Assembly (NCBI RefSeq): GCF_000374165.1
Contig: NZ_KB893670.1
Span: forward strand, 374,229-429,810
Direction: 5' to 3'
Length of the DNA: 55,582 bases
DNA from: Parafrankia elaeagni
GTDB taxonomy: Bacteria > Actinomycetota > Actinomycetes > Frankiales > Frankiaceae
A program made the translations under genes and the position numbers. Shown one piece after another: positions 1 to 55,582 of the stretch (positions within the stretch are counted from its first letter, which is position 1; each line of letters begins with the position of its first letter). Under the pieces are notes generated by a model. That model saw only the letters and a list, made by a program, of their open reading frames with translations, was not told the origin of the DNA and did not search any database.

Positions 1-830
1 GTTCACCGACTCGGTGAGATCCCGCCAGACCCCCGACACACCCCGCACATGGGCCTGGCCACCCAGGTTCCCCTCCGTGCCCACCTCCCAGGCGACCCGG
101 GTCACCTCGTCGGCGAACGACGACAGCTGGTCCACCATCGTGTTCAGGGTGTGCGCGAGACCCGCCACCTCGCCGCGGGCGTCCACCGTGATCTGCCGGG
201 TGAGGTCACCCCGGGCCACCGCGGAGGCGACCTCGGCGATGCTGCGCACCTGGGTGGTGAGGTTGCCGGCCATGATGTTGACCGAGTCGGTGAGATCCCG
301 CCACACGCCGGAGACGCCCATGACCTTGGCCTGGCCGCCGAGCTTGCCCTCGGTGCCGACCTCCTTGGCCACCCGGGTCACCTCGTCGGCGAAGGCCGAC
401 AGCTGGTCCACCATCGTGTTCACGGTCGACTTCAGTTCGTGGATCTCGCCGCGGGCATCCACGGTGATCTTCTGCGAGAGGTCACCCTGGGCGACGGCGG
501 TGGTCACCTGCGCGATGTTGCGGACCTGGCTGGTCAGGTTCCCGGCCATCGAGTTCACCGACTCGGTGAGATCCCGCCACACCCCGGAGACGCCCATGAC
601 CTTGGCCTGGCCGCCCAGGTTGCCCTCGGTGCCGACCTCCTTGGCCACCCGGGTCACCTCGTCCGCGAACGACGACAGCTGGTCCACCATCGTGTTCACG
701 GTCGTGCCGATGCGAAGGAACTCTCCGCGCACCGGCTGGCCCGCGATCTCCAGCGCCATCTGCTGCGAGAGGTCACCCTCGGCCACCGCGGCGATGACCC
801 GGGCCACCTCGTGGGTGGGCCGGCCCAGGT
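1..830 (-). repeat. 276-bp direct repeats encoding HAMP units
   Basis: The sequence at 1-27 recurs at about 277 and 553 with few differences, a period of 276 bp or 92 codons. The repeats are in frame and encode successive HAMP modules of the kinase. Their high DNA identity suggests recent duplication or gene conversion. Confidence 0.85.
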
Positions 831-1296
831 CGTCGATGAGCGAGTTCACCGACTGGGTCAGCTCGTCCCAGCCGCCGCTGCCGCCGAGGTCGTCCATCCG
901 CATGGTGAGACGTCCGTCACGCCGGATGACCTTGCTGACCTTGGTCACCTCGCGGGTCTGCCGCTCCTGCATCCCGGCGAGCTCGTTGAAGCGGCGCGCG
1001 ACGTCGCCGCCGATCCCGTCCCAGATCGGCAGCCGGGCACCGAAATCCCCCTCGACCAGCTGGTCCAGCCCGGCGAGCAGGGCTGGGAGCAGCATGTCCA
1101 CCCCACCGGAGGCAGCAGCGGCCGCCAGGCCGCCCGCACCGCCCGCACCGCCGGCGGGCCCGTTCGAAGCGGCCTCGGCCGACCCGTGGGTGGCGTCACC
1201 CGCCGGCAGCGTGGCCGTGGAACCGTTCGGAGGGCCGCCGGAATCCCCGGTACGCACGGGCGACTGCTGGCGGTCAGGGCTCGCGTCGGCGCTCAT
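1..1296 (-). CDS. HAMP-repeat sensor histidine kinase, N-terminal part (cut by window edge)
   Basis: The frame is open from an ATG at 1296 to the window edge, giving 432 residues. An AGGAG ribosome site lies about 6 nt before the ATG. After an Ala/Gly-rich stretch (about residues 49-66) comes a HAMP-like segment and then about three near-identical 92-residue repeats, each containing [27 protein letters not shown] and SVN. This architecture is typical of group III (Nik1-type) hybrid histidine kinases, where a HAMP ladder precedes HisKA, HATPase and often receiver domains; those lie outside the window. No membrane segment is seen, so a cytoplasmic sensor is likely. It is divergent from the phosphatase gene at 1695. 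The kinase assignment is inferred from the HAMP ladder because the catalytic part is not visible. Confidence 0.85.
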
Positions 1297-1694
1297 CAGT
1301 CTCCTACCTAGCCTGTGACGGTGGAATTATCAGGGCTGCGAGCCGCGCCGAGGCGGCCCCGCGACGGCCCGTCGCGGCGGACCGGTCGGCACCCGAGCGG
1401 ACGGCTCCCCGGACCCGTCTCCCGGATGTCTGACGATGGTGATGTCTGACGATGGTGTGGTTCAGATCGTGATGTGGGGTAGGCGTGCGGCTGACGACGA
1501 TGCGGAATGCAGCAGAGGGGCGGAGGTGTGATGGTGTCGTTCGATCGGTCCAAGCTGTCGGCTGGCTGTAGGTGCCTGTGTTGCTGTGAACGTTCGTCCC
1601 GCGCTGGCAGGCTTCGCGTGGGGAGCACGCGAACAGAGCGCATCAGCCGCCAGTATCCGCCTTGCCGAGGACAACGCAGGAGAGACTGAGCCAC
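1297..1694. other. Divergent intergenic region with a tandem 16-bp repeat
   Basis: This 398-nt stretch separates the kinase and phosphatase genes. It holds two perfect adjacent copies of GATGTCTGACGATGGT at 1425-1440 and 1441-1456. I see no convincing gene. The repeat may be a regulator site or simple slippage. Promoters for both genes should lie here, but I could not assign -35 and -10 boxes. Confidence 0.6.
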
Positions 1695-3977
1695 ATGAAC
1701 GCCGACCCCGCGACCGGAGACCGGGTTCCGCCCCCGCGTTCCGTCGCGCTCCCGCCGACCGCCGACTCGCCGCGGTCAGCCCGGCGTTTCGTGCAGGACG
1801 TCCTGCGCGGCAGGCTGGACGAGGACACTCTCGACTCCGCACTGCTCCTGGTGACCGAGCTGGTCACCAACGTGGTCGTGCACGCCGGCACGACCACCAC
1901 GGTCGACATCACGCTGGACCAGGCCGGCGTGCGGGTCAGCGTGAGCGACCGTCATCCGGTCCGCATCGGCGTCGGCCGGCGCGAGACGTCGGTGCCGCGC
2001 CCGCGGCCCACCGACCTGGACCTGGAGAACCTGGACGACCTGGAAAGCCTCGAGGGGCTGGAAGGTCTGGAGAGCCTCGAGGGGCTGGCGGGGCTCGACG
2101 CCGGCCCGGGCGCGTTCGACGGGCTGCGTGAGGACGGGCGCGGGCTCGCCCTGGTCGACGCCCTGTCGGCATCCTGGGGCACCGAGCATGTGGCGGGCGG
2201 GAAGACCGTCTGGTTCCGCCTCGCCACCCGGCCTGCCGACAGCTCGCCGCCGGGACCGGCCGGGACGTCCGGAGCCGAGCCCGCCGGAGCCGCCGCCCCG
2301 GCCGGAGCTGCCGGCCCAGCCGGGGCCGCCGGCCCAGCCGGGGCCGACCCGGTCGGGGCGTCTCCAGGCCACGAGCTCAGGGCCGGCGACGAAGCCGCGC
2401 CAGCGCCCGCACGCCGGATGCCACGGCTGATCGCCCGTGACACCGCGCGCGCCCTGACCGCCGAGGGCGAGGTCGCGGAACTCCTCGCCCAGCTCCTCGA
2501 CGCGCTACCCACCGCCGCCGGCGGGCGCGTCCGACGCCCGACGCAGGACGGGGGCCGCACCGAGACCGTGGCGATGCTGGGTCGCGCCCGTCAGGCCGGC
2601 GAGGCGCTGGTGTTCCCGCTGGACCCGACCCAGGAGTCCCTCGGCGAGCTGCTGCTGTGGCCGGCCGTCACCGGCGGGGAGAGCACCTTCGACGTCGAGC
2701 AGGTCCAGCTCGTGTCGCGCTGGATGGCGCTGGCGCTCGGCGGTGGCGACATGCGCCGGGCGGAGGAGCGCCGCATCGGCATGCTCTCCTTCCTCGCCGA
2801 GGCGTCCGACCTGCTGGCCGGGAGCCTGGACCTGACCCATTCGCTCACCCTCCTGGCGCGGCTGCCGGTGCCGCGTCTCGCCCAGTGGTGCGCGGTCTAC
2901 CTGAACCACGACGGCAGCGATCCGTCCTTGGAGGCCCTCGTCCACGCCGAGGAGTCCGAGACCGCGGCGCTGACCAGGGCCGCGGTCGACCCGGACGGCC
3001 CGCTGATGGCTGCCGTGCGCGCGGCCCGTGGGGACAAGGCCCAGACGATGACCGCGTTCGGCGGGCCGGCGCTGGTCGTCGTCCTGCAGGCCCGGCGACG
3101 GGTACTGGGGGTGCTCGCGCTCGGCCGGGCGGCCGGGCACGCGTTCCTCGCCGACGAGATCGACCTGCTGGCCGACCTGGCCCGCCGGGCGTCGTTCGCC
3201 GTCGACAACGCGCGGCTCTACAGCCGTCAGGTGGAACTCGCGGGCACCCTGCAGGCGGGGCTGCGCCCGCCCGCGCTGCCGCACATCGCCGGGATCGACC
3301 TCGGCTCGGCGTACGGCGCGGCGCAGTCCGCCGGGCTGGACGTCGGCGGTGACTTCTTCGACCTGATCTCCGGGCCGAACGGCTGGACGATCGCCATCGG
3401 CGACGTCTGCGGGAAGGGAGCCGAGGCGGCCACCGTCACCGGGGTGGCACGTGCCGTGCTCCGGCTGCTCACCGGGCGGGGTGCGGATCTGGAGGAGCTG
3501 CTGCTGGAGCTGAACCGGGCGCTGCGGGACACCGCCGCCGCCTACCCGAGCGGGCACGCGCGCTTCTGCACCCTGGCCGCCGCCACCCTGCTGCCGACGG
3601 AGGGCGGGGAGGCCCTGCTGCGGCTGCACCTGGCCGGCCACCCGCAGCCGGTCGTGCTGCACCGGGACGGCACCGCCTCACTCGTCGGCCTGACCGGCAC
3701 CCTCCTCGGGGTGCTCGACGACGACGAGATCTCCTTTCCCGGCCTGGACCTGCGGCTGCGCGCCGGCGAGTCGCTGGTGCTGTACACCGACGGGGTCGTC
3801 GAGGCCCGCCAGGGCCGGGAGCTCTTCGGGGACCAGCGGCTCCTCGACGCCGTCGCCGGCTGCGCCGGGCTTCCCGCGCAGGGAGTGGCGGATCGGGTGC
3901 GTTCCGCCGCCGAGCGGTTCGCGGGCGGCAACCTGCGGGACGACGTCGCGATCCTGGTCGCCCGGGTGGCCGAATGA
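1695..3977 (+). CDS. RsbW-like ATPase / GAF / SpoIIE-type PP2C phosphatase fusion
   Basis: The 760-residue protein starts at ATG 1695, chosen because AGGAGA lies 11 nt upstream; a start at 1662 is possible but has no site. Residues about 25-190 form an RsbW-type HATPase with N box TELVTN and G box GRGLALVDALSASWG. It is interrupted by an acidic Leu-rich stretch (LESLEGLEGLE). A Pro/Ala-rich linker follows, then a GAF-like domain (about 295-500) and a PP2C/SpoIIE phosphatase (about 505-760) with DVGGDFFD, IGDVCGKG, YTDGVVEAR and LRDDVAIL. Such proteins act in partner-switching control of sigma factors: the ATPase phosphorylates an anti-anti-sigma factor and the phosphatase reverses this. No STAS-domain partner is visible. 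The related ATPase at 4054 is next downstream. Confidence 0.9.
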   Translation: MNADPATGDRVPPPRSVALPPTADSPRSARRFVQDVLRGRLDEDTLDSALLLVTELVTNVVVHAGTTTTVDITLDQAGVRVSVSDRHPVRIGVGRRETSVPRPRPTDLDLENLDDLESLEGLEGLESLEGLAGLDAGPGAFDGLREDGRGLALVDALSASWGTEHVAGGKTVWFRLATRPADSSPPGPAGTSGAEPAGAAAPAGAAGPAGAAGPAGADPVGASPGHELRAGDEAAPAPARRMPRLIARDTARALTAEGEVAELLAQLLDALPTAAGGRVRRPTQDGGRTETVAMLGRARQAGEALVFPLDPTQESLGELLLWPAVTGGESTFDVEQVQLVSRWMALALGGGDMRRAEERRIGMLSFLAEASDLLAGSLDLTHSLTLLARLPVPRLAQWCAVYLNHDGSDPSLEALVHAEESETAALTRAAVDPDGPLMAAVRAARGDKAQTMTAFGGPALVVVLQARRRVLGVLALGRAAGHAFLADEIDLLADLARRASFAVDNARLYSRQVELAGTLQAGLRPPALPHIAGIDLGSAYGAAQSAGLDVGGDFFDLISGPNGWTIAIGDVCGKGAEAATVTGVARAVLRLLTGRGADLEELLLELNRALRDTAAAYPSGHARFCTLAAATLLPTEGGEALLRLHLAGHPQPVVLHRDGTASLVGLTGTLLGVLDDDEISFPGLDLRLRAGESLVLYTDGVVEARQGRELFGDQRLLDAVAGCAGLPAQGVADRVRSAAERFAGGNLRDDVAILVARVAE

Positions 3978-4053
3978 TCCCGGTCGGGGGGATTGGCCGG
4001 CCGGCATGTGGGTAGAACCGTGCGGGATGTCCCCGTTCTAGACGTGGTGATTG

Positions 4054-4518
4054 ATGAGTTCGATGTCGGTTCCGATGAGCGTTGTCCGGCGGGCAGGCTG
4101 GTGCCGCCTTCCGGCCACGCACATCGTCGCGGAGCTGCCCTACCTCCCGTCAGCCGTGCCGCAGGCACGACGGGTGCTGCGTGAGTGCCTCGACATGACG
4201 GCCCTGCCCGAGGAGAGCAGCGCCACGGCGGAGCTGCTGGTGAGCGAGCTCGTGACGAACGCGGTCAAGTACGGCAGCCCGCCGGTGTGGCTTCTGGTCG
4301 AGCTCCGGCCGGGCCTGGTCCACGCCTCGGTCTCCGACACCTCGACAACGCTGCCGCACCGCCGCGAGTCCGCGCCCGACTCGGAGGGCGGCCGCGGGCT
4401 GCTCATCCTGGACGCCCTGGCCGCGAGCTGGGGCGCGGTGTCGGTGGAGTCCGGGAAGTACCTCTGGTTCGACCTCTCCGTGCCGCTGCTCAAGCCCCCG
4501 GCCGGCCAGATCCGCTAG
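4054..4518 (+). CDS. RsbW-like ATP-binding protein (anti-sigma type)
   Basis: A 154-residue HATPase_c_2 protein with N box SELVTNAVKYG and G box GGRGLLILDALAASWG, the normal length of a stand-alone RsbW-like kinase. It resembles the N-terminal domain of the preceding fusion protein, so both may act on one switching circuit. The start is uncertain: TTG 4051 and ATGs at 4054, 4063 and 4075 are in frame and none has a strong ribosome site. It lies 76 nt downstream of the phosphatase gene on the same strand and is probably co-transcribed with it. Confidence 0.85.
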   Translation: MSSMSVPMSVVRRAGWCRLPATHIVAELPYLPSAVPQARRVLRECLDMTALPEESSATAELLVSELVTNAVKYGSPPVWLLVELRPGLVHASVSDTSTTLPHRRESAPDSEGGRGLLILDALAASWGAVSVESGKYLWFDLSVPLLKPPAGQIR

Positions 4519-4539
4519 CGCCGGAGCGGCCGGGCGCCG

Positions 4540-4578
4540 CGTCACGGCTTGGCGCCACGGCTTGGCGTCACGGCCTGG
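4540..4578. repeat. Three tandem 13-bp repeats between convergent genes
   Basis: Three units close to CGTCACGGCTTGG run at 4540-4552, 4553-4565 and 4566-4578. They lie in the short gap between the convergent ATPase and PLP decarboxylase genes. No function is evident. Confidence 0.7.
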
Positions 4579-4600
4579 GCCTGGTACGCGCCGGTCGCGG

Positions 4601-5965
4601 TCACGGCTCGGGCGAGCTCGCATCGACGACGACCCGGTCGGCGCGGGGGTGGCCGAGGAACTCGTGCATCGCGAACTCGTAGCCGTAGGCCCCCGCCATC
4701 GGGAAGACCACCACGTCACCGGCACGCAGCCGGTCGATGGTCACGTCCCGGGCCAGGGTGTCCTCCGGGGTGCACAGCTCCCCCACCACGGTGACCGGCC
4801 CTCCGGCCACCTCCGGCCGGGGCCAGCCGTCCGGCCAGGTCTCGCGGGGCACGACAGCGAAGTTGTGGACGATCTCCCAGGATGTCGGTAGCTGGAAGTG
4901 GTGAATACCGCCCCGCAGCACCGCGAACGCCTCGCCATGCACCCGCTTGACGTCGGTCACCTCGGCGGCGTACCAGCCACAGTCCGCTGCGAGCGCCCGG
5001 CCCGGCTCGAAGATCACCCGGGCCCCCTCCGGTGGGCACAGCCGGGCCAGCCCGTCGCCGAACAGGTCCAGGTCGAAGGGGCGCTCGCCGCGCCGGTCCG
5101 GCTCGAAGGGCACGCCGAGGCCACCGCCGACGTCCACCACCCGCAGCGCGAAGCCCCCCTGACGGGCCGCCCGGGCCGCGAAGTCCAGGCACCAGCGCAC
5201 GTACTCCAGGTGCGCCCGCGCGTCGAGGTTCCCCGACACCGCATGGACGTGGAAGCCGACCAGCTCGACCCCCGGCAGCGACCGGGCCACCTCGACCGCC
5301 GCCGGGACGGCGCTCTCCTCGATCCCGAACGCGGTGGGACGCCCACCCATCCGGAGCGCGCCGCCGAGCCCGACCTGGGCGGGGTTCACCCGCAGCGCGA
5401 CGGCCGCCCGGCGCCCGGCCTCGGTGGCCACCGCGTCGATGCGTCGGAGCTCCAGCACGCTCTCGGCGTTGAGGACGTCCACCACCGGCCCGGCAGAGCC
5501 CGGCGGGCCGCCCAGCAGGGCCCGCAACAGGGTCGTCGACTTGCCCGGCCCGGAGGCCACCAGGCCCGCCCGCCGACCGCCCGGCGGGGCGGCGCGGGCA
5601 ACGGCGCCGGCCGCCAGCGCGAGCTCACGCGCCGAGGAGACCTCGAAGCCGTCGACTCCACCAGCGCCGCCGGCCCCACCCGAGCCGCCGACCGCGCCCA
5701 TGCCGCCCGTGCCGGTGCCGCGCAGCAGGGCGTCGAGGACGGGCGGGAAGGAGTTCGCCTTGACGGCGAAGTACAGGTCCGCCCAGGCGGGCAGGTGCCG
5801 GCGCAGGTCCGCGGCGGCCTGCGCCGCCACGGCCGGGTCGTACAGGTAGGTCGCGATCTCCCCACGCTCGGCGGGCCAGGAACGCAGCCAGCCGAGGATC
5901 CCGAGGGGCAGCTGGCCGGGGCCGAGGGCTCGCAGCGGGGCTGCCGACACGGGAAGGTCCAGCAC
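4601..5965 (-). CDS. Fold-type III PLP decarboxylase, SbnH/PvsE-like (siderophore)
   Basis: This 454-residue protein belongs to the alanine racemase-fold decarboxylases related to diaminopimelate decarboxylase. The PLP lysine is in YFAVKANS (about residues 64-71). Other marks are FEVSSARELALA, FHVHAVSGN, VVDVGGGLGVPF, IFEPGRAL and GELCTPEDTLA (about 395-407). The GTG start at 5965 is chosen for GGAGGAG just upstream. A Gly-rich insertion sits at about residues 83-105. Homologues occur in NIS siderophore clusters: SbnH decarboxylates the citryl-diaminopropionate intermediate of staphyloferrin B, and PvsE has a like role in vibrioferrin. Divergence from the siderophore operon points to decarboxylation of an assembled intermediate; the substrate is inference. 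It could also act on free 2,4-diaminobutyrate or another basic amino acid. Confidence 0.85.
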   Translation of the reverse strand: MLDLPVSAAPLRALGPGQLPLGILGWLRSWPAERGEIATYLYDPAVAAQAAADLRRHLPAWADLYFAVKANSFPPVLDALLRGTGTGGMGAVGGSGGAGGAGGVDGFEVSSARELALAAGAVARAAPPGGRRAGLVASGPGKSTTLLRALLGGPPGSAGPVVDVLNAESVLELRRIDAVATEAGRRAAVALRVNPAQVGLGGALRMGGRPTAFGIEESAVPAAVEVARSLPGVELVGFHVHAVSGNLDARAHLEYVRWCLDFAARAARQGGFALRVVDVGGGLGVPFEPDRRGERPFDLDLFGDGLARLCPPEGARVIFEPGRALAADCGWYAAEVTDVKRVHGEAFAVLRGGIHHFQLPTSWEIVHNFAVVPRETWPDGWPRPEVAGGPVTVVGELCTPEDTLARDVTIDRLRAGDVVVFPMAGAYGYEFAMHEFLGHPRADRVVVDASSPEP

Positions 5966-6349
5966 GTTGACGCCCCCTCCTCCGACCGACCGGGCCCCTC
6001 TGACACCCCGCAGAAATGACGGGGCCACACCGGAGACATCGGCAGAATCGCTCGCGTGGGCGCCCTGCAACCGTAATCTTACAGTCGGCAACAGTCTCGC
6101 CTGGTTCGTCCTTCGTTCAGTTTGCCTCTCACGCCCCTGCCGGCCCGCCATCGCGGCACCGCGGCACCGCGGCACCGCGACAGCAACTCGATTTCGACAT
6201 CCCGACATCCCGACCTCAGCACCGACAGCACTCCGGTGCAGCACCGCAGGGGCAACAGTGAGGAAAAGCTCGGCGCATCCACACGCCGGAGATCGGGACT
6301 CATCGAAGTTAGGCTTCCCTGATCCGGCTCGCTCGAAGGGAAGTCGCCC
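5966..6349. other. Divergent promoter region of the siderophore cluster
   Basis: This 384-nt region separates the decarboxylase and aminotransferase genes. It is richer in AT than its flanks and contains three tandem GCGGCACC units around 6152-6175 and the iron-box candidate at 6304-6322. No gene is supported. It should hold promoters for both transcripts. Confidence 0.6.
6304..6322. promoter_or_regulatory. Candidate iron box (IdeR/DmdR/DtxR operator)
   Basis: CGAAGTTAGGCTTCCCTGA matches the actinobacterial IdeR/DmdR consensus TTAGGTTAGGCTAACCTAA at 13 of 19 positions, including the full TTAGGCT core. It ends 28 nt before the GTG of the aminotransferase, where a repressor would block transcription. 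The siderophore genes downstream make iron control expected. No second box was seen close to the divergent decarboxylase start. Confidence 0.6.
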
Positions 6350-7762
6350 GTGAAGATGATCTCTCCGGCCGACACCGAGGCCGGTCCCGGCAACACGGAT
6401 CCGGCTGCAGCGGCCGCCATCCTGGCCCGCCAGGCCACCCGGGAGTCCGCGGCCCGCACCTACGCCCGGTCGCTGCCGATCGTCCCGGTCGGCGCCCACG
6501 GCTCCTGGATCACCGGCGCCGACGGGCGACGCTACCTCGATTTCCTCGCCGGCGCCGGCACCCTCGCCACCGGGCACAACCACCCGGTGGTGGTCGAGGC
6601 GATCGAGCGGGTCCTGCGCTCCGGCGCGCCGCTGCACGTGCTCGACCTCGCCACCCCGGAGAAGGACGCCTTCACCGAGGAGCTGGTCGCCACCCTGCCC
6701 GTGGGCCTGCGAGAGGACCCGCGCCTGCTGTTCTGCGGCCCGACCGGCGCCGACGCCGTCGAGGCCGCCCTCAAGCTCGCGCAGACCGTCACCGGCCGCC
6801 AGACGGTGCTGGCGTTCACGGGCGCCTACCACGGGATGACAGCCGGCGCGCTCGCGGTGACCGGCAAGGTCGCCGTCAAGGAACCGCTGCCGGCTGCCGG
6901 CGCGGTCGCCCGGCTGCCCTTCCCGTATCCGTACCGGTGCCCCTTCGGGGTGGGCGGGCCGGCCAGCGCCGAGATCTCCGCCCGTTTCGTCGAGCGCCTT
7001 CTGGACGACCCCTGCGGCGGGATCACCAGCCCGGCGGCGATGATCCTCGAGGTCGTGCAGGGTGAGGGCGGTGTCGTGCCCGCGCCGGACACCTGGCTGC
7101 GCGCCATGCGCGAGGTGACCCGCCGCCGGGGCATCCTGCTCATCGTGGACGAGGTGCAGACCGGCGTGGGCCGCACCGGCCGTTTCTGGGCGTGCGAACG
7201 CGCCGGCGTGGTGCCCGACATGCTGGTGATGTCGAAGGCGATCGGCGGTGGCCTGCCGCTGGCCGTCGTCGCCTACCGTGCCGAGCTGGACACCTGGGCC
7301 CCGGGTGCCCACGCGGGGACCTTCCGTGGCAACCAGCTCGCGATGGCCGCCGGGCGGGCGACGCTGCGGCTGGTCCGGGCGCAGGAGCTCAGCGAGCGCG
7401 CGGCCGTCGTCGGCGACCGGCTCCTGGCCGGCCTGGCCCAGCTCGGGCGAGGCACCGCGATCGTCGGTGACGTCCGGGGCCGCGGCCTGATGCTCGGCCT
7501 CGAGATCGTCGACCCGGAGGCCGCCGCGGACCGGACGGGTGCCCGCCCGGCCGACCCGCACCGCGCGGCGGCGATCCGTGACGCCTGCCTGGCCCGCGGA
7601 TTGATCATCGAGCTCGGCGGCCGGCACGACGCCGTGCTCCGCCTGCTGCCGCCGCTGACGGTCTCCGACGAGGAGGCCGAGCTCGCCCTGGGGATTCTCG
7701 CGGAGTCGCTGGAGGCGGAAACCAGCGCGGGCACGCGGGCCGGCACGCCGCAGGCCCGATGA
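6350..7762 (+). CDS. L-2,4-diaminobutyrate:2-oxoglutarate aminotransferase (siderophore)
   Basis: A 470-residue class III aminotransferase. It should convert aspartate semialdehyde plus glutamate to L-2,4-diaminobutyrate, the RhbA/Dat step of 1,3-diaminopropane siderophores. Visible features are CGPTGADAVEAALKLA, GAYHGMTAGALAVT, the cofactor aspartate in LLIVDEVQTGVGRTG and the PLP lysine in MSKAIGGGLPLAVV (about residue 295). The start is GTG 6350 with AAGGGAAG seven nt upstream. Its stop overlaps the next start (ATGA), so it opens a translationally coupled operon behind the candidate iron box. Ornithine or GABA aminotransferase activity cannot be excluded from sequence alone, but the adjacent decarboxylase supports diaminobutyrate. 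Confidence 0.9.
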   Translation: MKMISPADTEAGPGNTDPAAAAAILARQATRESAARTYARSLPIVPVGAHGSWITGADGRRYLDFLAGAGTLATGHNHPVVVEAIERVLRSGAPLHVLDLATPEKDAFTEELVATLPVGLREDPRLLFCGPTGADAVEAALKLAQTVTGRQTVLAFTGAYHGMTAGALAVTGKVAVKEPLPAAGAVARLPFPYPYRCPFGVGGPASAEISARFVERLLDDPCGGITSPAAMILEVVQGEGGVVPAPDTWLRAMREVTRRRGILLIVDEVQTGVGRTGRFWACERAGVVPDMLVMSKAIGGGLPLAVVAYRAELDTWAPGAHAGTFRGNQLAMAAGRATLRLVRAQELSERAAVVGDRLLAGLAQLGRGTAIVGDVRGRGLMLGLEIVDPEAAADRTGARPADPHRAAAIRDACLARGLIIELGGRHDAVLRLLPPLTVSDEEAELALGILAESLEAETSAGTRAGTPQAR

Positions 7763-9402
7763 CGAGGCCGGGTCACCGGCCGGCCGACGACCTGCGGGCA
7801 CTGCTCGCCGTCACCGTGGACGCCCTCGACGCCGGGCGGCGGGACCGCAGCGGCCCGTTGCCTTCCGGCGGGCCGGCGGACGTCCGGAAGGCGGCCCTCG
7901 AGGCTCTTGGCGGGCCCGGTCCGCTGCTCCCCCCGACGGGGGACGGGGAGGCCGCGGCGCTCGGCGCGCTCACCCGCATGCTGTCGGCCGGCTCGGCCGA
8001 TCCCGCGGACCCGTTGTGCGCGGCTCACCTGCACTGCCCGCCGCTCACCGTCGCCGTCGCCGCTGATCTCGCGGTGAGCGCGCTGAACCCCTCCCTCGAC
8101 TCCTGGGACCAGGCTCCGGCCGGCACCACCATCGAGGCGGAGGTGCTCGCCGCGCTCGCCGACCTCGTCGGCTACGACCCGTCCCGCGCCGTCGGCACGG
8201 TGACCACCGGCGGCACGGAATCCAACCTGATGGGCCTGTTACTCGGCGGGCATGTCGCCGGACGCGCTGCCGCGCCGGCTCCCGGGAGCACCGCCGCCTC
8301 CCCCCGTGGCTGGCTCGGCCAGCTCTCGCACCACGGGCGGCACGGCGCGCGCCCAGCCGCGTCCCGCGCACCCGCGTCTCGCCCGGCCGCCGCCGCGGCG
8401 CTGCCCGTGTTCTGCTCCGCGGCCGGCCACCACTCGGTGCGCCGCGGCGCCGAACTGCTCGGGCTGCGCAGAATCGTCCCGGTGGAGGTCGACGCCGCCC
8501 ACCGGATGGATGTCCAGGCGTTGCGGTCGGCGCTGGCCCACCACCCCGGGCCGGCTCTCGTCGTCGCGACCGCCGGCACCACCGACGCGGGTGCGATCGA
8601 CCCGCTGGCGGAGATCGCCGAGCTGGTCCGCGCCCACCCGGCCCCGGTCTGGCTGCACGTGGACGCGGCGCACGGCGGGGGCGCCCTGTTCTCCCGCCGG
8701 CTCGCCGAGCGGCTGGCCGGGCTGGCCCAGGCCGACTCCGTCGCCCTCGACCTGCACAAGCTCGGCTGGCAGCCAGCCCCCGCCGGCATCTTCCTCACCC
8801 CGTCAGGCCGGGGGTGGGACCGGCTTGACGCCGAGGTCGCCTACCTGAACCCGGCCGACGAGACCCTCGCCGGGTACACCAGCCTGCTCGGGCGCTCCCT
8901 GCGCACCACCCGCCGCCCGGACGCGTTCAAGATCGCCGTGACCTTCCGCGCGCTGGGCCGGGAGCGCCTCGGCGCGATGGTCGACACCTGCCACGATCTC
9001 GCTCGGCACGCCGCCCGGGTGGTGGCCGCGGACCCGCGGCTTGAACTGGCGGCTCCGGTGGCCCTGAGCACGGTGCTGTTCCGCTACCTCCCGCCGGAAC
9101 CCGGCGAGCACCAGCCCGACACCGGCGGCGGCGCGCCGGAACACACCGGCGTCCCGCCCCGCGCGGTCCGCGCGGGCCGGCTCGACCGGCTCGACCGGCT
9201 CGACCGGCTGAATGCCGCCATCCGCACCCGGCTCCTCGAGGAGGGCAGGGCGGTCGTCGGGCGCACCACCGCCGGGCCCCACGGGGCCGTCCACCTGAAG
9301 CTCACCCTGCTGAACCCGAACGCAACCGACGCCGACGTCTCCGCCCTGCTCGCACTCGTCGCCGAGACCGGGGACCAGCTCGCCGCCGAGCGGACACCAT
9401 GA
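7759..9402 (+). CDS. L-2,4-diaminobutyrate decarboxylase (group II PLP decarboxylase)
   Basis: A 547-residue group II PLP decarboxylase of the RhbB/Ddc kind. The product should be 1,3-diaminopropane, the backbone of schizokinen-type siderophores. Motifs in order: HLHCPP, TTGGTESNLMGLL, VATAGTTDAGAIDPL, HVDAAHGGG (about 300-307) and the PLP lysine in LDLHKLGWQP (residue 334). An Ala/Arg/Pro-rich insertion (about residues 172-214) and a triple 9-bp repeat at 9181-9207 (LDRLDRLDR) look like expanded loops. It overlaps the aminotransferase by 4 nt and the next gene by 4 nt. Confidence 0.9.
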   Translation: MTRPGHRPADDLRALLAVTVDALDAGRRDRSGPLPSGGPADVRKAALEALGGPGPLLPPTGDGEAAALGALTRMLSAGSADPADPLCAAHLHCPPLTVAVAADLAVSALNPSLDSWDQAPAGTTIEAEVLAALADLVGYDPSRAVGTVTTGGTESNLMGLLLGGHVAGRAAAPAPGSTAASPRGWLGQLSHHGRHGARPAASRAPASRPAAAAALPVFCSAAGHHSVRRGAELLGLRRIVPVEVDAAHRMDVQALRSALAHHPGPALVVATAGTTDAGAIDPLAEIAELVRAHPAPVWLHVDAAHGGGALFSRRLAERLAGLAQADSVALDLHKLGWQPAPAGIFLTPSGRGWDRLDAEVAYLNPADETLAGYTSLLGRSLRTTRRPDAFKIAVTFRALGRERLGAMVDTCHDLARHAARVVAADPRLELAAPVALSTVLFRYLPPEPGEHQPDTGGGAPEHTGVPPRAVRAGRLDRLDRLDRLNAAIRTRLLEEGRAVVGRTTAGPHGAVHLKLTLLNPNATDADVSALLALVAETGDQLAAERTP

Positions 9403-11348
9403 CGGAGGCCGGGCGGACGTCCGCGGCGGAGGCGGAGGCGGAGGCCGCGGCGGTCGTGACCGAGGTGCTGCTCCGCTGCTGGGCCCGCGAGGTCGGGCTC
9501 GGCGGCGCGGTGGACGGACCACCGGCGCCGGGGCACCTGCGGATCGCGCTGCCCGCAAGCAGGCTCGACATCGACGTGGAGCTGCGGTACCGCTCGCCCA
9601 CCGGCTGGCACCGGTTCGGCCCACCCGGCCTGCACGGCACGCCACTGGACGTCGGCCCACTCGCCGCGCTCCTCGTGCGGGAGGCGGCGGGCACCGCGAT
9701 CTCCCCGGCGGCGGCCCGCACCGCGCTGGCCCGCATCCTCGCCTCCACCGCCTGGCTCGCCCGCTTCATCGCCGCCCGCGCAGCCGGGTCGGTGGCCCGG
9801 GCTGACGGCACCGCCGGAGACAGCACCGCCGGGGACGGGAGCGCCGGGGACGGGAGCGCCGCGCCGTTCCTCGTCGCCGAGCGTGCCCTGATCACCGGTC
9901 ACCCGTTCCATCCGGCGGCGAAGAGCCGCGGGGAGGCGACCGACGCGGAGACGGCGCGGTACTCCCCCGAGCTGCACGGGTCGTTCCCGTTGCACTGGTT
10001 CGCCGCGCACCCCGACGTCGCCCGGCACGGGGGTCCCGATCCGGCGCCGCTGCTGGCGTCCCTGCGCGGCACCGGCGGACCGCCCGCGCCGAAGGGGTAC
10101 CTGGTGCTGCCGGCCCATCCCTGGCAGGCACGGGCCATCCGGGACCGCCCGGCCCTCGCCGGCCTGCTCGGCGACGGCCGGCTGGTGGACCTGGGAGCGT
10201 CCGGCCCGCGCTGGTACCCGACGGCGTCGCTGCGCACCGTCTGGCGGCCGGACGCACCGGTGATGCTGAAGCTGTCGCTCGGTATGCGGATCACCAACTC
10301 GCGCCGGGAGCTGCATCCCGACGAGCTCGCGCTGGGCGCCGAGATGGCCCGGTTCGCCCGGCTGGAGGCGGACGGCTGGCTGCGGCGGCACCACCCGCGG
10401 TTCCGGCTCGTTCCGGAGCCGTCGTGGATGTCGGTGCGTGGCGGCGGGCTGGAATGCTCGCTGCGGACGAATCCGTTCGGGCCCACCGACCGGGTGGTCT
10501 GCGCCGGCACGCTGATCGCGGACCGACCCGACCTCGTCCCGGGGGCGCCCGGCCGGTCCCGGCGGTCAATGCTCGCCGATCTCCTCACCGGTCTCACCGG
10601 CGGTCTCACCGGCCTCGGCATCGGCGTCGGCGTCGGCGTCGGCGGCAACGACGGCGGCGGCGGCCCGGGGGCGCCGGGCGTCGCTGCCGGCGGCGGGCGG
10701 GCGGCAGCGGACGCGGGGGCGGTCGCCCGCGAGTGGTACGCCCGTTACCTGCGGGTTCTCATCGTCCCGGTGCTCGACCTGTACCTGCGCCGCGGGACGG
10801 GCCTGGAGGCGCACCTGCAGAACACCCTGGTGACGCTGGACGAGCAGGGCTGGCCGGTCGCCGGCTGGTACCGCGACAGCCAGGGCTACTACCTGGCCGC
10901 CTCCTACGCCGACACCGCCCGCCGGCAGGTGCCCGGGCTCGGCGAGGGGCTGCCCGCCGTCTTCGACGACACCCTGGTCGAGCAACGCGTCCTCTACTAC
11001 ACAGTGGTGAACAACGCACTGGCCATCGTGGGGGCGCTGGGCGCCGCCGGGCTCGCCGACGAGCACGACCTGCTCACCGTGCTGCGCGAGACCGTCGTCG
11101 GCCTGCGGGCGGGCCTGACCTCCGGGCCGAGAACGGGACTGGGAACGGCCTCGGCGTCGGGGCTGACGGCCGGCGGTGGCCTGGCCGCGCGCCGCGGCCT
11201 GCTGGACCGGCTCCTGGACGCGCCGACGCTGCCCTGCAAGGGCAACCTGCTGACGTGCGTCGACGGGCGCGACGAGCTGGTCGGGCCCGTGTCGAGCCAG
11301 TCGATCTACGTGGAGATTCCCAATCCGCTGCTGGAGGTCCGCCCTTGA
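9399..11348 (+). CDS. IucA/IucC-family NIS siderophore synthetase (first)
   Basis: A 649-residue NIS synthetase. The family adenylates a carboxylic acid, usually citrate, and condenses it with an amine or hydroxylamine. Visible motifs: GHPFHPAAKSRGEATD (about residues 167-182), LPAHPWQ (about 235-242), GMRITNSRRELHPDE (about 295-309), LQNTLV and CKGNLLTC (about 612-619). A low-complexity GLTGGLTG / GVGVG stretch (about 10580-10645) interrupts the middle. It sits between the decarboxylase and the monooxygenase and overlaps both by 4 nt. Whether it acts first or second in assembly is not visible; the presence of a second family member implies two successive condensations. Confidence 0.9.
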   Translation: MTEAGRTSAAEAEAEAAAVVTEVLLRCWAREVGLGGAVDGPPAPGHLRIALPASRLDIDVELRYRSPTGWHRFGPPGLHGTPLDVGPLAALLVREAAGTAISPAAARTALARILASTAWLARFIAARAAGSVARADGTAGDSTAGDGSAGDGSAAPFLVAERALITGHPFHPAAKSRGEATDAETARYSPELHGSFPLHWFAAHPDVARHGGPDPAPLLASLRGTGGPPAPKGYLVLPAHPWQARAIRDRPALAGLLGDGRLVDLGASGPRWYPTASLRTVWRPDAPVMLKLSLGMRITNSRRELHPDELALGAEMARFARLEADGWLRRHHPRFRLVPEPSWMSVRGGGLECSLRTNPFGPTDRVVCAGTLIADRPDLVPGAPGRSRRSMLADLLTGLTGGLTGLGIGVGVGVGGNDGGGGPGAPGVAAGGGRAAADAGAVAREWYARYLRVLIVPVLDLYLRRGTGLEAHLQNTLVTLDEQGWPVAGWYRDSQGYYLAASYADTARRQVPGLGEGLPAVFDDTLVEQRVLYYTVVNNALAIVGALGAAGLADEHDLLTVLRETVVGLRAGLTSGPRTGLGTASASGLTAGGGLAARRGLLDRLLDAPTLPCKGNLLTCVDGRDELVGPVSSQSIYVEIPNPLLEVRP

Positions 11349-12709
11349 CGCCGTCGCCCCCGGACGAGGCCGGCCCCTACGACCTGCTCGGGGTGGGGCT
11401 GGGGCCGTTCAACCTCTCCCTCGCGGCGCTGGCCGACGGCGTGCCCGGGCTGCGGGCGGTGTTCCTCGAGCAGGAGGACGAGTTCCGCTGGCATCCGGGC
11501 CTGCTGCTGGACGGGACGACACTGCAGGTGCCGTTCCTCGCCGACCTGGTGACGTTGATCGACCCGACCAGCCGGTGGTCGTTCCTGTCCTACCTGCGCG
11601 AACACGACCGCCTGTTCCGCTTCTACTTCTACGAACGGTTCCACCTGCCGCGCCGCGAGTACGACGACTACTGCCGCTGGGCGGCGCACGCCCTGGCCTC
11701 CACCCGGTTCGGGAGCCGGGTGGAGGCGGTGCGCTGGCAGCCGGGCAGCGGGCTGTTCGAGGTGACGGTGTGGGACGGGCAGCCGCGCACCCTCACTGCC
11801 CGCAACCTGGTGCTCGGGGTCGGTACCGAGCCGGTCGTGCCGGCGGCGTTCGCCGGGCAGCGCGGGCCGCGGGTGTTCCACTCGGCCGACTACCGGCAGG
11901 CGCGCGGCCGGCTCGCCGGGGCGGGGCACGTCACGGTCGTCGGGTCCGGGCAGTCCGGCGCCGAGGTTTTCGCCGACCTGCTGCGCGCGCAGCCCACCTC
12001 CGGGCACGCGCTGGCCTGGATCACCCGGACACCGGCCTTCGCTCCCATGGAGTACTCCAAGCTGGGGCTGGAGCAGTTCACCCCCGACTACGTGCGCTAC
12101 TTCCACGGGCTCGACCAGCGGACGAAGGACGCCCTCGTCCCCGGCCAGTGGCAGCTGTACAGGGGCATCGACGGGCAGACGATCGCCGAGATCTACGACC
12201 TTCTCTACGAGCGCAGCATCGGGGGGGCCGAGCCGGACGCCCTGCTGCTCCCGAACGTCACCATCGAGGCGGTCGAGGCGGTCGAGGCGGGTGAGGCGGG
12301 TGAGGCGGGCGTCGGCCCGGCTGGGCAGCGCAGCTACCTGCTGCGCTGCCGGCACGGCGATCAGCACCGCGCGTTCACCGTCGGCACCGACGCGGTGGTG
12401 CTCGCCACCGGCTACGCGCCTCGCCGCCCGACCCTGCTGGACCCGGTCGCCGACCTGCTCGACCTGGACTCCGGCGGCCGTTTCCGGATCGACGAGCGCT
12501 ACCGCCTCGCGACCGCGGACGAGCTCACCGGACGGATCTACGTCCAGAACGCCGAACTGCACACCCACGGAGTGGGGGCGCCCGACCTCGGGCTGGGCGC
12601 CTGGCGGGCGGCGGTCATCCTGGACGACCTGACCGGTGGCCGGGCGCACCGGTTGCCGCGCCCGGCGGCCTTCACCACCTTCGGCACCCCGAGCGGAGCC
12701 GGCCGGTGA
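11345..12709 (+). CDS. FAD-dependent lysine/ornithine/diamine N-monooxygenase (IucD/RhbE-like)
   Basis: A 454-residue flavin N-hydroxylase. It has the FAD site GVGLGPFNLSLA near the N-terminus, the NADPH site VVGSGQSGAEVF (about 198-209), LATGYAPRRP (about 354-363) and the family C-terminal motif QNAELHTHGVGAPDLGLGAW. In this setting the likely substrate is 1,3-diaminopropane or an acylated form, giving the hydroxylamine of a hydroxamate ligand. The start is TTG 11345, overlapping the previous stop; no better codon lies nearby and the N-terminus begins just before the FAD motif. Five 9-bp units at 12266-12310 encode an EAV/EAG run. It overlaps the next gene by GTGA. Confidence 0.9.
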   Translation: MTPSPPDEAGPYDLLGVGLGPFNLSLAALADGVPGLRAVFLEQEDEFRWHPGLLLDGTTLQVPFLADLVTLIDPTSRWSFLSYLREHDRLFRFYFYERFHLPRREYDDYCRWAAHALASTRFGSRVEAVRWQPGSGLFEVTVWDGQPRTLTARNLVLGVGTEPVVPAAFAGQRGPRVFHSADYRQARGRLAGAGHVTVVGSGQSGAEVFADLLRAQPTSGHALAWITRTPAFAPMEYSKLGLEQFTPDYVRYFHGLDQRTKDALVPGQWQLYRGIDGQTIAEIYDLLYERSIGGAEPDALLLPNVTIEAVEAVEAGEAGEAGVGPAGQRSYLLRCRHGDQHRAFTVGTDAVVLATGYAPRRPTLLDPVADLLDLDSGGRFRIDERYRLATADELTGRIYVQNAELHTHGVGAPDLGLGAWRAAVILDDLTGGRAHRLPRPAAFTTFGTPSGAGR

Positions 12710-14607
12710 GCGCCGCGACGGACGGCGAGCTGTGGCGCACCGCCGGACTCGCGCTGCTGACCCGGCTGATCGCCGAGCTGGCGTACGAGGAGCTCCTGGT
12801 CCCCGTGCCCGACCCCTCGGCCGGCACGGCGGCGCGACGTCCGGACCCACCGCCGGTCGGCCGAGGTGCCCCGGCGCCGTACCGGATCGACTGCGGGGCG
12901 GCGGCCTACACGTTCACCGCCCGCCGGGGCACCTTCGGCAGCTGGTGGCCGGACGCCGGAACACTGCGGCGCGGCGGCGGGCCGGCCTGGGACCCGGTGC
13001 GTTTCCTCCTCGACGCACGGGAGGCACTCGGCTGGTCGGGCGACGTCCTGGCGGAGGTCGTGCGCGAGGTGACGGCCACCCAGCGCGCGGACGTCCAGCT
13101 GTTGCGCGGGGCGCTGCCCGCGGGCCGGCTCGCCGACCTGTCGTACGTGGAGCTCGAAGGCCATCAGTCCGGGCATCCCTGCATGGTCGCGAACAAGGGG
13201 CGGCTCGGCTTCGGCGCGACGGACGCCGCCCGCTACGCCCCGGAGTCCCGGGCGCCGTTCCGGCTGCGCTGGCTGGCGGCCGAAGCCGGCCTGGCTCGGC
13301 TCGTCACCGCGGAGGGCCTGGCCCCGGGCGCGCTGTACGAGGCCGAGCTGCCGGCGGGTACCAGGGCGGAGTTCACCGCGGCCCTGCACGCGGCTCTGAT
13401 CGACGCGGGCCTGGCCGACGCGGGTTCCGTCTCGGCGGCGGCGGACCGGTACCGGTGGCTGCCGGTCCACCCGTGGCAGTGGGAACACGTGGTGGTGCCA
13501 CTGTTCGCCGCCGAGCTGGCCACCGGGACGCTGGTCGATCTCGGCGAGGCACCCGACCGGTACCTGCCGCTGCAGTCCGTCCGGACAGTGGCGAACGTCG
13601 ACACACCGGGCCGGCGAGACGTCAAGCTCGCCCTCATGATCCGCAACACCCTGGTCTGGCGCGGGATGTCCGCCGACGACGCGGACGCCGGCCCCGTGGT
13701 CTCCTCGTGGCTGACACGGCTGGCGCGGGAGGACCCGGAGCTGCGGGCCACCGGCGTCATCCCGCTGGCGGAGGTCGCCGGTGCCACCGTGGCCCATCCG
13801 GCCTACGACGCCGTGGCGGACGCCCCGTACCGCCTGCACGAGCTGCTCGGGGTGCTGTGGCGGGAGCCGGTCGCCTCCCACCTGGCGCCCGGCGAGCGGG
13901 CCCGGACGATGGCCGCGCTGCTCACCGTCGGAGCAGACGGGCAGGCGCTCGTGACCGAGCTCGTCCGGCGCTCCGGGCTGGCCCCGGAGCAGTGGCTCAC
14001 GGCGTTCCTGCGGGCTCTGCTCCCCCCGCTGCTGCACTACCTGTACGTGTACGGCGTGGCCTTCACCCCGCACGGCGAGAACGTGATCTGTGTGTTCGAT
14101 GCGGACGAGACCCCGCGGCGCATCGCCGTCAAGGACTTCGGCGCCGACATCGACCTGGTCGAGGGCGACTTCCCGGAGCGCGCCGCTACCGACGGCGGGG
14201 CCGGTGCGCTGTGCCGGCACTGGCCGGCCGGGCTGTTGGCGCACTCGGTGCTGTCGGCGGTGTTCGCGGGGCACTTCCGGTACTTCTCGGTGCTGGCCGC
14301 CGACCACCTGGGCATCACCGAGGAGCGCTTCTGGTCCCTCGTGCGGGACACCGTGCTCGGCTACCAGCGGACCCACCCCGAGCATGCCGCGCGCCACGCA
14401 CTGATCGACCTGATGGGCCCGGTGTTCGCCCGCGTCTGCCTGAACCGGGAGCAGCTCGCCGGGGCCGGCTTCCACGACCGCGCTGGGCGGGACGCCCAGT
14501 TCGACGTCCTGCACGGCACGGTGGCGAACCCGCTCGCCGCCATCGCGCAGCACTCCGGCGACGCGCAGCAGTCCGGCGACACGCAGCAGTCCGGCGACAC
14601 GCTGTGA
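12706..14607 (+). CDS. IucA/IucC-family NIS siderophore synthetase (second)
   Basis: A 633-residue NIS synthetase, distinct from the first. Motifs: GHQSGHPCMVANKGRLGF (about 152-169), LPVHPWQWEH (about 252-261), LALMIRNTLVWRGM, HGENVICVFD (about 456-465) and KDFGADIDLVEGDFPE (about 475-490), all typical of the IucA/IucC and FhuF-like regions. It begins at GTG 12706, overlapping the monooxygenase stop, and its own stop overlaps the next ATG by one base. The last 18 codons are three 18-bp repeats (QQSGDT-like, 14548-14601), probably a disordered tail. It likely attaches the second arm to the citrate or other acid core. Confidence 0.9.
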   Translation: MSAATDGELWRTAGLALLTRLIAELAYEELLVPVPDPSAGTAARRPDPPPVGRGAPAPYRIDCGAAAYTFTARRGTFGSWWPDAGTLRRGGGPAWDPVRFLLDAREALGWSGDVLAEVVREVTATQRADVQLLRGALPAGRLADLSYVELEGHQSGHPCMVANKGRLGFGATDAARYAPESRAPFRLRWLAAEAGLARLVTAEGLAPGALYEAELPAGTRAEFTAALHAALIDAGLADAGSVSAAADRYRWLPVHPWQWEHVVVPLFAAELATGTLVDLGEAPDRYLPLQSVRTVANVDTPGRRDVKLALMIRNTLVWRGMSADDADAGPVVSSWLTRLAREDPELRATGVIPLAEVAGATVAHPAYDAVADAPYRLHELLGVLWREPVASHLAPGERARTMAALLTVGADGQALVTELVRRSGLAPEQWLTAFLRALLPPLLHYLYVYGVAFTPHGENVICVFDADETPRRIAVKDFGADIDLVEGDFPERAATDGGAGALCRHWPAGLLAHSVLSAVFAGHFRYFSVLAADHLGITEERFWSLVRDTVLGYQRTHPEHAARHALIDLMGPVFARVCLNREQLAGAGFHDRAGRDAQFDVLHGTVANPLAAIAQHSGDAQQSGDTQQSGDTL

Positions 14608-16061
14608 TGATCGGCGGTGGCGGGGCGCCCGGGGATGGCGGGGCCCCGGAGGACGCCGGGACGCCCACGGGCACCGCCCGGGTGACGGAGCTGCTCGACA
14701 GCGGCACCGTGGACGAGGTGATCGTCGCCGTGCCGGACCTGCAGGGGCGGCTGGTCGGCACGGGACTGTCACCGGAGTACTTCCGCGAGCAGGTGCGGTC
14801 CGGCTCCGACGGGGTCGGCGCGTGCACCTACCTGTACGCCGTCGACGTCGAGATGCGGACGGGGCCCGGCTACGCCTACGACCCCTGGCAGGGCGGGTTC
14901 GGTGACCTGCGCCTGCACCCCGACCTGACGACGCTGGGCCGCGCGCCGTGGCGGCCGCGCTCGGCGGTCGTCATCGCGGACGCCGTCTGGCCGGACGGGA
15001 CCGCCGTCGAGGCCGCGCCGCGGACGGTGCTGCGCCGCCAGCTGGACCGGTTGGCCGCCCGGGGACTGCGGGCGTTCGCCGGCACCGAGCCCGAGTTCCT
15101 CGTCTTCGAGGAGACCTACCGCGAGGCCGCCCGGCAGGACTACGGGAGGCTCACCCCCGCCAGCAGCTACGGCATCGACTACGCGCTGGCTGGCACCGAG
15201 CGGATGGACGATCTCGTCCGGGCCATCCGGACGGCGATGGCGGCGGCCGGCGCACGGGTGGAGTCGGCCCGGGCGGAGGTGCATCCGGGCCAGTTCGAGA
15301 TCGTCTTCGGCTACGACGAGGCGCTGCGCACCTGCGACCGGCACGCGCTCTACAAGACCGCCGCGAAGAAGATCGCCGGCGCGGCCGGCCACGCCCTGAC
15401 CTTCATGGCCAAGTACGACGAGGGCGAGGGAAACTCCTGCCACGTGCACCTGTCCCTGCGCGGCGACCAGGGGGAGCTCGCCTTCGCCGCCCCTGGTGCA
15501 CCCGATGGCCCTGGTGCACCCGAGGGCCCTGGTGCACCCGAGGGGGCCATGTCAGACCTGATGCGGTGGTTCGTGGCCGGCCAGCTCGCCTGCCTGGCCG
15601 AGTTCACCCTGCTCTACGCGCCGACCGTGAACTCCTACAAGCGGCTGGCACCGGGCGCCTTCGCCCCGACCGGGATCTCCTGGGGCCTGGACAACCGCAC
15701 CTGCGCGATCCGGGTGGTCGGGCACGGCGCCTCGCTGCGGATCGAGCACCGGGTACCCGGCGGCGACGCCAACCCCTACCTGGCACTCGCCGGGATGATC
15801 GCCGCCGGCCTGCACGGGATCGAGCACCGGCTGCCGCTGGAACCACCGCGCACCGGTAACGCCTTCGCCGCCCCCGACGTCCCGCGGCTGCCCACCACCC
15901 TGGCCGCCGCGGCCCGGGCGTGGCGGGAGAGCGCCACCGCCCGGGCCGCGTTCGGCCAGCCGATCGTCGATCACCTTGCGCAGGCCGCCGACGTCGAACA
16001 GGCCGCCTTCGACCGGGCCGTCACAGACTGGGAGCGCCGGCGTTGTTTCGAGCGGTTCTGA
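14607..16061 (+). CDS. Glutamine-synthetase-like (gamma-glutamylamine-type) ligase in the siderophore operon
   Basis: A 484-residue GS-fold protein closest in look to the PuuA/GlnT/FluG branch. The metal, glutamate and ATP motifs are intact: GTEPEFLVFEE (about 159-169), AEVHPGQFEI (about 224-233), HVHLSL (about 278-283), NSYKRL (about 342-347), LDNRTCAIRV and EHRVPGGDANPYLALAG (about 381-397). A three-unit 18-bp repeat adds a Gly/Ala/Pro loop (about residues 296-313). Its ATG overlaps the preceding stop, so it is part of the siderophore operon. PuuA relatives join glutamate to amines through an ATP-made gamma-glutamyl phosphate. Glutamylation of diaminopropane or of a pathway intermediate is therefore a fair inference, not shown. 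A free-standing polyamine or ammonia assimilation role is the alternative. Confidence 0.85.
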   Translation: MIGGGGAPGDGGAPEDAGTPTGTARVTELLDSGTVDEVIVAVPDLQGRLVGTGLSPEYFREQVRSGSDGVGACTYLYAVDVEMRTGPGYAYDPWQGGFGDLRLHPDLTTLGRAPWRPRSAVVIADAVWPDGTAVEAAPRTVLRRQLDRLAARGLRAFAGTEPEFLVFEETYREAARQDYGRLTPASSYGIDYALAGTERMDDLVRAIRTAMAAAGARVESARAEVHPGQFEIVFGYDEALRTCDRHALYKTAAKKIAGAAGHALTFMAKYDEGEGNSCHVHLSLRGDQGELAFAAPGAPDGPGAPEGPGAPEGAMSDLMRWFVAGQLACLAEFTLLYAPTVNSYKRLAPGAFAPTGISWGLDNRTCAIRVVGHGASLRIEHRVPGGDANPYLALAGMIAAGLHGIEHRLPLEPPRTGNAFAAPDVPRLPTTLAAAARAWRESATARAAFGQPIVDHLAQAADVEQAAFDRAVTDWERRRCFERF

Positions 16062-18492
16062 CGTCGGGCACGCTTCCGGCCGGCGCACTGCCCGCGGGAT
16101 CACCGGCGGCGGCCATGGCGGACGCGGCGGGAGCGGCGGGAGCGGCGGGAGCGCCACCCTCGCTCAGGCCGATCCGTGCGTGCAGGGCCCGCAGCGGCTT
16201 CGGCGCCCACCAGTTGGCGTCCCCGGCGACCCGCATGAACGCGGGCACGAGCACACCGCGGATCAGCGTGGCGTCCAGCAGGATCGCGAGCGCCGTGCCC
16301 AGGCCGAACATCTGCATGAAGCGGACGGACGAGGTCGAGAAGGCCACGAAGGTCACCGCGAGCAGTGCCGCGGCGGTGGTCACGAGACGTCCGGTACGGG
16401 CCAGGCCGGCGGCGACCGCCTCGGCGTTCGACGCACCCGCGTCATGCTCCTCCTTGATCCGGGAGAGCAGGAAGACCTCGTAGTCCATGCTGAGCCCGAA
16501 GGCGATGCAGAACAGCAGCACCGGCATGGACGTGTCGAGCGGGCCCGGGGTGAAGTCGAACAGCCAGCCGAGATGCCCGTCCTGGAAGATCCAGACGGCG
16601 ACTCCGAAGACAGCAGTGAGCGTGATCCCGTTCAGCACGATCGCCTTCAGCGGCAGCAGCACACTGCCGGTGAACAGGAACAGCAGCACGAAGGTGGTCA
16701 GCGAGATCAGCCCGATGGCGAGCGGGAGACGGTCGGCGATCGTGTCCTTGCCGTCGACGAGGACAGCGGACGGCCCGCCGGCGAGCGCCTCGGTCCCGGC
16801 CGGGGCGGCGGTGTCGCGGATCTGGTGGACGAGGGCCTGAGCCTCTTCCGAATGCGGTTCCACGGACGGCACGACGCGCAGGTAGGAGGCGTTCTCGGCC
16901 GTGTGGCGGCTGGCGGGCTCCCTCGGTGGCGCGACCGTCCGCCCGTCGATCAGGCTGCCGGCGGAGCTGTCGACCCGGGCGACGCCGTCCAGTTCGGAGA
17001 GGGTGGCGGCGTAGCTGGCGACCTGCTCCGGTCCGGTGCGGTCGGCCGGGCCGGTCACCACGACGACGACGGCCCCCGCGTCGTTGGAGGAGAAGTCCGA
17101 GCGGAGGACGTCACCGACCGCCCGGCTGGAGGCGTCCGCGCGCAGCACCCGGTCGTCCGGGGTGCCGAACTCGACGTGCAGGAAGGGGGCGGCCAGTACC
17201 AGCAGCAGGGCGACGACAGGCAGGCCGGCGAGCAGCGGACGGCGCATCGTGACGGTGGCCACCCGGCGCCAGAACGGCGACTCGACCACCTCCCGCGGCA
17301 CCTCCCGCCCCGCAGCAGCGCCCGTGCCCGCGGCCGCTCCCGTTCCGGCTCCGGCTCCGGCTCCGGTCGCAGCGTCGGCCCGCGCCGCGGCATCGGCAGC
17401 TCGGCGGCGGCGGAACAGCCCGATCAGGCCACCGACCCGCAGCGCGTTCACCCGGGATCCGAGCAGCATCAGCACGGCCGGCAGGACGACCACCGCGGCG
17501 ACCACGGCCACGGCGGTGACCGCGATGCCGGCGTAGGCCATCGACTTGAGGAAGTACGGCGGGAAGACGAGCATCACCGCGAGCGCGACGATCACCGTCG
17601 CGCCGCTGAACAGGATGGTGCGCCCGGCGGTGCGCACCGTCACCGTCACGGCCTCGGCACGGTCCCGGCCGGCCGCGAGCTCCTCGCGGAAGCGGCTGAC
17701 CATCAGCAGCGCGTAGTCGATCCCGAGGCCCATGCCGAGGGCCGTCGTCAGGTTGACGGCGAAGATCGACACATCGGTGAGGCTGCCGACCACCGAGAGC
17801 ACGGCGAAACCGCCGAGGATGCCGAGCAGCCCGATCCCGAGAGGGAGGAGCGCGGCCACCAGCCCTCCGAAGGCGATGATCATCAGCACGGTCGTGATCG
17901 GGATGGCGATCGACTCGGCGATGGCCAGGTCGGCCCCGACCTGGCCGTTGATGTCCTCGCCGACCGTCGCGGCGCCGCCCGGGCGCACCGTGACCGGGGC
18001 GGCGGCTCCGCCCGGTGGGCCCTGGTCGGCCTGGCCTGCCTCGTAGGCGTCCTCGAAGCGGGCCACCAGGTCCTCGGTGTGGTCGTCGTCCACGCTGGCG
18101 ACGACGAGCGCTGCGCGGCCGTCGTCGGAGCGCAGCGGCGGGGCATCCGTCCAGTAGGACGAGACGTTCGTGACTCCGGGTTCGCGGGCCAGGTCCTCCG
18201 CGAGCTCCCGGCCCGCCCGGGCCACGGCGGGATCATCGACCGCCCGCCCGTCCGGGCCGGTCACCTCCGGCCGGGCGGTCACCAGGAGGACGAGGTTCGG
18301 CTCGCCGCCGAACTTCTCGTCCACCAGGTCCGCCGCCCGGCTGGAGGGTGAGGCGGGGTCGTCGAAACCGTCCGACTCGAGCTTGCCGAAGGCGCCCATG
18401 CCCACCACTCCGGCACCCAGCAGCGCGACAAGGGTGAGGAGCAGGACAAGTCGTGGCCGACGGGTGACGATCTTCGCTACAACAGTGAACAC
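16021..18492 (-). CDS. MMPL/RND-family membrane exporter
   Basis: An 823-residue MMPL transporter. It has an N-terminal membrane segment after RRPRLVLLL, a large extracellular loop (about residues 40-190), a membrane block containing GLGIDYALLMVSRFREE, a second loop, and a C-terminal block with GLSMDYEVFLLSRIKEE, the usual twofold MMPL layout. The start is GTG 18492 with GGGAGG just upstream; longer readings would run through the operator region. The stop lies inside the 3' end of the glutamine-synthetase-like gene, giving a 41-nt convergent overlap. Its divergent neighbour is a TetR regulator. MMPL proteins export lipids, drugs and, in mycobacteria, siderophores, so export of the adjacent siderophore is a reasonable but unproved role. 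Confidence 0.9.
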   Translation of the reverse strand: MFTVVAKIVTRRPRLVLLLTLVALLGAGVVGMGAFGKLESDGFDDPASPSSRAADLVDEKFGGEPNLVLLVTARPEVTGPDGRAVDDPAVARAGRELAEDLAREPGVTNVSSYWTDAPPLRSDDGRAALVVASVDDDHTEDLVARFEDAYEAGQADQGPPGGAAAPVTVRPGGAATVGEDINGQVGADLAIAESIAIPITTVLMIIAFGGLVAALLPLGIGLLGILGGFAVLSVVGSLTDVSIFAVNLTTALGMGLGIDYALLMVSRFREELAAGRDRAEAVTVTVRTAGRTILFSGATVIVALAVMLVFPPYFLKSMAYAGIAVTAVAVVAAVVVLPAVLMLLGSRVNALRVGGLIGLFRRRRAADAAARADAATGAGAGAGTGAAAGTGAAAGREVPREVVESPFWRRVATVTMRRPLLAGLPVVALLLVLAAPFLHVEFGTPDDRVLRADASSRAVGDVLRSDFSSNDAGAVVVVVTGPADRTGPEQVASYAATLSELDGVARVDSSAGSLIDGRTVAPPREPASRHTAENASYLRVVPSVEPHSEEAQALVHQIRDTAAPAGTEALAGGPSAVLVDGKDTIADRLPLAIGLISLTTFVLLFLFTGSVLLPLKAIVLNGITLTAVFGVAVWIFQDGHLGWLFDFTPGPLDTSMPVLLFCIAFGLSMDYEVFLLSRIKEEHDAGASNAEAVAAGLARTGRLVTTAAALLAVTFVAFSTSSVRFMQMFGLGTALAILLDATLIRGVLVPAFMRVAGDANWWAPKPLRALHARIGLSEGGAPAAPAAPAASAMAAAGDPAGSAPAGSVPDVRTARNNAGAPSL

Positions 18493-18500
18493 GGGACCCT

Positions 18501-18569
18501 CCCGAGAGAAGCAGTCTCTTGGGAGAACAGTGTTCGCAGAGATCGACGCCACCGTCAAGAGCAGTGTTC
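18501..18569. promoter_or_regulatory. Candidate TetR operators between the MMPL and TetR genes
   Basis: GAACAGTGTTC at 18525-18535 is a palindrome apart from its centre, and GAGCAGTGTTC at 18559-18569 differs by one base. The copies are 34 bp apart, about three helical turns. A further inverted repeat with 9-nt arms and one mismatch lies at 18501-18523, next to the exporter's ribosome site. The position between divergent exporter and TetR genes fits autorepression and control of the pump. Confidence 0.55.
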
Positions 18570-18612
18570 TCGAAAGTTGACACCGATCGCGACCGGGACC
18601 CAGCATGGTGCG

Positions 18613-19374
18613 GTGACCCATCCCGTCCCACGTCGCGAACGCATCCGCCAGACGACGATCGACGAGATCAAGACGGTCGCCCACGAACAGCTCGCTGAGC
18701 ACGGGGCGGCCGCGCTCTCGCTGCGTGCCGTCGCGCGCGCGATGGGGATGACCCCGTCCGCGATCTACCGGTACTTCGACAGCCGGTCCGCGCTGATCTC
18801 CGCACTCGCGCGGGACGCCTACAGCTCACTCGCCGACACGCTGGAGGCCGCCTTCCGCGCCGCCCCCGCCGACGACCAGATGGTGCGCTGGCTGCTGGTC
18901 GCCCGGTCACACCGACGCTGGGCGAAGACGCATCCGACCGAGTACACGCTGATCTTCGGCCCGCGGCCGGCCGACCTCACCGGCCGCCCCACCGCCGTCC
19001 AGAACGAGGTGGAGCGCTCCGTCGCGGTGCTGTTCCGGTGCATGCAGGAGGTGGTCGAGGCCGGCATCGTCGACCTGGGCGTGCTGGACGCCGAGCTGTC
19101 ACCCGGCCTGCGCGCGCGGTTCCAGGAATGGGACTGCACCGACCTGGGCCCGGCCGCCGAAGCCGCCTGCATGCTGGTGTGGACGCAGCTGCACGGCCTG
19201 ATCGCGCTGGATCTGTTCGACCATCTGCCGCCACCGCTCGCCGACTCGGCCGAGCTGTTCGACCAGCAGATGATCGGCGCGCTGGTCCGGATCGGCCATC
19301 GCGGCCCGGTCGACTTCGCCGAGGTGATCAGGCGCGCCGATCTCACCGAACAGCACACGCTCGCACCGACCTGA
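18613..19374 (+). CDS. TetR-family transcriptional regulator
   Basis: A 253-residue regulator with an N-terminal helix-turn-helix (LSLRAVARAMGMTPSAIYRYFDSRSALISAL) and a helical C-terminal ligand domain of TetR_C_13-like appearance (MQEVVEAGIVDLG). Two starts are possible: TTG 18577 and GTG 18613. I prefer 18613, because a start at 18577 would place the ribosome site inside the proposed operator. It is divergent from the MMPL exporter and probably represses it and itself. The ligand may be the exported molecule; nothing in the sequence identifies it. Confidence 0.88.
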   Translation: MTHPVPRRERIRQTTIDEIKTVAHEQLAEHGAAALSLRAVARAMGMTPSAIYRYFDSRSALISALARDAYSSLADTLEAAFRAAPADDQMVRWLLVARSHRRWAKTHPTEYTLIFGPRPADLTGRPTAVQNEVERSVAVLFRCMQEVVEAGIVDLGVLDAELSPGLRARFQEWDCTDLGPAAEAACMLVWTQLHGLIALDLFDHLPPPLADSAELFDQQMIGALVRIGHRGPVDFAEVIRRADLTEQHTLAPT

Positions 19375-19470
19375 CATTCGCCGGGCCGCTGCCGCGTCGC
19401 ACCGGCCCGATGCCCGCTGCCGGGCCCCGGCCGATGCGCGCCGCCCGGCTCCGGCCGATGCGCGCCGCCC

Positions 19471-19517
19471 GGCTCCGGCCGCCGTCGCGTCGGTGCGACG
19501 CGGCGGCGGCCGGAGCC
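19471..19517. terminator. Bidirectional terminator, 22-bp stem with 3-nt loop
   Basis: An inverted repeat with 22-nt arms (19471-19492 and 19496-19517), one wobble-type mismatch and loop GTG sits between the convergent TetR and glycosyltransferase genes. It has no U tract, as is common in high-GC actinobacteria. Confidence 0.75.
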
Positions 19518-19536
19518 GTGCCGCGGCAGGGGTTCG

Positions 19537-20607
19537 TCAGGCGGAGGCCCGCATCCGCCTGCCGAGGGTGTCGAGCGCGGCGCGGCGGGCGCTCTTGATC
19601 TCGGGAAGCCGCGCCTGGTAGGCCGACGCCGTCGCCAGCGGCTGGTAGAACCCCAGCCGTGGGACGAAGTCGATCTCGTCGTAGCCGGGTGGGCGGTGCA
19701 GAGCGTAGGTGCGTCCCGGGAAAAGGAGGTCGTAGTTGTCGGCAATCTGCCAGATGGCGACATGGGGATCGAGTCGGCGCCGCTGGAAGTAAGCCTCCAG
19801 GACGTCGATTGTGAAACTGATCTCGTGGAACTGCTTCACCAGGTTGTGGTAGTGCTGACCGACCTGGTACTTGATCGGCAGCTCAACCTGGAGACAGTCC
19901 GCGTAGTCGAGAAGGTCGAGGGCGAGAACCTTCAGGGAGGTCTCCACCCCGTAACCGCGGGAGAACGCGAGCGCCGCAAAGACGTCGGCGTCGATGACGA
20001 ACTCCCCGATCAATGGCTGGATTGTCCGCGTGATGGACGGCACATAACGAGCGAGTTGCTTCGAGAGCAACGACCGGAGCATCTCCGTCGTACGCCCGCC
20101 GGGCTGACCGTCACCGGTCACCCTGCGCGAACTCCCATTCACGAAAAGCGGGGCGTTCCCAGCCGTGGCCGCGGCCGCGAGCACACCTACCGTGGTCGGG
20201 TCATAACTTTCGAGGTCGGCGTCATGGAAAATGAGGCGGTTACCGAAGGCCAGATAGGCAAGACTGCGCATCGCGCCGGCCTTGCCGCCGACCGTGGCCG
20301 CCTCACGCCCCGCATGGCGCTCGAGCACGGACTGGCCGCGGACGACCCAGCTCGCACCCGCCTCGGTCGCAATGCGGACGAGATCGTGCTCGTCCCCGTC
20401 CGACGAGGGGTCGACGACGACTCCGATCTCGTCGAGGACGCTGCGCTCCTGCATCCAGCGTTGCCGGTTGAGCGCGATGATGGTCCCGAGCGTTCGCGCC
20501 GCCTCCGGCCCGCGTGCGGGTATCAGCAGACTGAGCGTGACGCCTTTGTTGAGCTTGTCCACCTCGATCGCGTCGAGGTCGAGGGTGGTGGGTTCGAGCG
20601 TTCGCAC
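19537..20607 (-). CDS. GT81-type glycosyltransferase, glucosyl-3-phosphoglycerate synthase-like
   Basis: A 356-residue GT-A-fold glycosyltransferase resembling GpgS and mannosylglycerate-phosphate synthases. It shows LSLLIPARGPEAARTLG near the N-terminus, an acidic metal site in FHDADLESYD, and GEFVIDADVFAALAFSRGYGVETSLKVLAL, similar to the acceptor region of that family. The start GTG 20607 follows AGAGGGG; upstream codons lack a site. The family transfers a sugar from an NDP donor to 3-phosphoglycerate, for glucosylglycerate or methylglucose polysaccharide synthesis. The divergent MshC-like gene suggests another acceptor is possible. Substrate and acceptor are not readable from sequence. 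Confidence 0.75.
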   Translation of the reverse strand: MRTLEPTTLDLDAIEVDKLNKGVTLSLLIPARGPEAARTLGTIIALNRQRWMQERSVLDEIGVVVDPSSDGDEHDLVRIATEAGASWVVRGQSVLERHAGREAATVGGKAGAMRSLAYLAFGNRLIFHDADLESYDPTTVGVLAAAATAGNAPLFVNGSSRRVTGDGQPGGRTTEMLRSLLSKQLARYVPSITRTIQPLIGEFVIDADVFAALAFSRGYGVETSLKVLALDLLDYADCLQVELPIKYQVGQHYHNLVKQFHEISFTIDVLEAYFQRRRLDPHVAIWQIADNYDLLFPGRTYALHRPPGYDEIDFVPRLGFYQPLATASAYQARLPEIKSARRAALDTLGRRMRASA

Positions 20608-21167
20608 GGACGCCCCTCTCTCGAGGCCTTTCTTGGTTACGACCAACCCCCCAGGCCGACCACGCCCGCGCAGACGTGGACGGCGGAACACCAGATGGTC
20701 CGTGTACCGCGTGAACCATCCAGGCGAAGCTTTCCGGGCAGACGCCCCCAGGTCAACAGGGCGTCCTTCCCACCCTCCCTTGTTAAGCCTTTTCGCGACC
20801 CCCGATCCCCCCCGGGATCGATCGGCCCGCGGACTGGCCGATCAGGTGGCGAGCCCCAAAGTATGGATGTTGCGCGACGGATCGTCACTCCCCCGGATGA
20901 GTCCTTCGGGCGGCATCTACGCCCGGCGGGGGGCGCCGGGCGGGCCACGGCTTCCCCGTGGGGGTCCGGCAGGTCAGGACGCTCCGGCCGCGCCGGCCCG
21001 TCCTGGGCTGGATCCCCTGCCCTGAACGGTCTACCCGGGAACTGTCCGGATGACCCCCGGCGGGTCCGGAAACGTCCCTGGAACCCGATGTCGCCGCTGG
21101 TAGTGGACCTGGGCACTGTCCTCATGAGGGCCCGGCAGCCCGATCGCATTGGTGGCATGCTCAGGTG
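20608..21167. other. Intergenic region between glycosyltransferase and MshC-like genes
   Basis: This 560-nt divergent region has no credible gene. It includes a small GATCCC/GGGATC hairpin near 20810 and several C- or G-rich runs. Overlapping open frames here lack ribosome sites and family features. Promoters for both flanking genes are expected but not assignable. Confidence 0.5.
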
Positions 21168-22304
21168 ATGGATGTCGCACTGGACCCGATGCGCCCCGAT
21201 CTCCGGCTCGCCGGATCGCCCCTCCCGGTCGTGGGTCGGGCCCGGATCTACGTGTGCGGTATCACACCGTACGCGGTCACGCATCTCGGCCATGCGGCGA
21301 CCTATCTGTGGACGGACCTCGCCGTCCGGCTCTGGCGTTCCACCGGTGTGCAGGTGGAGCTGGCCCGGAACATCACCGATGTCGATGACGCGATGTTCAC
21401 CGAGGCACGCCGATTGGGCATGCCGTACGACCAGGTCGCGTCGATGCAGCGGTTCGCCTTCGACCGCACCATGGTGGCCCTCGGGATCCGCCCGCCCGAC
21501 CACGAGCCGACGGCACGCGCCTCCGTCTCGCGGGTGATCGAGCTCGCGGTGGCCCTCCTCCGCTCCGGCGATGCCTACGAGCGCAACGGCAGTGTCTACG
21601 CCCGCGCGGCCCAGGCGGCGGAAAGCGCCGGGATCGACCGGGCGGAGGCAGTCAGGCTCGCCGCCGAGTACAACGACGAGCCGCACGATCCGGAGCGTGA
21701 CGACCCACTCGACGTGGCGGTCTGGCGGGCAGCCACACCCGGGGGCGACTTCCCGAGCTGGCCGAGCCCCTGGGGCGCCGGCCGGCCGGGCTGGCACGCC
21801 GAGTGCGCGGCGATGGTCCTGTCGACCTTCGGATCCAGCGTCGACCTGCACGCGGGCGGCGCGGACCTGCGATTCCCCCACCATGCGGTGGAGGCGCTGC
21901 TCGCCGAGCGCGCCACCGGCGTCCGCCCGTTCGCGCGCGCCTGGCTGCACTCCGGGACTGTCCGGGTCGGCGGTGTGAAGATGTCCAAGTCGCTGGGCAA
22001 CCTGGCCTACGTCGACGACCTGCTGACCCGGCACGAGCCGGCCGCGCTGCGGCTGCTCTGCCTCGCCCGCCCGTGGGGCCTGGACTGGGACTTCGACGAG
22101 GCGGCGTTCGAGGCGGCCGAAGCCGACCTGGAACGGCTCTACACCGCCGCGGCCCGGCCCGGCAGCAGCCGGGACGGCCTGGCCGCCGCCGAGATCGACG
22201 CCGCCCTGCTCGACGACCTCGACACCGTCCGGGCCCGGGAGGTCGCGCTGGAGGCGGGGGGCGGCGCCGCCCGGCGCTTCATCTCGGTGCTGGGGCTCGT
22301 CTGA
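21168..22304 (+). CDS. MshC/CysS-like cysteine ligase
   Basis: A 378-residue class I aminoacyl-tRNA-synthetase-fold protein that ends soon after the KMSKS domain, as in the mycothiol ligase MshC (about 410 residues), and lacks the tRNA-binding part of CysRS. Key features: zinc Cys in YVCGITPY (about 28-35), HIGH-like THLGHAATYL, NITDVDDAMF, the second zinc Cys in GWHAECAAM (about 207-215), zinc His in FPHHAVEAL, and KMSKSLGN (about 271-278). Activation of cysteine is therefore likely. MshC joins cysteine to glucosaminyl-inositol; this may be a paralogue with another amine acceptor, or the genome's own MshC. GTG 21165 and ATG 21168 are adjacent candidate starts without a strong ribosome site. 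Confidence 0.82.
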   Translation: MDVALDPMRPDLRLAGSPLPVVGRARIYVCGITPYAVTHLGHAATYLWTDLAVRLWRSTGVQVELARNITDVDDAMFTEARRLGMPYDQVASMQRFAFDRTMVALGIRPPDHEPTARASVSRVIELAVALLRSGDAYERNGSVYARAAQAAESAGIDRAEAVRLAAEYNDEPHDPERDDPLDVAVWRAATPGGDFPSWPSPWGAGRPGWHAECAAMVLSTFGSSVDLHAGGADLRFPHHAVEALLAERATGVRPFARAWLHSGTVRVGGVKMSKSLGNLAYVDDLLTRHEPAALRLLCLARPWGLDWDFDEAAFEAAEADLERLYTAAARPGSSRDGLAAAEIDAALLDDLDTVRAREVALEAGGGAARRFISVLGLV

Positions 22305-22669
22305 TCTCCGCCCTGTCACCGGCCGGCGAGAACCCCGCGGAGTGCGACACAAGACTCAGACAAAAGGTTGCACCCTGCGTCAAATGATCGTTTACACGCA
22401 GCTACCATCGAAACAGCTTCGATGTCACCCAGGTCCGGGACCGTCGAACCAAAGCCGCCCCATCAGGCCGAAACGACACAAAGGGTGACGATCCAAGCCG
22501 GCAGGGTGGTCTTGCGGGCGGTGGGCGGCAGGCGTGGACCGCGCCGGTACCCGGCCCGCGCGCCCCTGTCACCGGCGCATCCCCCGACCCGGCGTTCGTA
22601 TTCGGAGAGCCTGCACATGGCCCGGTCACTCCCGTCCGGTGCGCGGCGGCCGGCGCCTCCTGGCATCCG
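22305..22669. other. Intergenic region upstream of the diguanylate cyclase
   Basis: This 365-nt gap has no supported gene. An imperfect palindrome at 22376-22400 (TGCGT ... ACGCA with matching AA/TT inside) lies in a locally AT-rich part near TTGCAC at 22368-22373, so it is the likeliest promoter or operator region. Confidence 0.4.
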
Positions 22670-24286
22670 GTGACCGTGCGACTGCCCCCACGTCCGTCCC
22701 GCACGCCGCCCGACCCGCCACCGGCCGTCACACCACACAGCTGGGCCTGGTATCTCGCCGGCGGCCTGGGCCTGCTCGCCCTCTTCTGCGCCGCCCCGTC
22801 GAGCGGCGCGCCGTCGGTGCTACGCACGATCGCGTCCCTGCTGGTCAGCAGCTCCGCGGTGGTGGCGGTCCTGATCGGGGCGCGCCTGCGGCAGCGGCCG
22901 CCGGCCCGCCCGCCCTGGCTGCTGTTCGCCGCCGCCGAGGCAGCGGCGGCGCTGGGCGGCGTTCTGCTCCACGGGGCGCACCACCTGCTGGACCGGCAGG
23001 GCTTTCCCGGGCTCTGGGACGTCGCCTTCCTCGTTCAGTACCCGCTGCTGGTAGCCGGGGCCGCGATGCTGGGCCGGCGGCGGGGCGCGGCCGACGGGCT
23101 CACCAACATCCTCGACAGCCTGACGATCACCGTGGCCGGTGCGCTCGTCGCCTGGATCTATCTGGTCGCCCCGCGGCTGTCCACCGAGCAGGCGCTCCTC
23201 GTCCGGCTGCCGGCACTGGCATACGCGTTGCTGAGCCTGGCGGTCCTCGCCGCCGGTCTGCGCCTGCTCCTGAACGGCAGGCCGCGCGCAGTGTCGTACT
23301 ACCTCCTTCTCGGGCATCTCGCCGCCGTGCCGGCCGCCGCGGTGCTTTACGTCCCCCGTCAGCTGGACGGGACATACCAGGTCGGCGGGCCTCTGGAGAT
23401 CATCGGTATGGTCGGCGCGCTGCTGCTCGGTACCGCCGCGCTGCATCCGAGCGCGGGCGACGTCACCGCCGGGCGCCCGCGGACGGGCACCGTGCTCTCC
23501 GTGCCGCGGCTGCTCGCGCTCACCGCGGCGGCACTGGTGGCGCCGGTCGTGCTGACGGTGCAGAGCCTGCGGGGGCAGACCGACGGGCTGGTCGTGGTGG
23601 CCGTCTCCAGCGGGGCGATGTTCGTACTGATCATCTTTCGGATGGCCGGCCTGGTCGCCGACCAGCACCAGGCCGCGATCACGGACGGGCTCACCGGCGT
23701 GCACACCCGTCGCCACCTGGAAGGCGAGCTGTCCGCGTCGGTGGACCGCGCGCTGCGTCACGGCAGCCGCCTCGGCCTGTTCCTGATCGACGTCGACCAC
23801 TTCAAGGCGATCAACGACCGGTTCGGACATCCGTCCGGCGACGACGTCCTCGTCGAGGTGGCGCGCCGGCTGCGAGCCGCGACCAGGCCAGGTGACGTGC
23901 TGGGCCGGTATGGCGGCGAGGAGTTCGCGGTGGTCGTGACGGACCTGCGTGAGGCGGACCTCGCGGCCGTCGGGGAGCGGCTGCGCCGCCAGGTCGGTGC
24001 CGAGCCGATCCGGATCAGCGCCCGGACGTCCGGCGAGCCGGCGCCCGCCGGGCAGGTTCCGGGCGGCCCGGCCCAGGATGACCAGATCGTGACGGTGACG
24101 GTGTCGGTCGGAGTGGCGGTCGTGCCCACCCACGCCGCGGACGCGGCCGGGCTGGTCGCCGCTGCCGACAGCGCGCTCTACGAGGCGAAGGCCGGGGGCA
24201 GGGACAGGGTCACGATCAGCGGCCGGCCCGCCCCGCCCGCGGCCGAGGGGCAGCTCGCCGGCAGAGGGGCCTCCCGCCCCCTCTGA
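22670..24286 (+). CDS. Membrane diguanylate cyclase (GGDEF)
   Basis: A 538-residue protein with about eight hydrophobic segments in the first 325 residues, then a GGDEF domain with DGLTGVHTRRHL, DVDHFKAINDRFGH, RYGGEEFAVVV (GGEEF near residue 414) and VSVGVAV. The active-site loop is intact, and an RPGD inhibitory I-site lies five residues before it, so product-inhibited cyclic di-GMP synthesis is expected. No EAL domain is present. The segment between the GGEEF and VSVGVAV is extended by a Pro/Gly-rich loop. The start is GTG 22670 without a strong ribosome site. It would act at the membrane, sensing through the N-terminal region, whose ligand is unknown. Confidence 0.9.
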   Translation: MTVRLPPRPSRTPPDPPPAVTPHSWAWYLAGGLGLLALFCAAPSSGAPSVLRTIASLLVSSSAVVAVLIGARLRQRPPARPPWLLFAAAEAAAALGGVLLHGAHHLLDRQGFPGLWDVAFLVQYPLLVAGAAMLGRRRGAADGLTNILDSLTITVAGALVAWIYLVAPRLSTEQALLVRLPALAYALLSLAVLAAGLRLLLNGRPRAVSYYLLLGHLAAVPAAAVLYVPRQLDGTYQVGGPLEIIGMVGALLLGTAALHPSAGDVTAGRPRTGTVLSVPRLLALTAAALVAPVVLTVQSLRGQTDGLVVVAVSSGAMFVLIIFRMAGLVADQHQAAITDGLTGVHTRRHLEGELSASVDRALRHGSRLGLFLIDVDHFKAINDRFGHPSGDDVLVEVARRLRAATRPGDVLGRYGGEEFAVVVTDLREADLAAVGERLRRQVGAEPIRISARTSGEPAPAGQVPGGPAQDDQIVTVTVSVGVAVVPTHAADAAGLVAAADSALYEAKAGGRDRVTISGRPAPPAAEGQLAGRGASRPL

Positions 24287-24797
24287 ACCGCCGGCGCGGG
24301 GAGGCCCGGACGGGCACCGGTGGACGTCGCCTGCGCGACATCCCGGCCGCGTGACGTGCCGGCACGCGTGGCCGGCCACTTCGGCCAGGGATGCAATGCG
24401 CAACTTGTCCAGTTAAGGCCGGTTTCGCGACGTAGTGTTCGCACAGGGTGCAGCCGCACCGCGCCGACCGGTGAAACCTCGATCCTCCCACTGGTCGGCA
24501 GCGCCGGATGCACCGCCCCCTGGCGGACCACCCTGCTCCACCACCCCCTGCCACCACCCTCTGCTGCTGCACCAACCACCGGACCTGCTTCCTGGTCCCC
24601 GCACCATTCCCGAAAGTCCGCGTCACCCCACCGCCCCACATCCACCCCAAGCCCGCCGCCCGACCGGGTAGCGGGGGCGGCGGGAACCGCTGGGCCGTCG
24701 GAGCCGGTCGCGCGGCGCGCGGCAACGAGGCGGCGCGTCGCCCGACCGGAGCTGACGGCCCAGCGGAGTTATCGGCCAGCGGAGTCGAGGAGGACTG
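24287..24797. other. Intergenic region upstream of the second MMPL gene
   Basis: This 511-nt stretch is C-rich and has no convincing gene. Several overlapping frames are open but lack family features and ribosome sites. A promoter for the MMPL gene should lie here, probably in the less GC-rich part near 24395-24440. Confidence 0.5.
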
Positions 24798-27398
24798 ATG
24801 TCCGGGTTGCTCTACCGGATCGGCGCTGCCGCGGCCACCCGGCCGTGGCGGGTCATCGGGATGTGGCTCGCTGCCCTCGTCGTGGCTCTCGGGCTCGCAG
24901 CCGGTTCCGGAGGAAAGCCCCACGACGACTACGACGCCCCGTCGACCGCGTCGCAACACGGGACCGACCTGCTGCGGGCGAGCTTCCCCACGCTCGCCGG
25001 CGCGGACGCCCGCGTCGTCGTGCACGACCCCGACGGCACCACCCTGGACGCCGGCCTGCTCGGCACCGTCCAGGAGCGTCTCGCCGCGCTTCCCTCCGCG
25101 ATGGTGACCGGCCCGCCGCAGATGTCCCAGGACGGCGACACCGCGCTGTTCACGATCCACTACCGGCAGCCGGTCGCCGACATGGACGCGGAGCAGGCAC
25201 TCGAGGAGATCTTCACGGCCTCGACCCCCGCGACCGACCAGGGCCTGCAGGTGGACGTCGGCGGCCAGGTCTCGGAGAACCTGCAGAAGGTCGACGGGCA
25301 GGCCGAGGCGATCGGCGTCGGGCTGGCGCTGTTCATCCTCCTGATCGCTTTCGGCTCCCTCGTCGCGGCCGGGGTGCCGATCGCGGTGGCGCTCGTCGGG
25401 CTGGGCATCGGCGGCTCGGCCATCACCCTGATCGCGACGGTCACCAACGTCAGCTCGATCGCGCCGTCGCTGGCGTCGATGGTCGGGATCGGCGTCGGCA
25501 TCGACTACGCGCTGCTCCTCGTCACCCGCCACGTGGAGGGTCTGCGGTCCGGGATGTCGGTGCGGGAGGCCGCCGGCCGCGCGAACGCGACGGCCGGGGC
25601 GTCGGTCGTCTTCGCCGGCCTCACCGTGATCATCTCGCTGTCCGGGCTCCGGCTCGTCGGCCTCAACACCTATGTGACGACCGCCTTCACCACGGCAGCC
25701 GTTGTGATCGCGGTCGTCCTCGTCGCCGTCACGCTGGTCCCCGCGCTGTGCGGCCTCGCGGACCTGCGGGTGCTGCGGCGGCGGGCGCACGCCGAGATGC
25801 TCGCCGCCCGCTCCCTGGCCCGGTCGGGCGCCGTCACCGCGGCGGCGGGCTACGCGGCCGGCGGCGCACCGGCCGCGCCGCAGCGGGGCCTCACCGCAGC
25901 CTGGGCCAGGCGTATCGGGAACCGCCCCGGCCCCTGGGCGCTGGCCGCGCTGACCATCCTGCTGGTCCTCGCCGCCCCCATTCTGACCATGCGCACCTGG
26001 CCGCAGGATGCGGGCAGCCAGCCGGTCGACGTGACCCAGCGCCGCGCCTACGACCTGATCACCGCCGAGTACGGGCAGGGCGCGAACGGTCCGCTGCTGC
26101 TGGCCGTCGACCTGGCACAGGTCCCGCAGGAGAGTCTGGCGGGACTGGGCACGACGGTCGCCGCCGTCCCCGGTGTCGCGGCCGTCGCCCCGCCGGCGAT
26201 CGCCCCGAGCGGCACCGTGGCGGTGATCGAGGTGGTGCCCACCACCGGCCCGAGCGACGCCGCATCGTCCGATCTGGTCGCCCACCTGCGGGCCGACGTC
26301 CTCCCGCCGGGGGTGTACGTCACCGGGACGACCGCGATCTTCGCGGACCTTTCCGACCTGCTGGCGGAACGCCTGTGGTGGGTGGTGGGCTTCGTCGTCG
26401 GGGTCTCCATCCTGCTGCTGACCATCGTCTTCCGGTCGCCGGTGGTCGCCCTCAAGGCGGCGGCGATGAACCTGCTGTCGATCGCGGCCGCGTACGGCGT
26501 GGTGACGGCGGTGTTCCAGTGGGGGTGGGGAACCGACCTGCTCGGGCTGCCCCACAGCGTCCCGATGTCCAGCTGGCTGCCCGTACTGATGTTCACCGTC
26601 CTGTTCGGGCTGAGCATGGACTACGAGGTCTTCCTCCTCTCCCGGATCCGGGAGGACTGGCTCGCCACCCGTGACCCGCAGGGCAGCGTGGTCCGCGGCC
26701 TCACCTCCACCGCCCGTGTGATCACCAGCGCCGCGCTGATCATGATCGCCGTGTTCGCGGGGTTCGCCCTCGACCCGGACGTCACCGTGAAGATGGTCGG
26801 CGTCGGCATGGCCGTCGCGGTGCTGGTCGACGCGACGGTGATCCGTCTGGTGCTGGTGCCGGCGACGATGGCGCTGCTCGGCCGGGCCAACTGGTGGCTG
26901 CCACGCGGGTTCGACCGCATGCTGCCGCAGGTCGACATTCACGGGGAGCGTTTCGGTCACCGCCCGGCCACCGACAGCGGCGGTGACGGCGGCAGCGGCG
27001 GCGGGGCGGGCGGCGGCTCCGGCGGCCGGGACCGGGACCGGGACGACGGCAACGGCCGTGACGGCGGGATCAGCGCGAACGGCGGGGGCGACGGCAGGGG
27101 CGACGGCAACGGCGGCCACGGCGGCGGAGCCGCCAGCCGGGGCAGCACCGGCGGCGGGAAGGGCGGGGGGAAGGGCGACGCGGCCGACCGGGAGCCGCAG
27201 GCCGCCGGCGGTGGGCCCGCACCCGGCCGGCCGACCGCCGACGGGGGTGGCGCCAGCCAGGGGGCCAGCCCGAAGGCGGGTGGGACAAACCATCACAAAC
27301 ATCCTTCGGGTACCACGATGGCCGGTTCAGGCATCCCCACACAGGTCTCCACGGACCCGGTCGACCAGGCGGCGAAGGGCCGCGAGTTCCAGCGGTGA
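24798..27398 (+). CDS. MMPL/RND-family membrane protein (second), Gly-rich tail
   Basis: An 866-residue MMPL transporter starting at ATG 24798 with GGAGG upstream. It has an N-terminal membrane helix (WRVIGMWLAALVVALGLAAG), an external loop, membrane blocks with GIGVGIDYALLLVTRHVEG and VLFGLSMDYEVFLLSRIREDW, and ends with LVPATMALLGRANWWLPRGFD. After about residue 715 a tail of some 150 residues of Gly, Asp, Arg and Ser (GGDGGSGGG-like) follows, unusual for the family. No regulator or biosynthetic gene is adjacent. The cargo is unknown; lipids or drugs are typical. It differs clearly from the exporter at 16021. Confidence 0.9.
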   Translation: MSGLLYRIGAAAATRPWRVIGMWLAALVVALGLAAGSGGKPHDDYDAPSTASQHGTDLLRASFPTLAGADARVVVHDPDGTTLDAGLLGTVQERLAALPSAMVTGPPQMSQDGDTALFTIHYRQPVADMDAEQALEEIFTASTPATDQGLQVDVGGQVSENLQKVDGQAEAIGVGLALFILLIAFGSLVAAGVPIAVALVGLGIGGSAITLIATVTNVSSIAPSLASMVGIGVGIDYALLLVTRHVEGLRSGMSVREAAGRANATAGASVVFAGLTVIISLSGLRLVGLNTYVTTAFTTAAVVIAVVLVAVTLVPALCGLADLRVLRRRAHAEMLAARSLARSGAVTAAAGYAAGGAPAAPQRGLTAAWARRIGNRPGPWALAALTILLVLAAPILTMRTWPQDAGSQPVDVTQRRAYDLITAEYGQGANGPLLLAVDLAQVPQESLAGLGTTVAAVPGVAAVAPPAIAPSGTVAVIEVVPTTGPSDAASSDLVAHLRADVLPPGVYVTGTTAIFADLSDLLAERLWWVVGFVVGVSILLLTIVFRSPVVALKAAAMNLLSIAAAYGVVTAVFQWGWGTDLLGLPHSVPMSSWLPVLMFTVLFGLSMDYEVFLLSRIREDWLATRDPQGSVVRGLTSTARVITSAALIMIAVFAGFALDPDVTVKMVGVGMAVAVLVDATVIRLVLVPATMALLGRANWWLPRGFDRMLPQVDIHGERFGHRPATDSGGDGGSGGGAGGGSGGRDRDRDDGNGRDGGISANGGGDGRGDGNGGHGGGAASRGSTGGGKGGGKGDAADREPQAAGGGPAPGRPTADGGGASQGASPKAGGTNHHKHPSGTTMAGSGIPTQVSTDPVDQAAKGREFQR

Positions 27399-27569
27399 GT
27401 TTCCGTTTCCGCAGGTCAGCACAGGTGGAGGCGGGTTGCGGTTAGCACCTTCGGCTGCCTGGTTAACCCCGATTCGGGCGGCGGAATGGGTGGTTCTGCC
27501 CTGATTAGCTGAGACGCCACGAGGCAGAAACGTCGCCCCAGGCGGCACGGCGGAAGAGGGCTACGCGGC

Positions 27570-29078
27570 GTGGACGGGACCACCAGGGACGGGTTCACCG
27601 TGGACGGGATCGCCGCGGACGGGATCGCCGCGGACGGGATCGCCGCGGACGGGATCGCCGCGGACAGGCGCGCCGCGGACGGGATCGCCGCAGCGACGAT
27701 CTCCATGGATGGGTTCACCATCCGGGGGATCACCGTGGAGCGGATCCTGCCGCACGGGACCCCTGGACGGGACGATGACCCGGTCGAGATCCCGGTCCAG
27801 GCCTCCCGCGCCCGGCCGGTCCCCCACCACGTCCCCCGTCCCCGGCCCGCGCAGCGGGCACACCGGACCCATCTCGGGCGGCTCGGCCGCCCCGGGCCGA
27901 CGGGGCGCACCAGCCAGACCGGCCACACCGACCGTGCCTTCGCAGACCTCGAGCCCGCGGGCCTCGGGCGGCTCGGCCTCGACATCCGGCGGCTTGAGCT
28001 GCGCGCGTTCGACGAGGATGTCGTCGAGCCGGCTGTGCCGGGCCTGGGCGACCACAGGCCCGCCGGCGAGGCGGGCCGCCCGGCCGACCGCCACGCCGTT
28101 CTCGCCTCACCCGGTGAGGCGGCTCCAGCCGACCAACGGACCACGGCCGGTGACCGGATCGGTCCGGCCGCCGCGGGTGCCCTGCCGGGTGAGGACCTGC
28201 CGGGTGGGGACCTGCCGGGTGGGGACCTGCCACCCGCCTTCGAGGTCTTCGACCGGGCGGCGCGCGACTACGACGCCGACATCCACGGTGTGCCGTTCTT
28301 CCGCCCGCTGGGCCGCACGCTGGCGAGTGCGGCGGGTATCCGGCCCGGCGACGACGTGATCGACCTCGCCTGCGGGCGCGGAGCCGTCCTGTTCCCGGCA
28401 GCCGAGGCGACCGGGGCGACCGGCTCCGTCCGGGCGTTCGACCTGGCGCCGACCATGGTCGAGCTCACCGCGGCCGACGTCACCGCCCGCGCGCTGCCCT
28501 GGGTCGAGGTGGAGGTCGCCGACGCGGCCGAACCGCCGGCCGAGCCGGGCAGCGCCGACGTCGTCCTCTGCGGCATGGGGCTGTTCCTGCTGCCCGACCC
28601 GACCGCGGCGCTCGCCCGCTGGCGCGGCCTGCTCCGGCCGGGCGGGCGCCTGGCGGTGAGCGTCTTCGGCGCGCCGGACCCGCTGTGGGACCGGCCCGAC
28701 TACCCGCTGCGCCGCGCCACCGGGACTGGCGCGGCGCAGCGCCGCCCCGGCCTCGCCATCCTGGCCGAGGGAGCGCTCGGCGAGGCCCTCACGGCAGCGG
28801 GCTTCACCATCACCGGCGACGACCTGGTCGCCACCGACCTCGTCTTCCGGGATGTGGAGCACTGGTGGCGCTGGGCCCGGGGCACCGCCGTCCGGTCGAT
28901 GCTGGAGAAGGTCGACGACGCCGACATCCCGGCGATGATCGACGATCTGACCCGGTGGCACGCGCCTTCGGTGGACGCCGGGGGCCTGCACTGGCGCCCG
29001 ACCGTCCGCATCGTCACGGCCACGGTGGGCATCGCGGCCGCGGGCACCATGATGGTGGGCGGCCCCGACTGCCGGTGA
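27570..29078 (+). CDS. Class I SAM-dependent methyltransferase with repeat-rich N-terminal region
   Basis: The C-terminal 280 residues are a clear Rossmann-fold methyltransferase: VFDRAARDYDADI, motif I DDVIDLACGRGAVLFPAAE, VRAFDLAPTMVELT, ADVVLCGMGLFLLPDP and LRPGGRLAVSVFG. The frame extends upstream to GTG 27570 through six 15-bp repeats (GIAAD units, 27602-27691), a Pro/Arg-rich stretch and three more 15-bp repeats (28187-28231). No usable start lies between GTG 28035 and the domain, so at least part of the extension is translated. The real start is uncertain. The substrate cannot be told. It ends exactly where the convergent MaoC stop begins. Confidence 0.75.
   Translation: MDGTTRDGFTVDGIAADGIAADGIAADGIAADRRAADGIAAATISMDGFTIRGITVERILPHGTPGRDDDPVEIPVQASRARPVPHHVPRPRPAQRAHRTHLGRLGRPGPTGRTSQTGHTDRAFADLEPAGLGRLGLDIRRLELRAFDEDVVEPAVPGLGDHRPAGEAGRPADRHAVLASPGEAAPADQRTTAGDRIGPAAAGALPGEDLPGGDLPGGDLPPAFEVFDRAARDYDADIHGVPFFRPLGRTLASAAGIRPGDDVIDLACGRGAVLFPAAEATGATGSVRAFDLAPTMVELTAADVTARALPWVEVEVADAAEPPAEPGSADVVLCGMGLFLLPDPTAALARWRGLLRPGGRLAVSVFGAPDPLWDRPDYPLRRATGTGAAQRRPGLAILAEGALGEALTAAGFTITGDDLVATDLVFRDVEHWWRWARGTAVRSMLEKVDDADIPAMIDDLTRWHAPSVDAGGLHWRPTVRIVTATVGIAAAGTMMVGGPDCR
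27602..27691. repeat. Six tandem 15-bp repeats
   Basis: Units of GGACGGGATCGCCGC run from 27602 to 27691; the fifth copy is divergent. In plus frame they encode GIAAD, and on the minus strand an open frame reads RGDPV. Three other 15-bp units occur at 28187-28231. Confidence 0.85.
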
Positions 29079-29531
29079 TCAGTACAGGTACCGCACCACC
29101 GATTCCGCGACGCAGGCCGGCTTGGTGGCGCCCTCCAGCTCGATGGTGACCTGGTTGACCACCTGCACGCCGCCCTTGACGTCCTCGATCGAGAGGTTCC
29201 GGACGACGCCGCGGACCCGCGAGCCGACCGGGACCGGCTGGGGGAAACGCACCTTGTTCAGCCCGTAGTTCAGGGCCAGCGAGATACCGGTGACCGGGGC
29301 GGTGTCCGCCACGATCACCGGGAGCAGCGACAGGGTGAGAAAGCCGTGGGCGATCGTCGTCTTGAACGGGCCGTCCTTCGCCCGCTCGACGTCGGTGTGG
29401 ATCCACTGCCAGTCACCCGTGGCCGCGGCGAAGTTGTTCACCTGCTCCTGAGTCACCTCACGCCAGGGGCTGGTGCCGAGCTCCTGGCCCTGAAGCTTCC
29501 TCAGCTCGTCGATTCCGTCGATCGTCGCCAT
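29079..29531 (-). CDS. MaoC-family (R)-enoyl-CoA hydratase
   Basis: A 150-residue single hot-dog protein with the hydratase motif AAATGDWQWIHTDVERAKDGPFKTTIAHGFLTLSLLP, which carries the catalytic Asp and His, followed by GLNKVRFPQPVPVGSRVRG. The length is normal for MaoC/NodN-like hydratases, which hydrate trans-2-enoyl-CoA. The start ATG 29531 begins MATIDGIDELRKL, common in this subfamily. Its stop directly abuts the stop of the convergent methyltransferase. The FkbM gene lies upstream on the same strand with a 78-nt gap, so co-transcription is possible. Confidence 0.9.
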   Translation of the reverse strand: MATIDGIDELRKLQGQELGTSPWREVTQEQVNNFAAATGDWQWIHTDVERAKDGPFKTTIAHGFLTLSLLPVIVADTAPVTGISLALNYGLNKVRFPQPVPVGSRVRGVVRNLSIEDVKGGVQVVNQVTIELEGATKPACVAESVVRYLY

Positions 29532-29609
29532 GGCGCGAGTATGGCGAAGCCGCCGGCGACGCGCCTCACTTCCGGCAACCCGGCCACTGTGTCAGGCCGC
29601 TGCCACTAA

Positions 29610-30365
29610 TCAGGCGTGGGCGACGAAGTTGAAGCGGTTGCCGCTGTCGAAGGTGCGGCGGAAGGTGCCGAGGGTGTAGGGGCCGGTGCCGTCCATGTCG
29701 AAGATGCGCAGGCCGAGGTCGCCGTCGATGAGGCGGTACATGTCCTCGGCCGAGGTCCCGTACTTGCGCGCGGCGGCACCGAACTCGAAGATCACGTACG
29801 GGCGGTTGGTGGCGAGCAGCTTCTGGCCGCCCTTCAGCACGCCGTACTCCGCACCCTCCACATCTATTTTGATCAGGTCGAGGCGGTGCTCGGGCGGGAG
29901 CGTCTCGTCCAGCACCTCGACGACGACCTCGATCTGCTCGACGTCCTCGGCGCCGGCCGCCGTCCGCTGGCGCAGCCCGCTGTAGGCCGGTCGGCTGCGG
30001 ACGTAGGCGAACGGGCTCACACCGGCCTTCTCCGCCAGCGCCGCCTGCTTCAGCGTGACGGTCGGGAACTCCAGGCAGAGGTACTCGAACAGGTGCGGCA
30101 GCGGCTCGTAGGCGATGTGCTCGCCGCGCGGGGCGTGCAGCACGATCGACTTGAGCACGTCACCGCGGTGAGCACCGACGTCGATGCAGTTCGAGTCCTC
30201 CTGGAGCACGAAGGACAGCAGCAGGGCGAGGTGCTGGTCGTCGATCGCGTTGCGGCGGGCGCTGGGCAGCACGGTGCGCCGGACCAGCTTCAGAGCCGGC
30301 CCCAGCCCCAGCTCGACCGCGGTCTGGCGGAGCTGACCGAGCTGCTTGTTCATCTGCTCCTGCAT
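29610..30365 (-). CDS. FkbM-family methyltransferase
   Basis: A 251-residue FkbM-type SAM methyltransferase with SAM motif CIDVGAHRGDVL and the family motif LIKIDVEGAEYGVLKGG, plus YVIFEFG. The start is ATG 30365 (MQEQMNKQLGQL) preceded by AGGGGA; longer upstream readings are Pro/Arg-rich and unlikely. The family O-methylates sugars, polyketides and other small molecules. No glycan or polyketide genes flank it, so the target is unknown. The 283 nt between it and gcvP contain no gene I can support. Confidence 0.88.
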   Translation of the reverse strand: MQEQMNKQLGQLRQTAVELGLGPALKLVRRTVLPSARRNAIDDQHLALLLSFVLQEDSNCIDVGAHRGDVLKSIVLHAPRGEHIAYEPLPHLFEYLCLEFPTVTLKQAALAEKAGVSPFAYVRSRPAYSGLRQRTAAGAEDVEQIEVVVEVLDETLPPEHRLDLIKIDVEGAEYGVLKGGQKLLATNRPYVIFEFGAAARKYGTSAEDMYRLIDGDLGLRIFDMDGTGPYTLGTFRRTFDSGNRFNFVAHA

Positions 30366-30648
30366 CGCGGAACGTCCCCTTCGCGAGCCGTCCGTCCGGC
30401 CCGGGCCCCGGGCCAGCCACAGGCTGACCGCCGGGCCCGGACCAGCCGGCTGGATGTCCGGTGCCTGGCCGGTGCCGTCACATGAGCACACCGGCCCTGC
30501 CGTCGTGCCAATTGTGACAAGTCGCCAGACGCCACCCAGCGCCACCCCCACCGCAGACACGACCAGGCACAGCACACGGCCGTCCTCACACCGGAGGAAC
30601 TGATATCGAGAGTGGCCGGCGCAACGAACTACCCGATCCGTGGCCCGG

Positions 30649-33600
30649 TCAGGCGGTGACCAGCTCCGCCCCGGAGTCGAAGGCCTCGACCGGCGGGCAG
30701 GTGCAGACCAGGTTGCGGTCCCCGTAGGCGCCGTCGATCCGCCGCACCGGCGGCCAGTACTTGGCGGCCCGCAGCGAGGCCACCGGATACGCGGCCACGG
30801 ATCGCGGGTACGGGTGCGCCCACTCGTCCCCGGTCACCATCTCCGCCGTGTGGGGGGCGTTGCGCAGCGGGTTGTCCTCCTTCGGCCAGACCCCGGCGCC
30901 GACCTTCGCGGCCTCCGCCCGGATCGCGATCATCGCGTCGCAGAACCGGTCGATCTCGCCGCGGTCCTCGCTCTCGGTCGGCTCCACCATCAGCGTCCCC
31001 GCCACCGGGAACGACATCGTCGGCGCGTGGAACCCGTAGTCGATCAGCCGCTTGGCGATGTCGTCCACGGTCACGCCGGTCTCCTTCGTCAGCGGCCGGA
31101 GATCGAGGATGCACTCGTGCGCCACGAGCCCGTTACGCCCCGTGTAGAGGACGGGGTAGTGCGGCGCGAGCCGGCGGGCGATGTAGTTGGCGTTGAGCAC
31201 CGCCACCGAGGTCGCCTCCCGCAGCCCCTGGGCCCCCATCAGGCGGATGTACGCCCACGGGATCATGAGGATGCCGGCCGAGCCCCACGGGGCCCCCGAA
31301 ATGGGTCCCACCCCGGTGGAAGGGCCGGCCTCCGGGCGCAGCGGGTGGTTCGGCAGGTAGGGCAGCAGCTTCTCGCCGACCGCCACCGGCCCGACCCCCG
31401 GCCCACCGCCCCCGTGGGGGATGCAGAACGTCTTGTGCAGGTTGAGGTGGCTCACGTCGGCCCCGAAACGCCCCGGCTTGGAGAGCCCGACCAGGGCGTT
31501 GAGGTTCGCACCGTCGACGTAGACGAGGCCGCCGGCATCGTGCACCACCGCACAGGCTCGGGCGATGCCCTCCTCGTAGACACCGTGCGTCGACGGGTAG
31601 GTGACCATGAGGGCCGCCAGCGCCGGCGCGTGGGTCGCCGCCTTCGCCGTCAGGTCGTCCAGATCGACGTTGCCCTCGTCGTCGCAGGCGACCACGACCA
31701 CCCGCATTCCGGCCATCGCCGCGCTCGCCGCGTTCGTGCCGTGCGCCGACGACGGGATCAGGCACACGTCCCGGACGGTGTCGCCCGCGGCAGCCCGGTC
31801 ACGGTGGTACGCACGGATGGCCAGCAGACCGGCGAGCTCGCCCTGACTGCCGGCGTTCGGCTGCACGGAGACGGCGGCGTACCCGGTGATCCGCGCGAGC
31901 CACAGCTCCAGATCCCGGATCATCGACACGTACCCGGCGGCCTGGTCCAGTGGCGCGAACGGGTGGATGTCGGCGAAGTCGGGCCAGGTGACAGCGGCCA
32001 TCTCGGTCGTCGCGTTCAGCTTCATCGTGCAGGAGCCGAGCGGGATCATGCCCCGGTCCAGCGCGAAGTCGACGTCGGCGAGGCGCCGCAGGTAGCGCAG
32101 CATCGCCGTCTCGGACCGGTGCGCGTGGAACACCGGGTGGGTCAGGAAGGGCTCCGCGTCGCCGCGGGCCAGCGGCGCCGGCAGTGCCGGCAGTGCCGTC
32201 GGCAGTGCCGGCCCGCCGCCCGTTCCGGGGGTGTCCACGCCGAACGCGGCCCAGACGGCGCGCAGGTCGGCCTCGACGGTCGTCTCGTTGCAGGAGACGC
32301 CGACATGGTCGTCGTCGACGAGCCGCAGGTTCACCCCGTGCGCGAGAGCATCCGCCACGACCTGGCCCGCTCGGGCGGGTACCCGGACGAGCAGCGTGTC
32401 GAAGAACTCGCTGTGGACGATCTCCACGCCGCCGCCGCGCAGCCCCGACGCCAGCCGCGCGGCCAGCCCGTGCACCCGGCCGGCGATCCCGGTCAGCCCG
32501 TCCGGACCGTGGTAGACCGCGTACATCGAGGCCAGTACCGCGGGGAGCACCTGGGCGGTGCAGATGTTGCTCGTCGCCTTCTCCCGGCGGATGTGCTGCT
32601 CCCGGGTCTGCAGCGTGAGGCGGTAGGCACGGTTGCCCGCGGCGTCCACCGAGACGCCGACGAGCCGGCCGGGCAGCATCCGCTCCAGGCCCGTACGAAC
32701 AGCGAGGTAGCCCGCGTGGGGGCCCCCGAAGGAGAGCGGCAGCCCGAACCGCTGGGTGGTCCCGACGGCGATGTCCGCCCCGAGGCGGCCCGGCGAGCGC
32801 AGCAGCGTGAGCGCGAGCAGATCGGCGGCGACGGTCACCACGATCTCCCGCTCGCGCGCCTGCGCGATCACGCCCCGGAGGTCCCGCACCTCCCCGTCCG
32901 CGCCCGGGTAGGACAGCAGCACGCCGAAGACGTCCGGCAGCACGTCGGACGCGCCCACCGCCGCCGGGACCGCGGCGGCGGCCTCGCCCGGGGCGGGCGA
33001 GGGCCGGGCCGTGAGGCCGTCCCGGAGGTCGGCGGCCAGGACGGTGATACCGAGAGCCTCCGCCCGGGTGCGGACGACCGCGATCGTCTGCGGCAGCGTG
33101 TCCGCGTCGATCAGGAAGGTCGAGCGCTTCCCCCGGGTCGCCCGGTAGGCGATCTGCATCGCCTCCGCCGCGGCGGTGGGCTCGTCGAGCAGCGACGCGC
33201 CCGCGACCGCGAGCCCGGTGAGGTCCGTGATCACCGTCTGGAAGTTGAGCAGGGCCTCCAGCCGGCCCTGGGAGATCTCGGGCTGGTACGGCGTGTAGGC
33301 GGTGTACCAGGCAGGGTTCTCCAGCACGTTGCGCTGGATCACGCCGGGCATGACCGCCGGGTGGAAGCCCAGGCCGATCATGGACGTCACCCGCCGGTTG
33401 CGGCCGGCCAGCGTCCGCAGCTCCGCGAGCACCTCGGTCTCGTTGACCGCCGGGGGCAGATCGAGCTCGGTGTCCCGGATGGCGGCCGGCACGGCGGCGT
33501 CGGTGAGAGCGGCCAGCGAGCCCAGGTCGAGCAGGTCGAGCATCGCCATCCGGTCGGCGCGGTCGGGGCCGATGTGGCGGTCCGCGAACCGGACGGGCTC

Positions 33601-33792
33601 CTGCGTACCGTTCGCCACGGTGGAGGCCGTCCGAGGCAGTGGCGCGCCCTGCTGGCGGCCCGGCCCGGTCGGGGGGGTGGCTGACACGCCGTTTCCCGCA
33701 CCTGCCGGGGACGGGCCGTCAGCGTCCGTATGCTGTGCGTGACTCGATGACACCGCGGTCGAGGTCACCGCAGTCGAAGTCTCAGTGCTCAT
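30649..33792 (-). CDS. gcvP: Glycine dehydrogenase (decarboxylating), P-protein
   Basis: A 1047-residue full-length (fused alpha/beta) GcvP. It decarboxylates glycine and passes the aminomethyl group to the H-protein lipoate. A disordered Thr/Ser/Gly-rich leader of about 65 residues precedes RFADRHIGP. The PLP lysine is Lys787 in [18 protein letters not shown]; the N-terminal half has [43 protein letters not shown]. The ATG 33792 has GGAG about 10 nt upstream. gcvT and gcvH are not in the window. Expression should be controlled by the tandem glycine riboswitch in its leader. Confidence 0.97.
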
Positions 33793-33877
33793 CGTCGCTG
33801 CGCTCCGGAGGTCGTGCGAACGCCAGCGGGAGACCACCGCCGGGGCGGCTGCGGTCCCCCACCCGCGTCGCGGCGGG

Positions 33878-34090
33878 CCTCCCCCTCTGTCATCGGCCTG
33901 AGAGCTTCGCCGACCAGCCGTGCTCCCGGGAGAACCGGAGGCACGGGGTCGGCTTGCACCGTCGGCGGGACGCCGGAGCGTCCGCTTTTCAGAGTCGCCT
34001 GACCCGGCGGTCTTGGGCCTGAGAGTTTGCGGGGAGTTCTTGCTCCTTCGGCGCTCCGAGCCAGGCCCGGAGCTCTCCCGCACGGGTGTG
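33878..34090 (-). ncRNA. Tandem glycine riboswitch (gcvT motif) in the gcvP leader
   Basis: Read on the minus strand, the first aptamer (about 34090-33975) has the hallmark pieces CGGGAGAG, GCGCCGAAGGAGCAA, ACTCTCAGGC and ACTCTGAAAAGCGGA. The second (about 33965-33878) has CGGTGCAAGCC, CGGCGAAGCTCTCAGGC and GATGACAGAGGGGGAGG. These are the conserved cores of the two glycine aptamers, in the right order, ending about 86 nt before the gcvP ATG. Glycine binding is known to switch such leaders on for glycine cleavage genes. Confidence 0.93.
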
Positions 34091-34208
34091 AGCGGCGCGA
34101 TGTGCAGTTGTCGGCCCCGAGAAGACTCGGGCGTTCAGCAAGCCAGGCTAACCGGCCGTGCAGCGTCCTGCCAGCCATCCCGCCCTCCTGCGGCCGGGTG
34201 GTGACGCG

Positions 34209-34451
34209 CTACACACCCGTCGGCTGACGCGCCCCGTCCCGGTGGGCGTCCCGGAACTTCGCGGCCTCCTCCTCGCTGCGCGCGCCGCCCCGTTCCCCCT
34301 CGAAGAAGGTCGTGGCGACCCGGTCGTGCGACGTCTGGTCCGTCACCTGGCGGGCCATCTCGTCGTCCGAGACACCCTCCCCCGCCGGATGGGCCGGGAC
34401 TCCCCTGGTTCCCGCGGCTTCACTCCCGCCCTTTCTCACCTGGTGTGACAT
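34209..34451 (-). CDS. Small hydrophilic hypothetical protein
   Basis: An 80-residue protein read from ATG 34451, chosen because an excellent GGGAGG ribosome site lies 6 nt upstream; the longer reading is Arg/Pro-rich shadow sequence. It is highly charged and without Cys or membrane segments (MSHQVRKGGSEAAGTRGV near the start; DDEMARQVTDQTSHDRVATTFF in the middle; EEEAAKFRDAHRD near the end). I do not recognise the family. It lies upstream of the gcvP riboswitch on the same strand and divergent from the kinase. Confidence 0.7.
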   Translation of the reverse strand: MSHQVRKGGSEAAGTRGVPAHPAGEGVSDDEMARQVTDQTSHDRVATTFFEGERGGARSEEEAAKFRDAHRDGARQPTGV

Positions 34452-34755
34452 GTCCGTCCTCCCGACATCCGGGGCCGTTGCGGCCCGCGCGACCCGGACC
34501 GGCCACAACGGCCCGATCGGATCCCGCCACCTGTCGACATGCCCGGACCTGGCCCTCGTCACCCGCGCGGGCCTGGGCGTCCAGCCCCTCCCGCGGCGCA
34601 GGACCGCTCCGACCTGGCCTCGCGGCCCGCGGCCCGCGGCCTGACGCCCGGCACCCGGCGCACCGGCGCACCGGCGCACCGGCGACGGAACACGCACTAT
34701 CACCCCGTGTACCGTCATCGCCGACGATCTGCGTCCCAACTACCGGACAGCCAGG
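34452..34755. other. Divergent intergenic region upstream of the kinase
   Basis: This 304-nt gap between the small protein and kinase genes has no supported gene. A CACCGGCGCACCGGCGCACCGGCG run near 34665-34690 is a short 9-bp tandem repeat. A promoter for the kinase probably lies between about 34690 and 34750. Confidence 0.45.
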
Positions 34756-44117: not shown

Positions 44118-46037
44118 ATGCTGAGCGTCAGACCTGTCGACGGGCAACGGCGGCGAGCCGGGAGCCCGCGGAGGCAGCCGCGGGCACACACCGCACCACT
44201 ACAGAAGAACTACATTCACCCAGGCGATCCTGTGCGTGGATTGTGGTTTCCATGTCGTGGGCGGAGCCCTGTCACAGGCCTCCGCCCGGCTATCCCTCCG
44301 GCCGGGCGGAGGCTGCGGGCGTCCTCATCCGCCTGCTCGCGACGTTTCGCCCGGCGCGCCCGCTGTGCCCGCCTGACGCGCCCGCCCGACGATGCTGGAG
44401 GTCCGACGATTCTCGGCACCCTGCGCCGGCCGTTCCGGCGGCTCTCGTCCCGCAGCACCCCCCGGGCGGAGCATGCCGCGCACCGCCCGGGCCCTGCTGG
44501 ACGGGCCATCCTGCGGTCGCGCACCCGCATCGGGCGCATCGCCGTCTCGGGCATCGCCGGGCTGGTGGGCGTCACCGCCGCGGCGGCGCTGCTCGGTGCC
44601 GTGAGCCGGGGGATCGCACCCACCCGGCTCGACCTCACCGACGGAGGGACGTGGCTGCCGGCCGCGGCCACGAGCACGCTCATCCACCTGAGCGGGCCCT
44701 CCGGGCAGGCGAACGCGGCGGTCACGGTTCCCGGTACGGCGGGCAGTGACCTCACTGTCACCACGACCTCCGCGAGGATCCTCGTCTCCGAGGGCGGCGG
44801 TGCCGGCCGGGTGCATCTCGTGGACCCGGCCCGGCTGGCCCTGGTCCGGACCACCGATCTCGGGCCCGGCGTGACGATCGCTGCCGCGGGCAGGGTCGCG
44901 TATGCGCTCGACGCCACGGCCGGGAGGGTCCAGCGGCTCTCCCCCGACGACCTTTCTCCCGCCGGAGGAGTTCTGGCCCTGCCGGCGCCGCTCGGCGGGG
45001 TGGCGCTGGCCCGGTCGGGGGACGGAACTCTCTGGGTACCGCTGCGGGCCACCGGGGAGGTCGCCGCCGTGCGGGGCGGTGTCGCCCGCCGTGGGCACCG
45101 CCCGGTCGCACCGCCCGGGAACGCCGTCGACATCATTCTGGTCGACGGCCGCCCGGTCGCCGTCGACGCCACGGCGGGAACCCTGACGGTCCTCGACCCG
45201 GAGAACCCCGACCGATGGGGCAGGGTCATCCCGCTCCCTCTGGGGAAGGCACCGCGGCCACCGGAACGGCCGCTGCTCGTCGCCCCCCGAACGGACGGTG
45301 GGCCCGTCCCTCTCCTCGACCCGGCGGCCCGCCGGCTGTTCCTCGTGGATGTCATCCGCGGCCGGGTGACCGGGGCGGACCTCCCCTCCCCTGCCCGACC
45401 GGACGAGTCCGGGTTCGGCACCCCCCTGGTCCATGCGGGCCATGCCTATGTTCCGGATTCCGGCGGCGGCGTGGTGCTCGACTACGACCTGGCACGGGGC
45501 AGGTTCGCGGAACCGGTACGACTGGCCGGGCCGGGTGGAGACGCCCGCCTCACGGCCACGGCCGACAGCGGCCAGGTGTGGATCAATGACGCGGCCGGAC
45601 CCGACGCCGTCATGATCAACGAACGGGGGCGGACGCTCGTCACCAAACAGCCACCGGGCCTGCCCGGTCTGCCGACCGGCACGGCCCGCCCGCTGCCGGC
45701 CGCCCCGCCGCTCCCGGCACCCGAACCCGCCCGACCGGCCGGACGGGGCGAGGCGGCCGGTGCGACATCCACCCGACCACCGGCAGCGGGCCGGACATCC
45801 GCCGCCACGGACCCCGGCCCCGGTCCGGGGACCGGGGCCGCCCTCGAGAACGAACCGGAGCGGCCGACACCCGGGCCGACGGCGAGCCCGGGCATCCGGC
45901 CGAGCACGCCGCCACCGTCGCGGCCGCCGCCCCCACCGCCACCGCCACCGGTGACGGTCCCACCGGTGGGCACCCCGAGCCCCTCACCGACCCCGGTGCC
46001 GCCGTCCGCCACCCCCGACGGACTCCCGCTCGGGTGA
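44118..46037 (+). CDS. Membrane-anchored beta-propeller-like protein with Pro-rich tail
   Basis: Up to 639 residues. The first ~130 residues are Arg/Pro-rich and may not be translated. One membrane helix follows (IAVSGIAGLVGVTAAAALLGAV, about residues 140-161), then about 370 residues of repeated blade-like strands (ILVSEGGGAGRVHLVDP, VAYALDATAGRVQRL, LWVPLRATGEVAAV, PVAVDATAGTLTVLDP, AYVPDSGGGVVLDYDL, VWINDAAGPDAVMIN), consistent with a six- or seven-bladed propeller. The last ~110 residues are Pro/Gly/Thr-rich. No fibronectin domain is visible. The real start could be downstream of ATG 44118; a GGAGG lies at 44397 without a normal start after it. Divergence from moxR suggests a functional link. 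Confidence 0.7.
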   Translation: MLSVRPVDGQRRRAGSPRRQPRAHTAPLQKNYIHPGDPVRGLWFPCRGRSPVTGLRPAIPPAGRRLRASSSACSRRFARRARCARLTRPPDDAGGPTILGTLRRPFRRLSSRSTPRAEHAAHRPGPAGRAILRSRTRIGRIAVSGIAGLVGVTAAAALLGAVSRGIAPTRLDLTDGGTWLPAAATSTLIHLSGPSGQANAAVTVPGTAGSDLTVTTTSARILVSEGGGAGRVHLVDPARLALVRTTDLGPGVTIAAAGRVAYALDATAGRVQRLSPDDLSPAGGVLALPAPLGGVALARSGDGTLWVPLRATGEVAAVRGGVARRGHRPVAPPGNAVDIILVDGRPVAVDATAGTLTVLDPENPDRWGRVIPLPLGKAPRPPERPLLVAPRTDGGPVPLLDPAARRLFLVDVIRGRVTGADLPSPARPDESGFGTPLVHAGHAYVPDSGGGVVLDYDLARGRFAEPVRLAGPGGDARLTATADSGQVWINDAAGPDAVMINERGRTLVTKQPPGLPGLPTGTARPLPAAPPLPAPEPARPAGRGEAAGATSTRPPAAGRTSAATDPGPGPGTGAALENEPERPTPGPTASPGIRPSTPPPSRPPPPPPPPPVTVPPVGTPSPSPTPVPPSATPDGLPLG

Positions 46038-46092
46038 GCGGGACCGTCAGGCGCGGACGCGGGCGCGGGCGCGCTCAGCGCCTGGCGGGTGG

Positions 46093-46875
46093 TCAGCCCG
46101 CGAAGTCGATCACCAGGCGGTCCGGGTTCCGGAGCTCGACGACGCGGAACCCCACCCTGTTCTCGAGCCCGATGCCGAGGTGGACGTAACCCTCGAAGTC
46201 GCCGGCGACCGCGTAGCTGGTCAGTGTGGGCAGTCCTCCCCCGGTCGGGGGGGTGGTCAGGGTGGTGTTGCCGGTGTCGTCGTGCATCGCCGCCGGGGTC
46301 ACGACGACCTCGAAGCGGACGGCGCCCTCCAGCGGCAGCGGCGCCCCGGAGCCCGGGCGGATCACCTCGTCGACGTAGCCCGCCGTGTAGCCGGGCACCC
46401 CACCGCGGAACTCCAGGACCAGTCGGTCGAACGGGGCCCCGTCCACCGTGTTGCGGGCGGACCGCAGGGAGACGAGCTGTGCGGGCAGCGCACTCGGGCG
46501 CTCGGTACGGACCGCACCGGTGCCCCACGTCGACGGCGCGCCGGTGCGCCCATCGCCCACGACCGCGCCCGATGATCCGTCGGGCGCGGCGGGCTCACCC
46601 GGCACCGCGGGCCCACCCGGCCGGCCCGAGCCGTCACCCGGCTGGGCCGTCCCGCCGGGGCGGGTGGGCCCCCCCGACTGGACGGCGCCGGGTGATCCGC
46701 TCGGCCTGCCCGGGCCGCCGTCGCCGCCGCAGGCGGCAAGCCCCAGGGACAGCAGGATCGAGAACACGGTTGTACCTGCCATCACCGCGCGCGGCCCGAA
46801 CCGGCTGTCATGGCGTGACCGCTGCCGGGGACAGCGACGGAAACAGCGGCGTGGACGGGGGGACGATAGCTCCAC
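46093..46875 (-). CDS. AMIN-like domain lipoprotein
   Basis: About 260 residues. The signal peptide is lipoprotein type, with a basic stretch, hydrophobic VFSILLSLG and lipobox LAAC. A Gly/Pro/Ser-rich spacer of about 80 residues follows, then an AMIN-like beta domain with LVSLRSARNTVDGAPFDRLVLEF, GYVDEV and FRVVELRNPDRLVIDF. The GTG 46875 start has GGAGG five nt before it; ATG 46782 would remove the basic region and has no site. AMIN-like domains bind cell-envelope glycans in other proteins, so an anchored outer-surface role is plausible. It diverges from the binding lipoprotein at 47151. Confidence 0.82.
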   Translation of the reverse strand: MELSSPRPRRCFRRCPRQRSRHDSRFGPRAVMAGTTVFSILLSLGLAACGGDGGPGRPSGSPGAVQSGGPTRPGGTAQPGDGSGRPGGPAVPGEPAAPDGSSGAVVGDGRTGAPSTWGTGAVRTERPSALPAQLVSLRSARNTVDGAPFDRLVLEFRGGVPGYTAGYVDEVIRPGSGAPLPLEGAVRFEVVVTPAAMHDDTGNTTLTTPPTGGGLPTLTSYAVAGDFEGYVHLGIGLENRVGFRVVELRNPDRLVIDFAG

Positions 46876-47150
46876 GGTGGCCTCCGGGGCGGGATGCGGG
46901 AACACGGCGATATCCGCAGTGTGGGTCGCGGAACTGGAAAAGCAATGCCATCCCACCGGCGGAAACGGCCACACGGTAAGGTTCCCGCCGCCAGCCGGGT
47001 TAGCCGGTGGGGAAGACCCGGTCGCGTTCCTCTCGCCCGTTCCCGCCGTGACACGGGACGATGGCGGCACGACCGAGTCCGGAGTCACCGGAAGAAAGCC
47101 CGGGGCGACCGGCAACCCGTCGGGCGAGAGCCTACGAGAGGGAAACGCCG

Positions 47151-48569
47151 ATGCTCAGCGATGCGCCACCAGCCTGCCCGGACCGCGCGTCCGCCCGGCG
47201 CAGAGGCCTGCCGGCGAGGCGGAGAGCGCCTCTGGCGGCGGCCGTCACCGGGTTTGTCGCCGCGGGCCTGCTCGCAGCCTGCGGCGGCGGGTCCGATTCG
47301 GCCACCGATCCCGCCGAAAGCCTGCGCCCGACCGCCCGTCCGGCGACCGCGACCGTGGATGATGTGAACGGCGCGAAGGCGTCACCGGAATGCGCGTCCG
47401 CGGTGAAGACCCTGCGGATGGCCGCCGTCGGCTCACTGAACGACGCCTCCAAGTCAGGCAAGGCCTACATGGAGAAGGCACACCCGGGCCTCACCGTCGA
47501 GCTGACCGCCACCGCGGCGGGCTACCCGGAGCTGGTCCAGCAGATCAGCGCGGACCGCGCCGCGGGGCGCTCGGCGGACGTCGCGGTCGCCGGTTTCGAC
47601 CTGCTTCCCACCTTCGCCGACGACCTCGGCGCCCAGACGCTCTCGCCCCGGCTCCTGCGCGCGTCGTACGACCAGCGTTTCCTGCCACTGGGCGAGTACC
47701 AGGGCAAGCTGGTGGCCATCCCGCAGCAGGTGTCGGTGCTCGCTCTCGTCTACAACCTGGACGTCCTGGAGCGGGCCGGGGTCGACCCCCGGTCGCTCAC
47801 GACGACCACGGGGGTGCTCGCCGCCGCCGAGCGGGTCAAGGGCTCGGGCCAGTCGATCCAGCCGATCGACCTGCCGACCAGCGGGTTCGGGCAGTGGTAT
47901 CTGAGCACTCTGGCGAGCTCGAAGGGCACGCCGGTGCAGAAGGCGGACGGCCAGCCGGACCTCACCAGCCCGGCGGCCCGCGAGGCCGCCGCCTTCCTCT
48001 CCAAGGTGGGCACGTACGGACCACAGTCCAGTGACGCGACCACCGAGGGGCTGCTGCGTTTCGGGATCCGCAAGGAGACCGCGATCAGTGCCGTGACCCT
48101 GCCCTCGGTGGCCGCCGGACTGCGCTACATCCATGACCAGGGCGCGCAGGGCTTCCGGGTGGGTGTCGCGCCGTTCCCGCCGCTGCCCGGCGGCAGCCCG
48201 CGCCCCGTCGCCGGCGGCAACGGGCTGGCGATCCTGTCCACCGACCGCTGCCAGCAGGAGATGGCCACGGAGCTGGTCGTCGCGCTGCTCTCCCCGGAGG
48301 TTCTCGCTGCCGGCACCGAGGCGTTCAGCTTCTACCCGGTCGACAGCGAAGCCAGGAACCAGCTCGGGGCCTTCTACCGGGAGTTCCCCGAGCTGACCCA
48401 GTTCGACGCCCTGATCCCGGAGATCACGCAGGCCCCCACCTGGGGGGGTGAGCGCGGCGGCGAGGTCCACGACGCGCTGAACGAGGAGGTGGCGGCGATC
48501 ATGAGCGGCGCGGACCCGAACACCACCCTCACCGAGGCACAACGGAAGGTGACCGGGCTGATCAGCTGA
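47151..48569 (+). CDS. Extracellular solute-binding lipoprotein (sugar ABC-type)
   Basis: A 472-residue family 1 binding protein. It has a lipoprotein signal with lipobox LLAAC (Cys near residue 44), then TLRMAAVGSLNDASKSGKAYMEKAHPGLTVEL, ADVAVAGFDLLPTF, VLALVYNLDVLERAGVDP and GGNGLAILS, typical of maltose/multiple-sugar binding proteins. ATG 47151 has GAGAGGGAA upstream. No permease or ATPase gene flanks it, so it is an orphan receptor, either served by transporter genes elsewhere or working as a sensor. Ligand unknown. Confidence 0.9.
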   Translation: MLSDAPPACPDRASARRRGLPARRRAPLAAAVTGFVAAGLLAACGGGSDSATDPAESLRPTARPATATVDDVNGAKASPECASAVKTLRMAAVGSLNDASKSGKAYMEKAHPGLTVELTATAAGYPELVQQISADRAAGRSADVAVAGFDLLPTFADDLGAQTLSPRLLRASYDQRFLPLGEYQGKLVAIPQQVSVLALVYNLDVLERAGVDPRSLTTTTGVLAAAERVKGSGQSIQPIDLPTSGFGQWYLSTLASSKGTPVQKADGQPDLTSPAAREAAAFLSKVGTYGPQSSDATTEGLLRFGIRKETAISAVTLPSVAAGLRYIHDQGAQGFRVGVAPFPPLPGGSPRPVAGGNGLAILSTDRCQQEMATELVVALLSPEVLAAGTEAFSFYPVDSEARNQLGAFYREFPELTQFDALIPEITQAPTWGGERGGEVHDALNEEVAAIMSGADPNTTLTEAQRKVTGLIS

Positions 48570-48600
48570 GCCGGCGCTACCGCGCTACCGCGCCGCCGCC

Positions 48601-48632
48601 GCGCGGGTCCGATCCGCGGATCAGACCCGCGC
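48601..48632. terminator. Bidirectional hairpin terminator
   Basis: A 32-nt inverted repeat (arms from GCGCGGGTC and GACCCGCGC, centre GATCCGCGGATC, one mismatch) lies between the convergent binding-protein and VOC genes. Confidence 0.65.
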
Positions 48633-48651
48633 AGAGCCGGTCCGAAGTCGC

Positions 48652-49200
48652 TCAGGCTCCGATCGCGCGCACCGGATCGCTGCCGTCCCAGCTGGCGGAG
48701 GCGTCCCGAACCAGTTTCGCCATGCCTTCGGTCGCCGGGTTCAGCTCCATGATCTCGATGATGGTCGCCGGGCCGGCGGGCGGTTCGAAATAGGCGTACC
48801 GGGTTGCTCCGTCACCACCGCCGGACCACACCACGGGCCACCCGGCTGCTGCCACCGAGTCCATGGTCGCGCCGAAGTCAGACGCCCAGAAGGCAAGCTG
48901 GTGGTAGCCCTCCCGCCCTGACGCGAGAAACTCCGAGTAGATGCTCGGCTCGTCCCCATGCTGCTGGATCAGCTCCAGCTGCAGGTCGCCGCTGTTGGCG
49001 AAGGCGACCGACACCGTCACCTCGCAGGGCTGGCCGCGGTAGACGCCGGCCTGCGGACGCTCCCGCAGCACGTACCACGGGCCGATGCCCAGGCTCAGCC
49101 AGGACGCGATGGCCTGGTCGATATCCCGGACGACGTAACCGTTCTGGCGGACAACACCCGGCAGGACAGCCGGGTTGACGGATGCGGGCAGGCCATGCAT
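48652..49200 (-). CDS. VOC-family (glyoxalase/dioxygenase-like) protein
   Basis: A 182-residue VOC protein: VVRQNGYVVRDIDQAIASWLSLGIGPWYVL, LQLELIQQHGDEPSIYSEFL, YHQLAFWASDFGATMDSVAAAGWPVVW and YFEPPAGPATIIEIMEL. The metal positions correspond to Gln/His/Glu residues as in the family, but the reaction cannot be inferred. ATG 49200 has GGAG eight nt upstream, which supports it over the longer reading. It diverges from a TetR regulator and is probably controlled by it. Confidence 0.88.
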   Translation of the reverse strand: MHGLPASVNPAVLPGVVRQNGYVVRDIDQAIASWLSLGIGPWYVLRERPQAGVYRGQPCEVTVSVAFANSGDLQLELIQQHGDEPSIYSEFLASGREGYHQLAFWASDFGATMDSVAAAGWPVVWSGGGDGATRYAYFEPPAGPATIIEIMELNPATEGMAKLVRDASASWDGSDPVRAIGA

Positions 49201-49331
49201 CAGGCCACTCCAGGGTCGGGGACGGAGGGCGGCGAGCGAGAGATCGGCGGACACCGACGCACTCCCCCGCCACGGCCGCTCGGCACCCTCGGCATCCAGG
49301 AAACCTGACCGGCCACCGACAGACGCTATTC

Positions 49332-49375
49332 CCGATATTGAAAACAGGTCAACATATCGGCTGTGACGATAGACT
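49332..49375 (+). promoter_or_regulatory. Inverted repeat and candidate promoter of a leaderless tetR
   Basis: CCGATAT (49332-49338) and ATATCGG (49354-49360) form a perfect 7-nt inverted repeat with 15-nt spacing, a likely TetR operator. TAGACT at 49370-49375 fits an actinobacterial -10 box only six nt before the ATG at 49382, which has no ribosome site, so the transcript may be leaderless. Confidence 0.5.
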
Positions 49376-49381
49376 TGATCG

Positions 49382-50047
49382 ATGACCGCAGGGGCAGCCA
49401 GCACAGGTGCTGACCGTGGTCAGCGCCGTGCCTCCTACCAGCAGGCCCGCTCACGCGAGACGAAGCGCGTCCTGATCCAGGCGGCGCTGTCACTGTGGCG
49501 CGCCAACGGGTATGCGACGACCACGGTCGCCGACATCTGCCGGGCGGCCGGCGTCTCCAAGGGCCTCTTCTATTTCTACTTCCCGCGCAAGGAGGACATC
49601 CTCTACGAGGTGAGCCGCCACTCGTCCGAGGCGGCCAGAGACACGGCGCGGGAGCTGACACACGGGCAGTACGAGGTACTGGCAGTCGTCACCGCGACCC
49701 TGAACAACCTCGAACGGTCGATGCGCCGCAACCCGCCCGAGCTGATCCTCGAGATGGTCATGGAGGGCTACCGCTACGCCTACCGGGCGATCACCGGCGC
49801 AGCACCGCCGGACCGCGCGATGCTGATCTTCGATGAGCTGTTCGAACGCGCGGTGGCCAGCGGCGAGCTGCCGCCACACGTTGACGCGGCGCGGCTGGCG
49901 CGGCTCGCGCAGTCGCTGATCAGCGAGGGGGCGCGGCACTGGGCCGCCGGCGCCTACCAGGACCGTTCGTTCACCGAGGTCGTCTCGGCGGACATCGCCG
50001 TCCTCATCGCCGGCTTCCGCCAGCCCCCGCCACCCAGCGCCGGCTGA
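49382..50047 (+). CDS. TetR/AcrR-family regulator
   Basis: A 221-residue regulator with HTH TTTVADICRAAGVSKGLFYFYFPRKEDILYEV at about residues 44-75 and a helical C-terminal ligand domain. ATG 49382 has no Shine-Dalgarno sequence and sits just after a possible -10 box. It probably controls the divergent VOC gene through the inverted repeat in the 181-nt gap. The ligand is unknown. Confidence 0.9.
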   Translation: MTAGAASTGADRGQRRASYQQARSRETKRVLIQAALSLWRANGYATTTVADICRAAGVSKGLFYFYFPRKEDILYEVSRHSSEAARDTARELTHGQYEVLAVVTATLNNLERSMRRNPPELILEMVMEGYRYAYRAITGAAPPDRAMLIFDELFERAVASGELPPHVDAARLARLAQSLISEGARHWAAGAYQDRSFTEVVSADIAVLIAGFRQPPPPSAG

Positions 50048-50061
50048 GGCGGCTGAGGCGG

Positions 50062-50094
50062 CATCGCCCGGCACGGAACCCGTGCCGGGCGATG
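50062..50094 (+). terminator. Perfect 15-bp hairpin terminator after tetR
   Basis: CATCGCCCGGCACGG, loop AAC, then its exact complement, 15 nt after the tetR stop. No T tract follows. Confidence 0.8.
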
Positions 50095-50397
50095 GTCCTG
50101 CGTGGGGGCTGGTGCCTCGGCTGGCAGCCGTGGTGTTCGCCGGCAGAGTGGTGTTCGCCGGCAGCAGTGGTCAGGGCTCGCTGCGGCCGTGGCCCCGGCC
50201 ATGGCCACGGCGGCCACGGAGGTGCCCGGGCCTCGCGGGCGGGATCAGGCAGACGCGGTCGAGCGGAACCTGCGTCCGCGACCTCGCGGGACGCACTGTC
50301 CGCCCGGACAGCGCCGCGCCGCCGGCTCCGTCCGTCGGAGCCCCGGTTCGCGGGAGGACGACCGCCGCGGCGCACCGCCCGGACGGGACAGAGCCGG
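50095..50397. other. Intergenic region without a supported gene
   Basis: About 300 nt between the tetR hairpin and the small membrane protein gene. It contains a two-copy GTGTTCGCCGGCAG repeat near 50134-50165. Overlapping plus-strand frames here are Arg/Pro-rich and lack ribosome sites. Confidence 0.45.
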
Positions 50398-50628
50398 TCA
50401 TGCCGTGGAACCGAACGCCATCACGCCGAGCATGCCGACCGCGAGCATGATCGTCATCAGGCTGGCCGTCGTGGCGAGGAGGGCTGACCGACGGTCGGCG
50501 GAGTCGACCCGGCTGGCGAGGCAGGCCCGGTCGGCGATGTGGCCGCGGAAGGTCCGGTAGGCCCGGTCGACCTGCCGGATTCGCGGCGGTCGGGCGGCGC
50601 GGCGCCGCGCGCTGTGTCGGCCGCTCAT
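50398..50628 (-). CDS. Small single-pass membrane protein, hypothetical
   Basis: A 76-residue protein read from ATG 50628. A basic N-terminal half (MSGRHSARRRAARPPRIRQ, then VDRAYRTFRGHIADRACLA) precedes one C-terminal hydrophobic helix (ALLATTASLMTIMLAVGMLGVMAF). The basic-then-hydrophobic order suggests a C-terminal tail anchor with a cytosolic N-terminus. I do not recognise the family, and the ribosome site is weak, so it is a moderate call. Confidence 0.5.
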   Translation of the reverse strand: MSGRHSARRRAARPPRIRQVDRAYRTFRGHIADRACLASRVDSADRRSALLATTASLMTIMLAVGMLGVMAFGSTA

Positions 50629-51324
50629 GCCGCGCCCGCCCGCCACCGGCGTGACGCGGAGACCCCGCCACCCACCGACCATGGATTCTCCGTTGTTCTT
50701 TCGGCTCCGCCCAAGCCTGCCCGCGCGGGGATGGCCACGCCACCCCGCAGCCCCCCGCACACACCTGTCCCGTCCATCGATGACCGCCCTACCTCCGTGT
50801 TGTGCCGAAGACCAGCGCCAGCTGGCCCGCGGCATACTGGCCGCCCCCCGCCCGTACGGGGGTGGAGATGGCCGGCCGGCACCCGGGAAATGCCAACAGC
50901 TCCACCACCCACCCCCGTTCGGGGTAGTGGAAACGTAGAGCCTTCCCTGTGCTCCGGTGGAGGGTCTGCCAGTCGGGCATGAAAGGTAGCCGTCGTGTTA
51001 CGGCCAGATACCGCCCGCCGTCACGCGGAGGACGAGCCGCGCGGCACGCCCGGCAGATCTGGACCGCCAGCGGGTGCGGACAGACCGCACGCGACTCGCC
51101 ACTCCACGAGATCGGACCCGTCGCGGCGCCAGGCTGGCCGCGGCCCGGGGCGTCGGATCAGGAACGGCGAGAAAGCCTGCTGGGAGCCGCCGTCATCCCC
51201 GCCGCCACCGCCGGGGGCAGAGCCGATCGTCACTGCACTGTCGCTGTACGCGGCCAGCCAGGCGGAGAAAGTGCTGTCGACAGCGTCGAACCACTTTTCC
51301 GGCATTACGGTCAAATATTAAAGA
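50629..51324. other. Mostly non-coding region upstream of the SurE stop
   Basis: This 696-nt stretch has no gene I can support. It contains a CCCCGTTCGGGG hairpin near 50916-50927 and a short palindrome CCCGTACGGG near 50853. Minus frames at 50789-50980 (63 codons) and 51021-51314 (97 codons) are open but lack family features; the latter starts 11 nt beyond the surE stop. Confidence 0.4.
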
Positions 51325-52164
51325 TCAGCTGGGAGACGTCTCGGCAACACGGCCCTCGACCGGGATCTCGGTAAGCGTCGCGAACCCGGCGGTGAAGGCC
51401 GCGACCTCCTCCGCCGGTTCGGCGGTGGACTCACAGTCCTGTCGGGCCAGGGCGGCAGCCATGTCGGGCAGCGACGGCTGGGTCTGGAGCTCCCTCAGTC
51501 CGCGCACCTCACCGCCCACCGCGCAGTTCGGGATGTTGAGGTTGGCGACGCTCCCCCGCGGCCCGGCCGGCGGCGCGCCGTCAGCCAGCTCCGCCCGGTG
51601 CCGGGTGATCCAGTCGACGACCAGCGTGACGCCGGGACCGTAGTCGAAACTGTCCGCGAAGCCGAAACTCGAGGCGATCGCCGGGATACCCCGCGACGCC
51701 GCGGCCCTGGCCGCGCCGACCGTGCCGGAGAGATCGACCACCGGGCCCAGGTTCTGGCCCTGGTTGATCCCGGAGACGACGACATCCGGAGTGGCGTGGA
51801 GAACGTCCAGCGCGACGATCACCGAGTCGGCGGGGAAGCCGTCGACGGCGGTCGCGGCAATGCCGCTGGCCGTCGTGGCATCCCGGTGCGTGGGGGTGGG
51901 CTGGGACGTCCGGCCGCCGGTGCCCGACTGGTTCGTGGCCGGTGCGACGACTGTCACGGTGACCCCGGGCAATGCGCGCAGGCCGCGGACAACCGCGTCT
52001 ATGCCCGGCGCGCCCACCCCGTCGTCATTGGTGACCAGGATGTCCAACGGCGCGGGCCCGGCCGGGGCCGCCTCACTCGAGATCGTCGCCACGCGCGGCA
52101 TGCCTGCGGCGTGGGGCCGCCTGCGCGTCGTGTCCCGATCCATGCCCTGCCGTCGCACGCCCAT
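51325..52164 (-). CDS. surE: SurE-family survival protein / 5'-nucleotidase
   Basis: About 279 residues with the SurE metal site DILVTNDDGVGAPGI, VTVVAPATNQSGTGG and PDVVVSGINQGQNLG, plus GTVGAAR. SurE enzymes are metal-dependent nucleotide and phosphate-ester phosphatases. ATG 52164 is chosen for GGAGAA ahead of it; ATG 52179 is also possible. A charged leader of about 30 residues (MGVRRQGMDRDTTRRR) precedes the domain. The loop at QPTPTHRDATTASG is typical of longer actinobacterial forms. It is divergent from the LysA gene. Confidence 0.9.
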   Translation of the reverse strand: MGVRRQGMDRDTTRRRPHAAGMPRVATISSEAAPAGPAPLDILVTNDDGVGAPGIDAVVRGLRALPGVTVTVVAPATNQSGTGGRTSQPTPTHRDATTASGIAATAVDGFPADSVIVALDVLHATPDVVVSGINQGQNLGPVVDLSGTVGAARAAASRGIPAIASSFGFADSFDYGPGVTLVVDWITRHRAELADGAPPAGPRGSVANLNIPNCAVGGEVRGLRELQTQPSLPDMAAALARQDCESTAEPAEEVAAFTAGFATLTEIPVEGRVAETSPS

Positions 52165-52430
52165 CACCGTGTTCTCCATGGTCGTCTCATCCGTGTCCTC
52201 GCCGGGACGACCGCACCCAGCCGCCGGGCGCGGGGCCGGCAGCAGGCACGTCGTGGGATGCGACGCGGGCTGGTGACCGCGCCCACCGCGCCGGACAACC
52301 GCACCGCCGCACCGCCGGTCACGGCGCGCGGGGGTGAACCGTGCCGTGCCGTAGCCTCTAGTCAGCCTTTGCTGCCGAGACCGGTGATAGTGCCGGGTAG
52401 GCTGGCACCGGCCATCACGGTGAGGATGAG

Positions 52431-53744
52431 ATGGACGAGTTTTCCTATCGCGACGGCGCCCTGTGGTGTGACCAGACGCCGCTGCGTGAGGTGGCCGAAC
52501 AATTCGGCACACCGACCTATGTTTATTCGGCGTCGACTCTCGTCGACCATTACGTTCGGTTCGCCAAGGCGTTCGAGTCGATCGATCCGCTCATCTGTTT
52601 CTCCGCGAAGGCACTGAGCAATGTGCACCTGCTTCGTCTCCTTGGCGAGCAGGGCGCCGGCATCGACACCGTGAGCGGCGGCGAACTGCACCGGGCGCTG
52701 GCCGCGGGGGTGGATACCGAGCGCATTGTTCTGGCCGGCGTGGGAAAATCCGCAGACGAGCTGCGGGATGCTGTCCGGCGGGACATCCGCTGCATCAACG
52801 TCGAGTCCGAGGAGGAGGTCGCGCTCCTCGCGCGCATCGCGCGGGAGGAGGGCCGGCGACCGCGGCTGGCCATCCGGGTCAACCCGGACATCGCACCTGA
52901 CCTGCGTACCCCGGCCCGGACGACGACGGCCGTCCGCGGTGTGAAGTTCGGGGTGGACATCGAGCGGGCTGCCGCACTGTTCAGCTCGGCCGCCGCCGAC
53001 GGTTCCCTTCGGCCGGAGGGCATCCACGTCCACATCGGCAGCCCCATCTTCGATCCGCAGGTCTACGCGACGGCGCTCGAGCGGGTCCTGGCCCTGGTCG
53101 CCGAGATCGAGGCCGCCGGGCATCCGGTCACCACGATCAATCTGGGTGGCGGTTTCCCCGCCGAGTACTCGGAGGACAGCGCTCCGGGCTGGGACGACTT
53201 CGCGGAGGCGATCTGCCCGCGGCTGGAGGGCTTCGTCGGCCGTGGTGGTCAGGTCATCTTCGAGCCGGGCCGGACCATCGCGGCGAACGCCGGTGTGCTC
53301 CTCTCCGCCGTCCGTTACCGCAAGCAGGCCGGAGAACGACAGCTGATCGTGATCGACGCGGGAATGACCCATATAGTCCGCGCCGCGATGTACGACAGCT
53401 ATCACTTCATGTGGCCGGTCACGCCGGGTCCCGAGATGGTACCCCCCTCTCGGGACCAGCATTCTCTCGATGACCTCGTCACCTATGACGTCGTCGGCCC
53501 GATCTGTGAATCGAGCGACTATCTGGCAAAGGGCCGTGCGCTCCCGGCGATGGTGGCCGGTGACCTCCTCGCGATATTCAGCGCCGGCGCCTACGGCATG
53601 ACGATGACGAGCAACTACAACAGCCAGCTCCGGCCCGCCGAGGTCCTCGTCGAGGGGGACCGGGCCCGGCTCATCCGCCGCCGCGAGACCTACGACGACC
53701 TGGTGGCACTCGAACTGCTCGACGACACGCCCTCAGCGGGCTGA
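52431..53744 (+). CDS. lysA: Diaminopimelate decarboxylase (LysA family)
   Basis: A 437-residue fold III PLP decarboxylase that should convert meso-diaminopimelate to lysine. PLP lysine Lys60 in CFSAKALSN; GIDTVSGGELHRAL; HVHIGSPI; TINLGGGFPAEY; FEPGRTIAANAG; and the subunit-interface motif GPICESSDYLAKG are all present. The ATG 52431 has GAGG upstream. The SAKALSN and GVGKSADELR segments read like the proteobacterial/archaeal LysA branch rather than the YAGKAF form usual in actinobacteria. The gene also sits alone rather than near argS or homoserine genes, and its codons are somewhat less GC-rich than the neighbours', so a second, possibly transferred, copy is possible. It differs from the siderophore decarboxylase at 4601. 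Confidence 0.88.
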   Translation: MDEFSYRDGALWCDQTPLREVAEQFGTPTYVYSASTLVDHYVRFAKAFESIDPLICFSAKALSNVHLLRLLGEQGAGIDTVSGGELHRALAAGVDTERIVLAGVGKSADELRDAVRRDIRCINVESEEEVALLARIAREEGRRPRLAIRVNPDIAPDLRTPARTTTAVRGVKFGVDIERAAALFSSAAADGSLRPEGIHVHIGSPIFDPQVYATALERVLALVAEIEAAGHPVTTINLGGGFPAEYSEDSAPGWDDFAEAICPRLEGFVGRGGQVIFEPGRTIAANAGVLLSAVRYRKQAGERQLIVIDAGMTHIVRAAMYDSYHFMWPVTPGPEMVPPSRDQHSLDDLVTYDVVGPICESSDYLAKGRALPAMVAGDLLAIFSAGAYGMTMTSNYNSQLRPAEVLVEGDRARLIRRRETYDDLVALELLDDTPSAG

Positions 53745-53772
53745 CCCGGAAGCGCTCACGCGCGATATCGGC

Positions 53773-53820
53773 GTCTGGATCTGCTGCCCCGGCCATATGG
53801 CCGGGGCAGCAGATCCAGAC
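53773..53820. terminator. Perfect 48-bp palindrome, bidirectional terminator
   Basis: Two exactly complementary 24-nt arms meet at 53796/53797 (centre CCATATGG), about 28 nt after the lysA stop and before the convergent DUF1905 gene. A 22-bp hairpin with a 4-nt loop would form on either strand. Confidence 0.8.
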
Positions 53821-54025
53821 CGGCTCCCCGGGCTGGGAGCCGAGGGTGCGGGCGGTGGGCGGGCAGCCGGCAGACCAGACCTCCCGCCGAACTCCGCCGA
53901 TCCCAGGCCCAGGTTGATCGGCGCTGTCTCGGGATCGAGCGAAGGTCCGGTGGCACGCCTCCAGGGGTCGGTGCGGAACCTCGGACCGAACCTCGGGCCG
54001 AGCGGCGCGGCCGGGCCGCCGCACG

Positions 54026-54328
54026 TCAGATGTCGACGAGCTCGACGGTGACCGCCATGGCGTCTCCCACCTCCAGCTCCTCCGCTCTGCGGACAGCCCG
54101 CTTGACGGGCAGCACATAACTGCCACCCTCGCTGCCCGGGAAGATCGACGTGGCCCAGGTGGTGCCCCCAACGGTGACCCGCACCCGTAGTGACCCGAAG
54201 CCGCGGCTTGCTCCGCCGGCACGGTCGCGGATCTCCGCGGAGACCTCCGTAGGCAGGCTGACAAACGTCCATGTGTCGACGCGGCGGGCGTTCCACAGCC
54301 AGAGTTCACCTTCGAAAACAAAGACCAT
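54026..54328 (-). CDS. DUF1905-domain protein
   Basis: A 100-residue protein matching the DUF1905 pattern: FEGELWLWNARRVDTWTFVSLP, RGFGSLRVRVTVGGTTWATSIFP, YVLPVKRAVRRAEELEVGDAM. The length is complete for a stand-alone copy of this small beta-barrel-like domain. No biochemical role is established. The ATG 54328 has a weak ribosome site, but the family motif begins at residue 3. Confidence 0.88.
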   Translation of the reverse strand: MVFVFEGELWLWNARRVDTWTFVSLPTEVSAEIRDRAGGASRGFGSLRVRVTVGGTTWATSIFPGSEGGSYVLPVKRAVRRAEELEVGDAMAVTVELVDI

Positions 54329-55352
54329 GGTCCGAGCGTTTCACGCGGTACCGACAGTTCTGCGCCGGGGCCGCCCCACCGGGCTGTCAGCAAAGGGCGC
54401 CGACACCAGGCGACGGAGTTCCACAGATTCCTCATTCTGCCGGACGGAGCCGCCGTCCGGGAATTTCGGTCCCCCGCCACCGTGCCGCCCACCAACGATG
54501 CCCACGGAAAAGACACCTGATTTAGCCCCGGAGCGATGCCCGGCCGCCCGCACCGGCTCTCCGCCGCGAGCGGGAACGCCGTTACTGCGAGGCGCTCCCC
54601 TGTTCTCTCTGCGCGAGAGGCGGTCCGCCGCCGAGTTCCCGGCCTCACACCCATCCGACCGGCCGGTTATTGACTGACACCAGGAGGCGGGGACCTGGAT
54701 CTGATAGCGGAATATCTCCGTCCGGAACGATGCGCGGCCGGGCTGCGGAACCGAGCACCGGCCGCCTGGTTTCGGCAGTGTGGCCAGTGTTTACGGGGTG
54801 GCCTCGGCCCCGGGGGAGCGACCGCGCTCCCCTGCCAGGACCGGTGCCGGCACAGCCGGACGGCTAGCTGATCAGCGCGCGACCACGACCGCGCGGTGGA
54901 CGACTGTGGCATGCCCGTGCCGGCAGCGCCGCCACCACCCCGAGCCGCTGCCGCGAGGCACCGCCCACCGAGGTCAGGGCCGGCAGGGACTCCGAGCGGC
55001 CGCAAGGCGACGCAGGACGAATCGCCCGAAACCTGTCGGAAACGGGGCTACCGCAGCGCGACAGGAATCACACCGGGCTCCAGATGAAGCGGATCCGCGT
55101 TAGAGAAGGCCAGCGAGTGGGCCGACCAGAGCTGGATTGACTTTGGATCGGATCGACACAGGCCGCTCCACTTGCCGGCCAACGGGCCGTAGATCGGACC
55201 TGCTACTATCAGCCAAAAATTTCACTAAGTATGAACGTTTCGATGGGGGCACTGCCCAGTCTTCAGCCCTGCCTGATCCGACCCGGCTCGCCCTGCCCAC
55301 CGCAGCCCAGGTCTCCCATCACGATCGTTGTTTATTTCCTGTGGGGTTATTG
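54329..55352. other. Gene-poor kilobase before the last gene
   Basis: I see no supported gene in this 1,024-nt stretch. Frames are short and Arg/Pro-rich on both strands. A perfect 8-bp hairpin with loop ACCG lies at 54813-54832. The last 150 nt (AT-rich around 55204-55245) probably carries the promoter of the binding-protein gene. Confidence 0.5.
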
Positions 55353-55582
55353 ATGCGCTCAGGCGGCTTGACAAGAAGGCTTGGGGTGGTGCTGGCTGCC
55401 GTCCTGGCCGCCACCGTCTCCGGATGCTCGGGGTCGGGCGGAGGCGGCGGGGAGGACGCCGTACCTGCCGCCTGCGGTAGCCCCGGTGTCACCGCCGACA
55501 CAGTGAAGCTCGGCTTCCTCTACTCGGACTCCGGCCCGGGCAGCGGCGCGCTGTCCGCCGCCCGGGCAGGTCTCGACGCCCG
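55353..55582 (+). CDS. Lipoprotein ABC substrate-binding protein (branched-chain amino-acid type), N-terminal part
   Basis: The frame from ATG 55353 runs to the window edge (76 codons). It has a lipoprotein signal peptide (LTRRLGVVLAAVLAATVSGC), a Gly/Ser spacer, and TADTVKLGFLYSDSGPGSGALSAARAGLDAR, the usual opening of periplasmic-binding-protein family 6 receptors for branched-chain amino acids and related ligands. The rest is outside the window. The GGGG upstream is a weak ribosome site. Confidence 0.8.
   Translation, partial: MRSGGLTRRLGVVLAAVLAATVSGCSGSGGGGGEDAVPAACGSPGVTADTVKLGFLYSDSGPGSGALSAARAGLDA

Follow-up and report, generated by a model that had tools for sequence, protein, structure and literature searches.

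The described pathway closest to the one encoded here is the NIS pathway to schizokinen and rhizobactin 1021, the gene set of which we take to be RhbA-F. In butirosin synthesis, BtrK is a gamma-glutamyl-S-ACP (gamma-glutamyl-S-BtrI) decarboxylase, giving an aminobutyryl group. BtrK is reported to be in the same clade as SbnH (6knk), which contacts the citryl carboxylates through R304, S308, W309, K347 and H379 (PMC7857480). GlnA4 of Streptomyces coelicolor is described as a gamma-glutamylethanolamide synthetase (PMC6529630). For Frankia, a siderophore monooxygenase and a diaminobutyrate aminotransferase are listed in all studied genomes except those of cluster 4 (PMC6624747); parts of the cluster described here have, therefore, already been noticed in print. 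Among the matches listed from the open-licence literature, we found neither a characterised product for the gene set nor a siderophore whose hydroxamate arises by ligating glutamate at the expense of ATP and then decarboxylating it.

The window, i.e. the whole stretch of 55,582 nucleotides from Parafrankia elaeagni that was analysed, contains a six-gene operon (6350-16061) in the order DAT-DDC-NIS-A-MO-NIS-B-GSL together with the divergently transcribed DEC (Table 1). The genes of the operon overlap by 4 bases at each junction, or by 1 base at the GSL junction if GSL starts at ATG 14607 rather than at GTG 14604; the DEC start, GTG 5965, was picked by homology. Pfam and NCBIfam searches recovered all seven genes with the families that the earlier note had assigned to them. 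Two proteins exceed the Pfam cut-off of 25 for IucA/IucC synthetases (181 and 240 bits), as expected of an NIS cluster. DAT exceeds the cut-off of TIGR00709 (520.5 bits against 401.6), while DDC falls under that of its best NCBIfam model, RhbB (294.5 bits against 900), and MO under that of TIGR04439, histamine N-monooxygenase. The nearest solved relatives of MO are 6xbb (“Monooxigenase”), 5o8p (desferrioxamine synthesis) and 7us3 (putrescine N-hydroxylase).

Table 1. Genes and putative regulatory site of the cluster in the window
Feature	Position	Strand	Basis and remarks
DEC, alanine-racemase-fold PLP decarboxylase	4601..5965	-	Pfam PF02784/PF00278; divergent from operon
Putative DtxR/IdeR/DmdR iron box	6304..6322	+	Between divergent genes; DAT start 46 bases on
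DAT, L-2,4-diaminobutyrate:2-oxoglutarate aminotransferase, class III	6350..7762	+	PF00202; TIGR00709
DDC, L-2,4-diaminobutyrate decarboxylase (PLP)	7759..9402	+	PF00282; best NCBIfam RhbB NF052646
NIS-A, IucA-like (type A) synthetase	9399..11348	+	PF04183 + PF06276; best solved relative IucA 5jm7
MO, diamine N-monooxygenase (Lys/Orn type)	11345..12709	+	PF13434 372 bits
NIS-B, DesD/IucC-like (type C) synthetase	12706..14607	+	PF04183 240 bits; best solved relatives DesD, then IucC
GSL, GS-like ligase, GlnA4 type	14604..16061	+	PF00120 303 bits

Like the schizokinen/rhizobactin 1021 pathway, the operon encodes a diaminobutyrate aminotransferase and decarboxylase, a diamine N-monooxygenase, and IucA-like and IucC/DesD-like synthetases, with DDC and MO below the NCBIfam equivalog cut-offs. 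By contrast, the RhbD/IucB-type acyltransferase (PF13523) of that pathway is missing from the cluster, in which a GS-like ligase and a decarboxylase of the alanine-racemase fold are encoded instead. The gene families bear out the hydroxamate-type NIS cluster with a non-standard enzyme set of the earlier note, which did not remark on the missing acyltransferase. The same note saw a rhizobactin/schizokinen core with two added genes; the core genes are indeed there, but “added” does not apply, since the core is without its acyltransferase. Most likely, GSL and DEC occupy the place of this missing enzyme rather than being additions to a full core.

No PF13523-type acyltransferase was detected in the window (its first 30 kb searched), in 23/23 Frankiaceae loci, in two Nocardiopsis loci or in nine loci of six further genomes with a ligase cluster. 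Among 80 named synthetase loci, seven hold the ligase and 68 the acyltransferase, none holds both and five hold neither; in the 21 of these that also hold the monooxygenase, the corresponding numbers are 7, 12, 0 and 2. The exclusion has a Fisher p of 2.5e-7 with loci treated as independent despite their kinship, a value that overstates it because the counts are non-independent and the synthetase tree needs few changes. In that tree, ligase-associated and acyltransferase-associated synthetases lie on different sides, with 16 ligase-associated NIS-B rows on one side of a branch. The acyltransferase loci are mostly from Streptomyces kin, and in 56 of the 68 no match to the monooxygenase exceeds 300 bits, so that these may represent another pathway.

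The ligase has the residues expected of a gamma-glutamylamine synthetase of the GlnA4/PauA7 type: the twelve metal, glutamate and ATP positions of GlnA4 are identical in 26/26 aligned cluster ligases, and the GS flap glutamate E327 is replaced in all of them, by Phe in 22, as in GlnA4, and by Tyr in four. This match rests on the positions published for GlnA4 (PMC6529630) rather than on an alignment with SCO1613 itself. Unlike GlnA4, GSL is encoded within NIS operons, and in the tree all cluster ligases group in a single clade, from which six GlnA4-like proteins are separated (support 100/100). Beside the active-site residues, R222, H226 and G273 set the cluster ligases (26/26) apart from GlnA4-like proteins (11/11). 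We propose that GSL is a hydroxamate-forming gamma-glutamyl ligase; the nucleophile would be a hydroxylamine, unlike that of GlnA4, and the suggested use of an alkylhydroxylamine is extrapolated from the ethanolamine-using enzyme.

The nearest solved relatives of DEC are SbnH (6knh/6knk, 215 bits) and, at lower overall similarity, BtrK (2j66, 141 bits). The earlier designation as an SbnH/PvsE-type decarboxylase is, therefore, apt for the overall sequence but not for the basic citrate contacts of SbnH: R304, K347 and H379 are Q/A, E and M/L, respectively, in 25/25 DEC sequences, whereas they are R, K and H in 6/6 SbnH-like relatives. S308 and W309 are kept in 25/25, leaving two of the five contacts, and an SbnH-like mode of citrate binding is, in our view, unlikely for DEC. 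Thus, DEC shares with the citryl-amino-acid decarboxylases SbnH, FigC and AcsE the nearest solved structure, a siderophore context and S308 and W309, and differs from them in the three basic residues. K70 (AVKAN) and C399 (LCTPED) are invariant in 11 aligned Frankiaceae sequences, and the LCTPED motif is common to DEC and BtrK; CTPED may be ancestral in their family. This motif and the gene context agree with a BtrK-like gamma-glutamyl decarboxylase, and we propose from the sequence that DEC is a gamma-glutamyl-hydroxamate decarboxylase. The chemistry, gamma-glutamyl to 4-aminobutyryl, would be that of BtrK, while the substrate would be a small hydroxamate rather than a carrier-protein thioester.

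The cluster is not confined to the P. elaeagni strain. In a search of 394 genomes of the class (36 Frankiaceae and 358 others; E<=1e-85 for GSL, E<=1e-50 for DEC and E<=1e-20 for NIS-B), GSL, DEC and NIS-B are present in the same 24 of the 36 Frankiaceae genomes and, at these thresholds, are present or absent jointly in 36/36. Among the 23 Frankiaceae loci fetched, the ligase is in all and DEC in 17, the remaining six being on cut or short contigs. The gene order is kept in relatives, which argues that the arrangement is not due to chance. Among the 358 other genomes, DEC above 360 bits is found in six (G217, G288, G295, G316, G349 and G391), in each case in or adjoining a ligase cluster. GSL, DEC and NIS-B are together in these six clusters and also in two named Nocardiopsis loci, with which G217, G349 and G391 group in the ligase and synthetase trees. 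No ligase cluster outside Frankiaceae showed a DAT gene, the Nocardiopsis loci have two type C synthetases and no NIS-A, and another GNAT is present in all five Nocardiopsis-type loci and the G295 cluster (PF00583 in L085); these points weigh against the model favored below. In the two Protofrankia-type loci (L054, L055), DDC is missing from the cluster. DEC was considered as its substitute in such loci; DDC-like proteins with 60-63% identity are encoded on other contigs of G023, G024 and G027, indicating that DDC has moved in G023 and G024; in G027, the contig ends within the cluster. An MMPL gene adjoins the cluster in 21/23 Frankiaceae loci, the other two being on short contigs, and has no match in the Nocardiopsis or other non-Frankiaceae loci examined; MMPL and TetR were weighed as components of the system, and MMPL is a possible exporter.

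The putative iron box matches 13/19 positions of the DtxR/IdeR/DmdR consensus; it is the top site in the window, the next distinct site matching 12. In 16/17 relatives, similar sites (13-16/19) lie within 220 bases upstream of DAT. The predicted box, placed between the divergent genes, probably controls both sides.

On balance, we favor a model in which the operon makes a schizokinen-like NIS citrate-hydroxamate siderophore with the hydroxamates formed by GSL and DEC. The gene families, the operon, its conservation, the co-occurrence of the genes, the exclusion of the acyltransferase and the residue changes are observed; from these we infer each reaction, the sequence of the reactions and the structure of the product. 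In this model, DAT would supply L-2,4-diaminobutyrate, DDC would convert it to 1,3-diaminopropane and MO, judging from its family matches, would N-hydroxylate this diamine. GSL, replacing the CoA acyltransferase IucB/RhbD, would use ATP to activate the gamma-carboxyl of L-glutamate and link it to the hydroxylamine nitrogen, yielding N-(gamma-glutamyl)-N-hydroxy-1,3-diaminopropane, from which DEC would strip the glutamyl alpha-carboxyl in a BtrK-like manner to leave a 4-aminobutyryl hydroxamate. NIS-A and NIS-B would then couple two such arms to citrate. The predicted product, schizokinen with 4-aminobutanoyl for each acetyl and, hence, cationic arms, would be C20H38N6O9 ([M+H]+ 507.277, ferric 560.189, computed from the formula of schizokinen) and may, thus, represent a new member of the schizokinen group.

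A rather improbable alternative is that GSL glutamylates the free amino end, or the diamine before N-hydroxylation, so that DEC would yield an aminobutyryl amide and an NIS synthetase would acylate the hydroxylamine with citrate. We know of no parallel for such citrate-hydroxylamine coupling by IucA/IucC-type synthetases, and the ligase sits where a hydroxamate-forming acyltransferase is missing; yet the two type C synthetases of Nocardiopsis suggest that the coupling chemistry may vary, and GlnA2, GlnA3 and PuuA are reported to glutamylate plain polyamines (PMC8998196), a precedent for amino-end glutamylation. It is less probable still that ordinary schizokinen is made with acetyl from an acyltransferase encoded elsewhere, the ligase and DEC being tailoring or bystander genes. 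That an acyltransferase can be encoded outside a cluster is suggested by the two monooxygenase-containing loci with neither gene (L087 and L129), whose genomes encode one elsewhere (147.5 and 145.9 bits) and no ligase at E<=1e-60; of the five loci with neither ligase nor acyltransferase, the genome follow-up covered these two, the other three being L116, L139 and L156. The genome searches for acyltransferases covered the PF13523 family: of 21 genomes with a ligase cluster, 11 have a match over the cut-off and five have matches below it alone, but five (G003, G019, G020, G022 and G349) have none at E<=0.001. The P. elaeagni genome has one match, on contig 130 (7.2 kb), which scores highest, though under the cut-offs, with AAC(6') models; no siderophore gene could be recognised around it on this contig, and we regard this protein as a weak candidate for the acetyl supplier. 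The tie of the ligase and DEC to NIS-B across the 36 Frankiaceae genomes also argues against a bystander role.

Direct action of DEC on a citryl-amino acid in the manner of SbnH, FigC or AcsE, independently of the ligase and leading to a mixed carboxylate-hydroxamate siderophore, is very improbable. The higher overall similarity to SbnH and the two kept contacts would fit, but the three basic contacts are lost, one Lys being replaced by Glu, and after DDC the gamma-glutamyl group is the sole free alpha-amino acid expected. We reject as scarcely credible that the ligase is a housekeeping GlnA4 for ethanolamine or ammonia assimilation placed in the operon by happenstance. GSL-like proteins are widespread (207/394 genomes, E<=1e-85) and GSL has the catalytic residues of GlnA4; however, the cluster ligases form their separate clade with the three distinguishing residues, and G295, G316 and G217 carry a second copy in addition to the cluster copy.

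By a slight preponderance, we consider that the GS-family ligase and the BtrK-like decarboxylase constitute a portable module which takes over from CoA acyltransferases and gives 4-aminobutyryl hydroxamates, defining a new NIS branch in Frankiaceae, Nocardiopsis and other actinomycetes. If so, ligation of glutamate with ATP and subsequent decarboxylation would be a route to hydroxamates, and the biosynthetic toolbox would gain a ligase for cationic hydroxamates. A recurrent type of actinomycete NIS cluster would be explained, and a structure and exact masses would be predicted for the NIS siderophore that is conserved in most Frankiaceae.

Our best model for the cluster, every chemical step of which we infer, is a route from the ligase (GSL, a putative gamma-glutamylamine ligase) through the decarboxylase DEC to the two NIS synthetases. 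In this model, the ligase would form gamma-glutamyl hydroxamate from N-hydroxy-1,3-diaminopropane, DEC would convert this hydroxamate to 4-aminobutyryl hydroxamate, and NIS-A and NIS-B would couple two 4-aminobutyryl hydroxamate arms to citrate. For all seven genes at 4601-16061, the gene family was checked in Pfam and NCBIfam searches, and five of the genes were also compared with solved structures. Junctions from the diaminobutyrate aminotransferase (DAT) through the diaminobutyrate decarboxylase (DDC), NIS-A, the monooxygenase (MO), NIS-B and GSL have 4-base overlaps (1 base at NIS-B/GSL if GSL starts at the ATG at 14607); therefore, these six genes form one operon, from which DEC is divergent. 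In a family search of the whole P. elaeagni genome (G000; 7.59 Mb, 135 contigs), NIS-A and NIS-B were the only IucA/IucC synthetases.

Features at and around the cluster and in related genomes
Feature	Location	Strand	Remark
MMPL-family transporter	window 16021-18702	-	after cluster
TetR regulator	window 18577-19374	+	after cluster; divergent
SpoIIE phosphatase	window 1695-3977		GAF and HATPase domains; ahead of cluster
Small HATPase protein	window 4051-4518		ahead of cluster
Repeated-HAMP-domain protein	window 4-1296	-	at window start; long open frames on opposite strand too
Putative iron box	window 6304-6322		46 bases upstream of DAT
PALP + CBS-domain protein	L054 2163-3551; L055 16257-17645		between DEC and DAT; Protofrankia-type loci
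AAC(6')-like GNAT acetyltransferase	G000 contig 130, L240 3010-3654		AAC(6') model scores

The MMPL transporter is a possible exporter; its gene is present in 21 of 23 Frankiaceae loci and had no match in ligase clusters outside Frankiaceae. The SpoIIE phosphatase and the small HATPase protein are matched in many relatives.

In schizokinen-type pathways, a CoA acyltransferase acylates the hydroxylamine. A profile for this enzyme, seeded with two PF13523 proteins and rebuilt once from its own matches, had no match in any of the 23 Frankiaceae loci, the initial 30 kb of the window or the two Nocardiopsis loci. Nor did it match in nine loci of six further genomes with a ligase-bearing cluster, in a search that recovered both seeds as controls. 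Among the named synthetase loci scanned, i.e. the best 80 of 582 relatives, the profile matched 68; the ligase alone was present in seven, the acyltransferase alone in 68, both in none and neither in five. No monooxygenase match above 300 bits was found in 56 of the 68 acyltransferase loci, which may belong to another pathway. The 21 monooxygenase-bearing loci of the 80 comprise seven with the ligase, 12 with the acyltransferase, none with both and two with neither. These last two (L087 and L129; the other loci with neither are L116, L139 and L156) come from genomes with a strong acyltransferase outside the locus, and a search of these genomes for the ligase found none. A synthetase tree of 40 rows, built by a quick method, includes 17 of the 68 acyltransferase loci. 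In this tree, a branch with SH-aLRT 100 separates all 16 ligase-associated NIS-B rows from the 17 acyltransferase-associated rows, the two rows with neither enzyme and the second synthetase of the five Nocardiopsis-type loci. Because the tree splits into two sides, the mutual exclusion of ligase and acyltransferase rests on few independent changes.

We also searched 21 ligase-cluster genomes for PF13523 at E<=0.001. Five had zero matches (G003, G019, G020, G022, G349), five had matches solely under the cut-off (G005, G012, G217, G391, G396) and 11 had matches over it (G000, G001, G007, G017, G023, G024, G027, G288, G295, G316, G397). For the single PF13523 protein of G000 and the best ones of G001 and G024, the top-scoring models are those of AAC(6') aminoglycoside acetyltransferases, under their cut-offs. 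The 7.2-kb contig carrying the G000 protein encodes a short-chain dehydrogenase as its sole other recognised protein.

The cluster ligases form one clade (nine rows from Frankiaceae, three from G288, G295 and G316, and five of Nocardiopsis type) against six GlnA4-like proteins, with support 100/100. Around five of these six, no NIS genes were matched within 5-18 kb; for the sixth (L189), the view spans 1.5 kb on each side. All 26 cluster ligases and all 11 GlnA4-like proteins aligned have the GlnA4 residue at each of the 12 metal, glutamate and ATP positions listed in PMC6529630; in the cluster ligases, the flap glutamate E327 of true glutamine synthetases is replaced by F (22) or Y (4). Because the GlnA4 positions are kept and E327 is replaced, the sequence of GSL indicates the architecture of a gamma-glutamylamine ligase and not of a glutamine synthetase. 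R222, H226 and G273, which lie beside active-site residues, set the cluster ligases apart from all 11 GlnA4-like proteins; six more differing positions (45, 233, 263, 341, 388, 428) are less strict or farther in sequence from active-site residues.

The closest solved relative of DEC is SbnH (6knh/6knk), followed by BtrK. According to PMC7857480, SbnH, FigC, AcsE, MccE and BtrK belong to a single clade that also contains diaminopimelate and D-ornithine decarboxylases, and R304, S308, W309, K347 and H379 of SbnH lie near the citryl carboxylates. Taking these contacts as given there, DEC and SbnH have S308 and W309 in common (25 of 25 cluster DEC proteins; 18 from Frankiaceae, seven others), whereas R304, K347 and H379 are replaced by Q/A, E and M/L, respectively, in all 25. 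All three basic residues are retained in six of six SbnH-like relatives, five of them beside NIS synthetase genes. DEC and BtrK share LCTPED, which may be ancestral. Gamma-glutamyl hydroxamate would be the sole free alpha-amino acid in the pathway after DDC, and the tight pairing of DEC with the ligase fits this. Five loci (L210, L211, L212, L214, L216) encode, beside NIS synthetases, an SbnH-like decarboxylase that retains the basic citrate contacts, and are probably staphyloferrin B- or achromobactin-like carboxylate clusters.

Within Frankiaceae, NIS-B (E<=1e-20) is found in 24 of 36 genomes; the identical 24 also have GSL (E<=1e-85) and DEC (E<=1e-50), both of which are absent at these thresholds from the 12 others. 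GSL is present in 23 of 23 relative loci and DEC in 17; the remaining six are short or cut contigs with DEC on a separate contig of each genome, so that DEC-GSL linkage is seen in the 17 loci alone. The Protofrankia-type clusters (L054, L055) lack DDC and have DEC in reversed orientation, and their genomes have DDC-like proteins on other contigs.

Scored against the DtxR/IdeR consensus, the putative iron box is the top match across the 55.6-kb window (13/19). DAT is in view in 17 relatives, and 16 of them have a match of 13-16/19 upstream of it, 45-51 bases from the start in 13 and, with starts picked by script, at 112 (L049), 220 (L054) and 206 (L055) bases; the best match upstream of DAT in L045 is only 9/19. 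When 3000 pieces of 330 bases each were drawn at random from these loci, 38 scored at least 13, and some of the 38 probably include the putative box itself. Frankia is reported to form siderophores (Boyer et al. 1999), and its metallophores were reportedly profiled by Deicke et al. 2019.

Among 358 non-Frankiaceae genomes in the class search, DEC scored above 360 bits in six (G217, G288, G295, G316, G349, G391), in all of which the ligase is in the same cluster. No DAT was seen in ligase-cluster loci outside Frankiaceae. NIS-A is retained in G288, G295 and G316. The five Nocardiopsis-type loci (L085, L086, L193, L199, L215) are without NIS-A and have a second type C synthetase instead, and a GNAT protein (PF00583 in L085) lies between DEC and DDC, with DEC of L199 just beyond the examined stretch; G295 has a similar GNAT protein at this position. 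FecB- and FecCD-type uptake genes lie beside the cluster in L085. The Nocardiopsis product must differ from the Frankiaceae one.
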